Below, piece by piece: positions 1-64,000 of a DNA stretch of 64,000 nt (within the stretch, counting starts at the first letter, position 1; each line of letters opens with the position of its first letter). Source of the stretch: Cepaea nemoralis (Eukaryota > Mollusca > Gastropoda > Stylommatophora > Helicidae). The notes beneath the pieces are model-generated. The model was given only the letters and a program-made list of their open reading frames with translations, was not told the origin of the DNA and made no database searches. The stretch is from the NCBI GenBank assembly GCA_014155875.1, contig JACEFZ010022373.1, forward strand, positions 347,001 through 411,000, given 5' to 3'. A program made the translations under genes and the position numbers.

Positions 1-705
1 ACATGGATATATAAATGTCACCATGTAGACATACACATAGGATATATAAATGTCCACCATGTAGACATACACATAGGATATATAAATGTCACCATGTAGA
101 CATCCACATGGATATATAAATGTCACCATGTAGACATACACAATGGAATATATAAATGCCACCATGTAGACATACACATGGATATATAAATGTCACCATG
201 TAGACATACACATGGATATATAAATGTCACCATGTAGACATACACATGGATATATAAATGTCCCCATGTAGACATACACAGGATATATAATGTCACCATG
301 TAGACATACACATGGATATATAAATGTTATTATGTAGACATACATATGGATATATAAATGTCATTATGTAGACATACACATGGATATATAAATGTCATTA
401 TGTAGACATACACATGGGTATATAAATGTCATTATGTAGACATACACATGGATATATAAATGTTATTATGTAGACATACACATGGATATATAAATGTCAT
501 CATGTAGACATACACATGGATATATAAATGTTATTATGTAGACATACACATGAATATATAAATGTCATTATGTAGACGACATACACATGGATATATAAAT
601 GATACCATGAAGACATACACATGAATATAGAATACCACCAAGAAGACATGCACATAGATATATATATGCTAATATGTAGACATACACATGAACATATAAA
701 TGTCA
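1..705. repeat. 34-bp tandem satellite (S1)
   Basis: About 20 head-to-tail copies of a 34-bp unit containing GGATATATAAATGTC and CATGTAGACATAC. The array runs off the left edge of the window, so its full length is unknown. Copies differ by single substitutions (ACCATG versus ATTATG) and small indels, and the last copies near 600-700 are the most diverged. Long open frames across it are repeat translations with no gene character. Confidence 0.95.
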
Positions 706-1131
706 TCTCTGATATCCAAGTCAACATCTGCAACAATAAATAAACATCTTGTCCAGGAGCGTGACATTTATTAAGGTAACATTTCCCAGTCATTAATACA
801 ATACTGAGTACATTGACACATACACAAACGTCCAAACTAACTTCGCGTTGCCAAGCTGCAGAACTCACAGCAGCTTTCCCCAACAACATTTCTCAGTACC
901 TCATTTCCTCTGGCTTAACTCTTTGGTGCGAACTCTAAGATAAAGAGCTAGTTTGAATCTAATAATTATAATTTCCTCAAATGTATCAATCGATGTATCC
1001 CCGATTAACTGACTCCCTGATTGATTGGCTCCCTGCATGTATGCCCGAGTCAGCCTTTTTCTGAAAGCTCCCTCTATCAACTGGAATGCGTACTTCTGAA
1101 TGACGGCTTCTCAGTCCATAAACCTGAATGA

Positions 1132-1132
<1 letters not shown>
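706..1132. other. No recognisable feature
   Basis: Mixed-composition sequence between the satellite and a CT microsatellite. I see no domain, RNA gene or repeat relative within the window. Confidence 0.5.
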
Positions 1133-1208
<76 letters not shown>

Positions 1209-1273
1209 CTCTCTGTCTCTCTGTCTCTCTCTCCCTCTCTCTCTCCAAAGCAGTCTCCCGTCTCGACTAAGAG

Positions 1274-1318
<45 letters not shown>

Positions 1319-1319
1319 A
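1133..1319. repeat. (CT)n microsatellite
   Basis: An almost pure CT run at 1133-1205, then interrupted CT/CTGT/CCCT tracts to 1247 and a second CT block at 1277-1319. A short CTC run follows near 1393-1412. From 1320 to about 1835 nothing else is recognisable. Confidence 0.95.
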
Positions 1320-1835
1320 TACAAAATCAGTCTCCAACCACAGCCGTCTCAAGTCTAACTCTTCTAATGCTATCTCACATCTAAGAGAGTCTTTTCCTCC
1401 TCCTCCTCCTCCCACCCCCACCCAGTTCAACCAAGCTGTATGATTGATTTTGTAACTTGCTACTTTTAAATTAAGAGTTAAGGGATTTAACCGTTACACG
1501 GGACAGTTGGACTAACATGTTGACTATTGTCCTTGACTTGGGGACGTAAATTAAATGTACCTCTGAAGTCGGAGCGGTTTCGCCTGATGGCGAGAGACAT
1601 TGTTAATAGGGAAAGCTAATCCACATGCACAATTCAGGCCAGAACTGCTAAATGTAGTGAGTATGGATTACGCTTGACTTATAAGCGAGCAAAGCAAAAA
1701 AACAAAAACAAATAAAAAACACTTTCCATCTGTCAGTAGTTTCATCATGCTCTTTCCGTTACTCACGAAAGGTTTCTTGTACACGCCTCAAACCCCCGAC
1801 ACTCTCGTCGAACATAGACAACCTTTAAGTCTGAC

Positions 1836-1990
1836 CTTCGACGTTTCTCAGCCAGACACAACACGAAACAGACAGCAGTCCACACCCCACACCGTGCTGT
1901 CAACCATCCCGATTTGTTTATTTGTCCATCAAGAATGATGATGACCATTCATTTCATCCAGTGGGGTTGAAAGGATGGAGCCGTGAGTTC
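1836..1990 (+). repeat. Interspersed repeat R1, longest copy
   Basis: This stretch recurs twice elsewhere. Its first half (GACGTTTCTCAGCCAGACA...) matches 18470-18545 on the same strand. Its second half (CATTTCATCCAGTGGGGTTG...) matches 16297-16368 inverted. The three copies define one dispersed family of at least 150 bp. I cannot classify it: no Pol III boxes or terminal repeats are evident. Confidence 0.75.
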
Positions 1991-2274
1991 TAAGATGGCT
2001 GATAAGGCATATTTTGGCTCGAAATGTTCTTTGACAATGTGGACAAAGAATGCTTTCTCCCTCTGCCCCGTACCTGCCATACACCGCAAGGTACTATATT
2101 GCCAGTAAATGACCGTTCGTTTTTTTTAACAGTCTGCAGTGTTTAATGTATGATCCATTCATGATAACAGTCATAACATCTGATGGGAGATGCCTTGAAG
2201 AGATTAGAATAAGAATCGCTATGGCGAAGGTAGACTTTTCTGGAGGAGAATTTCCTGCAGTGTTTTTCTGTCCT

Positions 2275-2550
2275 ACCTTTTCTTCATAGCTCTTGCAGTC
2301 CTGGTTGCCTCACACGTGACTGCACCCATGTGTAATGATGCACGCCACGAATGTAGGTCTCTGACTGCAGTCCCCCAGGTGTCATGATGAATTCCAAAAG
2401 CATTCAGTGAGATTTTCAGTGTCTTTAAAGCGTTTCCTCTGGCCACCTTTGGAGCGTTTACCACAACGCAACTAGCCGTTAAAAAATTCGTTTAGGGAGC
2501 CTGTGATCTGGCATGCGAGTTAAGTGACCAGCCCAGCTAATCTGATTCTG
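2275..2550 (-). pseudogene. LINE reverse-transcriptase C-terminal fragment
   Basis: On the minus strand a conserved C-terminal signature of RTE/Jockey-like LINE polyproteins is legible: a MPDHRLPKRIF-like segment, then GNALKTLKISLNAFGI, then DTWGTAV-RDLHSWRASL and a run rich in E, A, R and K. In intact elements this tail follows the reverse transcriptase. Stops lie in the upstream part, and no catalytic region is attached. It is a 5'-truncated dead copy inside the region downstream of the C1q exon. Confidence 0.65.
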
Positions 2551-2903
2551 ATTCTGATTCTCTACTAATGAAGAATCGGACCAATTGTACCACAAGCTGG
2601 CTGACCACCACACACCTTAAAGGCACCTCTGCCTAACTGTGTACTTTCTTTAACCTAACTGGCTGGGTTGCGATACGCCGATCTGAAGCAATAGTAGAGC
2701 GTGTATGGACTACGCTTGAGATCAGGGCAAGCGACTGCAAACAAAAGCTCACAAACAAACACACATTTAGAAATACAAACCAAGACTTCCATATTTTACA
2801 TACACACAATGAAGAAGTGAGCAATATGTAGCACACACTACATCTATTTAACATACACACAATACAGAAGTGAGCAACATGAAGCACACACTCCATGTAT
2901 TTG
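2551..2903. other. No recognisable feature
   Basis: Contains a small CTGATT triplication near 2540-2560 and some CA-rich stretches. No coding signature is seen. Confidence 0.4.
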
Positions 2904-3552
2904 TCACTTCCGGTCCCCAACATTTCGGATAGGAATTTTAACCGTTAAGCCTCTGGAGTGTTTACGCTTCTGGCTACGGTTTGCAGTCGCATTTTCCTCA
3001 TGCTGGACAGGGAGTGCATGGTTCCGTCACCCTGCTAAGGAGTTGAGTGCGTGAGTTGTGAATTTCGTTTTTACAAATGTCCGCGGTTGTTGTAGCGTGA
3101 ATTGCATGTTCAGAACGCTTTGAATTGACTGAACTGCCTTTTAGGCTCGCAGGTGAATTTTCTTGGAGACTCCTTGGGGTCGTCGCTGGAGCTATGGTGT
3201 TCTTGCTTGTGCGATGCTGTCAGCGGGCCGCCCTGCCGAAAGGGACCGAACCGTATGGTATAAATCCGGGAGCAATGAAGTCCTTCCGCTCGATTTTTAA
3301 TGCAGTAATGTGTGGCTGCTGGTTTTCTAGCGACTGCCGCTTCTATCGACGATGAACGGTGCTTTCCATGGAGGACTTTTGTGTTGGCATTCTGACGGCG
3401 GCATCATGTACATTGTGCCTGTGCGAGCTGCTGGTTTGTCGAGACTCCTGTCTATTTCATTTTTCGCATAGGGCAGTGAGGAGCATTTCGTGTGATATTC
3501 ACTGGCACAGGAACGGAGCATAATTGGGACGAACCGTTGCGGTGAAGTTGGA
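2904..3552 (+). repeat. Interspersed repeat R2 (SINE-like), copy 1
   Basis: About 650 bp that matches 58638-59278 in inverted orientation almost end to end, and 30970-31197 in part. Shared landmarks are CACTTCCGGTCCCCA at one end and the CCAACTTCAC...GTTCGTCC stretch at the other. In the 31-kb copy the corresponding end is a tRNA-like head with good A and B boxes, so R2 may be a tRNA-derived SINE. Open frames in it are incidental. Confidence 0.7.
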
Positions 3553-3606
3553 TCCGCGACTATTACATAGCTAACATGTATCTGTGGACAAACAAACAGC
3601 TGTTTA

Positions 3607-3840
3607 GCCCGATTTGTGGCGACTGGGTTACGGACGCAATTCGTAATCACGCAAACCGCGTTCGGAACACAGATATAGGCGATTTGGCAGCAGACTGCCT
3701 TGTGTTGTTTTTCTTGTAATGGTATATGTGCCGACCGTTCAGAAAGTTATGGCAAGCTGTTGAAAGTAAACTTGCTAAGAAATCACAAACAGCCAAATGA
3801 TGTCGGGGTTGAATGCGGCGTCCTGTAAACTAAAAGCAAC
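3607..3840 (+). repeat. SINE1 copy
   Basis: Diverged member of the main SINE family of the window. It has GGTTACGGACGCAATTCG near the head, then CGTTCAGAAAG-TATGGCAAGC and the 3' block GTTGAATGCGGCGTCCTGTAAA, which corresponds to GTTGACTGCAACGTCCTGTA in better copies. Confidence 0.7.
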
Positions 3841-3916
3841 AAACTAGGCATCGATTGTAGATTGCAGAACTAGCCGACACAAGAGATGTATGCCACTAGT
3901 GGTCGATGGTTCTCAC

Positions 3917-4053
3917 CTGGGGTGCCGTGAAGATCCCAGTGTTGTTGTTGTAGCCGCCGCCGTGGTTAATGAGAATCTTGTTCAGAACCAGTGTGTCGCC
4001 GTTGTCAAGGACAAGGTTTTTATCAAGCGCAGCCGAGAAGGCCACAGTTGATT
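3917..4053 (-). CDS. C1q-domain protein, exon encoding first half of C1q domain
   Basis: A 137-nt exon read on the minus strand, bounded by an AG acceptor (TTTGACAG, just above 4053) and a GTGAGA donor (3911-3916). Entered in the phase left by the exon at 9215-9278, it encodes 46 codons with the C1q globular-domain signature: STVAFSAALDKN, then GDTLVLNKILINHGGGYN, then TGIFTAPQ. The family pattern is VAFSA..., NxGxxY and TGxFTAP. It ends in phase 0 exactly after FTAP-Q, where the rest of the domain (GxYxF onward) would follow. That exon is not visible below 3917 and may lie off the left edge. C1q-domain proteins are secreted trimeric lectin-like recognition molecules, greatly expanded in molluscs. 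The domain call is strong; gene completeness is unknown. Confidence 0.82.
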
Positions 4054-4394
4054 CTGTCAAATCAGAATGATTTTATGTAATTTCGTCACGTATCATTTCT
4101 GGGAAAGTTCTATGGACACGCTCATTCTTGATTGAAGCGTGATTGCTTCAAGTGTTTACAATCGTATCTACAAATGTGAGGCGGTAAGCAATACAGATAG
4201 ATAAACAATTAACAGACAGACAGACAGGGTGATATATAGACAGATAAACATATATACAGATTAATTTCCTAGCGTGTCGCTGATAAACAGTCTAGGGTTC
4301 ACAAGCATATAGCTCCTCTGAAGTCGGAGAGTGTCTGCCTGTACGGCGAGGAACCACCAGTATGTACACCAATAAGCCAGACATGAGACAACGG
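4054..4394. other. Intronic sequence, no recognisable feature
   Basis: Upstream of the C1q exon on the minus strand. It holds a short GACA run (about 4213-4230). The CCTCTGAAGTCGGAG stretch near 4315 recurs near 1560, suggesting a further minor dispersed repeat. Confidence 0.4.
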
Positions 4395-5275
4395 ATACTC
4401 ACGCAAACCTCAGGTCCTGTATGGCATCACATTGATGTTGGACAACAGGATGCTTTCATCCGACATACAGGACTTCGCGTTGGAGCTGAAGCCACGAACA
4501 CAAGCAAACAAGCAAGCACAAGCATATAGCAGTGTGGGTATTAAAACTGCTTTGTAGACTTTCAGCTTTGTTTGCAGGCTTTTTCCATTTCTATCCCACA
4601 CATTTTGGTACAGTGTACCAAAGGATGCTCTGGCCTTGGAGATTCTTGCATTCACTTAGTCATCAATTGTGGCAGCTTGTGACACAGTTCTGCCAAGATA
4701 GGTGAATTGGTCCACAACACTTAGTCCATGACCATTCACTTTGATATTTGGCACGGTGTGATTAATCCTGGATTTGGCTGGTACATAACTACAGTCTTCT
4801 CCAAATTGATATTGATCCCAAAGTTGGCACAGGATATGATAAAGCTGAAACATTGTGTTGCATGTCTGACTCTGAGTTGGCATGTAGAGCGCAATCATCA
4901 GCAAACAGGAGCTCACTAACGGTGTCGCTGTTAGCTTTGGATTAAGCTTTCAGTCTTCTGAGATTGAACACTTTTCCATCCGTGCGGTAGTAGATGTCTA
5001 TTCCAATAGCATTGTTCTCGAAGGCATTCGTCAACATAGCTGAAAACATGAGGCTGAACAGTGTTGGTGCCAGGACACATTCTTTCTTCACTCCATTGGT
5101 GACACGAAAAGGCTCAGACAGTTCACAATTTGTTTGTATTCTTGCCTGCATACCATCGTGAAATAGCAGCATTGTTTGGACAAACTTTCGTGGACAGCCA
5201 TATTTAGCCATAATCTTCCATATTCCAATGCTGACTGTATCAAAGGCTTTGGTAAGGTCAAAGAATGTTAAATTA
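4395..5275 (-). pseudogene. LINE-A reverse-transcriptase fragment
   Basis: Minus-strand reverse-transcriptase domain in three broken frames. In order from 5275 downward they carry DLTKAFDTVS (RT block with a catalytic Asp), IMAKYGCPRKFV, SEPFRVTNGVKKECVLAPTLFSLM, NLRRLKA, the ELLFADDCA active-site box (FADD) and KVNGHGLSVVDQFTYLG. It is the same family as the plus-strand copy at 13.0-17.3 kb. At least three stops or frameshifts separate the pieces. The usual Q-G in VKQGCVLAP reads K-E here. It lies inside the C1q gene intron. Confidence 0.85.
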
Positions 5276-5570
5276 CTGTTCTTAGTATGTACACCGCATT
5301 TATTGTACCCTTGCCTTCTACAAACCCACATTGTTCTTCTCCTATTTCAGGTTGTATTTTTTTCCTAACTCTTTACATGATAATTCTTTGCAAAATCTTC
5401 TTGATGTGACTCATTATACTAATTGTTCGAAGTTGATCACATTCCAAGGCTCCTGATTTCTTTGGGATTGCAATAAATACAGAATTGCATAATTCATGAG
5501 GTATATATCTCCAGTATCATATATGGTATTCAGGAGTCTGGTAACTTTATCTATTCCGTATTCCGTATGA
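5276..5570 (-). pseudogene. LINE-B reverse-transcriptase fragment fused to LINE-A
   Basis: Directly upstream of the LINE-A piece on the same strand, the sequence switches to a different LINE family. It carries IPKKSGALECDQ, RTISIMSH and IQPEIGEEQCGFVEGKGT, and matches the plus-strand copy at 35550-36764, not LINE-A. The switch falls near 5275, at an equivalent point in both reverse transcriptases (after the CGF-KGT block, before the DxxKAFD block). Confidence 0.75.
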
Positions 5571-5789
5571 AGTCATACAATCATATATTATATGATGATC
5601 ATACACACAACGGTGAAGTCATACATTCATATATTATATGATTATCATACACATCGTTGTAATCGGACACATGCCCAAGGGTATGTGCCAGGTTTCCTAC
5701 ATTTACCCTGTGTTATACAGTTATTGTATTGTTCTTGTGTGTTTCAGTATCGCTTGTTTATCTTGTCATGTCCATTGTTTGTGTTTGTG

Positions 5790-5822
<33 letters not shown>

Positions 5823-5830
5823 GTATGTAT
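5571..5830. repeat. 44-bp duplication and AT/GT simple repeats
   Basis: A roughly 44-bp unit (GAAGTCATACA-TCATATATTATATGAT...) occurs twice in tandem between about 5568 and 5655. Unassigned sequence follows, then a (TA)n/(GT) run at 5788-5825. Confidence 0.6.
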
Positions 5831-6043
5831 ATGCAACTACCATCACTGGCCTTATATTAAAGATCATCTGCGACGAGACCACGAGGACTTCCAAGAAGAT
5901 AATGGATTGGCGGCAACAGAGACATTGTACAACCACACGGAATGACACTATCCAGTGCCGCCCACCGGGCGCTGGAACGTAAATTATTCCTCTCCACGAT
6001 GCTACACGGCAGAAGTGGAAGATGATGATGATGATGATGATGA

Positions 6044-6048
<5 letters not shown>
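5831..6048 (+). mobile_element. LINE-C 3' end with (GAT)n tail
   Basis: 5831-6020 is the reverse complement match of 56655-56860, the 3' end of the LINE-C copy near 57 kb. It includes GATCATCTGCGACGAGACCACG, which encodes the basic Arg-rich C-terminus, and GCCCACCGGGCGCTGGAACG. It is severely 5'-truncated, as expected for target-primed insertion. It ends in a pure GAT triplet run (6021-6048), as the second copy does. Confidence 0.8.
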
Positions 6049-6085
<37 letters not shown>

Positions 6086-6089
<4 letters not shown>

Positions 6090-6482
6090 TTAATGGGCAG
6101 TACTATGCAGATTTCCTTATCAAACTAAGAAAGACTGTGACCAGAAAACGAGCGATAGCGCGTACGCAAATTCTGCCTTTGCTTCAAGACAACGAGCCCT
6201 CCCATAAAGCACGGCTTGTGCTGCAAACTGCCAACGATTTGAATATTGAAATTCTTCCACAGCCACCATATTCTCCAGATTTAGCTCCATCATACTTTTT
6301 TCTTTTCCAAAATCTTAAACCTGAAAGGAAATCGTTTCGTCGGTTACGAAGATGTCATACTGGCTAATGATAACTGGTTTAGTTCGAAAAATAGGTTGGT
6401 TTATTCTGAAGGTCTTTTCAATATCACGCAGAGAGGGCAGAAATGCATACATTCAGGAGGTGGCTATATTGAGAAAGAATGA
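6086..6482 (+). pseudogene. mariner-type transposase fragment
   Basis: The C-terminal half of a mariner (Tc1/mariner superfamily, DDE) transposase. Residues 1-93 of the first frame hold the second catalytic Asp region LLQDNEPSHKA (family pattern LHDNAPxH) and, 34 residues on, YSPDLAPSYFFLF, containing the third catalytic Asp (family pattern SPDLAPSDYHLF). After a frameshift near 6350 the frame continues through SEGLFNI, RGQKCI and GGGYIEKE to a stop at 6482, the normal mariner C-terminus. The N-terminal DNA-binding half is replaced by an AT microsatellite (6046-6086). No terminal inverted repeats were found. It is inactive. Confidence 0.85.
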
Positions 6483-6538
6483 GCACTATGCCAAATTCCA
6501 ATTTTCTCCGTCTAATCATTCATGGTCAGGCTAAAGAA

Positions 6539-7110
6539 TTATGAGAAGCCTCTTGAACTTCCTATGTACTTGAACCTCTTTACTTGTTTCAAGGGATGTT
6601 CGGTTAGGTGAATTGTTGTTGCTTTTTCTTCTTTAGTTATAGTCAACACCTCTGTTTTACTTGTGCTAATTTTCATGTTATGTTCCCTACACATTTCGTT
6701 TACACTATTCATGTGGTCTTGTAATTCAGCTTCTGATTTTGCTATTAGTGCTTGGTCGTCCGCAAACAGGAGTTCTCTAATGGTTAGATTTGCAGATGGT
6801 TCTTCTTCTGTGTTCTCGTCATGCAGTGTTCTTGCGGTCTCTGTTTGGCTGGTTTCTTTACATATGTTGTCAATATATGTTATGAACAAGAGAGGGGACA
6901 GGACACAACCTTGTCCTACTCCGTATCATATTGTTCAGTGAGCAACCAAAATACCTGTTTGCGGACGGCATTCGCCACATACCTAAGCAATTGGATGCTT
7001 GCCTGAATGCCTACGGCGACTTCTTCTGACCAACCCATGGTGCATAATTCATTCAAAATAAATGCTTTGTTTAATTCTACCACACCTGTTAATGTTTCTT
7101 TCATGCTTTT
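6539..7110 (-). pseudogene. LINE-D reverse-transcriptase fragment
   Basis: Minus strand, same family as 33143-34020. It shares SANLTIRELLFADDQALIAKSEAELQDH (broken here as LTIRELLFADDQ...), followed by MKISTSKTEV and HPLKQVK. The FADD catalytic box is intact, but the protein stops at KYIGSSRG. Upstream pieces (6916-7104) are in another frame and degraded. It abuts the mariner relic at 6539. Confidence 0.8.
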
Positions 7111-7150
7111 GTTATAAAGCTATTGGAACGGGTTTCAGATGAACGTCCCA

Positions 7151-7199
7151 ATATATATATATATATATATATATATCTATATATATATATATATTATAT

Positions 7200-7262
<63 letters not shown>
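7151..7262. repeat. (AT)n microsatellite
   Basis: About 110 bp of nearly pure AT, interrupted only by single base slips. It ends directly at the Tn5 mosaic-end sequence. Confidence 0.95.
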
Positions 7263-7265
<3 letters not shown>

Positions 7266-7284
7266 AGATGTGTATAAGAGACAG
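7266..7284 (+). other. Exact Tn5/Nextera mosaic-end sequence (likely artefact)
   Basis: The 19 bases AGATGTGTATAAGAGACAG equal the hyperactive Tn5 mosaic end used in tagmentation libraries. It sits at the boundary of an AT microsatellite, where gap filling is likely. An exact 19-mer of this kind has no natural explanation here, so I read it as adapter sequence incorporated into the assembly. Confidence 0.9.
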
Positions 7285-7372
7285 ATATCCTGGCAATGTT
7301 GCTCATAATTTTGTCTGAGTTGTGTTTGATGTCGTCCCCAGAAGCAGGACCTGGATTTGTTTATATACCATT

Positions 7373-7735
7373 TTTAGGAAAATAACTGGACATGGGTAGA
7401 TATTTGTCTAGAGAAAAATCATGAGGCGACAACTGGACAAGGGTAGTTAGATGTGTAGAGTACATGTATGAGGAGAATACTGGACAGGAGTAGATAGTTG
7501 TCTATATAACATTTATGAGGAGACAACTCGACAGAAGTAGATAGTTGTCTATATGACATTTATGAGGAGACACCTCGACAGAAGTAGATAGTTGTCTAGA
7601 GAACACTTATGAGGAGACAACTCGACAGAAGTAGATAGTTGTCTAGAGAACACTTATGAGGAGACAACTCGACAGAAGTAGATAGTTGTCTAGAGAACAC
7701 TTATGACGAGGCAGTTGTCTAGATAACCGGTCACA
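7373..7735. repeat. 47-bp tandem minisatellite (S2)
   Basis: About 7.5 copies of a 47-bp unit. Each mature unit contains AGACAACT and, 14 bases later, AGTTGTCT, an exact 8-bp inverted pair able to form a hairpin. The left copies are the most diverged. One isolated relative lies near 34722-34760. Confidence 0.9.
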
Positions 7736-7868
7736 AGACGTTCTTGTTAGAACCAGACACAAACTATGTTTAACACCTGACTGTTCTCACTGAGGGCTGA
7801 ATAATTGGCATTTGAACCTCCCGCCTTCATATAACAGCTCGGACACGTGTTCTACGCCACAATCCCAG

Positions 7869-9013
7869 TTGGACAGCACGGACAAGTATAGTTTGATGTC
7901 TGGACAGTTGGACAGCACGAACAAGTATAGTTTGATGTCTGGACAGTTGGACAGCACGAACAAGTATAGTTTGATGTCTGGACAGTTGGACAGCATGGAC
8001 AAGTATAGTTTGATGTTTGGACAGTTGGACATCACGGACAAGTATAGTTTGATGTCTGGTCAGTTGGACAGCACGGACAAGTATAGTTTGATGTCTGGAC
8101 AGTTGGACAGCACGGACAAGTATAGTTTGATGTCTGGACAGTTGGACAGCACGGACAAGTATAGTTTGATGTCTGCACAGTTGGACAGCACGGACAAGTA
8201 TAGTTTGATGTCTGGCCAGTTGGACAGCACGGACAAGTATAGTTTGATGTCTGGCCAGTTGGACAGCACGGACAAGTATAGTTTGATGTCTGGACATTTG
8301 GACAGCACGGACAAGTATAGTTTCGTGTCTGGACAGTTGGACAGCACAGACAAGTATAGTTTGATGTCTGGACAGTTGGACAGCACGGACAAGTATAGTT
8401 TGATTTCTGGACAGTTGGACAGCACGGACAAGTATAGTTTGATGTCTGCACAGTTGGAAAGCACGGACAAGTATAGTTTGATGTCTGGCCAGTTGGACAG
8501 CACGGACAAGTATAGTTTGATGTCTGGCCAGTTGGACAGCACGGACAAGTATAGTTTGATGTCTGGCCAGTTGGACAGCACGGACAAGTATAGTTTGATG
8601 TCTGGCCAGTTGGACAGCACGGACAAGTATAGTTTGATGTCTGGACAGTTGGACAGCACAGACAAGTATAGTTTGATGTCTGGACAGTTGGACAGCACGG
8701 ACAAGTATAGTTTGATGTCTGGACAGTTGGACAGCACGGACAAGTATAGTTTGATGTCTGCACAGTTAGACAGCACGGACAAGTATAGTTTGATGTCTGG
8801 CCAGTTGGACAGCACGGACAAGTATAGTTTGATGTCTGGCCAGTTGGACAGCACGGACAAGTATAGTTTGATGTCTGGCCAGTTGGACAGCACGGACAAG
8901 TATAGTTTGATGTCTGGCCAGTTGGACAGCACGGACAAGTATAGTTTGATGTCTGGACAGTTGGACAGCACGGACAAGTATAGTTTGATGTCTGGACAGT
9001 TGGACAGCAAGGA
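7869..9013. repeat. 39-bp tandem minisatellite (S3) with open frames
   Basis: About 29 copies of a 39-bp unit, which on the plus strand translates as a 13-residue repeat DSTDKYSLMSGQL. Because 39 is a multiple of three and no indels occur, one plus frame is open from 7812 to 9047 (411 codons) and several minus frames are open too. The plus frame has no ATG start (it opens on TTG), so I do not call it a gene. A variant unit with GCACAG occurs at 8175, 8448 and 8760, giving a 7-8 unit higher-order period. Confidence 0.9.
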
Positions 9014-9214
9014 CAATGGCGTTGTTAGTTGCCAGGTATATCATTGAACTGAACCCACAATTATAGGCTATGGACAGAACTGGTATCTAGACGCTGATAT
9101 GACACCATAAGTTTTAGAAACATGTCAATAAGAGATACGGATGGCTGGTTCTATGCTCTTATACGTAATGCACATACCAAGTCACCAGACTGGGTTGGAA
9201 CTCTGAATACTCAC

Positions 9215-9278
9215 CCAGGGTCTGTCCACATGCCACGCCAAGCACAACAAAGATGATACACCCTGCCAGCAACATCAT
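9215..9278 (-). CDS. Signal-peptide exon of the C1q-domain gene
   Basis: On the minus strand, ATGATG opens at 9278 and encodes 21 codons, a classic secretory signal. It reads MMLLAGCIIFVVLGVACGQ, with a hydrophobic core of about 14 residues and an A-C-G cleavage region. The exon ends in phase 1 at a perfect GTGAGT donor (9209-9214). Its single overhanging G completes a GAA codon with the AA that opens the 4053-3917 exon, so the two join in frame into a signal peptide followed directly by a C1q domain. The intervening 5.2 kb would be intron. Promoter motifs upstream (above 9278) were not recognised. The start could be either of the two adjacent ATGs. The linkage of the two exons is inferred from phase and order. 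Confidence 0.65.
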
Positions 9279-9408
9279 GGTAGTGTCCTGTATAGGGGAA
9301 TACACAACAACAGTTGGAGCAGTCTTACAGAAAAGGGTGAGACAAGATATGGCGATGTTAGGGAATAATTAACAACAGTTTGAGCAGGCTTGCAACAATG
9401 GGTGAGAC

Positions 9409-9630
9409 AAAATGTGGCGATGTTCCTGACGTGATCCAGCCTTGTCAAGGCAAGCTATGGTCACACATACATGTGATGGTAAATGCGTGGCGATGTTCCT
9501 GACGTGATCCAGCCTTGTCAAGGCAAGCTATGGTCACACATACATGTGATGGTAAATGCGTGGCTATGTTACTCATGTGATCCAGCCTTGTCAAGGCAAG
9601 CTATGGTCACACATACATGTGATGGTAAAT
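9409..9630. repeat. 73-bp unit, three tandem copies (S4)
   Basis: The unit containing GTGATCCAGCCTTGTCAAGG starts at 9431, 9504 and 9577, exactly 73 bp apart. It lies just 5' of the signal-peptide exon of the minus-strand C1q gene, so it is in the putative promoter-proximal region. Confidence 0.9.
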
Positions 9631-9859
9631 GTTAATAACCATGTTCTGTAATGAGAAGCGGAAAGCTGCAGTATGTCGGTACAACCGCAAGTTTCAGTGG
9701 AAGAGAAGCAAGAAGACACCAAGAGAGGCGATGTTGGACAATGTGACATCATGGCATGGAGGAGAGTCGGTATCTGAAGTGATTGGCAGCACAAGAGAGG
9801 TTCTGAAATGAGACATTCTTCGCTTCTGCTTCCGCGAGAGACATTTTGGATACGTGATG

Positions 9860-10135
9860 GAGACATATTAGAGTAGCAAAAACAAAGATAATGCATACAG
9901 ATAAAATTACTACGGAGAAAGAAATGTATGAAAATGAGGAAATATTGGAGGTGGTGGAAAATTATGAATATCTTGGGTCATTGATTACCGACAATGGTGA
10001 CACAATGAAAGATATTTCTAAACATAAAAAAAACAATATAAGTCGCATGTCCTTCAGAGGACTTAGCAGTCAACACCAGCAGTTTGGCTGTTCGTGCTGC
10101 CTGGGCAAGTTTTACGTTCAGTAATTTGTTATTGC
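9860..10135 (+). pseudogene. LINE reverse-transcriptase fragment (thumb region)
   Basis: The plus frame contains VVENYEYLGSLITDNGDTMKDISKHK, the conserved post-catalytic YLG(S) box of LINE reverse transcriptases, which reads F-YLGS in most families. It is truncated on both sides and degenerates after 10050. 9631-9859 upstream is unassigned. Confidence 0.7.
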
Positions 10136-10344
10136 TTTCTTAATGACCGGCACCTATATGTCTTTCAAACAAACCAGCACCGCTGTGTTTCGAACCCGGG
10201 TATACGGAATTACGAATCGCGTCCTTAGCTCCTTCTGTTGCTCTTCAAAGACTAAACCAACTGAATAAATTGTGGCGTTGGGCAGTTAGAACTACAAAAA
10301 TAAGATTTTTAAGAGCATGCATCTTTCCCATTGCCACATCCGCC

Positions 10345-10478
10345 TGCGAGACCTAGACTGAACTTTCAATCTGATAGCGGTGGGAACAATTAGTAGTGTG
10401 ACTCTTCGTTGGTTGTTGAACGAGGAGACGGAGCGCATACGAGAATGTCCTCAGTGCAGTGATGACGGTTCTTAGCTC
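10345..10478 (+). repeat. Inverted partial copy of the RNase H LINE tail
   Basis: The reverse complement of 10640-10775 with few differences. It shares ATCTGATAGCGGTGGGAAC, the TAGTGTGACTCTTCG stretch and GAATGTCCT-AGTGCAGTGATG. The two copies form a large inverted repeat separated by about 160 bp. A third copy lies at 59425-59600. Confidence 0.8.
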
Positions 10479-10629
10479 AGCTCAACAACAACTCATCTTG
10501 AACTCTGGTATACCGAAGGAGAATCTGGCATTCTAGTCACTCTGCCAGTGAAGTGGGAGAAATCTATAGACATGTATCGGTTAATGGAGGTACAGTCTGG
10601 CGTTGCATGCCTGGTGGTCAAGCAAGTGT

Positions 10630-11230
10630 ATGGTTGAGTTGAGTTAAGAACCGACATCACTGCACTCAGGACATTCCCATACTTGCTCCGTCCCCTCATT
10701 CAACAGCCAGCGAAGAGTCACACTACTAATCGTTCCCACCGCTATCTGATTAAACGTTCTCCTGGTCTTCCCTCTCAGTTTCGAGATTCTTCCAGACCCC
10801 CTGCCGATACCCCGCAATCTCATTCTTTCCACATATGGGTTCTCAATCTGTTCCTACACCTTCTCCACCTTGTGCCACAAGCGCACGAGCACCTCCCCCT
10901 TGTCCATAGGCAAACTACCACCAAGAGGTGCATTCCCTGCTAGTCTATCAGCCTGTTCATTCCCCCATACACCCGCACGGCCAGGGCAAAATATCCATAC
11001 AATTCTTATAATCTGTTACCTCTAAAGCGACAAGAGCCATTCCACACGAAACATTCCTTTCTCCATCTTACTAAGCATACTCTTTGAATCCATAATGAAT
11101 ACAACGTGTGTTGCTGTAGTCTCCTCTACCCAACAGAATGCCGCTGTTGCAAGTGTATGGGTGGAGTAGGAAGTTTCAAAACAGCTTGACTTCTGTGACA
11201 GACTGTTCACGACCGGTTCAGGCACACCGA
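10630..11230 (-). pseudogene. LINE RNase H domain and C-terminal tail
   Basis: Minus-strand translation from 11225 downward shows a type I RNase H domain of an I-clade-like LINE: THVVFIMDSKSML (the family TDSxSxL strand with catalytic Asp), then in another frame PGRAGVWGNEQADRLAG (family PGHxGxxGNExAD, last catalytic Asp), then a basic region and ...VTLRWLLNEGTEQVWECPEC before the stop. At least two stops interrupt it. The element ends at a short GTTGA repeat. The reverse transcriptase is not attached. Confidence 0.75.
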
Positions 11231-11399
11231 GTAGTGACCCAAAAGTGCTTACACATGCGACTAAGATACATTTTTTTTCTATCTGAATCCAAATACTTTA
11301 TCGGCGCTGGATCACTTGCATTGAATGCAGTAGTGACTATATAAAAAAATTATACTTCTTTCAGAATATATTCAAGGAAAAATTAAACATTTAAGGTCT

Positions 11400-11665
11400 T
11401 CTTTTGAAGTCCCATGGTATTAGTCAATGTTGTTGAATATATTATTGGCCATTCTTATCCTCTTCGTATTCCGTATTGAACATCTGCCACCTTCTTTGAC
11501 TGTTTGCCTCAGGACCCTCTTGTCGCCAGGTCTGGCAGCTCCGGGTCACTGCCCGCCAGTAGCGCCGTGTCATCGGCATATCTCAGACTGTTGGTTATAC
11601 TTCCGTTGATGTCCACAAAAGGTCATTCTTCAAAGTGTTTGAACAGTCTTTCTGTATAAGTGGAA
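11400..11665 (-). pseudogene. LINE reverse-transcriptase fragment (YADD)
   Basis: The minus-strand reading contains SITNSLRYADDTALLAGSD, i.e. the YADD catalytic box and flanking residues of a LINE reverse transcriptase. Stop codons and frameshifts on both sides mark it as a relic. 11231-11399 is unassigned. Confidence 0.75.
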
Positions 11666-11762
11666 TACGCTGTGGGAGGGGGAGGAGGGATAACAAATGA
11701 AACAAGGAATGCTATTAAAAATAATAATGAGAAGAAGAGGAAGAAGTAGAGAGCTGGTGAAT

Positions 11763-12300
11763 AGTCAACAACCGTCATCAAAGGTTGCAGGTATCAACAA
11801 ACAGTCAACAACCATAATAAAAGGTAGCAGGTATCAATAAACAGTCAACAACCATAATAAAAGCTAGTAGGTATCAATAAACAGTCAACAACCATAATAA
11901 AAGGTAGCAGGTATCAATAAACAGTCAACAACCATAATAAAAGGTAGCAGGTATCAACAAACAGTCAACAACCATAATAAAAGGTAGCAGGTATCAATAA
12001 ACAGTCAACAACCATAATAAAAGGTAGCAGGTATCAATAACAGTCAACAACCATAATAAAAGGTAGCAGGTATCAATAAACAGTCAACAACCATAATAAA
12101 GGTAGCAGGTATCAACAAACAGTCAACAACCATAATAAAAGGTAGCAGGTATCAATAAACAGTCAACAGCCATAATAAAAGGTAGCAGGTATCAATAAAC
12201 AGTCAACAACCATAATAAAAGCTAGCAGGTATCAATAAACAGTCAACAACCATTATAAAGGTTAGCAAGTATCTTTAAACAGTCAACAATCATCATAAAA
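11763..12300. repeat. 40-bp tandem minisatellite (S5)
   Basis: About 13 copies of a 40-bp unit containing ACAGTCAACAACCATAATAA and GGTAGCAGGTATCAATAA. Spacing is 40 bp, with a few single-base deletions. The right-hand copies (12250-12300) are diverged. Confidence 0.95.
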
Positions 12301-12436
12301 CACACATGTGACTATGCAAGCAATCGTGACCAGTGAACATAATAGTTACCTAGAAAGTTGGAGCCACAAATTGACTGACCGGAGTTTCAAGTAGACAATC
12401 TCGCTGATGCACACAACAACGTGTAGTAAGCAATGT

Positions 12437-12716
12437 TTTATTGGGAAAATTCAAACATAATTATCTCCCATCCATGTAGAAAACTGGAGCTTTGACATGT
12501 TTACACTGCACATATGCCGTAAACACCCGTAGCTTGTCGATAAGTGTAGTCTTTTCTGGTCTTGTTGTTCAGTCCAGCACGAGCCAGAATCAAATGTGCA
12601 GCATCAGGGATAATTGACAACACAAATTCAGGTAAAGTCGAAAAAGAATAACAGAATGTCAATACTTCATTATACAATATATTGATATGATGGATGGACA
12701 GACACTGTAAGGTCAT
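12437..12716 (-). CDS. Possible 3'-terminal exon with poly(A) signal
   Basis: A minus-strand frame of up to 71 codons ends ...QATGVYGICAV and stop near 12501. It is followed 60 nt later by AATAAA (12437-12442 on the minus strand), as expected of a terminal exon. Upstream, a pyrimidine-rich run and an AG exist, but no strong acceptor can be fixed. No protein family is recognised, and the frame is short enough to be chance. Confidence 0.25.
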
Positions 12717-12774
12717 GTTGTAGATGTGTTCTTATGTTGGATTGACACCTGCAGTAACTTCTAATGTGTCTATC

Positions 12775-12905
12775 CTGCCATATGGGCAGAACCAGCAGGT
12801 TTCCTAAATATCTGTTGTGTTAGATGGGCAGAAGTTGTCCGTGCTTCTAATATATCTGTGGTGTTAGATGGGCAGAAGTTGTCCGTGCTTCTAATATATC
12901 TGTTG
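12775..12905. repeat. 44-bp unit, two full copies
   Basis: GTGTTAGATGGGCAGAAGTT begins at 12817 and again at 12861. A diverged partial copy precedes it. Confidence 0.85.
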
Positions 12906-12999
12906 TCTGAGGAGGTATGGGATGTCAGGCATTGGTAGTACCTTTGGTAAGGATGACTGTCATGCTCTTTTCAGGGCACACCCCCTACTCGATCCAGCT

Positions 13000-15013
13000 C
13001 ACTCCTGTGGCTCCTAGTAGCTGTCAGCATACGACAGCGGCCACCCCCCGGGCAACAGCTCTGAGAGGCTGGCTAAACCAGGCGTGGGTAGCCGTAGTCA
13101 CAGACCTGCACACAGGCATGTCAGGCCATATGGTCGTCTTCTACTGACCGGAGCAGCAGTGGGATTCGGCAGACACGTGAGCGACTGATCAGCCCTCTAT
13201 AGGAAAGCACTACTCACTTCCATAGCACGAGGAAGGGGCTAGAAAAGGTGCCCTAAACATTGTCTGCACCATCATTACCTAACTAGTTAGCCGCGGCTTG
13301 TGGGTGCCCTTTACTGCGGTCGACATACAAAGTAAAAATATGTAAAGCTAAAAGAGCAAACCATATTCCCTTGACAATAGGAACTTGGAATGTACGCACC
13401 CTACTTGTTAGAGACTGTGCATCGGGCCCATAGAGACGAATAGCACTGATTGGGAGAGAGCTGGGCAGGTACAACATCGACATTGCAACCTTGGGCGAGA
13501 CTAGACTTGCAGAAGAAGGCCAAATCTGTGTAGTAGGTGCCGGCTACACATTTTTCTGGAGTGGAAGGAAAAGCGAGGAAAGACGCCAGTCCGGAGTGGG
13601 ATTTGCCATTACGTCAGCTCCGGTTGGCAAACTAGCTGGATGTCCAAAGGCTATAAATAACAGGCTTATGATTATTAGGATACCCCTGCTGAAAGGTAAG
13701 AAGCACGCAACCATCGTGAGGGTCTACGCACCAACCATGACCAATGAAGATGACGTCAAAAACAAGTTCTATGAGGATCGGCACAATGTATTAACATCTG
13801 TTCCCAAAGGAGACAAACTTATACTCCTTTTGGACTTCAATACCAGAGTAGACAAGGACACCGCCCCTTGGAGTGCATCATTAGAAAGTACGGAGTCGGA
13901 AATTGTAAAAGCAATGGACTCCTCCTTCTTCAGATCTATGCCGAACACGATTTACTGATCACCAACACAATCTTGCGTCTTTCCACGAGAAATAGGACAT
14001 CGTGGATGCACCGTCGAACGAAACACTGGCACCTCATTGACTATGTCATCGTCAGGAGGAGTGACAGACAAGACGTTCGGGTGACAAAATCCATGTGTGG
14101 TGCCGAATGTTGGACAGACCATCGTCTCATTATCTCGAAAATAAACATACACATAAAACAACCACGGCATCCTCAAGGGATGAAAATGCCATACAAAACT
14201 AAGTGTCACCCACCTAAACAGCAAATAAATGCAGCTGTCGTTTGAAAACATGCAGATAAACAGGATACGGAAACAGAGTGGAGAGCCCTAAAGGACATAA
14301 TTTACAACACTGCTATGGAAATCCTGGGTCCAAACACCCCGAAAGCATAAAGACTGGTTTGAGGAAAATTCCGAAGATATAATCCAATTGCTGGCCAAGA
14401 AACATCTTCTCCTCAAGACATATTTGAATAACCCGAAGTCAACATCAAAGAAGATGTCTTCAATAACATTCGGCGAGTACTGCAGCAGAAACTTCGGCTC
14501 ATCAGGGACTCCTGGCTGAGCAACAAAGCGGATGAAATTCAAGGCTTTGATGACAGACATGATATGAACAACTACGACTCACTGAAAGTGGTCTACGGTC
14601 CTACATCTCCAGGCATAGTACCTCTCTTGAGTGCAGATGGGGTGAACATTGGTCACCGATAATAAAGAAATCCTTCAACGCTGGGCAAAGAATTTCAGCA
14701 ACATCTTAAATGCTACTTCCTTCTTCGATGATGAAATAATCAACTGCCTTCTCTCAAGTTCCCACTAGTGATACATTTGATGACCTGCCAACCACCGTGG
14801 AAGTAAACAAAGCCATCCAGCAACTTTCCAGCGGTGAGGCGCTCGGTCATGACTCCATCCCAGCAGAGATATGCAAGGCAGGTGGGCCGGTGCTAATAGA
14901 GCAACTTCACCGAGTCCTTACAAACATATGGGTGAACGAGACCATACCACGATGTCAAGAATGCGTCAATAGTCCACAATTACAAACGTAAAGGAAACCC
15001 CCAACCCTGTGAA
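13000..15013 (+). pseudogene. LINE-A 5' half: AP endonuclease and start of RT
   Basis: Plus-strand non-LTR retrotransposon. TWNVRTL, the start signature of the APE-type endonuclease, lies near 13388. It is followed by LGETRLAEEG (active-site Glu), GAGYTFFWSG, IVRVYAPT, LLLDFNTRV (family GDFNARV, with the Gly replaced) and, after a frameshift near 13930, HLIDYVIVRR and WTDHRLIISK (catalytic DH). The linker is fragmented. The N-terminal RT block AIQQLSSGEALGHDSIPAEI follows at 14797, and the frame reaches the NPQPC region before an unrelated insertion interrupts it at about 15013. Upstream to about 12920 is probably 5' UTR. The endonuclease would nick target DNA; this copy is broken in at least four places. 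Confidence 0.85.
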
Positions 15014-15026
15014 CGAACGAACGGAC

Positions 15027-15745
15027 TTTATTTTCAAAGGGTAACAAATTGGGCACGCAGGCCCGTCTTACATTCGGCCCTTCCAATCACTCATCTTTCG
15101 TTCATCAATAGTGCATAGGAAAAACATTGTCAAATGAATGTGTGGGTGGGTACGAGGTTTTTGTGTGGGTACGTGCGGGATGTATGGGTTGGCAGGGAGA
15201 TGTGTGTGCGCGTGGAGGATATGTGTTTGGCTAGGCGGTTGTGGGTGAGTGGGTGGAGGAGGATATGTGGGTGGATGATTGTTGGTGGGATATGGGATGG
15301 GTGGGGGATGAGGAAGATATGTGGGTGGGTGATTGTTGGTCGGTAATGGGATGGGTGGAGAATATGTGAGTGGGTGGGGAGATGTGTGTGGGTCGAGGAT
15401 GTTTGGGAATGTATGTGTGCTTGGGGTGTGGGGTGGATGGGATGTGTGGTTGGTGGGAATGTGTGTGGGTGGGGAGATGTGTAGGTGTGGGGATGTGGTG
15501 ATGGGTGGGGGGATGTATGTGTGCCTGGGGTGTGTTGTTTGTGGTTGGGTTGGGATGTGGGGGGTTTTTGGTGGTGGGGGGTGGATGTTTCTCATAACAT
15601 GGTAATATGCATTGTTTATGTTTACAAAATTCATTTGACAATGTTTTTTCCTATGCATATTGATGAACGAAAGATGAGTGATGGAAAGGGTCCGCCGAAT
15701 GTAAGACGGCCTGCGTGCCCTAATTTGTTACCCTTTGAAAATAAA
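15027..15745. mobile_element. Fold-back element with G-rich minisatellite core
   Basis: The left arm 15027-15138 and right arm 15630-15745 are inverted copies of one sequence. They share TTTATTTTCAAAGGGTAAC, the CATCTTTCGTTCATCAAT stretch and CATTGTCAAATGAA, differing by a few substitutions and small indels. The arms enclose about 490 bp of strand-biased GTGGGTGG/GATGTGTG repeats, very poor in C. No transposase is encoded. The structure resembles a non-autonomous fold-back or MITE-like element carrying a minisatellite. Confidence 0.8.
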
Positions 15746-15765
15746 TATAGAAATATATATGTGTG

Positions 15766-15834
<69 letters not shown>

Positions 15835-15836
15835 CA

Positions 15837-15894
<58 letters not shown>

Positions 15895-15984
15895 ATATGT
15901 GTGTGTGTATGTGTGTGTGTGTGTAAGAAGAGAGAGAGAGAGATAGAGCGAAAGAAAGAGAGAGAGAGAGATAGAGAGAGAGAG

Positions 15985-16064
<80 letters not shown>

Positions 16065-16065
16065 G
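15746..16065. repeat. Compound (AT)n-(TG)n-(AG)n microsatellite
   Basis: AT-rich run 15757-15897 with short TG islands, TG run 15898-15925, then AG/GAGA run 15929-16064. It begins directly after the right arm of the fold-back element. 16066-16296 returns to GTGGG-rich sequence similar to the fold-back core. Confidence 0.9.
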
Positions 16066-16296
16066 AATTGCATCACTAATTTTTGCGTTACAAATGTATA
16101 TGTACAATCTTTCTCTATTTTTCCACAATTTTGCGAGAATGCTCACGACAATCATCACTGTATGTGTGTGTAAAATGTGGGAATTTGGTCATAATAGTAG
16201 GTTGGGGGATGGTAGGAGGAATGTGTGTGTGGGTGGATTCGTGGTGTGTGTGGGTGGGCTCAGGATGTGTGGGTGGGCGGAATTTTGAATAGGCCT

Positions 16297-16368
16297 TATC
16301 ATCCACGGCTCCATACCTTCAACCCCACTGGATGAAATGAATGGTCATCATCATTCTTGATGGACAAA
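16297..16368 (-). repeat. R1 partial copy, inverted
   Basis: The reverse complement of about 1915-1988: CCACGGCTCCAT, AACCCCACTGGATGAAATGA and CATCATTCTTGATGGACAAA are shared. Confidence 0.85.
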
Positions 16369-16455
16369 CAACAACAACATATATATACATATATATACAC
16401 ACACAGACAAACACACTCACACTCCCTTACTCAATCACACTCACTAACTCTCTCA

Positions 16456-17340
16456 CTCACTGAGGCAACTCCTTGCTCTCAATCGCAGGGAAGATACTGG
16501 CCAGAATTCTTCTCAATCGCCTCACAGCCCATCTCGATCAAGGTCTTCTTCCTGAGAGTCAATGTGGCTTCAGAAAAGAACGTGGAACTGTTGACATGAT
16601 TTTCGCTGCAAGGCAGCTGCAAGAGAAATGTCAGGAACAGAACTACGAAATGTTCTCCACTTTCATTGACCTTACCAAGGCTTTTGATACAGTCAGCAGA
16701 GAAGGACTGTGGAAGATTATGGCGAAATATGGCTGTCCACAAAAGTTTGTCAAAATAGTGCGGCTATTTTATGATGGTATACAGGCAAGAGTACATGATA
16801 ATGGTGAACTGTCTGAGCCCTTTCCTGTCACAATTGGAGTGAAGCAAGGATGTGTCCTGGCACCAACACAGTTCAGCCTCATTCTTTCAGCTATGCTGAC
16901 GAATGGCTTCCAGAACAATGACATTGGAATAGACATCAACTACCGCATGGATGGAAGAATGTTCAATCTCAGAAGACTGAAAGCTAACACCAAAACTATC
17001 AGCGACACCGTCAGAGAGCTGCTGTTTGCTGATGATTGCATTCTATATGCCAACTCACAGGCAGACATGCACCACAATGTTCCAGCTTTCCCGTGTGCTT
17101 GTGCCAACCTTGGGCTCAATATCAACTTGGAGAAGACTGTATTAATGTACCAGCCAGCTCCAGGGAATAATCACACCGTGCCAAATATCAAAGTGAATGT
17201 TCATGGACTAAGTGTTGTGGACAAATTCACTTATCTCGACAGCACTGTGTCACAAGCTGCCACAATTGATGACGAAGTTAATGCAATAATCTTCAAGGTC
17301 AGCGCGGCCTTTGGCAGACTGCACAAGAATGCATGGGACA
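16456..17340 (+). pseudogene. LINE-A reverse transcriptase, 3' half
   Basis: A continuous frame of about 295 codons carries the RT core in order: AGKILARILLNRL, QCGFRKERGTVDM, FIDLTKAFDTVSREGLW (catalytic Asp), GVKQGCVLAPTQFSL, VRELLFADDC (FADD active site), LNINLEKT, then the FTYLDS box (usual FTYLGS, Gly lost). It stops being LINE after AWDRSG, where the hammerhead-bearing insertion starts, so the thumb/C-terminus and 3' UTR are missing. It is the downstream part of the copy starting near 13.0 kb and matches the minus copy at 4395-5275. Confidence 0.88.
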
Positions 17341-17421
17341 GATCCGGTCAGGGATATGCACTGCTGACGAGCTCAAATGAGGGCGAAACTCGAGTATAGT
17401 GCTTCCATATTGACGTGGATA
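17341..17421 (+). ncRNA. Type I hammerhead ribozyme, copy 1
   Basis: The core boxes are all present: CTGACGA (17364-17370), stem II GCTC/GGGC with loop AAATGA (17371-17384), GAA plus A15.1 (17385-17388), a 2-bp stem III A-C/G-T with TCGA loop (17388-17395), and a GTA cleavage triplet, so the predicted cut is 17396/17397. Stem I GCACTG/TAGTGC (17358-17363 with 17397-17402) extends through ATAT/ATAT, GTCA/TGAC and ATCC/GGAT helices (outer pair 17342-17345 with 17417-17420), with internal loops suited to the stabilising loop contact. The short stem III is typical of retroelement hammerheads. Confidence 0.85.
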
Positions 17422-17742
17422 AGCCTTAGGTTCATACCAGAATGCGATCGGTGTTGCCAGTAGTGGGTTGTGCTCAATATTTAAATTTCAAATCCCGAAA
17501 TAACCACATAATCAATTGATTATTGCTCACTGGATTTAGGAGGCCTGGTGTTCCTTGCCAGTGAGAAGTCCTGATCGTTCGGGTCCCATCGATTGACGGA
17601 CGTCGGTCGCGGCGATTGGGCAATCTTGAGCATAGCCTACGATGGGTAGCGTTGTGATGTTCTGTTGTGATAATTTGGTGTGTCCAGTGTGTGCCGCGTG
17701 GTTACACACCCGCTTCACACGCGTGATCCGGGACTGTTTCCG

Positions 17743-17823
17743 GATCCGGTCAGGGATATGCACTACTGACGAGCTCAAATGAGGGCGAAACTCGAGTATA
17801 GTGCTTCCATATTGACGTGGATA
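17743..17823 (+). ncRNA. Type I hammerhead ribozyme, copy 2
   Basis: Identical in every core position to copy 1 and offset by exactly 402 nt. CTGACGA is at 17766-17772 and the predicted cut is 17798/17799. The only stem I difference, GCACTA for GCACTG, turns the pair next to the core from G-T into A-T. Both copies therefore keep pairing, which supports function rather than chance. Confidence 0.85.
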
Positions 17824-17920
17824 GGCCTTAGGTTCATACCAGAATGCGATCGGCGTTGCCAGTAGTGGGTTGTGCTCAATATTTAAATTTCAAATCCCGA
17901 AATAACCACATAATCAATTG

Positions 17921-18469
17921 TGTATCTCTTATAACAGTTTTATGTTTTTGTTTATACCTAAGAGTATACTAGATTATTGTAATCGCCGTGGAGGATTAGG
18001 TGAGAACGTTTAAGCTGTAAAACTTCACATGTGCTCATGGGAGGTAGTGGGTTCGTTTCCTACATTTTTCAGTTAGACTGATACGTTGACACGTTGAGTA
18101 ATGAATCATTGAGGAAGTCTATGAGTGACTGATTCGTTCCAAGTCTGAATCTCCGGTTTATCTGTACTTCTTTATCTTTTTGTACTTCCAACTCTCTTCC
18201 AACTGTCAATATCTCTCTCACCCGGTCTCTTTCGAACTGACCTTTGAATTCCTTCCTTTCTGCCACTTACTAATTTTTAAATATACCCTATTTGTGAGTA
18301 AGATTCATTATGCGTTTTTTGTTACTCTCGAACGTACGACTGTAACACGCTTTTCTTGCTAATTTATAAGCGTACGTCTTAAACCTGACATAAACCTTAG
18401 AGACCTTCAAATCTACTTCGCGCAACTTCATCCCCCCCCCTTCCCCACCGCCGCCCAATGCAACAACTC
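17921..18469. other. Unassigned, possible tRNA-like head
   Basis: Mostly featureless. Near 18045-18060 GTGGGTTCGTTTCC resembles a Pol III B box, but no convincing A box is at the right distance, so no SINE is called. Confidence 0.3.
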
Positions 18470-18545
18470 TGACTGTAGACGTTTCTCAGCCAGACATAAT
18501 ACGAAACACCAATCTTCCACACCCAACTCAATATAATAAAACCAG
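18470..18545 (+). repeat. R1 partial copy
   Basis: GACGTTTCTCAGCCAGACA followed by ATACGAAACA and CTTCCACACCC matches 1836-1895 on the same strand. Confidence 0.75.
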
Positions 18546-19951
18546 ATCTGTATATTTTTTCTCTACAAGTTGCACAAGAAAACTTGCTGACCATCCTGTA
18601 CTAAACGACATTCACGTGTCTCTTACTTAGCCTTGCTCTTTCTTTAACCCACTGCCGTTATAGCGTGATCTTCCACCGTAGAGAAGATTCATACAAGTCC
18701 ACTAGAAGACAGAAAGACTGACCATATGGAAAGTCTACCCACTGAGGAAGAAATAGACAAAATGGCTTGTTGACACTAGGCAGTACAAAGAATAGTCCCA
18801 GAAGAAGTCTACTTTCCTTATAAAGTCACGGGAAAACAACAGGTACAACTGGCAGCTGATCAACACTGATAGACGTTAGCAGGTTTTGTTAGTTGTGCTA
18901 CACTATTCTGTGATGAAGAATAATCCCTCCGAGATTTCTTGAACTTGACAGTACAAGAAGGTCACAAAAATATATAATAAACAACTTTCGGCCTACATAT
19001 ATGTTAATTCTCTTGGATTTAACAGACAATAAACATATCTCCTTCACTGTCTTTCTCCACTGTTACTTCTCTAGATGCTGACGGTTAGGATGGTTGCACT
19101 ACGTTGTTACAAAATGGTTATATGAGTGCTACACGTTGTACCTCTAATTGAATCTTATGATTGTTCTTGGACTACCGAGATAGTCTTATTAACGTTAGAT
19201 AGGCTGTTGGTTAGCCTTATTAAAATAAATGTCTTTTCACTGCATAAGCAATAAGTCAAAGTTCTTCACGTTGTTGGTTACTATACTTTAAACAACAAAA
19301 TTGGCACGTGCAATGAGTGTGTGCTTCCGATAGCACTGTTGCTGATACAGATAGTAGTATTATTATTATTACACGTTGGTAAGGTTGTACATTGGTAGTT
19401 GATGATGCAGGTGTGAGATGTCTACGATAACTCTGAAATATAACCAAGCAGAACAAGAACTGGTGAGTTCGGGTATGGAATTAATCTTCCATACTTATCC
19501 TAACCCTCTGTATATGATTACCTTTTCATATGGCAAGGGTATCTGGTTTTCAGATAACACCTCTCTAGTTATCCATATTGGGTATGCTTGCCCTTTAAAG
19601 AGGAGTGGATCACGCGACAGACCTGATGATACTTCATAGTTTCGCAAGAGAAACAAAGATTATACTGCGTAAGAGTTTCGTAAAATAATCAAGAAATAGC
19701 GTCAGTATACAGCATAGCAGCGAATAAAGATACACATGGAATGAAATGATTATAGTACAAGACAGTGACTAAACCCTACTCACGATTAGAAGTAGTTCCT
19801 TGAAGGTTGTTACTAGGACTAGCGACACTATAGAGGATAACGAAAGTAAAACGTGGCACATCCTACTTTCAACTAGGAAATTACAATTCTAGAAAAGGAT
19901 GAATTTCATCAAGTGAAGTGACCATTCAGTCCCTAAGGAATCTGAATATTA

Positions 19952-19952
<1 letters not shown>
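18546..19952. other. About 1.4 kb without recognisable features
   Basis: AT-rich sequence with many stops in all frames. No repeat relative, RNA gene or protein motif was found within the window. Confidence 0.5.
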
Positions 19953-20025
<73 letters not shown>

Positions 20026-20049
20026 GTGTATATATATATATAAGCGTCT

Positions 20050-20112
<63 letters not shown>
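19953..20112. repeat. (CA)n-(TA)n compound microsatellite
   Basis: CA run 19953-20021, then AT tracts to 20112, interrupted at about 20042-20052 by AAGCGTCTCTTAT. Confidence 0.95.
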
Positions 20113-20114
<2 letters not shown>

Positions 20115-20124
20115 TGCGCCAAGC

Positions 20125-20300
20125 TGGAAAGCGTGGGCGGTCATGACTCGCCATTTCACTCGATCACCAGAGTCGTGCAACAGCTCAGTGTTCCTGTCTA
20201 GACCATGCTATATGGCCAAGCCATCCAGGTATTTACTTCTCGGTCTTCCCCTTGGTCTGTTCCTTTCGATCTTGCCAGGTGTCACTCAGTATATATATGC
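20125..20300 (-). mobile_element. LINE 3'-end fragment
   Basis: The reverse complement of the LINE C-terminus seen at 23270-23480. It shares GACTCGCCATTTCACTCGATC, CCAGGTATTTACTTCTCGG and TCTTCCCCTTGGTCTG-T, and encodes the Arg-rich RPRGRPRSKYLDG-type tail on the minus strand. Confidence 0.75.
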
Positions 20301-21159
20301 TTAGCCATCTCCATTTCTGTGTTAACGGGCGAACATACGTCGTTGCACATGTCTGCCTGAAATTATTCCCAAGTCCGATCCATGTCACTCTGTTTTAAAC
20401 TACAGAGATTTTATAAATGAATTAATTCGTCTTGATCCAGGCATTGCTCTGAACATTTGACCCTGTTAGACTTAGCCTTCCGTGGACCGCTCCTTGGTCT
20501 CCTCCCAAGGCTTCAGCTTTTTATGTTACACCACAACGTCTAAATTCTGGTTTATGTTTTTTTAAACCCACAATTAAATCATACAGTATAACATATATAC
20601 ATTATGATTATTGGTGTCAACTTATGCTGTTACGAACCTGTTTTTTCTCTAAGCGATGGTCGGGGTCTTACTAAAATTAAACAAAATTGTGGTGTCAATT
20701 TTACCAGTATGTGCTTGGACTTGTCTAAACAATGACCACTGACCGATCACGCCAAGCTATGGCTGAGGAATGAGGATTGGAGCAGGGCAGCAACCACCAG
20801 GTAAGATTTGGCGAGGTTGGAAATGCGTATGTTAGTTGCTAGGTTGCCGTTCTTGGGCCAAATAATTTAGGTTTTTGGCATTGACGACGATGTTAGTGTA
20901 ATCATCCCAATAAACATATTAATAACAAACGAAGTTTAATATAAGCAACGGGGACTGATTTTCAGAGGAGTATACTCTATCACAGCCGAGTTGGTGGTCC
21001 GCTGGCTTGAGTACGCAACCCTCCGTACCCGGCCTACCGACCAATTTTGTTGCAAAAGAGCATGCAACTAACATTCATTCTTGAAGACGTTCCCACTGAT
21101 TCTGATCCATGAATCATTAACTGATTAATTACCATGAATGATTAACAGTCTTAACTGAC
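20301..21159. other. Unassigned
   Basis: No protein motif is seen. 20993-21045 contains a weak tRNA-like stretch (GCCGAGTTGGTGGTCCGCTGG), not strong enough to call. Confidence 0.35.
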
Positions 21160-22320
21160 TGTCTGCCAAACAATAAAGTAGTCGTGACAAAATTTAAATT
21201 CATGCAGAAATGGGAAGTAGGAGTGTGTCACAATAAGCTTTTAAAATTGTTAATATGGTAGCAGCTATTTTTGTATTATATATAAAAATTAAAGACGATA
21301 GCACACAGGAACATTACAGTGTTAATAATTAATTGATAGGTTAGAAATATTATGACAATTAATGAGAGTTTAATAATAATAACTGAATTAAAGAGGACAC
21401 AAATTATTTAATAATTTCACTTTTTTTTTTTTGTGTTGATATCCTATACAGAACATCGATGTCAACACCAGCATCTTTCAGCTGTATGTTGATTCTTGGC
21501 AGGATACGCTCAGTAGTTTACCATTGCAGACCAAGTCTTTATTTTGTATCCGCTGCAGCTAATCCAGTTAAATTTGCCTGAATAATGTTACATACACCAA
21601 TCTTGTTCCATAATATCACAAGAACTGCCACCACAACACCAATAAAACACAAATAAACATAATATTTTGAAGCACATCATTTTTTCACACAAAATGGAAA
21701 ATGTCAGGAACACACCAGGCAGATTACTGAGGATTAGAGTAATGAGAAACAATATTAACACTATTTTCTATTTAGTTATAATATTCTTCTTCTAAATTTA
21801 ATTATTTAAATACTCCTTAAATAATTTGTTATAGGCAAAGCAAATTTAGTGGCACAAGTGTGGCCATTAGCGCAAGCATAAGTCGGCATGTGCCATTATA
21901 TTATGAGGAACTTTCACTGTTAGATTTCTTTTTGAAATTATGACCGTCTATAAATAATTAACTGACTACTGCACGTGGTATTAGTTTTAGAATCTTTCAC
22001 AAAGTCCTTTACATCACAATAACTATAATATAAAATTGTTTAAAACCAGTAATTGTATTAACATGTATGAGTCCAGAACCAGAAGGTGACTTCCTTATCT
22101 GTCATGGGCTCCATATTCGCCCTAAAATGTTTCTATCGGGAAATGTTGTCTCAATTAAAGTATCAATACAGTAGTTTCCCTGTTTAATCTGACATATAAT
22201 ACAATATGTCTGCTACCATATTAAACAACTTTTAGGTCCAATTGTGAAACACCTCTACATCCCATTTTCTGCCTTTCATTTTTTTTGGGTCCAAACCTAC
22301 ATTTTTGTTTGTAACAGAAT
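21160..22320. mobile_element. Decayed relatives of the piggyBac terminal region, in two orientations
   Basis: 21200-21420 matches the reverse complement of about 54100-54320 inside the piggyBac at 52-54 kb. 22170-22310 matches 54220-54340 in the forward sense: TAATACAATA, TCTGCTACCA, CATTTTCTGCC and TTTTTGTTTG are shared. The two arms are therefore inverted relative to each other, about 0.75 kb apart. AT-rich sequence and a SINE1 copy lie between. No transposase motif is readable. It may be a non-autonomous derivative. Confidence 0.6.
21433..21533 (-). repeat. SINE1 3' fragment
   Basis: The reverse complement of the SINE1 3' block: ATATCC-TACAG, GTCAACACCAGCATCTTTCAGCTG and GGCAGGATACGCTCAGTAGTTT match 34440-34553. 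A T-run precedes it. It is nested in the piggyBac-related segment. Confidence 0.8.
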
Positions 22321-22599
22321 CTCTTAATGAGTTGACGTTAGAAGTACATATACCCAAGTGTGGGACCAGATGCCATTGCTTGTGATTTCTACACATTTTT
22401 CCAGGACTATGCTACCACCTCTTGCATGGCCAGGAATATTTGTATTTTTCATATATGTGTCTATGTCCCGTGTTTGCCAACACTGTTGCTGAACGTGTGA
22501 ATGATTGAACACATCGTGGAAAGGATTGGAAAGGAAAGGATATATATAAGTGTTTGAAGGATGTGTAAAGTTATTTCATGAGCTCTTTCTAATGCTCTT

Positions 22600-22710
22600 T
22601 GCAAGTTGGTATTTATTTCTCTAACGTTGTTCTTGCTACCATCGATGCATCGTTTACGTGGTCTTCCCCTTGCATTGTATTCATTTGTCTATAACTAAAG
22701 CTTGTTAATG
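22600..22710 (-). mobile_element. Short LINE C-terminal remnant
   Basis: On the minus strand CAATGCAAGGGGAAGACCACG encodes ARGRPRKRCIDG, the Arg-rich tail typical of LINE polyproteins. Everything around it is degenerate. 22711-23117 is otherwise unassigned. Confidence 0.45.
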
Positions 22711-23117
22711 TTGTTGATGTTTTTGTTTTAGCACTTCTCGAATACGTTTCATGGTGACATTGCTGTTCTCAAAACATTGGCAGATATCTCACACAACAAG
22801 AGAACTACCAGCAGGGGCAATAATTATCACTCTGTTGCCGTCCGCCGCTTTCATTAATATTAATGTTACACTATAATAATATTATAATTGGGCAAGGTGG
22901 AGTACCCGTTTAGCCCCCCGATCAGGGTTACGTGAAGCCATGGGTGCAGGTGGTGGATGAAGATGGAGAGCAGCCGACAGATAGTTGTAGATTATGGTCT
23001 CCACCTTCACGACGGTAGACAGGATATCTCTTTTATGAGGAGGCAATGACTACGGTCACTGACCAGTATGGTCACTGCTAGGAAGAAAAGCAATAGCAAA
23101 CTACCTTCTTTACAGAT

Positions 23118-23500
23118 GCCAAGAAAATCATGTTGTGTGGAATTTGGTTTCTGAGGAAAATGCAAAGAATACTATGGACAGCCAGAAATATCAATGAACA
23201 AGTCCTTCAATAAACAAATGAAGACCGTAAACTGATTAGAGACATTAGACGTAGACAGTCACAATTTTTCGGGCATGTTATGAGAAGAAATGATTTGGAG
23301 AACTTGGTGACAACTAGTAAGATCGAGGGTAACAGACCAAGGGGAAGACCTAGAAGCAAGTACCTGGATGGCTTGGCCTTGTGGCATGGTCGAGACAGAA
23401 ACACGGAGGTGATCCACGACTCTGGTGATCGAGTGAGATGGCAGAAAATGACTGCCCACGCTTACCGGCATGGCACATGATGGATGGATGGATGGATAAT
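23118..23500 (+). pseudogene. LINE C-terminal domain with (TGGA)n tail
   Basis: The plus-strand frame reads IWFLRKMQRILWTARNINEQVL, one stop, then IRRRQSQFFGHVMRRNDLENLV, then IEGNRPRGRPRSKYLDGLALW. This is the canonical LINE C-terminus (W-RRMLRI-W, FFGHV-R, G-R-RGRP). The stop codon is followed within 10 nt by a TGGA microsatellite tail (23479-23499). The element is 5'-truncated. Confidence 0.85.
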
Positions 23501-23739
23501 AATATTTGCCGACAACATGATTTGGTTAATACATAAATCATGCATAAATACGTGCTTCCTGGTTCGAGCTTCTGAAGGAAAGCTGTTACATCTAGATCCT
23601 GCACGATTATCATTGTTCACAGAGATGGGAAAAATAAAAGTTATGGGGATTTATTGCACAGCTTGTATTGCAAGATATCACTCCGCTGCGAATACCATAA
23701 ATCGTATCGGTAAACCGTTGTAGCTACGTCGTCATCATT

Positions 23740-24215
23740 ATGTGCTATTTCAATAGGTGTAGAATATAATGGTTCTCATCGTATACAATCTGTGGGAATA
23801 TGGGACTGGGTATGTGGGCTTTTCTAGATAGCACCATGTGGAAAAGGCGTCTAGATATGTGATTTCCGCTCACATAGGCGTCCTCTCCACCCCCCACCAC
23901 CTTCCCGCTTATCTTTCTTGTCCAGTGGCGTAGCCAATACCTGAGCATCTGACGGTATTGACCTTTGAGCCGTTGACCATACATCCGATTCATACAATTC
24001 ACTAATAGTCGTCTAACGCGCGTCAGTCTCTCCAGGCTAGGATACAGATTCACATAAGTACCCCTTAATATTGTCATACAGTGTGTTTTCATGTAGTTTT
24101 GTGTCGGTTTTTGTGTTTGTTTGTTCTGTGCTGACGAAGTCTTTGGTCGCAACGTCCAATTTGTTTTCTTGTAATCGTGTTTCCAGTAAAGCTCACAATC
24201 TACTCTCCTGTTTTG
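23740..24215 (-). repeat. Interspersed repeat R3, copy 1
   Basis: The reverse complement match of 57930-58290. Shared blocks include GTAGATTGTGAGCTTTACT, the CACAGAACAAACAAACACAAA stretch and GGTCAATACCGTCAG. About 360-470 bp are conserved. I cannot assign the family; no RT or transposase motif is seen. Confidence 0.8.
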
Positions 24216-24251
24216 TTGATTCATTCATTGTCTAGATATATGTAACGGTGT

Positions 24252-25300
24252 AATGTTCCTGCATTTATCCCCTCTGGATATGTGTCACAAAGTCTGTACC
24301 TGCATTTATCCCCTCTGGATATGTGTCACAAAGTCTGTACCTGCATTTATCCCCTCTGGATATGTGTCACACAGTCTGTACCTGCATTTATCCCCTCTGG
24401 ATATGTGTCACAAAGTCTGTACCTGCATTTATCCCCTCTGGATATGTGTCACAAAGTTCTGTACTGCATTTATCCCCTCTGGATATGTGTCACACAGTCT
24501 GTACCTGCATTTATTCCCCTCTGGATATGTGTCACACAGTCTGTACCTCGCATTTTATCCCCTCTGGCTATGTGTCACACAGTCTCTGTACCTGCATCTT
24601 CTCCCCTATGGATATGTGTCACACAGTCTGTACCTGCATTTATCCCCTCTGGATAGTGTCACACAGTCTGTACTGCATTTATCCCCTCTGGATATGTGTC
24701 ACACAGTCTGTAACCTGCATTTACTCCCTCTGGATATGTGTCACACAGATGTTACCTGCCATTTATCCCCTCTCTGGATATGTGTCACACAGTCTGTACC
24801 TGCATTTATCCCCTCTTGATATGTGTCACACAGTCTGTACTGCATTTATCCCCTCTGGATATGTGTCACACAGTCTGTACCTGCATTTATCCCCTCTGGT
24901 ATATGTGTCACACAGTCTCTGTACCTGCATTATCCCCTCTGGATATGTGTCACACAGTCTGTACCTGCATTTATCCCCTCTGGATATGTGTCACCACGTC
25001 TGTACCTGCATTTATCCCCTCTGGATATGTGTCACACAGTCTGTACCTGCATTTATCCCCTCTGGATATGTGTCACACAGTCTGTACCTGCATTTATCCC
25101 CTCTGGATATGTGTCACACAGTCTGTACCTGCATTTATCCCCTCTGGATATTGTGTCACACAGTCTGTACCTGCATTCTATCCCCTATGGATATGTGTCA
25201 CACAGTCTGTTACCTGCATTTATCCTCTTGGATATGTGTCACACAGTCTGTACCTGCATTTATCCCCTCTGGATATGTGTCACACAGTCTGTACCTGCAT
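24252..25300. repeat. 41-bp satellite S6, block a
   Basis: About 25 copies of a 41-bp unit with CTGCATTTATCCCCTCTGG and ATATGTGTCACACAGTCTGTAC. Unlike the next block, many units carry single-base insertions or deletions (near 24545, 24655, 24715, 24765, 25150). Confidence 0.95.
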
Positions 25301-28300
25301 TTATTCCGTTTAGATATGTGAAATGTTGTCTGTTCCTGCATTTATTCCGTTTAGATATGTGAAACGTTGTCTGTTCCTGCATTTATCCCGCCTAGATATG
25401 TGAAACGTTGTCTGTTCCTGCATTTATTCCGTTTAGATATGTGAAATGTTGTCTGTTCCTGCATTTATTCCGTCTAGATATGTGAAATGTTGTCTGTTCC
25501 TGCATTTATTCCGTTTAGATATGTGAAATGTTGTCTGTTCCTGCATTTATTCCGTTTAGATATGTGAAATGTTGTCTGTTCCTGCATTTATCCCGTCTAG
25601 ATATGTGAAATGTTGTCTGTTCCTGCATTTATTCCGTTTAGATATGTGAAATGTTGTCTGTTCCTGCATTTATTCCGTTTAGATATGTGAAATGTTGTCT
25701 GTTCCTGCATTTATTCCGTTTAGATATGTGAAATGTTGTCTGTTCCTGCATTTATTCCGTTTAGATATGTGAAATGTTGTCTGTTCCTGCATTTATTCCG
25801 TTTAGATATGTGAAATGTTGTCTGTTCCTGCATTTATCCCGCCTAGATATGTGAAACGTTGTCTGTTCCTGCATTTATCCCGTCTAGATATGTGAAACGT
25901 TGTCTGTTCCTGCATTTATTCCGTTTAGATATGTGAAATGTTGTCTGTTCCTGCATTTATTCCGTTTAGATATGTGAAATGTTGTCTGTTCCTGCATTTA
26001 TTCCGTTTAGATATGTGAAATGTTGTCTGTTCCTGCATTTATTCCGTTTAGATATGTGAAATGTTGTCTGTTCCTGCATTTATTCCGTTTAGATATGTGA
26101 AACGTTGTCTGTTCCTGCATTTATCCCGCCTAGATATGTGAAACGTTGTCTGTTCCTGCATTTATTCCGTTTAGATATGTGAAATGTTGTCTGTTCCTGC
26201 ATTTATTCCGTCTAGATATGTGAAATGTTGTCTGTTCCTGCATTTATTCCGTTTAGATATGTGAATGTTGTCTGTTCCTGCATTTATTCCGTTTAGATAT
26301 GTGAAATGTTGTCTGTTCCTGCATTTATCCCGTCTAGATATGTGAAATGTTGTCTGTTCCTGCATTTATTCCGTTTAGATATGTGAAATGTTGTCTGTTC
26401 CTGCATTTATTCCGTTTAGATATGTGAAATGTTGTCTGTTCTGCATTTATTCCGTTTAGATATGTGAAATGTTGTCTGTTCCTGCATTTATTCCGTTTAG
26501 ATATGTGAATGTTGTCTGTTCCTGCATTTATTCCGTTTAGATATGTGAAATGTTGTCTGTTCCTGCATTTATCCCGCCTAGATATGTGAAACGTTGTCTG
26601 TTCCTGCATTTATCCCGTCTAGATATGTGAAACGTTGTCTGTTCCTGCATTTATTCCGTTTAGATATGTGAAATGTTGTCTGTTCCTGCATTTATTCCGT
26701 TTAGATATGTGAAATGTTGTCTGTTCCTGCATTTATTCCGTTTAGATATGTGAAATGTTGTCTGTTCCTGCATTTATTCCGTTTAGATATGTGAAATGTT
26801 GTCTGTTCCTGCATTTATTCCGTTTAGATATGTGAAATGTTGTCAGTTCCTGCATTTATTCCGTTTAGATATGTGAAATGTTGTCTGTTCCTGCATTTAT
26901 CCCGCCTAGATATGTGAAACGTTGTCTGTTCCTGCATTTATCCCGTCTAGATATGTGAAACGTTGTCTGTTCCTGCATTTATCCCGTCTAGATATGTGAA
27001 ACGTTTCTGTTTCCTGCATTTATTCCGTTTAGATATGTGAAACGTTGTCTGTTCCTGCATTTATTCCGTTTAGATATGTGAAATGTTGTCTGTTCCTGCA
27101 TTTATTCCGTTTAGATATGTGAAATGTTGTCTGTTCCTGCATTTATTCCGTTTAGATAGTTGAAATGTTGTCTGTTCCTGCATTTATTCCGTTTAGATAT
27201 GTGAAATGTTGTCTTTTCCTGCATTTATTCCGTTTAGATATGTGAAATGTTGTCTGTTCCTGCATTTATTCCGTTTAGATATGTGAAATGTTGTCTGTTC
27301 CTGCATTTATTCCGTTTAGATATGTGAAATGGTGTCTGTTCCTGCATTTATCCCGTCTAGATATGTGAAATGTTGTCTGTTCCTGCATTTATTCCGTTTA
27401 GATATGTGAAACGTTGTCTGTTCCTGCATTTATTCCGTTTAGATATGTGAAATGTTGTCTGTTCCTTCATTTATTCCGTTTAGATATGTGAAATGTTGTC
27501 TGTTCCTGCATTTATTCCGTTTAGATATGTGAAATGTTGTCTGTTCCTGCATTTATCCCGCCTAGATATGTGAAACGTTGTCTGTTCCTGCATTTATCCC
27601 GTCTAGATATGTGAAACGTTGTCTGTTCCTGCATTTATTCCGTTTGGATATGTGAAATGTTGTCTGTTCCTGCATTTATTCCGTTTAGATATGTGAAATG
27701 TTGTCTGTTCCTGCATTTATTCCGTTTAGATATGTGAAATGTTGTCTGTTCCTGCATTTATTCCGTTTAGATATGTGAAATGTTGTCTGTTCCTGCATTT
27801 ATTCCGTTTAGATATGTGAAATGTTGTCTGTTCCTGCATTTATCCCGCCTAGATATGTGAAACGTTGTCTGTTCCTGCATTTATCCGTCTAGATATGTGA
27901 AACGTTGTCTGTTCCTGCATTTATTCCGTTTAGATATGTGAAATGTTGTCTGTTCCTGCATTTATTCCGTTTAGATATGTGAAATGTTGTCTGTTCCTGC
28001 ATTTATTCCGTTTAGATATGTGAAATGTTGTCTGTTCCTGCATTTATTCCGTTTAGATATGTGAAATGTTGTCTGTTCCTGCATTTATCCCGCCTAGATA
28101 TGTGAAACGTTGTCTGTTCCTGCATTTATCCCGTCTAGATATGTGAAACGTTGTCTGTTCCTGCATTTATTCCGTTTAGATATGTGAAATGTTGTCTGTT
28201 CCTGCATTTATTCCGTTTAGATATGTGAAATGTTGTCTGTTCCTGCATTTATTCCGTTTAGATATGTGAAATGTTGTCTGTTCCTGCATTTATTCCGTTT

Positions 28301-28545
28301 AGATATGTGAAATGTTGTCTGTTCCTGCATTTATCCCGCCTAGATATGTGAAACGTTGTCTGTTCCTGCATTTATCCCGTCTAGATATGTGAAACGTTGT
28401 CTGTTCCTGCATTTATTCCGTTTAGATATGTGAAATGTTGTCTGTTCCTGCATTTATTCCGTTTAGATATGTGAAATGTTGTCTGTTCCTGCATTTATTC
28501 CGTTTAGATATGTGAAATGTTGTCTGTTCCTGCATTTATCCCGTC
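25301..28545. repeat. 41-bp satellite S6, block b, with higher-order repeats
   Basis: About 79 copies of a 41-bp unit with CTGCATTTATTCCGTTTAG and ATATGTGAAATGTTGTCTGTTC. Variant units (CCCGCCTAG followed by CCCGTCTAG, with GAAACG) recur at about 26573, 26901, 27557, 27844, 28089 and 28335. Spacings are 246-328 bp, i.e. 6-8 unit higher-order repeats that become regular at 6 units at the right end. Confidence 0.95.
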
Positions 28546-29263
28546 TAGATATGTGTAACGCTGTGTGTTCCAAGTCTTTTACCGTTTAAATGTGTGTAAC
28601 GCTGTCTGTACCTACACTTATACCGTCTAGATATGTGTAACACTGTTAACGGTCTTTTACCAAATTAGATGTTTATAACGCTGTCCTTTCCCGGTCTTTT
28701 ACCGTTTAGATGTGTGTAACGCTGTCTGTTCCTGCACTAATGCCGTCTAGATATGTGTAACCTTGTCTGTTCCTGCACTTATCCCGTCTAGATATGTGTA
28801 ACACTGTCTGTTCCTGCAGTTATCCCGTCTAGATATGTGTTACACTGTCTGTTCTCGGACTTTTACAGTTTAGATATGTGTAACGCTGTTTGTTCTCTGT
28901 CTTTTACTGTTTATATATGTGTAACGCGCTCTGTTCCTGCACTTACCCCGTTTAGATATTTGTATCGATGTATGTTCCTGCACGTATCCTGTCTAGATAT
29001 GTGTAACGCTGTCTGTTCTAGTCTGTTAATGCTATCTGTTACCGGTCTTTCTCCGTTTAGATGTGTGTAACGCTGTCTGTTCCCGGTCTTTTACCGTTTA
29101 GATATGTGTAACGCTGTCTATTCTCTGTCTTTTACTGTTTAGATGTATTTAACACTGTCGTTCCCGGTCTTTTACCATTTAGATATGTGTAACGCTGTCT
29201 GTTCCCTGTCTTTTACCGGTTAGATATGTACAACACTGTCTGTTCCCTATCGTTTACCGTTTA

Positions 29264-29450
29264 GATTCCTTGTGCCAGACGTATTGGATACCCATTCCTC
29301 TGGAAAACACAAGACTAGGCGAAGAGAGGGAACATGTCGTTTGGGCACCATATGTTTCTCTCAAGCCCTGTCCAGGCATTGTGATGGAATATTGGCCACA
29401 TTCCAACTCACATACTTTGGTCTGTCAAGACTGCAAGGTGCCACTCACTC
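29264..29450. other. Unclassified insertion in satellite S6
   Basis: About 187 bp of non-satellite sequence between two S6 units. No terminal repeats or coding motif are recognised. Confidence 0.6.
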
Positions 29451-29921
29451 ACAGTTTAGATGTGTGTAACACTGTCTGTTCCCAGTATTTTACCGTTTAT
29501 ATATGTGTAATGCTGTCTGTTCCCAGTATTTTACCGTTTATATATGTGTAATGCTGTCTGTTCCCAGTATTTTACCGTTTATATATGTGTAACGCTGTCT
29601 GTTCCCAGTATTTTACAGTTTATATATGTGTAACGCTGTCTGTTCCCAGTCTTTTACCGTTTATATATGTGTAACGCTGTCTGTTCCCAGTCTTTTACAG
29701 TTTATATATGTGTAACGCTGTCTGTTCCCAGTCTTTTACAGTTTATATATGTGTAATGCTGTCTGTTCCCAGTCTTTTACAGTTTATATATGTGTAATGC
29801 TGTCTGTTTGCGGTCTTTTAAAGTTTAGATATGTGTAACGCTGTCTGTTTCCGGTCTTTTACAGTTTAGATATGTGTAACACTGTCTGTTCCCGGTCTTT
29901 TACAGTTTAGATATGTGTAAC

Positions 29922-30604
29922 TGTCAAGGTGTTAGATACCACTAGGACAGACTAAGGGACAGAAGAGGGGCAAGGACTGAGAGGACAGAGAGACATGACC
30001 TCTATAAAGGTATAGACAGAGTAGAGACAGCACCCAAGCTAGGACTTAAGAACAGTTATAAGACCAGACTCGGGAGGGGACACTAAAGTGTCATATTTAG
30101 GACAACAGAGGGACCAACCCCGAGAATAGGGGATGTGTACTTTAGGTCACGGAGAATACCGTGACGACGTAAACAGTAATAGAACTTTAGGGTTAATCAG
30201 TACTAAGACGACAGTACTACGTGACAAACAGAACAGCACGCAGAGTTGCTGACCGCACGAGTGATTTTGACCACGTAGGCAAGCGACGGACTGAGTTGAG
30301 GCAGACAGCGACAAGACGGCTTCCCGACAGGACATAGTGCTTTACTGAAGCCATTATCTAATGTTGTGAACGCATGTGATATTAGAGAGAGAGAGGGAGT
30401 GATAATGTTTAATGATATATATACTGTGTGACGAGTGGCGACCATTGTATTGATTTGACAGGCAGATAACTCCTTGTCGCAAATGTATGATTGTCAGGCT
30501 TGCCTGAAATAAAATCCGTGTATACCATCTGTACAAGCGAAGTTATATTTGAGGTATAGATGAAGTCGCGAGAATGCCTGTGTGGGTAACGCAAGACTGT
30601 GACA
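29922..30604 (+). mobile_element. Solo LTR, 683 bp
   Basis: The segment starts TGTCAAGG and ends CTGTGACA, so it has TG...CA ends with a 5-bp inverted TGTCA/TGACA. It is flanked by GTAAC and GTAAT, consistent with a 5-bp target duplication with one later change in the satellite. Internally it has a TATAAAGG box near 30003 and AATAAA near 30511 in promoter-to-poly(A) order, which fits U3-R-U5 on the plus strand. It is embedded cleanly in 41-bp satellite units. No internal coding region remains, as expected after LTR-LTR recombination. It is unrelated to the LTRs of the two Gypsy elements here. Confidence 0.8.
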
Positions 30605-30959
30605 GTAATGCTGTCTGTTGCCGGTCTTTTACCGTTTAGATATGTGTGACGCTGTCTGTTCCAGGCCTTTTACTGTTTACATATGTGTAACGCTGTCTGT
30701 TCCCGGTCTTTTACCGTTTATATATGTGTAACGCTGTCTGTTCCCGGTTTTTTACCATTTGTATATGTGTAACGCTGTCTGTTACTGCACTTATCCCGTT
30801 TAGATATGTGTAACACTGTCTGTTCCTGTTAGATATATGTAACGCTGTCTGTTTCCGGTCTTTTACCGTTTAAATATGTGTAATCCTGTCTGTTTCCGGT
30901 CACTTACCGTCTAGATGTGTGTAACGTCTGTTCCTGCACTTTTCCGGTTTTAAAAAAAA

Positions 30960-31197
30960 GTCTCTTAAAAGTCGACAGGGTCGACTTCATTGCACCGTAT
31001 TTTTATCCCATATGGCTGTCTCTTTCCGCAGCGAACTGCCGAAAGCGTCGCACAAAGCACGAACTTCATCGCTCCAGCGACGACCGACATGCGTCTTCGA
31101 AAGACATGCACTCATGAACCGAAGGACGAGGACCGGAATCTAACCCACAACCTTTGGAGCCCTAGTCAGACGACTTAACCACTTCGCCACGGACATT
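30960..31197 (-). repeat. R2 SINE-like copy with tRNA-like head
   Basis: Read on the minus strand from 31197, GTGGCGAAGTGGTTAAGTC fits the Pol III A box (TRGYNNARNGG). About 50 nt on, GTGGGTTAGATTCCGG fits a B box, giving a Ser/Leu-like tRNA head. The remainder matches R2 at 58860-59000 and 2904-3552. It is inserted in satellite S6. Confidence 0.7.
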
Positions 31198-31270
31198 GTC
31201 TATTTCCGGACTTTTCCCGACTAGATATGTGTAATATTGTCTGTTTATGCACGTTCGCCGTCTAGTTTTC

Positions 31271-31520
31271 CAGTTGTCAACACGTTGTCAAGCTTATTTC
31301 TCATCACAACATGGACAAATAATCGTGGCTATCGACATTTTATCTAATAAATTTGTCTTTTTCACTTAAATTATAGGTGGGCACTGCCATGTCACAGAAA
31401 TGACTCAGTTAGGTTTTACACGTATAAAACACGTGTAGATGCTAAAAAGATATTACGTTTACACATACAACTACAAGTAGGAAATGCACCGATGTAGCGT
31501 AATGAAAACACATCACGAAA
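31271..31520. other. Unassigned
   Basis: End of the satellite region, then AT-rich sequence with no recognisable feature. Confidence 0.4.
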
Positions 31521-31755
31521 AGGCGCCATCTACTGGCGTAGGGGTTAACGTCTTTCTCCGTAATCCCGTATATTCTCGTGAGTAAAGCAGCTGCGCGGGA
31601 ATCGGCAGCGGTTCACGCTGCGCTGGTAACTTACAGGGGTATGTGAGCCCGTCGCTCAGAAAGCAATGGCAAACTATTGAGCGTAATCTTGCCTAGTACA
31701 TCAACAGCAGCTGAAACATACTGGTGTTGACTGCAACGTCCTGTATGGGATATGC
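31521..31755 (+). repeat. SINE1 copy, near full length
   Basis: TGGCGTAGGGG (31534-31544) is a perfect Pol III A box, and a GGTTCACGCTG B-box-like stretch follows. Then come CTCAGAAAGCAATGGCAAAC, TTGAGCGTAATCTTGCC and GTTGACTGCAACGTCCTG. It ends GGGATATGC followed by an A-rich tail. Confidence 0.85.
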
Positions 31756-33142
31756 ACCATAAAAAAATAAGTAAAAAACCAACCGAAAGGTACAATAATT
31801 TCTCGTTGTCACTGGACATCGAGACATTCACTACGTCACGAAACGTCATCTAACAACCCAAAGAAGCAATTTCACTTTGTCACGGAACATCCAGACAGAC
31901 AGCACGTTTTTGAACAGCACACTCACAGAAGCCAGTAGTCATGGTCAAGAACCGTTAGGATCCACAATGAGACTTCATCAGTTAATAGCCAGGGCATCTA
32001 CATGAAACGATAGATAGCGCACACGCCTAAACAATAGCGACTTACACAATGCAGTACGTTTTTTTTTGTTTAGCCACAGTTGGGGAACGACAGAAAGGGT
32101 TTATGAAAGACTGTTAAACGGTCTGCGCATTGTTCATATCGCCACCAGTGGAAACGGTGACTAATGGGTCCCTGTCCGAAAAAAAAACTGTAGAAGGGAG
32201 CTCGGCCGGCTGATGGAAAACTGTCTGTTGTGGTTGACTGTGCATCACTGGGAATAAAGAAGTCCTAGACGTTCTGACTGCAGCCACATGTTCTGTTCTG
32301 TGTATTTGAGAGACAGTGTCATGTTCTCATCGTGCGTCTGAGAGGCCGGCTGGTTGAGGTGTTGCTTTGTAATAATCCTCCTCCTAGACACATCTATCAT
32401 TTAAGATGCAATCAGTCGAGCCTAAGAACCTATAAGACATAGATAAACACGCATCCGCCCATTCCATGACAGGCACTAAAGATATTTTTGGCACGCTATG
32501 AGGGCAAATAAAATTGAAATAGTAATGACACCTGGCAAACTTAATGGACAATGAACAAATGGAACAACAAAGAGGTAACAACTTGGATGCTGCGCTGCAT
32601 TGCATAATCAGGACTAGAACACAAGGCTGGCCTGAAACTCTGGTCACGATGAGAAAGAGAACTATGGCCGTTAACGTTGACACCTGCTTTATGTGTCCAT
32701 CTGGCCTTACCTCTGTGCACTGAGTGTCGGCCAGATCCTCTAGTACCTTCTCTTGAGGCAGAGATATGTATGTACACATGAACCCAGAGAGTCCTGACCA
32801 CTTCTGCCTGATCAATGACCATGCAATGATGTATTCGTAATGTGACAGTCAGGACACAGATAGTTGTGCTGGGACGATGATTCCTCACGTTGTCCAGATT
32901 ATAGTATGACTTGATGTTGAACAGATTGATTATTGGTTATTAGTGGACTAATCTACAATATTATATTAGAACTACATTACCATTGATGCTGCAAAACACT
33001 TAAGAACTCCATGTACAACAAACGACCGGTTTAATTTATCTAATTCGCCTTTACTCATTTACACATCTTCGACATAATCACATATTACAATCACAGTAAA
33101 ATGCATTTCAAAATTGGTGATTAAAACTATCACAAGACGACA
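31756..33142. other. About 1.4 kb without recognisable features
   Basis: Open frames on the minus strand (32384-32888) have no family signature. One encodes a short hydrophobic run (TAIVLFLIVTRVSG) but has no usable ATG next to it, so no exon is called. Confidence 0.4.
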
Positions 33143-34020
33143 GCTCTCATCTCATCTCATCATGTTCCTCTTGTACCTTGCGGTGTCGAGGTGAAGTATA
33201 AACTTCGTGAGAGTGCCCGGTTATGGGCTTCGTATATCGACATTCCCATGGATTCTGCTATTCCCTCCGTCCAACGTTTACGTGGTCGGCCTCTTCCTCT
33301 ATTTCCATCTGGTCTGTACATCATTGCTTGTTGTGGCATGCTGTTGACTGGTAACCTACATGCCTGGCCGAACCATTTGACTTGCTGCTTTCTAATAAAA
33401 TCTAGTGCTGCTTTGACCCCCACTTTAGTCCTGATTTCTTCATTTCTGATCTTATCTCTTCTTGATACGTTGAGTATTCTTCTCAGGGACCTCATTTCTG
33501 TTGTTGTGATTTTTCTTTTCTCTTTTTCTGTCATTGTCCAGGTTTGGCATTGGTAGCACAGAGTTGGTAGGAAGATTGTGTTGTAAAGTGCTTTCTTAGT
33601 AGTTATTGATACACGTTTGTTCTTTAGTATTGGTGCCATTTGTCCAATGAGTTGATTTGCCTTATTGCACCTATTTTCGATCTCGTCTTCTGATCTGCCA
33701 TTTGATGATATTATACTTCCTAAGTACTTGAAACTCTTTACTTGTTTCAACGGATGTTCGTTTAGGTGAATTGTTGCTGTTTGTTCTTCTTTAGTTATAA
33801 TCATTACCTCTGTTTTGCTTGTGCTAATTTTCATGTTATGTTCCCTACACATTTCGTTTAGACTATTCATGTGGTCTTGTAATTCAGCTTCTGATTTTGC
33901 TATTAGTGCTTGGTCGTCCGCAAACAGGAGTTCTCTAATGGTTAGATTTGCAGATGGTTCTTCTTCTGTGTTCTCGTCATGCGGTATTCTTGCTGTCTCT
34001 GCTTGGCTCTGCTTGACGAC
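33143..34020 (-). pseudogene. LINE-D RT and C-terminus with (GATGA)n tail
   Basis: The minus-strand frame, open for about 285 codons down to the stop at 33160, carries TIRELLFADDQ (catalytic FADD), HNMKISTSKTEV, VKSFKYLGSIIS (YLGS box), then KALYNTIFLPTLCYQCQTW, MRSLRRILNVSRRDKIRNEE, QQVKWFGQACRLP and GRGRPRKRWTEGI. This is a complete post-catalytic LINE C-terminus. Directly after the stop is a GATGA repeat tail (33143-33161). The upstream RT fingers are absent (5'-truncated). The same family is at 6539-7110. Confidence 0.9.
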
Positions 34021-34315
34021 AGCAAGTTAAATATTTCCGTTGCCACAATGAGTCCGAGCCGGTATAACTTCGACCATGGTGTCGACGCCGAGTGCCCTGT
34101 TTATGAGAGACCTTTCTCTCCTGGCCCTCGTCAAAGCGTGCTTCTCCCCGTATGATCAGTGCTCACATTCCAGGTCATGAATCACCGATACACCACCCAC
34201 CCATGGAGACCTAATGTGTCCGCTTGAGACAGAACATAATTGAGTATTTAAAGATGTCCATTGGTTTGCTGCTTTAGAAGACCAGTAGTGTATTTAATCA
34301 GGCCTGTGTCCTTTT

Positions 34316-34553
34316 CGCCGGCTTCCTGGCTTAGAGGTTAGCAACTTTTCTCCGTAATCTCGTATACTCTCGTAAGTAACGTGACGACGGTGAGAATCAG
34401 CAGTGGTTCGAATCGCGTCGGTAACTTACGGCGTATGTGAGCCGGCTGCTCAGAAAGCAATGGCAAACTACTGAGCGTAATCCTGCCAATAAATCAACAA
34501 TCAGCTGAAAGATGCTGATGTTGACAGCGATGTCCTGTAAAGGATATGCAAAC
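34316..34553 (+). repeat. SINE1 reference copy with A and B boxes
   Basis: The best-preserved copy. A box TGGCTTAGAGG is at 34327-34337, B box GGTTCGAATCG at 34405-34415, then the non-tRNA body with CTCAGAAAGCAATGGCAAAC and a 3' end TGTCCTGTAAAGGATATGC. It is non-coding, probably Pol III transcribed and mobilised by a LINE. No shared 3' tail with the LINEs here was proven. Confidence 0.85.
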
Positions 34554-34950
34554 ATGTTCATGTGTTCTTTTCGCTATTATGTCATGCGTCTGCTGTGGTC
34601 CCATCTGGACCCGCAGCTTTCCACTCCATAAGAAGATTGATAGCTCTTTGATTTCGCTTTAACTCTTTTCTCATCATTTTCGTCATTGTCAAGTGTATTT
34701 CACCTCATAATATAGCTATAAACAGTTGTCTCTCTACATTTATGAGGATCACTGGAGATCAAAGCTTAACACATAACACGTTCACTGATTGCCTGTCAAT
34801 GGAATTAACATACCAGCAGTAGTAAATTAGGATTAGACGGTTTGTGTGGGTAAGAAAACACAATATAATTGCTGTTAGCCAGTACACCGTTTTACCACCG
34901 CTGCTTCAACGCGAGTTCTTGTTCAATGCTTGAAACGTGAGTATGTAACC
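34554..34950. other. Unassigned, with one stray S2 unit
   Basis: 34722-34760 (CAGTTGTCTCTCTACATTTATGAGGA) resembles one unit of the 47-bp satellite at 7.4 kb. Nothing else is recognised. Confidence 0.4.
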
Positions 34951-35532
<582 letters not shown>

Positions 35533-35549
35533 TGTGTGTATATATAAAG

Positions 35550-36764
35550 ATATATTTCAATGGGAAATGCTGAAGAATTCAATCAGTTGTGCAGCAGAAA
35601 AAACTATTCCAAAAGTAAAGAAAGGGGGTCGGAAGACATGGATGACTGAAGAAATTTTACAACTAATGGAAACAAGAAAGCAGAACAATAATATCCTGCC
35701 AAATATGAAGAAATTCACAGAAGAGTCAGAACCTCATGTAAGGAGGCAAAAGAAACATGGCTTGAGAAAAATTGCAGAGAATTGAAAAACAACACAACAG
35801 CAAAAATGCGAAACTAATGCACAAAAGAATTCAGGAGCTTACTAATCAAAGAACACGCAGGCTGCTTAAAGACAAAAGATGAAAGAGTCATAATAGAAAA
35901 AGATCAGATCTTACATGTATGGTCAGATTACGTGAAAAACCTTTATGACGATAACAGAGACGAACAGTATGATGTTCAAAATAATAATTAAGGATCAGCA
36001 ATCTTGAAGATGGAGGTTCAGAATGCTCTTAACCATATGAAATCTGGCAAGACCCCCAGTCCAGACAGCGTCACAACAGAAATGATTAATGCTTTAGAAG
36101 AATATGGAATAGATCAAGTTACCAGTCTGCTTAATACAATATATGATACTGAAAATATACCTCATGAGTTATCTAATTCAGTATTTATTGCAATCCCAAA
36201 GAAATCAGGAGCCTTGGAATGTGATCAACATCGAACAATTAGTATAATGAGTCACATCACGAAGATTTTGCTAAGAATTATCATGCAAAGAGTTAGGAGG
36301 AAAATACAACCTGAAATAGGAGAAGAACAATGTGGGTTTGTAGAAGGCAAGGGCACAGAAAATAGTGTGTATATATTGAGAAGCGTAATCGAACGTTCTA
36401 TAGAAGTAAACAAAGATCTACACCTTTGCTTTATTGACTACACAAAGGCTTTCGATAAAGTGAGACATGTCAACATGATAAGGACGCTTGAAGATCTACA
36501 AATTGATGGAAAAGACCTTAGACTTGTAAATAACATATAGTGGAAACAACAAGCTGCCATAAGAGTTGATAATGAAGTAAGCCAATATCAGTCTATTAAG
36601 AGAGGTGTGAGACAGGGATGTGTAATGTCTCCAGATCTGTTTTCCCTGTACAGTGAAAATATTTTCAGAAATATTGAAGATATGGAAGGAATCAACGTTG
36701 CGGGACGATGCATCAATAACATTAGATATGCAGATGATACAGTCTTGATTGCAGACAATGAACA
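35550..36764 (+). pseudogene. LINE-B reverse transcriptase
   Basis: 5'-truncated non-LTR retrotransposon. The linker AAEKTIPKVKKGGRKTWMTEEI is at 35595, then after frame breaks the RT core: SGKTPSPDSVTTEMI, IPKKSGALECDQHRTISI, EEQCGFVEGKGTENSVYI, FIDYTKAFDKV (catalytic Asp), a TAG stop near 36540, then RGVRQGCVMSPDLFSLY and NNIRYADDTVLIAD (YADD active site). It breaks off at EQKL, where a SINE1 copy begins. The thumb and C-terminus are missing. It starts directly after an AT microsatellite. Confidence 0.88.
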
Positions 36765-36791
36765 GAAGTTGCGGACGCAGTTGGTGATCCC
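36765..36791 (+). repeat. SINE1 split copy (left part), right part at 46032-46226
   Basis: TTGCGGACGCAGTTGGTGATCCC continues at 46032 as ATCCCGCATACCC..., with the ATCCC duplicated on both sides of Gypsy-1. Joined, the two parts align to the SINE1 copies at 3607 and 58286, which read GGTTACGGACGCAATTCG and TCACGGACGCACTTCGC. So Gypsy-1 landed in a SINE that had itself followed or cut LINE-B. Confidence 0.8.
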
Positions 36792-38903
36792 TGTAGTGTG
36801 TGTGTAAAGACTGACTGTCGTATTAGCTACTTGTTCTTCTTTACCACTTTAGTGTCGTCCCTGGAGTGAAGAGAATCAACACCCACATTTGTTTTAATTC
36901 AATATCTCTATTCTGGATATATCCAGCAGACTCCGTCCACACACTCCTTCAATCTGTAGACACCTTCCTCTCACTCTTACTCACCCCTGGATCATGTCCC
37001 CTCTCATTCTTCCCCAACATAACATACTTGACAACTCTCGCTTCATCAAATAAAAACAAGACATTTATTAAAGCAAAGAGTATATGTAGGAAACGTGTAT
37101 GTGTGTATAAGGTGTAGAATGCGTGACGTGTATTCTAAATCGTCTATAGACTCAGATCAGTGTTCAAGAGGATATTCATTCTCATCCCTGTGCTGAAGAC
37201 ACACCAGCACCATGTATCCCATACAAGTAGCCTCACCCAGGTGATGCTCCTCCGGTCACGTGAAGACTTCCTCCGTTGTCTCTGGAACCACCAGGATCCT
37301 TGGACACCCCTGACAAACACTGTCTAATTAGAGTCTGATTCACACTATGAACTTCCTCGGTTATTTGACGGATTGTTAATCAGGAAATTCTAATCCTATT
37401 GTCACTGTTAGTGGAGAAATCTTAATGGATCTAGAGTCACTGGTTCTAAAGATTCCTCATATTAACACCACAATCTAACTGTTCTGGGTATCAGTATAAA
37501 TTATGCAATGTTCTGACTGTTTATTGATACATCTATCACTTGGCTAAACCTCAATCTCGTCAACATGTCCTGCTCAGCAGAAGCCAGGTTCCCGCAAACC
37601 AACTTGGGTATAAGCCCTATGTAGCGGCCTCTCAGCAACCTCTGTCTTCAGATGCTGAGCCCTCCTTGTATAAAACTTTGAACCTGCTTCTTTGTAGTAA
37701 ATCATCGCACACTCAAGTGGAACACTCAAGGGGAACTGTACATGGAACCTGTAGAGCAGATAACATCATGGTGAGGGCAACTCAGTCCTGGCCAGAATTA
37801 GGCAAGTGTAGGCCAATAACAGCACTCAGATCTATAACAGAGATCCGATCTCTGTCATACGGCCAAATAACTCAATCATATGATCTGAGACATGACAACA
37901 CCAGGAAAGACTAAAGGAACGGGTAGAAACCCAGCAGATGCCCTATTGGAAGATCCTACCATTACACATTCCCCTCCTCCCTCTCAACCATCCTTAATCT
38001 CTCTAATTATTATTCCACTACATTGTCCTCAACTTCCCGAGTAAAATGATATATAACACAAGCTACTTGAAGCCACACAATAGAATGCTAGTGCCGACGC
38101 TCCTATGATACTTTCTAGCACCGCACTTATAGAACATTCTATCACTAATCATAATACATTATATCACTACACAGTACTGTACTCTATTCCTAATCATACT
38201 CTTAAGTTAGATATAATTAATTGCCTACCATATGTCTATTCCTGTTGTTACTCGAGAAACTAGGCAATCCGATTGGATCTATGTCCGCTGATAACTATCA
38301 CGGCTAAGACAGGCTAGTCCCTCTAATATAACACAACTCGGAATTATCCCCAATCCTAACACTTCCGAATGTTTTCCTCGACTTCATCCACCTGTTTACT
38401 GCACTGGGTTTTAAATGGGTGCTTGAGTGAGTCACCAGAAAGTCCAGACGCCAATCAGTCCAGAATCTGGCTTTGTCATCCTGTTTCCAGACTAACCAGA
38501 GTCAATTAGCTGTCGATTTTCCTTTTTATCTGGGGAGTTCTTTGTCTCATCCAACAAATATCCGGGTTGTCTGTAAGCCAGAGACCTTTCTCCCATTACA
38601 GAATCCTTCTGACCTCTAGCAGGCATTCTGTCTATCACTTGCAACGGCCAACTTCCGTTTTGTAGACAAATGTCGCCAATACACACCTCTCGAACAACAT
38701 CCTGTCATCAAATTGTCGACTGTGTGTAGACAACTCGACGTGACTCCCTTTGATCTCATACACACTGTCGACCAGGTGCAGAGAATCTGTACCGACGTAT
38801 TTTCCTCAGTTTGTTCACCATAACAGAGTCAATTGTGTTAGCAAAATAATTTCGGGCCTGGTTGTCATCAGTCGCAACTAACAAGTTTATTTATCCTGTG
38901 ACA
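36792..38903 (-). repeat. Gypsy-1 3' LTR
   Basis: 2112 bp, starting TGTAGTGTGTG and ending CCTGTGACA. It is nearly identical to 43923-46031. It is unusually long for an LTR. A 124-codon plus-strand frame inside is shared by both LTRs but has no known signature. Confidence 0.95.
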
Positions 38904-38920
38904 TAGGCCCCCTCCTAAGA
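38904..38920 (-). promoter_or_regulatory. Gypsy-1 polypurine tract
   Basis: On the minus strand AGGAGGGGGCCTA immediately precedes the 3' LTR, the expected position for plus-strand DNA priming. Confidence 0.6.
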
Positions 38921-38968
38921 GAGTAGTCCGCAACAACTCTTTCTTCTTGGAGGTTCGATCCACATGAC

Positions 38969-39744
38969 CTATTCCTCTTCTTCAGGAGCTGGATGTCTAG
39001 ACAGGAAATCAGCTCCAACATTTTCCTTCCCAGGTATATACTCCACTGTAAAGTGGTATGGCTGAAGTAGCAACGACAACCGCATCAAACGGGCGTTGAG
39101 CTTCTGAGACGTGGCCAGGAATATCAAAGGTTGATGATCCGATTGAACTCGAAACTGAACTCCATACAAATAAGGCTGGAATTTTTGTACGGCCCATACG
39201 AGAGCCAATACTCTCTCTCAACGGTCGAATAATTCCTCTTAGCCGGGAGAAGTTTCTTGCTTGCGTATGCCACTGGTTTCAAAACTGAAGCATCGTATTT
39301 TCCTTCCTGTAACAAAGCTGCCCCAATCCCAATCCCACTTGCATCCGTTCTCAACACAAATGGTTTGGAAAGGTCCGGGAGCTGTAACACAGGTTTGCTG
39401 ACCAAGGCCTCCTTTAACTGACTGTAGGCACTCTCACATTCTGGTGTCCAAACTATTTAGTCTGGGAATCCCTTTTTCAAGGTTTCTGTTAATGGAGCTC
39501 CCAGTTCCGTGAAATGTGGGATAAATTTGTGGTAGAACCCACACAACGAGAGAAACGATCGCACATCCTTCTTCGTTTTTGGCCCTGGAGCAGTTCTGAT
39601 TTTCTCTAGGTTCTTTTCCTCTGGGACAATGTGTCCTGGAGTGATGGTGTGACCTAGAAATTCCAGAGTCTGGTAACGGATCATGCACTTGGTTGGGCGA
39701 GCTGTAAGCCCTGCTTCCTTGAGCTTATTGAAAACACTTTCCAA
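38969..39744 (-). pseudogene. Gypsy-1 RT connection and RNase H, broken
   Basis: Continues the RT frame after an in-frame TAA at 39745: FLGHTITPG, VRSFLSLCGFYHKFIPHF (the Gypsy FLGL-YYRRFI region), a second TAA near 39450, then RNase H with FVLRTDASGIGIGAAL (catalytic Asp), YSTVERE, a frameshift near 39215, MALVWAVQKF, SDHQPLIFL and FTVEYIPGKENVGADFLSR (last catalytic Asp). It ends at an EEEE tail 66 nt before the LTR. All domain landmarks are present, only the frame is interrupted, which indicates recent decay or sequence errors. Confidence 0.85.
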
Positions 39745-41307
39745 TTATTGTAAATGGTCATCTAAGCTGTCACTGGAAATCAGAATATCATCCATGAATG
39801 AGATGATGGACGGATCCTTTAAAGGATCTAGTAAAGTCCTCATCATGCGAGTAAACACACTAGGTGCATTGCTGAGTCCAAAGGACATGACCTTGAATTC
39901 ATAATGTCCACTGGGGGTACTGAAGGCCAGAAGGGGTCGAACCTCTGGTTTGACCGGAATCTGATAATACCCGCGACTCAGATCCACCTTTGAGAAATAC
40001 CTTGCCTTATGGAGCCTCGCGAATAACTGAGTTGGATTCGGCAAAGGTTCCACCTGAAATTGTGTATGACTGTTCAGAAGTCGGTAGTCTATACACAACC
40101 GGTGTTCTCCACTTGGTTTTCGTAACAAAACTACCCCCGCATTGTATGGGGATGTGGATGGTGCAATCACGTCATCCTCCAACAGTTTCTGTATTTCCTC
40201 CTCCAGTACCTTTTCTTTAGAGAATGGCACTGGGTAAACCTTTTGGCGAACAGGCTCTTGAGTGGTAAAAGTCATCTCGAACTCCACCAACCTCGTTCGT
40301 CCTGGTTTATCAGTCAGGATCTCCTTATGAGACTCAAGAACCTGGGTTATCTTTTCCCTCTCCTTGGAAGTCAGATCAGGGTTCACCTGTACATCCTTGT
40401 AGGTTTCCTGGTGTACCAGGGGATATTCCCTTCCCTCGTTGGTTCCCACTTCTGTCTCTACTGCAACTGCCATTGCCAGGAGGTGAGCTGCTTTTTCTCC
40501 TGGTCTCTCTTCGTATTTTCGCAAGAGATTGATATGGAAAATCTTCGACTTTCCCCGGATCTGGATCTGATAGTTGGTTCTGGATATCACCCTTTCCACG
40601 GGAAATGGTCCTTGCCAACCTATCTCCAGTTTGTTGTTTCCCGTTGGGAGTAGCAACAATACTTTGTCTCCCACCTCTAGAGATCTGTCTTTAGACCTAC
40701 GGTTGTAGTAAGCCGCATGTCTTTTTCTGGCCTTTTTCAAATTTTGATTTGCCAGAGTCCATCCCTTGTGAAGCTTTTCTTTCAGTTCCTCCACATATTT
40801 GTAAGAAGAGATCACTTCTTCTGACGTCCCCTCTTCAGTCCAACTCCTCAACATGGCTTCCAACGGTCCTTTGATTGGACGACCAAACAGCAACGTAGCG
40901 GGTGGTAGTCCTGTTGAGCCATGAGGAACTTCCCGATAGGCAAAGAGGGCTGCTGAGATATATTCATCCCACCTATCAGGTTTTTCCTGCGCTAGTTTCC
41001 TGAGCATTGTCATCAACGTGCCGTTGAAACGCTCTACTTGTCCATTGGCTTGAGGGTGGTAAGGGCTGGTATGGATATGGTTCGAGTGGAATACCCTAAA
41101 TACCTCCTCCATAAGTTTTCCACAAAACTGGGACCCATTGTCCGTCAGTATTAGATCAGGAAAGCCTAATCTTGTAAAGGCCTCCATCAGTGCGTCCGCC
41201 ACTCTTTTCGAGTCAATTGTGGTCAACGGTATGGCTTCACCCCACATTGTACAGCAATCCACCATTGTACATGTTCCTCTTCCTAGTCCTAGGAAGTGGA
41301 CCCACAA
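39745..41307 (-). CDS. Gypsy-1 integrase C-terminal part and reverse transcriptase
   Basis: A 520-codon frame. The integrase core has LTDNGSQF with catalytic Asp about residue 56 and QANGQVERFNGTL with Glu about 92, a DD35E spacing. A GPY/F-like module follows (KLEIGWQGPFPVERV, about 225). Then the RT: VPFSKEKVLEEEIQKLLEDDVI, STSPYNAGVVLLRKPSGEHRLC, VDLSRGYYQIPV (catalytic Asp), SFGLSNAPSVFTRMM and SFMDDILISS (the F-x-DD active site) near the end. Integrase N-terminal to RT in one frame is the key structural oddity. The first integrase Asp is in the preceding frame. The start is arbitrary, because the frame is entered by a frameshift near 41265. Confidence 0.9.
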   Translation of the reverse strand: MWVHFLGLGRGTCTMVDCCTMWGEAIPLTTIDSKRVADALMEAFTRLGFPDLILTDNGSQFCGKLMEEVFRVFHSNHIHTSPYHPQANGQVERFNGTLMTMLRKLAQEKPDRWDEYISAALFAYREVPHGSTGLPPATLLFGRPIKGPLEAMLRSWTEEGTSEEVISSYKYVEELKEKLHKGWTLANQNLKKARKRHAAYYNRRSKDRSLEVGDKVLLLLPTGNNKLEIGWQGPFPVERVISRTNYQIQIRGKSKIFHINLLRKYEERPGEKAAHLLAMAVAVETEVGTNEGREYPLVHQETYKDVQVNPDLTSKEREKITQVLESHKEILTDKPGRTRLVEFEMTFTTQEPVRQKVYPVPFSKEKVLEEEIQKLLEDDVIAPSTSPYNAGVVLLRKPSGEHRLCIDYRLLNSHTQFQVEPLPNPTQLFARLHKARYFSKVDLSRGYYQIPVKPEVRPLLAFSTPSGHYEFKVMSFGLSNAPSVFTRMMRTLLDPLKDPSIISFMDDILISSDSLDDHLQ

Positions 41308-42682
41308 TATCGATGGCTACCCTCTCGAAAGGAGAGTTCATGATGGGCATTTCACCCAAGACCACCGGCGCTGTCCAGTGTTTCGGTGCCACCCTCTGGC
41401 ACTCAGGGAACGACTTCACATACCGACGCACATCACCTGTCATTCCCGGCCAATAGTAGTGGCAGGAAATTCGCTGTATGGTGGCGGCAATACCCATGTG
41501 CCCACTGAATGAGATGGTATGCCCCATATGAAGAATCTGGGAACGGTGGGCCTTTGGGACCACCAACTGACCCTGTAGGTTGTCTCCCCTTCCGGCTCTC
41601 CTGTAGAGTATCCTATTCTTCATATAGTACTGCCCCCGTTTGGGTGGATCAGCACTTTTCTGCAGCTTTTTGTAGGAAGGACGTAGAGTAGCATCCTCAC
41701 TCTGGGCAGTTCGCAACTCCCCTGGCAGTGGGTTAGTCACATTGACTTCTGCCTCATCCGTTTTCGTCTGAGAGCGAGTCTCAATTGCTCCCATATGGAT
41801 TGGCTCCCTGGGCATTACCAGAAAGACATACCGGCAACCAAGGATTACTGGAAAAATTGGATCGGTCAATACAGCGGCCTTGATGGTGCCGGTGACATAT
41901 CTTGACCGAATCTCCACTCTGGCAATGGGCAATTTCATGGCTACAGCACTCTTCTGTGCAGGCTGTATCTCCATGGTTTCACCTGTGAATTGTTCTGGAT
42001 GTACTAGATCCGCAGAAATCCCGGCCTCCCCGTCCAGTCCTGTGTCGTATAAACACTCCACTTGACGACCGTTAACTTCTACCAATTCCACTACAGGTGG
42101 TTTTTCCTGGTCTGGAGTCTCTCCTTCGGCCTCGACCTGTTCGGTGGGCTCCACCTTAGGTTTCCCGGGGCACACGACGAATTTAGAGTCTCCTGACTTT
42201 CCCCTGCAGTCAATAGCATTGTGTGTATTCGACCTGCAGTGTTTGCACCATTTCCCTGTCCTAGATTTTCTTGTGCCGGACTTGAGTGAGCTCTCCTGGT
42301 GGTGAGCATCCTTATCGACCTTTGCATTGTCAGTGTCCACCTGCGTTGAAGTCACTTGACATGCCGCGAAGTGAGGGTTCTTAGCCTTCGATTTGCAATC
42401 CCTCGTATTGTGAGAAGGTGACTTACAAATCGAACACCACTTCTCCGACCATGGTCGTTTTTGTGTAAAGCTTGAAGTTTTCTTGCTTTCCCCCTTCGTC
42501 TTCTCCGAACTCTCCTCTGAAGTTTTGACATATGGTTCCACCTTCTTAGTTCCTGTGCTTTTTGCTTTCTTCAGGTTATGTTTTTCCTGACTTTTGGTGT
42601 TTGTAGAAATGTTCTCTGATGCCTCCCCATGGACCTCGACGAACCGTTCTGTCAATTTCGTCACCATGTCGATTCGTTCCAT
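41237..42682 (-). CDS. Gypsy-1 nucleocapsid, protease and integrase N-terminus
   Basis: A 481-codon frame. Two CCHC knuckles are at about residues 83-96 (WCSICKSPSHNTRDC) and 146-159 (WCKHCRSNTHNAIDC), both C-x2-C-x4-H-x4-C. The aspartic protease DTG is at about 213-215 (LYDTGLDG, where most have DTGA), and its C-terminal strand is near 280 (PVILGCRYV). The integrase zinc-binding domain starts with GHTISFSGHMG (His 388 and 395), but its first Cys is replaced by Phe (SFPECQ, about 425). The first catalytic Asp of the core is in VAIDIVGP (about 458). The frame then shifts. It functions in RNA binding, polyprotein cleavage and integration. Confidence 0.88.
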   Translation of the reverse strand: MERIDMVTKLTERFVEVHGEASENISTNTKSQEKHNLKKAKSTGTKKVEPYVKTSEESSEKTKGESKKTSSFTQKRPWSEKWCSICKSPSHNTRDCKSKAKNPHFAACQVTSTQVDTDNAKVDKDAHHQESSLKSGTRKSRTGKWCKHCRSNTHNAIDCRGKSGDSKFVVCPGKPKVEPTEQVEAEGETPDQEKPPVVELVEVNGRQVECLYDTGLDGEAGISADLVHPEQFTGETMEIQPAQKSAVAMKLPIARVEIRSRYVTGTIKAAVLTDPIFPVILGCRYVFLVMPREPIHMGAIETRSQTKTDEAEVNVTNPLPGELRTAQSEDATLRPSYKKLQKSADPPKRGQYYMKNRILYRRAGRGDNLQGQLVVPKAHRSQILHMGHTISFSGHMGIAATIQRISCHYYWPGMTGDVRRYVKSFPECQRVAPKHWTAPVVLGEMPIMNSPFERVAIDIVGPLPRTRKRNMYNGGLLYNVG

Positions 42683-43594
42683 GTCCCTTGTTCTCCCAAG
42701 AATGTCCTGAGAGGTTTCGACATTTGCTTCCGCATCTGGTCGACTACCGTGAGCTCTTCCAGACTCTCATAGTCATGCGCAAACCCAGCCAAATCCATCC
42801 ACTTATGGAGATATGCTTTCAGACGCAGACTATAGGCGGCGAACAACTCCCCCGGTTCTCGTTTCGCTCCTCGAAATTTTTTTCCGGTAGGTATGGGACG
42901 TAACTTCGAATCTTTTCAGCAAAGCCGTCTTCAACCCGTCATAATTGTTCTCATGTCCTGGTGGCAGGCGAGAATAAACCTCGTAACCGGTCCCGCGTAA
43001 TCCCTGGGATAGCTTGAGATTCCATTTCTCACGCTCCAGACCCATAGCAACTGACATAGCCTCGAAGCGTTGAAGGTACTGGTCAATCTTCTCTTTGTCC
43101 TCCTCGTAGATCGCTAGAGGGAACTTCATAGCATGGTAGCTATGTCCACTTACTGGTGTTGAGCCAGGGAGAGAGGAACCTCCCACTGCTCCCTCAGTTT
43201 CCCCACTAGATTTCCTCTTAAGCTCGAGTTCCCGCATCCGGTACTCATGCTCCATTTTCTGAGCCTCTTGCTCCGCTTTCCGTTGCTTAGCAGCTTGCTC
43301 AACCTCAAGTATCTTAGCAGCTTGCTCTGCTTCCAGTTTTTTAGCTTCTATTTCCAGCCTTCTCATGGCTCGCTCAGCCTCAAGTTGCCTAGCAGCTTGT
43401 TCTGCTTCCAATTTCTTAGCTGCTTGCTCTGCCTCCATCCTTCTCAATTCCAACTCGGCCTTCCGATCTTCCCTTTCTGCTTGACGATACTCCCTCTCCA
43501 ATTCCTGTATGTAATCCGTTAGAGCAGAACCCGACAATCCCATTTCTTCCCCCTTTGAACTAAGTTCCGCCGTAGTCAGTTTAGGAGTGGCCAT
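42661..43594 (-). pseudogene. Gypsy-1 Gag (coiled-coil capsid protein), frameshifted
   Basis: The start at 43594 (MATPKLTTAELSSKGEEMGL) is the first ATG after the primer site. Residues about 40-140 are an Ala/Glu/Lys/Arg-rich heptad-like repeat (AEQAAKKLEAEQAARQLEAE pattern), a long coiled coil. A capsid-like region follows (MKFPLAIYEEDKEKIDQYLQRFEAM, WNLKLSQGLRG, LLKRFEVT). A frameshift near 42840 moves the reading into YSLRLKAYLHKWMDLAGFAHDYESLEELTVVDQ (42661-42846), the C-terminal capsid half, which then overlaps the knuckle-bearing frame. The family is typical of Gypsy elements with SCAN-like capsids. Confidence 0.8.
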
Positions 43595-43899
43595 TTTACA
43601 GAGAGGTAACTCAACAGATAGAGTATAGATTATCTCTAAACCAATACATAGCTAATGACAAAATACTATTAATCTATATATTTATAACACACCACACAAC
43701 ACAACACAATCACTCAGTGACAAGAGTAGAATCAGGACCACAGACCTATGCAGACGTGTGAAGTGTGAACAGGTAAGATAAGTCCTAACACCTATCCACA
43801 TTCACTCTAGCTGGATTCTCACTAATAGGATATCTCCATCCTCTAACTAAAGATTCCGTGTTAAAAGATCCCGTTGTCTAAAGATCCCGTTGTCCAAAG

Positions 43900-43917
43900 A
43901 TCCCGGACGAGCACCCA
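43900..43917 (-). promoter_or_regulatory. Gypsy-1 primer binding site, tRNA-Pro-like
   Basis: The plus strand reads ATCCCGGACGAGCACCCA. It equals the 3' end of animal tRNA-Pro (…ATCCCGGACGAGCCCCCA, from memory of the tRNA consensus) with one mismatch, including the terminal CCA. It lies 5 bp from the 5' LTR on the coding strand, the canonical position. Just beyond it, a 15-bp motif (AAGATCCCGTTGTC) is repeated two to three times (43865-43903). Confidence 0.7.
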
Positions 43918-43922
43918 ATAAA

Positions 43923-46031
43923 TGTAGTGTGTGTGTAAAGACTGACTGTCGTATTAGTTACTTGTTCTTCTTTACCACTTTAGTGTCGTCTCTGGAGTGA
44001 AGAGAATCAACACCCACATTTGTTTTAATTCAATATCTCTATTTTGGATATATCCAGCAGACTCCGTCCACACACTCCTTCAATCTGAAGACACCTTCCT
44101 CTCACTCTTACTCACCCCTGGATCATGCCCCCTCTCATTCTTCCCCAACATAACATACTTGACAACTCTCGCTTCATCAAATAAAAACAAGAAATTTATT
44201 AAAGCAAAGAGTATATGTAGGAGACGTGTATGTGTGTATAAGGTGTAGAATGCGTGACGTGTATTCTAAATCGTCTATAGACTCAGATCAGTGTTCAAGA
44301 GGATATTCATTCTCATCCCTGTGCTGAAGACACACCAGCACCATGTATCCCATACAAGTAGCCTCACCCAGGTGATGCTCCTCCGGTCACGTGAAGACTT
44401 CCTCCGTTGTCTCTGGAACCACCAGGATGCTTGGACACCCCTGACAAACACTGTCTAATTAGAGTCTGATTCACACTATGAACTTCCTCAGTTATTTAAC
44501 GGATTGTTAATCAGGAAATTATAACCCTATTGTCACTGTTAGTGGAGAAATCTTAATGGATCTAGAGTCACTGGTTCTAAAGATTCCTCATATTAACACC
44601 ACAATCTAACTGTTCTGGGTATCAGTATAAATTATGCAATGTTCTGACTGTTTATTGATACATCTATCACTTGGCTAAACCTCAATCTCGTCAACATGTC
44701 CTGCTCAGGAGAAGCCAGGTTCCCGCAAACCAACTTGAGTATAAGCCCTATGTAGCGGCCTCTCAGCAACCTCTGTCTTCAGATGCTGACTCCTTGTATA
44801 AAACTTTGAACCTGCTTCTTCGTAGTAAATCATCGCACACTCAAGTGGAACACTCAAGGGGAACTGTACATGGAACCTGTAGAGCAGATAACATCATGGT
44901 GAGGGCAACTCAGTCCTGGCCAGAATTAGGCAAGTGTAGGCCAATAACAGCACTCAGATCTATAACAGAGATCCGATCTCTGTCATACGGCCAAATAACT
45001 CAATCATATGATCTGAGACATGACAACACCAGGAAAGACTAAAGGAACGGGTAGAAACCCAGCAGATGCCCTATTGGAAGATCCTACCATTACACATTCC
45101 CCTCCTCCCTCTCAACCATCCTTAATCTCTCTAATTATTATTCCACTACATTGTCCTCAACTTCCCGAGTAAAATGATATATAACACAAGCTACTTGAAG
45201 CCACACAATAGAATGCTAGTGCCGACGCTCCTATGATACTTTCTAGCACCGCACTTATAGAACATTCTATCACTAATCATAATACATTATATCACTACAC
45301 AGTACTGTACTCTATTCCTAATCATACTCTTAAGTTAGATATAATTAATTGCCTACCATATGTCTATTCCTGTTGTTACTCGAGAAACTTGTCAATCCGA
45401 TTGGATCTATGTCCGCTGATAACTATCACGGCTAAGACAGGCTAGTCCCTCTAATATAACACAACTCGGAATTATCCCCAATCCAAACACTTCCGAATGT
45501 TTTCCTCGACTCCATCCACCTGTTTACTGCACTGGGTTTTATATGGGTGCTTGAGTGAGTCACCAGAAAGTCCAGACGCCAATCAGTCCAGAATCTGGCT
45601 TTGTCATCCTGTTTCCAGACTAACCAGAGTCAATTAGCTGTCAATTTTCCTTTTCATCTGGGGAGTTCTTTGTCTCATCCAACAAATATCCGGGTTGTCT
45701 GTAAGCCAGAGACCTTTCTCCCATTACAGAATCCTTCTGACCTCTAGCAGGCATTCTGTCTATCACATGCAACGGCCAACTTCCGTTTTGTAGACAAATG
45801 TCGCCAATACACACCTCTCGAACAACATCCTGTCATCAAATTGTCGACTGTATGTAGACAACTCGACGTGACTCCCTTTAATCTCATACACACTGTCGAC
45901 CAGGTGCAGAGAATCTGTACCGACGTATTTTCCTCAGTTTGTTCACCATAACAGAGTCAATTGTGTTAGCAAAATAATTTCGGGCCTGGTTGTCATCAGT
46001 CGCAACTAACAAGTTTATTTATCCTGTGACA
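43923..46031 (-). repeat. Gypsy-1 5' LTR
   Basis: 2109 bp, the partner of 36792-38903. Ends are TGTAGTG...CTGTGACA. It has a 3-base deletion relative to the other LTR (GCTGACTCC for GCTGAGCCCTCC). Confidence 0.95.
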
Positions 46032-46226
46032 ATCCCGCATACCCGCTATCGAAACACAGCCGTGCGCTATTTGGCAGTATACCCGTTGCGTGGGGTTTTA
46101 CGAAATGGTATGGGTGCCGGTCGTTCAGAAAAGCAATGGCAAACTACTGAACATAAACGTGTGAAGAGATCACAACTGAAGAAAAAAATGCTGGTGTTGA
46201 CTGCAACGTCCTGTAAATGATATGCA
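46032..46226 (+). repeat. SINE1 split copy (right part)
   Basis: Continues the copy begun at 36765: ATCCCGCATACCCGC, then TTCAGAAAAGCAATGGCAAAC and GTTGACTGCAACGTCCTGTAAATGATATGC. Confidence 0.85.
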
Positions 46227-46264
46227 GTTAACTTTTTAACCATACTATTAATCACTTGTTTCGT

Positions 46265-46400
46265 TGTAAAGGTATTTTGCGTACTTTTGTCATCACCATG
46301 TGCGATGGCGATAAGCCTGGGTGGTCATGTTTTTTCATCTCACACATGGACCAAGAGCATGAATCAGCTCTCTGATCCTGTCTCGGTTATGAACTACTTT
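46265..46400 (-). mobile_element. LINE 3'-end remnant
   Basis: On the minus strand GGATCAGAGAGCTGATTCATG... and GTGTGAGATG-AAAAAACATGACC align to the 3' end of the LINE at 23400-23480 (GGTGATCCACGACTCTGG, GTGAGATGGCAGAAAATGACTGCCC). Confidence 0.5.
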
Positions 46401-46449
46401 CTTTTCTATTTCGTAATTGCTTAATACGGGAATCCGGCTATATTCACTG

Positions 46450-46482
46450 GCCGGTCTCCCTGGCCTAAGCGTTAGCGTCTTT
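46450..46482 (+). repeat. SINE1 split copy (left part), right part at 56300-56503
   Basis: GGCCGGTCTCCCTGGCCTAAG, with an A-box-like TGGCCTAAGCG at 46461-46471, then GTTAGCGTCTTT. The SINE resumes after Gypsy-2 as CTTTTTCCGTAATCCCG. The uninterrupted copy at 31521 reads GTTAACGTCTTTCTCCGTAA at this place. Confidence 0.88.
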
Positions 46483-46746
46483 TGTAACAGTACAGATGCA
46501 GGGATGATACAAAACAAGTCCCGGTGTGGTTCTTTCAGAAGGTTTATTTAATCATAATAGGCCGATAATAATACAGAGACCACGAGATATGATGTTGCCT
46601 TCTCTAGACTTTAGCTGTAACTAACTTCACCAAAACAACCTACGTCACGACTTGAGCATCCTTATTACTGTTCTACTAGGATGCTCAACCGTGCCCTAAG
46701 TTTGCACATCGAAGCCAATAACAGAGATGGTATTCATTCTGCTACA
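46483..46746 (-). repeat. Gypsy-2 3' LTR
   Basis: 264 bp, TGTAACAGTACAG to CTGCTACA, with TG...CA ends. Confidence 0.97.
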
Positions 46747-46762
46747 CCTCCCTTTCTTTAAA
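46747..46762 (-). promoter_or_regulatory. Gypsy-2 polypurine tract
   Basis: The minus strand reads AAAGAAAGGGAGG immediately before the 3' LTR, a textbook PPT. Confidence 0.85.
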
Positions 46763-48438
46763 AAGACTTTTCTTCTTCAAAAGTCTTAACTCCTAACCCA
46801 CTTATCCTAAACCTTCTTTCCTTCCCCCAATATTTTTTCTAAGCCGTCCCAAACTAACTCTATCTTAAGTAACTACTTTCTTCTATTTGTCCCTCATCAC
46901 CATCCCACATAGCAAACCGCTATGAAGTTATACTTCTTCTTCGTTTCTGGCTCTTCAAAGTTTCATTACAAAAATTATAGGTCATAAGAATGGCTCGTAA
47001 AAATCGTTGGTATACACTTGACATTATGAAATTTCTCATTCTTTCTCCACACAACACAGGATAGACAGAAAAGATGTAGTTAGAAAATAGTAAAGAAGGG
47101 GTGCGCACCCAATTTATGAAAGTATAAAGAAATAGTCAAAAACAATCACATTTACCTCCCTTGCAAACGTAAAAACTTTTATAAAAGTTTTTCAAAAACA
47201 TATCTTATGAAGTTACATCTCTGTTCATTATAAATTAAGTTGATCCAAGTTTTCTTTTATATACTCAATATTTATATTGCCATCCACAACCCTGCCTATA
47301 TTTCACTTATCTCACGTCCAACCATGAAACCCATAACAATGTTCATATTCCATGAACATTTTAAATTAATTAACGCTGTTTATCACAGCTTCTATATTTT
47401 GCCCCCTCACATCCCATGACAAGCCTCCTTGTTTATCTAACCCATATACCAAACCCTATGCACTGCCATTCACAGCCCCCTTAATATCTATTCTCTATCA
47501 ACCAACTTCTTATATTTGTTTCACTATCACAGCCTCTTTAGACGTTAATCACGTATATAATATGGCATCCAATCCATATACCTTTAATCCACGCTGACTC
47601 AATGCAGCTCCTATTTTAACTTCCCAGCACCCTCTTATTTGAGTAGTAACCCCGTCTCTATGGCATATGTTTCCAACACCCTATAGCCACTATATTATTA
47701 ACCTCTCTACTCTAAAATATTAACGCTGATTAACACAGCGGCTTTCTTACTCGTGAACTTATTTTTCATAAAGAGAATGTGTCTCTCTTCTAGTCCTCAG
47801 TAGTGTATTAACCCTTTTCTGAACGAAGGGCTTTAAATAAATCCCTATGTACTGCTTTTATTCCAGACAGAACCATCAGTGAAATAAACTTAAACTTAAA
47901 TAATTTTCAACACATTTGTAAACAAAGTAACTACTATTCAACAGACAAGACAATTCAACCTAAACCATGATTTAAACGAAATAAAATTACAACAGAATAT
48001 CATACCCCCCCCCCCCCCCCCCCAAGTTTTTAAACATCATTTTTCTTTCCCCTCATATCAAATAAAGGCATCAACTCATTCAAAGAAAAACATATTTCAG
48101 AATAATATAACATACATCCTATCCATTGTTAGTCACTTTTACGGACTAACAATAACTTATTTATCTATTTAAGAAAACTCAAGAAGTCAAATCATAAATC
48201 AATTGGCAATAAAATTACAGTAAAAATATACCACACTCGAATTTACATCCATATTAGCTATCTTAATACCTAAATATATAGTGTCATGTCTACTCCTCAA
48301 GACAACTCATTATAAGTATCAATAAAACCATTTTCTATAACAAATGTGTCATATACAGCTAATGTATTTCATCAACTATCACTTTCCTTTTTAAATCACC
48401 AAATTTACATCTTGCTATCTGCAGCATTTTCTATCAAT
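46763..48438. other. Gypsy-2 3' non-coding region
   Basis: About 1.7 kb between the end of pol and the polypurine tract, AT-rich and without a gene. It contains a poly-C run of 18 (48006-48023), a likely assembly-quality weak point, and TTTTATAAAAG near 47170. Confidence 0.6.
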
Positions 48439-49794
48439 TTATCTCCCATGTTTCCATTTCCTCAGTAACTCCAAGTTTCTTTGAATAAGTGCTATCTCCA
48501 CATCAATATCTTCTTCCTCATGTAAAGAAATATTTTCTTCCATGCTACTATCTCTATTAGATTCTGAATTTTCATCCATTTCTTCTTCTTCATCTGTATG
48601 TCTGTTGCTAGCAGCCGCTAATTTTTTCCTTTCTATATCTAATCTAATTTGTGTATCATAGTTTCTTAACGACCTTTCGAGTAGGGGCATGTACTCGTCG
48701 CTTGATGAATTTTCTCTAATTCTTCTCTGTCTTTTCACTTCTTTTTCTCTCTGTCTCTCTATTCTCCTTTTCGCTGCTTGTCTAGTATTTTTAAATGGAG
48801 CGTTTACCTCTTCTTCCATAGATTCCACACTATCATAATAACCCTCATACGTATTTTTCTCTTCTTTTATCAGCGTTTTCGGTATTGTCTGTTCCTGAGT
48901 ATCATCATAAACTGATGTTGTTATTAATTGACTTTGTACTGGATCTTTTTTAAAATCTGGGGGTATTGTAGCTCTTCTGACCATTTGTTCATCTAAGTAT
49001 AAGGCGTCTGAATAATAATAATTATTATAATTATTGTTTCCCTTATCATAATTATCTCTTCTTAAGTGTTCTACATGTGCCCTTGCTATATGTCCCGTGA
49101 TCTGGTTCTTTATACTGTATGATACATTTCCTAACTTTTCTAAAATGTAATAACCTGGAACCCAACGAGCATCAAATTTAGAGTTCCTTCTATGCTTCTT
49201 ATAATAAACTCTATCACCTACTTTGAATTCCTGTAATTTTGTATTTCCGTTTCTGCATCTTTTCTGTCTTTCTCTAGCTTTAATTATATTGTTCTTTAAT
49301 CTCACATGCGCTTTGTGCATTTCTTGTATAATAACTTCCTGAAAATCTTCCCCCATATATTTACGTCTTGGTTTTAACAGATTGTCAATAGGTAGTATAG
49401 GCTCTCTCCTGTGTAATAAATAAAATGGTGAAAACCCTGTACTCTCATTTTGATTTGTGCGTATTGCGCTTAGTGCAGGTCCCAGGAATAGATCCCAATC
49501 TTTTTCATGTTCATCGACAATCTTTGCTATAATGTCGTACAATGTTCTATGTTGTCTTTCGTTCTCAGCATTTGAAGAAGGTCTATAGTATGAGGTCTTT
49601 ATATGGTTTATATTCAAATCTTTTAATAACTTTTCAAATTTCTTGTTCACACATTCTTTACAATTATCCGTGAGTACGATCTGTGGGCAACTAAATCTTT
49701 GTATGAATTCCTGTAAAAAAAATATTAATGATAGTATCTGCGCTCTTATCTGGGATTGCATAAACTTCCGGCCACAGACTATAGATATCCACAA
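48439..49794 (-). CDS. Gypsy-2 integrase core, GPY/F module and charged tail
   Basis: A 451-codon frame, the second half of the integrase. LTDNCKECVNKKF holds the second catalytic Asp (about residue 43; most families have TDNGxEF), and RPSSNAENERQHRT holds the Glu (about 79), DD35E. The GPY/F-like module is VGDRVYYKKHRRNSKFDARWVPGYYILEKLG-region (about 195-240, KFDARWVPGYYIL). The C-terminal 200 residues are very rich in E, D, R, K and N (NKGNNNYNNYYYS, then RQAAKRRIERQREKEVKRQRR, then EEEEMDENSES). They may be a host-factor or chromatin-binding extension; this is inference. It is entered by a frameshift at the A8 run 49715-49722. Confidence 0.88.
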   Translation of the reverse strand: MWISIVCGRKFMQSQIRAQILSLIFFLQEFIQRFSCPQIVLTDNCKECVNKKFEKLLKDLNINHIKTSYYRPSSNAENERQHRTLYDIIAKIVDEHEKDWDLFLGPALSAIRTNQNESTGFSPFYLLHRREPILPIDNLLKPRRKYMGEDFQEVIIQEMHKAHVRLKNNIIKARERQKRCRNGNTKLQEFKVGDRVYYKKHRRNSKFDARWVPGYYILEKLGNVSYSIKNQITGHIARAHVEHLRRDNYDKGNNNYNNYYYSDALYLDEQMVRRATIPPDFKKDPVQSQLITTSVYDDTQEQTIPKTLIKEEKNTYEGYYDSVESMEEEVNAPFKNTRQAAKRRIERQREKEVKRQRRIRENSSSDEYMPLLERSLRNYDTQIRLDIERKKLAAASNRHTDEEEEMDENSESNRDSSMEENISLHEEEDIDVEIALIQRNLELLRKWKHGR

Positions 49795-50560
49795 TATGAA
49801 TTAAATATACGTTCCCCGATAGTGTTCTAGGGTGAGGACCTGATATATCTAAGCAGACTTTTTGCATAGGAAACTGAGGAATATCTGTATCCTGTAAGGG
49901 ACATTTGATTGTTTTCATAAATCTTAGTCTACATTTTTCACACGTATCGACATATTTACAAGCAGTGTTAAATAAATTCGGCCAATAATATTTGTTCGTA
50001 AGTGCTTTCACTAACTTATCACGACCGAGATGACCATTCTCATCATGATACGCCTTTATAACTTCACTTTCCAAATGTTTTGGAATATATTTCCTTAACT
50101 GTTCGTTTCTTTCATTCATGTAATATAAATGATCATCATCTTGCAACACTAAATAATTCTTCGTATACTTGTTCTCATCCGTTTCTTTTAATTTCTGTTT
50201 TATTTCTAAAACTTTTGGATCTAATTCTTGTTCTTCTTTCATATTAAATTGTATTAAATGTGGGTCTTCTGCTCTAGGTTCAGACTCTTGATCCGACGGT
50301 AAACTCTCACAATCTTCTCTATTTATTATGGCAGAATCTAATATATTTACTTGCCATTTTCTGTCGTCTAATTCCGGTTCACCTTCGTCTTCCGTGTTTC
50401 CTGATGACTGTAGATACGGGATTCTGGACAATAAATCTGCACATGTATTGTTCCTACCTGGTACGTATTCTATTCTAGTATTGTATCCCTGTAGATTCAA
50501 CGCCCATGTCTGTATTTTTCTGTTCAGCACTGGAGCTTCTAATAACGATTTTAAAGGCAT
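49691..50560 (-). CDS. Gypsy-2 RNase H C-terminus and integrase N-terminus
   Basis: A 289-codon frame, in the same frame as the RT above it. It opens with the end of RNase H (IEYVPGRNNTCADLLSR, final catalytic Asp). The integrase HHCC zinc domain is at about 172-210 (HDENGHLGRDKL ... CKYVDTCEKC). The first catalytic Asp is in VCLDISGPHPRTLSG (about 238). It terminates at HTKI because of a one-base shift in the A8 homopolymer 49715-49722. The rest of the domain is intact in the next frame. Confidence 0.88.
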   Translation of the reverse strand: MPLKSLLEAPVLNRKIQTWALNLQGYNTRIEYVPGRNNTCADLLSRIPYLQSSGNTEDEGEPELDDRKWQVNILDSAIINREDCESLPSDQESEPRAEDPHLIQFNMKEEQELDPKVLEIKQKLKETDENKYTKNYLVLQDDDHLYYMNERNEQLRKYIPKHLESEVIKAYHDENGHLGRDKLVKALTNKYYWPNLFNTACKYVDTCEKCRLRFMKTIKCPLQDTDIPQFPMQKVCLDISGPHPRTLSGNVYLIHIVDIYSLWPEVYAIPDKSADTIINIFFTGIHTKI

Positions 50561-52094
50561 GTGGTCAGTTCTAATAATAAAATTTGCGTTATGTAGATAA
50601 TAGTTAAGTTTCTGAAGAGCATAATGAATAGCATAAGCTTCCTTCTCAATAGTCGACCATTTGCGCTGATACCTGCTAAGTTTATGTGATAAAAAATAGA
50701 TTGGCCTTTAATTTTTAACCCCTGGTATTCCAGATTCTTTTCCTTCATATGGTTGAACCAAACACGCTCCTATAGCATTATCTAAAGCATCTGTATACAA
50801 TATTAGCTGTTTATTCAAATCTGGATGTGTCAATAGTGGCACTACTGTTAAGCTATTTTTTAAAAACTGAAACGCTTTTTGACATTCATCATCCCACTTA
50901 AATCTAGCGTATTTGCCAGTTAGGTTAGTAATGGGCTCTGCTATTTTTGAGAACCCTGGAATGAAACGACGATAATACCCACAAGTTCCGATAAACGCAC
51001 GAACTTCTTTTACGTTAGTTGGAGGAGGTAGTTCTCTAATAACCTTTACCTTATCCTGATCTGGTTTAATTCCGTCTCTATTAATAATATACCCCAAATA
51101 CTTTGTTTCTGTTTTTAAAAATTCGCATTTACTGAGCTTCAGTTTAACATCATGTATTCTTAATCTGTCAAATACTAATTTTACATGTTTTAGGTGATCT
51201 TGTACGTCTCCTGCTGTGCAAATCAAAATGTCATCTATGAATGCCAATGCAAACTTTTGCATGCCCTCCAATACTTGATTTATTAATAGCATATAATGAG
51301 AAGGCGCCGTACGTACTCCAAAAGGCATTCGTAAAAATTCGTAAGAACCTGCGTGTGTACAAAAAGCACTCTTATTTTGGGCATCTGGGGACATAGGTAT
51401 ACACCAAAATCCTGATCTTGCATCTAACGTAGTGAAGAAGGTAGACCCATTAAGTAAGCCTAAAATATCATCAATCACCGGCAATGGGTACGCTACATTC
51501 TTAGTGATTTTGTTCAACGCCCGGTAGTCACAACAGAATCGATGTGAACCATCGGCTTTGGTCACAATTACTATCGGAGATGACCATTCTGATTTCGATC
51601 TTGTTATTATTCCTGCTTTCAACATATCTTCTATTGCCTTTTCGACAATTTCTCTATTTCTTAAGGGAGTTCTATACGGTTTCAAACTAATTGGTGGGTG
51701 ATCTCCAGTATCTATTTCCATAGTGACTGTTTTGGTCTTCCCCAATTCTAAGTCGTTAATTGCAAAACCATCTTGATTTTCTTTTATAAGTCGTTCTAAT
51801 ATTTCCTTATTTTCTGGTGGAGTTTTTATCTGTGCTAAGAATTCTTGTTCTCTTGTTATTTTGTCTACTGAATGTATTTGAGATGTATGTCTTCTGAATG
51901 GATGGATCAATTCATCATTCTGCACGTTCCATTTCCTTCCGCCTCTATGTCTGTTATTAATTCTTTCCCTAAGAGTTTCTGAATAATTTATTCCCGGTAT
52001 TTCTACTCTATCTGTTGCTAATATGCCATTAATATCATGTTCTACTTTGGCTATTACACATCCTCTGTATAATTTAATTTCTCTACCTGTGTTG
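50551..52094 (-). CDS. Gypsy-2 reverse transcriptase with RNase H start
   Basis: The frame runs from the piggyBac junction at 52094 through the 405 codons from 51925 to a TAA at 50708-50710, then continues in the same frame into RNase H. Landmarks counted from 51925: EIDTGDHPPISLKPYR (about 70), SPIVIVTKADGSHRFC (115), FTTLDARSGFW (catalytic Asp 168), MPFGVRTAPSHYM (200), LAFIDDILICT (active-site Asp pair 231-232), YLGYIINRDGI, ELPPPTNVKEVRAFIGTCGYYRRFIPGFS, then RNase H LILYTDALDNAIGACLV (catalytic Asp). Only the single TAA breaks pol here. It copies element RNA into cDNA in a virus-like particle. Confidence 0.92.
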
Positions 52095-52360
52095 TTAACT
52101 CTTTCGCTACCGTGATCCCATCTGTGGGCACGTTGTATTTCCTGAGATGGCAGTCCGCCGTTTTAGTGCCACAAAATGATCAGTGGTTTATTTCACATAT
52201 TTCTGCTCCGTTTCGCAATTTTAAGTTACAGTAAACTAAAAAGTAGTACAGCCGAAAGATCTCTACGCCATCTCGGAGCGGTCAATCGTTTTCTAATTTT
52301 GGATTCTTGTGAATTTTCAGTTTTAAGGTAGTGTTAATTTGTTTGTTTTGGTTTTTCACA

Positions 52361-53456
52361 ATGGAAACGCCCACCAGTTTGCGTCCACGTAGTATGACTT
52401 GAGATCAAGCTAGATTATTGTTTATAATAATATGTGAATGTGAATATTTAGAAAGTAGTTTTAGTTGTGTCTAAAGTTTTAGCACGTGGTGATAAAGAAA
52501 AACCAGTGAATGTTCGTCAACATTCAACAGCTGAGTGTTTGACAACGAAGCACGAATGGCTGAAGTTTACGTCTGTCATTATTGCTATGGGACTTGATCC
52601 AAGACCATGTATCAAAGACTACCGGTGTACAAGTGCACATTTATATACTCCTTGGTATGTGGCACTGCCACTACGTTTCCCAGTAATCAATTAGAAAATT
52701 ATAATATATTTATCACACCATGTTTCATGTATGTCAACCTGAGGGTACCCAAAAAAAAAAAAAATTTATCCTCTTGTTGACTCTGAAGAATATCCAGGAA
52801 GCATTTTACCCATTTGAAAATGTGTCCATTGATGATATGATTATTTGGTGAAAGGGCTAAACAAAGCTAAAAAAACCATGCATTGTTGTCTCTACCAAGT
52901 CTGTAGTTAGAATTGTTGAGAGCGGATTGCGAAAACCGCAAAGCAAGCTGAAGATGGTCTCCATGAAAATAAAACGGCGATGAATGGCTGCGACAGAATG
53001 GACCAAATGGTTGGATATTATAATATCCATGATAGGAAAACCATTACGTGGTGGAAGAATATCTACTACTAGATCTTTGAAATTGCACAGATCAATGCTC
53101 ACATCCTACATTCCATATGGCAAACAGAGAAAGGAGGAAAAAAATTGTTACAGAAGGATTTCAAGTAAAGGAAAGTGCTCATCGCGAAGTAGCTCAGAGT
53201 ATTCCTGAAAGTTTGACACTCTGCCTGCCGAAGAATTTCAGTCTGTTGCAGGAAATTATGCCGAAAGATTTACATGAGCCAAGCATTTAATAGAATTTGT
53301 CGGTGTCAATAGAGACTGTGTTTTTTGCAGCACTCGAACTAAACGACACTTTGCAGCACTCGAACTAAACGACACATATCATCTTTTGTTTGCTCCGGCT
53401 GTACTAATAGACCAGACTTGTGCGCCAAAGTTTGCGTTGCAGCCTATCACAAATAG
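52361..53456 (+). pseudogene. piggyBac transposase (DDE_Tnp_1_7-like), degenerate
   Basis: Plus-strand remnants in family order. The N-terminal ATG is at 52361. SVIIAMGLDPRPCIKDYRCTS is near 52575 (family pattern GxxxxMGxxxxPxxxDYWS). After a gap that removes most of the catalytic domain, CDRMDQMVGYYN and TWWKNIYY near 52988 (family C-D-MDQ, KWWKxxF) with a stop, then AQINAHIL. Next comes a zinc-ribbon-like C-terminus RDCVFCSTRT near 53310 and RPDLCAKVCVAAYHK to a stop at 53456 (family C-x2-C ... LC-xxCF-YH). It is about 365 codons long versus 550-600 for active members, so the element could move only with help. Confidence 0.82.
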
Positions 53457-53524
53457 ACTGCCACATATAGTAAATAAAAACAAACAGACATGACAATTAA
53501 ATGTAAATCTGCCAAGTGTTTTCC

Positions 53525-54320
53525 TAATTTTTGTCTGAAAAAAAAATACATGATTCAGAATCTGCGGCGAAACTTCTTTTCGGATGGTTGATTGGAAGCA
53601 ATGGTGTTTATAGTTTAGAATAGTGTTGTTTGTTCAGTAAATTCAATTGGATTAGCAGTGATCAGGATATTGGATAACAACGCCCCCTCGGTAAGTACAA
53701 TGTTTACATTATTTTTACCTCTTTTTAACAAATTATTTTAGAAGTTATATTATTATTTGTATTTTATTTACAACATACAGCAAAAATTCTCCTACCAACA
53801 TATTCCTTGTGCTATCTCCTTTATTTTGATATATAATACAACATTTCTGCTACAATTTTAACCATTTTCATAACATTATTGCGACATACACCAATTTCCA
53901 GATTTCGGCCATTAGTTTTTTTCATTTGTGTGAAAAAGACATGGTTCAGAATATGCACCAAAACTTCCTTTTGGGTGATTTAAATGAGCAATACTGTTTA
54001 TATTCTTGAAGACAAGTGGTGTTTGTTTGATTATTCAGTAAATTAAACATGATTAGCAGTATAGGAGTGTAGAAAACACCTTATATGTGCAGTTTTTTAA
54101 ATAATTTTTACCTCTTTAATTTCATTTGTTATTATTAAACCTCTCATTATTGTCATAATATTTGTAACCTATCAATTAATTATTAACACTGTCATGTTCC
54201 TTGTGCAATCCTCTTTAATTTGATATGTAATACAATAGGTCTTCTACCACCTTAACCATTTTAAAAGCATTATTGTAACACACCCCTAGTTCCAATTTTC
54301 TGCCATAAATGTCTGTTTGG
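53525..54320. repeat. Tandem duplication of the piggyBac 3' region
   Basis: Two diverged direct copies of about 395 bp (53525-53920 and 53925-54320). Shared blocks include GTTTATA...AGTGTTGTTTG / GTGGTGTTTG, TCAGTAAATT, GATTAGCAGT, TTATTTTTACCTC, TTCCTTGTGC, TAATACAA and CCATTTT. Related sequence also occurs at 21.2-22.3 kb. Confidence 0.8.
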
Positions 54321-54353
54321 TCACAGCCCAGTTTTTGTTTGGTAGTGAAAGAG

Positions 54354-54930
54354 TTAATAATCATTACTGGAAAAGTTAAGTGTTTATCTAATGATATTAT
54401 TCCATCCGGAAATTCTAGACCAGGCTCATCAATTACTTCCCTTTGTAATTCAGTGATTCTAACTGTGTGTCCTACTACATAATACGGATTTCTTTTTACC
54501 TTTGCCTGTATCAAATTAACCGTCGGTGGTTTTAACGTCGTAGACATTTTAACTCTAACCAGTGCTGAAATGTGCATGTCTTCTTCCAAATCTACATATA
54601 CGTCCTTGAATTTTAATTTGTGCAAATCAAAAAAAAGTCTGACACCGTTTTTTATTAAAAAATCTCTACCTATAAGCATATTTCTATTTAAATCTTTCAC
54701 TACATGAAAAAGATATCATACGTTGATCCCTCCTAATTTAAGATTTATTATTGTTTGTCCAATTACTTGTAAATTCTGTCCTGTAACAGAGTGAAGATTA
54801 TTATGATTTCTGAATATTTTTAAATTTTTAAATAAGTGTACTATAGGCACATTTAAATTAGCTAAAAGACGTAATCTATAGTTTTTCTTCTTTAAAAAAA
54901 AATGGGTTCAAATTAGTCAATAAATTTTCT
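54354..54930 (-). pseudogene. Gypsy-2 protease end and linker
   Basis: On the minus strand NLHSVTGQNLQVIGQTI and INLKLGGINV precede an in-frame TGA (near 54715), then YLFHVVKDLNRNMLIGRDFLIKNG and FPVMII follow up to the piggyBac. The pattern G-x-L-V-G ... D-x-x-x-x-xLIGRDFL is the C-terminal part of retropepsin-like proteases. The catalytic DTG is not found upstream, so the N-terminal half is lost or too degraded. The last 40 codons of the apparent frame below 54354 are piggyBac-derived. Confidence 0.65.
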
Positions 54931-56035
54931 ATCTAACATAAAGGTCATTGGAATTATCGTATTCTGTTGAAATATTTTTTTTCCACTGGTCCACTCGAAC
55001 ATCAACTCCCAAATATTCCTCTCGACGTCTATGTTCAACAATTGTAGGCTTCACAGGCGAAGGAACGAGTATATCATGTTGAAAAGAAACAGCCTCCGGA
55101 TTCCTCTCTTCTCAAATTGTCGACGCTCTCAATTTTGTGGCTTCTTCAGTGGAAGGAATGCTTCTATTTTCGCCCCTGGATGGGTACACCAGCCTTGAGC
55201 CTTCTTTTCACACTAAACAGGGCCCTTCAAGGCGACGACTTGAAAACGGCTCTCGTGAACAACAGAGCCCAGAAATGATTCGACAGCGGCTCTCATATGC
55301 AACAGAGCCCAGAGATTATCTGGCAGCGTCTAAAAGACATGGCCCAATCGATAGATTAATGAACTATTTAACTGCCGCCCTAGTTGGCCCTTGATAAAAA
55401 TCCTTTTCTCTAAAACAATTTAGTTGCAACAGGACTCAAAAAATTTCTTGACGTTATTCAATTAACAGTTTCTTCACAGACCATAGATAAGATTTGATAA
55501 AACGGGCTGTCCAAATTCATCGCCATTCTGAAAAAATTTACTGATTCGAGATGATTTAGTCTTAAAATTTTGACTGAACCAAGGTAATAGCTGGACTTGA
55601 TTGACCTCTAAAAATTTGACTCACTTGAGGCAACGGCTAAACTTGATTGACCTCTAAAAATTTGACTCACTTGAGGCAACGGCTAAACTTGATTGTGGTT
55701 CAGCGCTGTCGTGGCTTCTGAGTTCGCCCCAGGCAAAACAAAATCTCCAGACATATTGACGTTCAAAAAGAAACAACAGCATCCAGGTTCTCAAGGGTGT
55801 AGCATGACAATGGCAGTTCTGTCTCAGCAAATTGTACTTTGTGTGGCGGTTGTTTTCAAATTTTTAACGAACGTCGGCCAACTCCATCGTAAAAAACTTG
55901 CCGATTCCGTTTTGTTGAGTTCTTAACAACACGAATTCAAGTTTCCAGACATCATCTATCGTTCTGCCTTGTCATGATGACTTGTGTCCGCGACAACTCG
56001 GTTAATCCTGGTATACGGGCTCCAAAAATCCTTCC
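54931..56035. other. Gypsy-2 5' leader/degraded gag region
   Basis: No Gag signature on the minus strand. A 46-bp unit (CTTGATTGACCTCTAAAAATT...) is repeated about 2.2 times at 55596-55696. The bases next to the 5' LTR (56012-56035) contain TGGAGCCCGTATACC on the minus strand ten bases in, a possible but unmatched primer site. Confidence 0.5.
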
Positions 56036-56299
56036 TGTAACAATACAGATGCAGGGATGATACAAAACAAGTCCCGGTGTGGTTCTTTCAGAAGGTTTAT
56101 TTAATCATAATAGGCCGATAATAATACAGAGACCACGAGATATGATGTTGCCTTCTCTCGACTTTAGCTGTAACTAACTTCACCAAAACAACCTACGTCA
56201 CGACTTGAGCATCCTTATTACTGTTCTACTAGGATGCTCAACCGTGCCCTAAGTTTGCACATCGAAGCCAATAACAGAGATGGTATTCATTCTGCTACA
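56036..56299 (-). repeat. Gypsy-2 5' LTR
   Basis: 264 bp, the partner of 46483-46746, with two differences (ACAATACAG for ACAGTACAG; CTCTCGACT for CTCTAGACT). Confidence 0.97.
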
Positions 56300-56503
56300 C
56301 TTTTTCCGTAATCCCGTATACTCTCGTGAGTGACGTGATGTGCGCGAGAATTGGTAGCGGTTCTCGCAGCGTCGGTAACTTAGGGGTATGTGAGCCGGTT
56401 GCTCAGAACGCAATGGCAAACTATTGAGCGTAATATTGCCTAGTACATCAACACCAGCTGAAAAACGTTGGTGTTGACTGCAACGTCCTGTTAGGGATAT
56501 GCT
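56300..56503 (+). repeat. SINE1 split copy (right part)
   Basis: CTTTTTCCGTAATCCCGTATAC, then GGTTCTCGCAGCGTCGGTAAC, CTCAGAACGCAATGGCAAAC and GTTGACTGCAACGTCCTG, ending GATATGC. C and A homopolymers follow (56504-56531). Confidence 0.9.
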
Positions 56504-56619
56504 GCCCCCCCCCCCCCTAAAAAAAAAAAATTCAATGGCAACTTTCGTTAGCTTTACATTTCTAGATGTTGGCGAAAGAATAAGAGCCTTCGCTCTTTAA
56601 CATCCGATGCTCTGATGAA

Positions 56620-57925
56620 TCATCATCATTAGCATCATCATCATCATCATCATAATTATCTTCCACTTCTGCCGTCAAGCGTCTTTGGGAGGAATAATTT
56701 GCGTTCCAGCGCCCGGTGGGCAGCACTGGATAGTGTCATTCCGTGTGGTTGTACAATGTCTCTGATGTCGTCAATCTATGTTTTCTTGGACGTCCTCGTG
56801 GTCTCGTCGCAGATGATCTATGATGTAAGGTCAGTGATGGTAGTTGCTGGTGTTGCATTCTAACGACATGGCCAAACCACTTGATCTTCTGTCTTTCAAT
56901 AAATGTGGCACAAGGTGTTGAACCCACAGTCTGTCTGATAATAGCATTTCTTACTCGGTCTCGGATTGTTAAGTTGGCAGCTCTCCTCAGGCATATCTTC
57001 TCGCAGGTGTTGATTTTGCGAAGCTGAAATTTGGATAAAGTCCAGGTCTGATACTGGTAGCAAAGGGTTGGTGTGAATATGTTGTTTATTATCTGTCGTT
57101 TTGCGGGCATGGGTATATTTGGATGTTTCAGTAAGGGTGATAGTTGATAGTGCACTAGCTTTTTGACATCTGATTTCGATTTATCTGTCCAATCTGCCAT
57201 CTTCTGTGATCATACTTCCAAGATATTTGAATTCTTTAACTTGTTTCAGAGTTGTGCTATTTATATGTATAATTAGTGGGCCCGGCGATCTGCTAACTCG
57301 CAATACTTCGGTTTTGGCTGTATTTATACTCAAATTGTATCTCCTGCATGTTGAACTCAGATTATTAATATGATTTTGCAGTCTGCCCTCGTCGCTGTAA
57401 AACAGGCACTAATTGTCTGCAAATAGAAGTTCATTTATTTCCTGTGGATCAGTTATTTCATCTGGAGTAAAGAATTCTAAATTTTCTGGATCAGTTCTCT
57501 CGAGACTTGCTTCTTTGGAAATGCTGTCCATGTAGATATTGAATAGCAGGGGAGAGAGCACACATCCCTGCCTCACTCCTGTATTGATTGTGAACATATC
57601 TGATATAGCTTCTTGTGTTCTTACTGCACTTCGGCTCGAGCGGTACATGGCTATGATGTTTTCTAGCAATTGCCCTTGTATCCCATAGTCTTCAAGGTTG
57701 GTCCATAATTTGTATCTGTCTACTCTGTCGAAAGCCTTTTCCTGATCTACAAACACAATATTCTGCTGGTCACCATATTCGATAGTTTTTTCCACATATT
57801 TGTCTAAGTGTAAATAATGCATAAGTGCAACTTTTACCTTTCCGAAAACCGAATTGTACTTTGCTTAAGGTTAACTGTTGTTCAAATATGGGTCTAGCTC
57901 TTTGTTCCCATAGTTTTGCATGCCA
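56620..57925 (-). pseudogene. LINE-C reverse transcriptase with (ATC)n-side tail
   Basis: Minus strand. From 57920 downward: VQFGFRKGKSC, VFVDQEKAFDRVDRYKLW (catalytic Asp), INTGVRQGCVLSPLLFNIY, INELLFADN then a stop. The FADD box is mutated to FAD-N-stop, so catalysis is lost. A second frame, 57200-56736, carries NNIFTPTLCYQYQTW, RKINTCEKICLRRAANLTIRDRVRNAIIR, IKWFGHVVRMQ and RPRGRPRKH. The 3' end is followed by a GAT/ATG triplet tail (56620-56654). A 5'-truncated sister lies at 5831-6048. Confidence 0.88.
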
Positions 57926-57929
57926 AAAT

Positions 57930-58290
57930 CACCCAAAATCACCAAAAAACGTAAAGTAGATTGTGAGCTTTACTAAAACACGATTACAAGAAACAAATTG
58001 GACCTTGCGGCCAAAGCCTTCTCCAGCACAGAACAAACAAACACAAACCGACACAAACCTACATGAAACACACTACATGACAATATTAAGGGTGCTTATA
58101 TGAATATGTATCCTAGCTTGGAGTGATTGACGACTGACACGCGTTCGACGACTATCAGTGGATTGTATGAACCGGATGTATGGTCAACGGGTCAAAGGTC
58201 AATACCGTCAGTAGCTGAGGTATTGGCTAAACAACTCGGAGGGAACGGGTGAGGGTGGAGAGGCGTCCATGTGGGCAAAAGTTAAATCTT
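57930..58290 (+). repeat. Interspersed repeat R3, copy 2
   Basis: Inverted relative to 23740-24215 (GTAGATTGTGAGCTTTACT, AAGGTCAATACCGTCAG). It abuts LINE-C on the left and a SINE1 copy on the right. Confidence 0.8.
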
Positions 58291-58512
58291 AGGATTGGCA
58301 AAGATGTCACGGACGCACTTCGCAATTGGAAATGTCTCGTTCCGCGCTGTAAACACAGCTGCGGAAGATTTCATTGCGTTGGTCCTCACCGAGGGGCATG
58401 AGTGGCGGTCGCTCGGAAAACGATTGCAAACCACCGAACGCAAACCCACCAAGAAATCCCAAACAGCAAAATGATGCGGAGGGTTGACTGCGACGTCCTG
58501 CAAAGGACATGC
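58291..58512 (+). repeat. SINE1 copy
   Basis: TCACGGACGCACTTCGCAATT, CGCTCGGAAAACGATTGCAAAC and GTTGACTGCGACGTCCTGCAAAGGACATGC. It resembles the 3607 copy more than the 34316 copy. A GTTA/TTAG microsatellite follows at 58606-58632. Confidence 0.8.
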
Positions 58513-58637
58513 AACTACCTTATTAGTGGACTATACAACTGAGGGAGGGCGGTGGGGTTTGGAAGTTAAATGAAACTGTGTTGGACATTGAGGCCGTGAG
58601 GGGAGAGTTAGTTAGTTAGTTAGTTAGTTAGTCGAAG

Positions 58638-59278
58638 TTCCAACTTCACGGCAACGGGTCGTCCCCATTATGCTCCGTTCCTGTGCCAGTGAATATCACA
58701 CAAAATGCTTCTCACTGTCCAATGTGAAAAGTGGAACAGACAGGAGTCTCGGCAAGCCAACAGCCCGCACAGGTACACTGTGCATAATGCCGCCGCGAGA
58801 ATGCCAACACAAAAGTCCTCGACGAAAACCAGTTCATCGTCGATGGAATCGGCAGTCACCAGAAAGACCTCATTGACCCGGGTTTTCTCACATGGCTGTC
58901 TCTATCCGCAGGGCGACCCTCCGAAAGCGCAGCATTAAGCACGATCTCCGTAGCTCCAGCGCCGACTCCCAGGAGTCTTCTGAAAAGTGCACTCGTGAAC
59001 CGAAAAGGCAAATCAGTCAATTCAGCAACAGCCGGTACCATTATTCCAAACATGCAGGTCACTGTACAAACAAAAGCTGTCATGTAGAAGCATTTCACGT
59101 GAATATCACAGCTCACAGAGTCGCGCCACGCACTCACTCAGAAGCAAGGCGACGAAACCATATACTACCAGTCCAATATGGGAAAATGAGAAATGGAAAC
59201 CGCAGTCACAAAGATAAAGTCTCCAGAGGCCGTAGCGGTTCAACGCCTAACCGCCATGCTGGGGACCGGAAGCTGGTG
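58638..59278 (-). repeat. Interspersed repeat R2, copy 2
   Basis: The inverted match of 2904-3552, sharing CCAACTTCAC, TATGCTCCGTTCCTGTGCCA, CAGGAGTCTCG and GGGGACCGGAAG. On the minus strand the head GGCGGTTAGGCGTTGAACC is weakly tRNA-like. The 131-codon plus frame is incidental. Confidence 0.75.
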
Positions 59279-59401
59279 AGGGGATAGTGAACCGTACTGG
59301 AAGATGAGAGGTTTTCCAATGTTTTACGATCCGTTCGTGAGATGCGCACGATTTGATCGCCATGACTTGTATGTCAGCCACGCCACAGTGGTCAGGACTG
59401 T

Positions 59402-59600
59402 TCATTGATTGATTGATTGATTGATTTAAGAGCCGACATCACAGAATTCGGGGCATTCCTATAAGCGCTCCGTCCCCATACCCCAGAATCCAGCGAAGAG
59501 TTCCAACCCCAATAGTACCAGTAGTAATCTGATTATATGTGCGTCTCACCTTTCCTCTAAGCGTCGAAGTGCATGGATACCTGTTTCCTGGCACCACTGT
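59402..59600 (+). repeat. RNase H LINE tail, third copy, with (ATTG)n
   Basis: AAGAGCCGACATCAC...GGGCATTCC, CAGCGAAGAGTT and AATCTGATTATATGTGCGTC match 10640-10770. A GATT/ATTG run (59404-59427) sits at the LINE 3' end, as a microsatellite tail. It is read as the 3' end of a minus-strand LINE. Confidence 0.7.
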
Positions 59601-59825
59601 TAATATCAGAATGGTTTTGCCTAAATCTGTCAGCAAGACGTAAACCTGTCTTGTGCATGAAAAACTCTCACGGATGTGGAAAGTCGTCTTAGGGAATGCC
59701 AGGCTCTGGGTTTGAAGTACATGTGGGCAGGTCTTGCAACGTGATCTAAGACAAGCCACCGTGCCAGGAAGAGACTAGTGATGTTTGGGTAGACTGCTAT
59801 GGACCAGCACATCCCTGAAGTTACG

Positions 59826-59980
59826 CGCCCGGCGAGGTAGGGCGTTCAACCTCTACACTGCATTCAGTTGGATTTACATGTTTACCCCTCGTTCATAAAG
59901 CTATGGTTATCTTCTGAACGGAAAGTTGCCTCAAAATTTAAACTGGGGTTGATCCCAACATCCTGCAAAGGGCATTCATG
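59826..59980 (+). repeat. Distant SINE1-like copy
   Basis: CCGGCGAGGTAGGGCGTTCAA resembles an A-box head, and GGGTTGATCCCAACATCCTGCAAAGG matches the SINE1 3' block. The middle is poorly conserved. Confidence 0.5.
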
Positions 59981-60213
59981 TTTTAATATGTGGCGAGCGG
60001 TAGATTGTTTTCCTACCTTTATATTATAAAATTCGGAACTAAAAGAGTGTTACAGAGACGATATTTGTGTGAATGTATCCCTGTCGTTTATTCTTAACTA
60101 TAGATGTTATTAATGCATATGTGTGTCATGACCGTGGAGTATAACCTCTTTCTTTTATGTAATGGCAACATATTTCTGATATGTGTGTGTGTGTGTGTGT
60201 GTGAGCAAGTTGT

Positions 60214-60460
60214 ATTCTAGTCTCATTGTTTCACATATCTACGTGCCAGCACTAGGTATTATAGTCTCATTGTTTCACATATCTACGTGCCAGCTCTAGG
60301 TATTCTAGTCTCATTGTTTCACATATCTACGTGCCAGCACTAGGTATTCTAGTCTCATTGTTTCACATATCTACGTGCCAGCTCTAGGTATTCTAGTCTC
60401 ATTGTTTCACATATCTACGTGCCAGCACTAGGTATTATAGTCTCATTGTTTCACATGCAG
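60214..60460. repeat. 44-bp tandem repeat (S7) with alternating variants
   Basis: About 5.5 units of 44 bp containing TCTCATTGTTTCACATATC and ACGTGCCAG. The units alternate CAGCACTAGG and CAGCTCTAGG, i.e. an 88-bp dimer. A TG run lies at 60183-60203, and a TA run at 60518-60550 follows. Confidence 0.9.
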
Positions 60461-60514
60461 TCATATATATTTCTGTTAGCACATGGTATTATAGTTTCAC
60501 TGGTCCACATGCAG

Positions 60515-60553
<39 letters not shown>

Positions 60554-60630
60554 ACAATACCGTGTATTGCAGTCTCGTTGGTACACAGTCATACGGTGTT
60601 TTGTATCCGGTGTTACGGGAGACATTGACC

Positions 60631-60688
60631 ATGAAGATGATTCCTACCTACGCTTCTATTCTCATGATGGCATCTCTGATTACTGTGG
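60631..60688 (+). CDS. Candidate signal-peptide first exon
   Basis: ATG at 60631 opens 19 codons, MKMIPTYASILMMASLITV, with a basic start and a hydrophobic core. The exon ends in phase 1 (G) at a perfect GTGAGT donor (60689-60694). The architecture (about 60 nt, phase 1, GTGAGT, and GACATTGACC before the ATG compared with GACACTACC) mirrors the C1q gene's exon at 9215-9278 on the other strand. So it may be the start of another secreted gene, perhaps also C1q-type, continuing past 64000. No downstream exon was found in the window, so the protein is unknown. Confidence 0.5.
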
Positions 60689-60739
60689 GTGAGTACATGT
60701 ATAAATAATGTGATTATAGTGCACACTTCATATTAACTT

Positions 60740-61150
<411 letters not shown>

Positions 61151-61436
61151 CGTTGGAATAGCCTCTAGTTTAAACTTAACACAGTAATACACAGAACTTT
61201 ATAATAATATTCCTTCAACAATGCCACTTGCACTATAGGAAGCAATAGCATATTCCTACATGTTTTACATGGTATACTGACTAGTGTGTCAGCGAATTTA
61301 TAATTAATTCAATATTTCTATGAGCGCAGAACAACACCCGTGAATGTATGTATCATGTTAATTCAGTTCACCACAGTCCGTGGTGGTCATATCATGTTTA
61401 CGGGCTGTTGTACTGAATACCGAAAATAAGAGTCCG
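61151..61436. other. Unassigned
   Basis: No recognisable feature between the CAT microsatellite and the 36-bp satellite. Confidence 0.4.
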
Positions 61437-62998
61437 GTGTGCTGATGTCAATGACATGGGTGAAACAACATCCTTACTTCGCGTTCTGATGTCAATGAAA
61501 TAGGAGAAACAACATTCTTACTTGGTGTGTTAATGGAAATGACATGGGTAAAACATCTTGGTGTACTGATGTCAATGATATGGGTGAAACATCTTGTTGT
61601 GCTAATGTCAATGACATGGGTGAAACAGCTTGGTGTGTTGATGTCAATGACAGGGGATGAAACATCTTGGTGTGCTGATGTCAATGATAGAGGATGAAAC
61701 ATCTTGGTGTGCTGATGTCAATGATAGGGGATGAGACATCTTGGTGTGCTGATGTCAATGACAGGGGGGAAACATCTTGGCGTACTGATGTCAATGACAT
61801 GGGTGAAACATCTTGTTGTGCTGATGTCAGTGACATGGGTGAAACATCTTGGTGTGCTAATGTCAATGGCAGGGGTGAACCATCTTGGTGTGCTGATGTC
61901 AATGACAGGGGTGAAACATCTTGGTGTACTGATGTCAATGACAGGGGTGAAACATCTTGGTGTACTGATGTCAATGACATGGGTGAAACATCTTGTTGTG
62001 CTGATGTCAATGACATGGGTAAAACAGCTTGGTGTGTTGATGTCAATGAAAGAGGATGAAACATCTTGGTGTGCTGATGTCAATGACATGGGTGAAACAT
62101 CTTGTTGTGCTGATGTCAATGACATGGGTGAAACATCTTGGTGTGCTAATGTCAATGGCAGGGGTGAATCATCTTGGTGTGCTGATGTCAATGGCAGGGG
62201 TGAATCATCTTGGTGTACTGATGTCAATGGCAGGGGTGAATCATCTTGGTGTGCTAATGCCAATGGCAGGGGTGAATCATCTTGGTGTGCTAATGTCAAT
62301 GGCAGGGGTGAATCATCTTGGTGTGCTAATGTCAATGACATGGGTGAAACATCTTGTTGTGCTGATGTCAATGACATGAGTGAAACATCTTGTTGTGCTG
62401 ATGTCAATGGCAGGGGTGAAACATCTTGGTGTGCTAATGTCAATGGCAGGGGTGAAACATCTTGGTGTACTGATGTCAATGACAGGGGTGAAACATTTTG
62501 TTGTGCTGATGTCAATGACATGGGTGAAACATCTTGGTGTGCTAATGTCAATCGCAGGGGTGAACCATCTTGGTGTGCTGATGTCAATGACAGGGGTGAA
62601 ACATCTTGGTGTACTGATTTCAATGACATGGGTGAAACATCTTGTTGTGCTGATGTCAATGACATGGGTGAAAACATCTTGGTGTGTTGATGTCAATGAC
62701 AGAGCATGAACATCTTGGTGTGCTGATGTCAATGACAGGGTGAATCATCTTGGTGTGCTGATGTCAATGACATGGGTGAAACATCTTGGTGTCCTAATGT
62801 CATTGGCGGGGGTGAACCATCTTGGTGTGCTGATGTCAATGACAGGGGTGAATCATCTTGGTGTGCTGATGTCAATGACAGGGGTGAAACATCTTGGTGT
62901 GCTGATGTCAATGACAGGGTGAAACATCTTGGTGTCCTGATGTCAATGACATGGGTGAAACATCTTGGTGTACTGATGTCAATGACAGGGGATGAATA
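61437..62998. repeat. 36-bp tandem satellite (S8)
   Basis: About 43 copies of a 36-bp unit containing GATGTCAATGACAGGGGTG and AAACATCTTGGTGTGCT. Since 36 is a multiple of three, long frames are open on both strands (up to 319 codons). They are repeat translations. Variants (GGCAGG/GACATGG, TTGTTG/TTGGTG) are unevenly distributed. Confidence 0.95.
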
Positions 62999-64000
62999 CA
63001 CTACTCAGAAGCAAGATAAGAGCTTAAACAAAATAGGCGTGAAATTGATATGTCTGCAATACACACGTTCCTGCACCCAGGGCTTAAGGGCTGGGGAGGG
63101 TGTCAGTTGCTTATACCGAGGTATAAATGAGGAAACTCGATGGGAATGTCCGGGGTGGGACATTGGGACTCATAGTGGGTTGGTCCTCAACTTGCCGAAC
63201 ACAAAGGGGGTTGAGGCCACACGAGGTCTATTTGGGAATAGACGGATATTCGTGTCCGACATTATAATTTGTGTGAAGGTATAGCAGAATATCAATGTAA
63301 CACAGAGGAAAGTTAAAGGGAACTGAGAAGCAAGCTCTAAGGCATGAGGCAGTAGACAGATATGTGCGACCAGGGTACAGGCATGTGCGACCAAGCTGAC
63401 TCATGTCAAGTGTAAAGATAAGGAAGAACCCAAAAATGTAGAAAATTTTTGAAATTGCGGGGGGCATATGCCATGAGTCGGGTTACTTAAGACCTGAGTA
63501 ACAGCAACATAGATAGTTGAGACATTAAAAGGGATAAATAATCACGGAGAGCTATAAGGAGAAAGACACAGGTAACGGGCTAAAGATAATAGCCAATCGA
63601 GCGGCACGACTAAGGGCACGTGATGTGGTTTGAACACAGTGGGCGGACAGTGGAGAAGGTTCACATCGTGGAAATTGACAAGACCAGCTGTATCATATGA
63701 AGTTGGAGACAGTGTTTCAAAGGTGAAGAGGAAAGCCTACGAGTCAAGCGGCATGGAAAGCGTTAGAGTGTTGTAGAATCTGTGTTACAGCGAGAGCGAT
63801 GGCCCGTACACTATCAGGCTTGTAAACACACGGCAGTGCAGAAAACTGGGTGAGCCGTGTCGCTCGCTGGATTGAGGGCCCGGTAATGACGCAGTACGAA
63901 CTGTAAGTTGGTGAATTGTTCTAATGTATTATTAATTAATGATGCCATGAATAAAGTCATTTATTCGTTCGGTCGGCTTTTGGAACTGCTATTCTTTGTG
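62999..64000. other. Unassigned 1 kb at window end
   Basis: No domain was recognised. A GGTATAAATGAGG TATA-like motif lies near 63119 and an AATAAA near 63950, about 830 bp apart in promoter-to-poly(A) order. This would suit an LTR or a gene end, but no boundaries or target duplication can be seen. Confidence 0.3.

Follow-up and report, generated by a model that had tools for sequence, protein, structure and literature searches.

Paired insertions of a hammerhead retrozyme in Cepaea nemoralis suggest two-sided integration by Penelope-like elements

Many insertions of a small hammerhead-bearing retroelement in the genome of Cepaea nemoralis (assembly GCA_014155875.1) consist of two tandem arrays that meet head to head within a short target duplication. 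In nearly every pair typed at both ends, one outer end lies at each of two preferred 3' sites, here termed S and L, the inner ends are scattered over the repeat unit, and variants are shared by the two halves. These features can be read directly from the genomic copies, as can one insertion of a Penelope-like element (PLE) with a similar layout. Judging from these sequences, a PLE probably moves the retrozyme by two-sided target-primed reverse transcription, in which the RNA template is circular or multimeric.

One insertion lies in a 64,000-nt stretch of contig JACEFZ010022373.1 (hereafter the window), for which the original prediction had described two direct repeats carrying intact hammerhead ribozymes 402 nt apart. 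The repeats, at 17341-17523 and 17743-17925, match over 183 nt at 97% identity (98.3% over the first 178 nt), their spacing is indeed 402 nt, and both motifs lie where they had been placed (Table 1). That description also holds for the catalytic core, for stem II with its 4 bp, for stem III with its 2 bp and for the GUA triplet, which define the two predicted cuts. Both copies read GCACT(G/A)-CTGACGA-GCTC-AAATGA-GGGC-GAA-AC-TCGA-GT-A-TAGTGC, and the difference between them, G at 17363 and A at 17765, faces T17397 and T17799, which keeps the pairing. Only one detail departs from the prediction: among the outer helices of stem I, the ATAT/ATAT helix is not recovered, since the minimum-energy fold pairs GGA with UCC there.

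Table 1. Features of the retrozyme insertion and its left neighbour, in window coordinates
Feature	Position	Strand	Basis
Retrozyme insertion	17341..17925	+	direct repeats spaced 402; unit found in 40 scored genomic candidates
Retrozyme full unit 1, 402 nt	17341-17742	+	repeat comparison
Retrozyme partial unit 2	17743 to about 17920	+	repeat comparison
Type I hammerhead 1	17358..17402	+	predicted cut 17396/17397; RF00163 30.6 bits, E 1.8e-5
Type I hammerhead 2	17760..17804	+	predicted cut 17798/17799; RF00163 31.7 bits, E 7.6e-6
Palindrome ACTCGAGT, stem III and loop	17388..17395	+	sequence
Predicted stem-loop GGTTGT / ATAACC, S site in loop	17466..17505	+	local folds of unit
S site (unit about 145)	17485 in unit 1; about 17887 in unit 2	+	sister 3' ends, unit 143-153
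Palindrome ATAATCAATTGATTAT, L site at its middle	17508..17523	+	sequence and sister 3' ends
L site (unit about 176-178), the window copy's own 3' end	17918..17920	+	repeat match stops at unit 178; sister ends at unit 175-184, one at 165
LINE-type reverse transcriptase fragment	16464..17340	+	RVT_1 E 1.2e-30; joined to retrozyme 5' end

A covariance-model check had been proposed for these motifs. The Rfam model Hammerhead_1 (RF00163) covers both hammerheads end to end in a search by E-value threshold (E-values calculated for 801 bases), and both scores lie slightly below the gathering score of 34; an Rfam search of the whole window at the gathering score returned no match. A loose hammerhead core pattern occurs five times in the window against 1.1 expected, and two of the five are the retrozyme motifs. 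The minimum-energy hammerhead folds surpass shuffles to a moderate degree only (z -1.9 and -2.2), so that the identification is carried by the catalytic core and by the presence of the repeat in many genomic copies. The circular fold of the unit reaches -153.0 kcal/mol, compared with -122.6 (sd 4.5) for 60 mononucleotide shuffles, which are a rough control. The palindrome ACTCGAGT could, from its sequence, pair two RNAs or two units. The stem-loop around the S site is a prediction only, its region folding no better than shuffles; its 3' arm reads ATAACC in the window copy and ACAACC in most others.

The window copy is one-sided, ends at the L site (about 17920) and shows no target duplication in the flank overlap scan. 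Its 5' junction, 17340/17341, adjoins a LINE-type reverse transcriptase fragment that is 86% identical to 5265-4590 (minus strand). That second sequence continues past the point of the junction, and the retrozyme sits where a LINE-type reading frame is interrupted; in the stretch compared to the right of the copy, the LINE is not taken up again. The locus is present in the assembly as two copies, the second (L069) being 97.7% identical over 2.8 kb, both flanks included, with the same junctions.

The window element is a metazoan non-LTR retrozyme, a further member of a kind described from coral, mussel and axolotl with tandem units of 150-450 bp, arranged as dimers to multimers, and a GC content below 50% (Cervera and de la Pena 2020; PMC7229834). 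Like these, it has type I hammerheads in short non-coding tandem units, here of 402 nt (PMC7229834), and the prediction of a non-coding retroelement of this kind is supported by a multicopy, hammerhead-bearing unit whose longest ATG frame, when circularised, has 46 aa. The GC content of the unit (0.495; 0.500 for the majority sequence) is at the limit of the published range. A short stem III is common to this retrozyme, the axolotl hammerhead HHR_Amex2 and invertebrate examples, and axolotl hammerheads with a weak stem III are reported to be poor cleavers as single motifs but efficient ones when they form dimers (PMC7229834). The target duplications of metazoan retrozymes, where present, exceed 4 bp, as do those of the sister copies here, the window copy having none, and metazoan retrozymes yield abundant linear and circular RNA (PMC7229834), as the present element may do.

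The LTR retrozymes of plants are likewise small and non-autonomous, with two hammerheads and, in their case, circular RNA intermediates (PMC7229834). They differ in having type III hammerheads, LTRs with PBS and PPT, a 4-bp target site duplication, RNAs of 600-800 nt and a GC content above 55%; the snail element has type I topology, and its sister copies overlap at their flanks by at least 12 nt. Nor is it itself a PLE. The unit contains no RT or GIY-YIG frame, and a tblastn search with a PLE protein from the host genome found no match in loci L001-L040 and only 59834-59337 in the window, so that the element stands independent of a coding Penelope element, membership in which would have refuted the original prediction. 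That one match (59337-59834, minus strand) is a degenerate fragment of a PLE endonuclease region, with 29% identity to the PLE protein of locus L041 (E 1e-11). What the retrozyme does have are marks of Penelope-like integration: two alternative 3' ends that differ by a tail of about 30-40 nt, and an inverted adjacent copy with a short target duplication. The Penelope link, which had entered the prediction as a resemblance and as a possible refutation, is now likely to concern the mode of integration.

A search of the 3.47-Gb assembly with the unit gave 1452 first-look candidates, and 40 of these, when scored, hold 138 matches. The search proposed for further 402-nt units therefore succeeded, revealing dispersed tandem copies whose full-length units, the window's own aside, are 95-99% identical in the 40 scored candidates. 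The scored matches fall on 36 contigs and form 37 loci. Counting each of two duplicate pairs once leaves 35 distinct insertions; L069 was left out as the duplicate of the window locus, and L038 as that of L027, with which it shares junctions and similar flanks. Some arrays are long, with 18 full units in L024 and 10 or more in L037, one end of each not being reached. In L022, about 2.1 kb of unrelated sequence lies inside the retrozyme array (4491-6639), with no frame longer than 89 aa.

The head-to-head layout, in which a minus-strand array meets a plus-strand array and the 3' ends of the element point toward both flanks, occurs in 22 of the 35 insertions (L002, L003, L008, L011, L014, L016, L017, L020, L021, L022, L025-L032, L037, L039, L065 and L067). 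In the other 13, either a single side is present or the structure could not be fully traced (L001, which is the window copy, L004, L009, L023, L024, L033-L036, L040, L066, L068 and L070). As delimited by blast, the 3' ends cluster at unit positions 143-153 (S) and 175-184 (L), one end at 165 (L021) being counted as L. The two sites, at about unit 145 and unit 176, are located 89 and 120 nt downstream of the predicted cut, which leaves a tail of about 31 nt between them that includes an AC-rich stretch.

The two sites are not combined at random. Among the 19 pairs typed at both ends, 18 join one S to one L, one joins two S ends (L016) and none joins two L ends; for the first 17 pairs, of which 16 were mixed, random pairing reaches 16 with P 0.0004. 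In the remaining three pairs, one end lies elsewhere (near unit 18 in L030, at 317 in L039) or was not reached (L037). Nine single insertions end at L (L001, L004, L009, L023, L024, L034, L035, L040 and L068), two at S (L036 and L070) and two elsewhere (L033 at 76, L066 at 17). Since one-sided insertions with a typed 3' end are mostly at L (9/11, one of these unresolved at its other end), it is suggested that L is the start of the first strand and S that of the second. The left ends of L030 and L066 lie at nearly the same place, and unit 17-18 may be a rare third start site.

The published model leaves LINEs open as movers of retrozymes (PMC7229834), and a LINE could make the first strand by ordinary target-primed reverse transcription, while twin priming would supply the inverted half, with the second DNA end priming at a chance place inside the RNA. 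LINEs are plentiful around the copies, and the one-sided insertions would be ordinary products of such a mover. In twin priming as usually described, however, the inverted part has an outer end whose position varies, whereas here both outer ends lie at the same two sites, with one of each in 18 of 19 typed pairs. Furthermore, the 3' ends listed above have neither an A-rich tail nor a LINE-like 3' end. We consider it unlikely that a LINE is responsible.

Flank overlaps, which include any microhomology, were scanned in 33 insertions, that is, in all but L024 and L037. An overlap of at least 12 nt was found in 20 of 21 scanned pairs, compared with 1 of 1056 swaps of flanks between insertions. Two of these overlaps lie in microsatellites; the other 18 measure 12, 13 or 14 nt (8, 7 and 3 cases) and have an AT content of 79%, against 59% for the window. 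The sole pair missed, L030, had its boundary set about 17 nt off, and at least 9 shared nucleotides are visible there. Of 12 single insertions scanned, two (L004 and L068) have a 12-nt overlap.

The 36 inner ends, where the two halves of a pair meet, are scattered over the unit (KS P 0.70), and the inner ends of the two halves are unrelated in the 18 pairs available (KS P 0.88), with a median circular distance of 104 where a uniform distribution gives 100.5. This result argues against an alternative that retains PLE-type integration but derives the head-to-head pairs from hairpin self-priming of one cDNA, as for rotifer Penelope on an antisense template. Self-priming has been proposed for the same layout (PMC3846280), and in one of the 18 pairs (L002) the inner ends do lie within 10 nt of each other, although 0.94 such pairs are expected by chance. 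Because that mechanism predicts matching positions at the inner junctions, it is already disfavoured, and we regard it as quite improbable here.

None of the 36 inner ends lies at the ribozyme cut (unit 57), the nearest being at 51 and 63. Together with the arrays of many units, this shows that the RNA copied exceeded a single self-cleaved linear monomer in length, as expected of a circle or a multimer. Private variants are common to both halves in L017, L022, L025 and L026. In the 17 insertions measured (three were skipped for short overlap), the halves differ from each other by 0.012 and from other halves by 0.024, and none of 20000 shuffled pairings was as close. No other half is closer in 11 of the 17; the halves of L031 and L037 are no closer to each other than to other halves, and L008, L027 and L030 give weak support. 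A single 402-nt circle as the template of every copy was considered and rejected, because L016, L031 and L032 contain unlike units, which require either that some templates were multimeric or that sequence was exchanged later.

Across the copies, the hammerhead is no better conserved than the rest of the unit. Summed over its 12 core sites, there are 10 variant-bearing insertions where 11.6 are expected, and the 45 hammerhead nucleotides have 63 where the rest of the unit predicts 43.6. The latter value is at or above 97.6% of random draws, making the hammerhead, if anything, the more variable part. This fits variability that is mostly post-insertion change in young copies and lends no support to selection. 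Ten sites have a minor allele of at least 8%, two of them inside the hammerhead, at N7 and loop II, positions that tolerate change. That the element is a mere satellite repeat, immobile by now, in which the hammerheads are relics and which owes its spread to amplification and inversion at the DNA level, is highly improbable: it would suit the long tandem arrays (L024, L037), the unlike units in some of them, the absence of excess conservation and the two assembled copies of the window locus, but not the target duplications and the two preferred 3' ends of insertions that are dispersed in the genome, or the placement of both common hammerhead variants at tolerant positions.

The integration of the retrozyme by a PLE can be envisaged as follows, with ribozyme activity, RNA circles and the enzyme itself being what we infer. 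Transcripts of tandem units would be cut by their hammerheads into 402-nt monomers, perhaps as dimers held through the palindromic stem III, and the monomers may be circularised by a host ligase, as published animal retrozymes suggest. A PLE protein with RT and GIY-YIG endonuclease domains, acting in trans, would cut both strands of an AT-rich target about 12-14 bp apart. Reverse transcription would then start inside the RNA at S and L, 89 and about 120 nt past the cut, with one site used per strand. After one or more units had been copied from the circular or multimeric template, the two cDNAs would be joined at the ends corresponding to the 5' side of the element, giving two head-to-head tandem arrays within a short target duplication. 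The window copy would be a one-sided product ending at the L site. It is a more specific proposition, to which we give even chances, that one PLE complex and one RNA serve each insertion, with the start sites divided between the cut strands and only one cDNA receiving the tail.

Several published properties of PLEs are in line with this scheme. PLEs have been named strong or likely movers of animal retrozymes on the basis of shared hammerheads and co-occurrence (PMC7229834, PMC7761336). The PLE protein PAc of Anolis cuts and extends both DNA strands, prefers ATT, and starts inside its RNA at either of two neighbouring sites, of which the main one lies in an AC-rich stem loop; its genomic tail of 30-40 bp is the stretch between these sites (PMC11167929). 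With its hammerhead cut at 26 and its main start at 111-118 nt of the ORF, PAc has 85-92 nt between cut and start, compared with 89 nt between the cut and S in the retrozyme (PMC11167929). In the rotifer Adineta vaga, Penelope copies have an inverted pLTR, target site duplications of 8-10 bp and a 31-bp tail on one inverted pLTR, and pLTRs sufficed to move an unrelated gene in trans; the authors favoured self-priming for the inverted copies (PMC3846280).

The retrozyme thus resembles GIY-YIG PLEs in its inverted partner, short target duplication, AT-rich targets and tail of about 31 nt on one end. It differs from them in having no coding frame and in being built of many short units where PLEs have an ORF and pLTRs, and its hammerhead, with a 2-bp stem III, is fuller than the minimal PLE type. 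The rule of one S and one L per pair also sets it apart from PAc, for which in vitro assays gave no difference in start site between strands (PMC11167929).

PLEs with RT and GIY-YIG domains are abundant in the snail genome, where a GIY-YIG search gave at least 107 matches in 150 scored of 2019 candidates. Four loci, L041-L044, form one PLE family; in L041 and L042, GIY-YIG exceeds its curated cut-off and RVT_1 falls just short of its own (E 2e-6 to 8e-6). By blastn, 19 of the 20 GIY-YIG loci read match this family, and the remaining one (L045) matches nothing. The best named relatives of the host PLE protein include Physella, Biomphalaria, Arion, Bradybaena and Littorina. Like the retrozyme, the family has 3' ends that fall into two groups: in L082 coordinates, 7 ends lie at 224-238 and 5 at 263-280, two of the latter perhaps from one duplicated locus. 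In a single insertion, L073, two copies stand head to head with a 13-bp overlap, and each group contributes one of the 3' ends. No target duplication was found at three further PLE loci, C1462 (with two S-like PLE ends), C18264 and C11361. Because the copies at L041, L074 and L075 stop at the same place and have a common 3' flank, their ends were not treated as independent; this flank, ctagctgacccggcccgg, is an interspersed repeat that also occurs near L017, L027, L030 and L038.

The PLE family differs from the retrozyme in its longer tail and in the far greater distance between its hammerhead-like motif and the start, the motif preceding the shorter end by about 208 nt. This degenerate motif, TTGACAAAGATTCTGAGAATCGAAACGTC, was seen in the PLE 3' region of L044 at about 3630-3660; Rfam searches of L041 and L042 gave nothing up to E 5. 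The start regions of the two elements are not significantly similar (354 of 1000 shuffles as good), and the motif GCTYAATAT before the S site in both, striking by eye, was dropped as not significant. A PLE with a full hammerhead that could act as helper was not found among the 20 GIY-YIG loci read. The family supports the mechanism in this host, and from its sequence would be a candidate helper at most. Against the involvement of a PLE stand this failure to find a helper, the differences just named, and the insertions that do not fit, namely L016 with its two S ends and the ends of L030, L066, L033 and L039. The scarcity of overlaps among one-sided copies, the equal start sites of PAc on both strands, the unlike halves or units of some insertions and the absence of excess hammerhead conservation also count against it.

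As far as our searches reach, the paired two-site insertion scar of retrozymes is undescribed. The main text of PMC7229834 contains no occurrence of inverted, head-to-head, orientation or tail; in PMC7761336, inverted appears once, in a reference title, and head-to-head is absent. No paired retrozyme insertions are described in the literature searched, which was covered by titles and the beginnings of abstracts, with few subscription journals and no supplements. The scars provide countable evidence for the link between retrozymes and PLEs proposed in the 2020 papers, and the rule of one S and one L with a 12-14-nt overlap is open to testing wherever an animal genome contains retrozymes or PLEs. 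It bears also on the integration of PLEs themselves, for which self-priming and two-strand extension compete in print (PMC3846280, PMC11167929). If true, strand-divided start sites would explain the optional tail and inverted pLTR of Penelope elements, and animal retrozymes would be PLE parasites that mimic the PLE start module.

Elsewhere in the window, two blocks of long minus-strand frames (39124-43651 and 48439-52162) are likely LTR retroelements; of three of their frames searched against Pfam, two matched RT, RNase H-like or integrase zinc-binding domains. A very long tandem array with a 41-nt unit and about 117 copies occupies 24233-29018, and related arrays extend to 30936.
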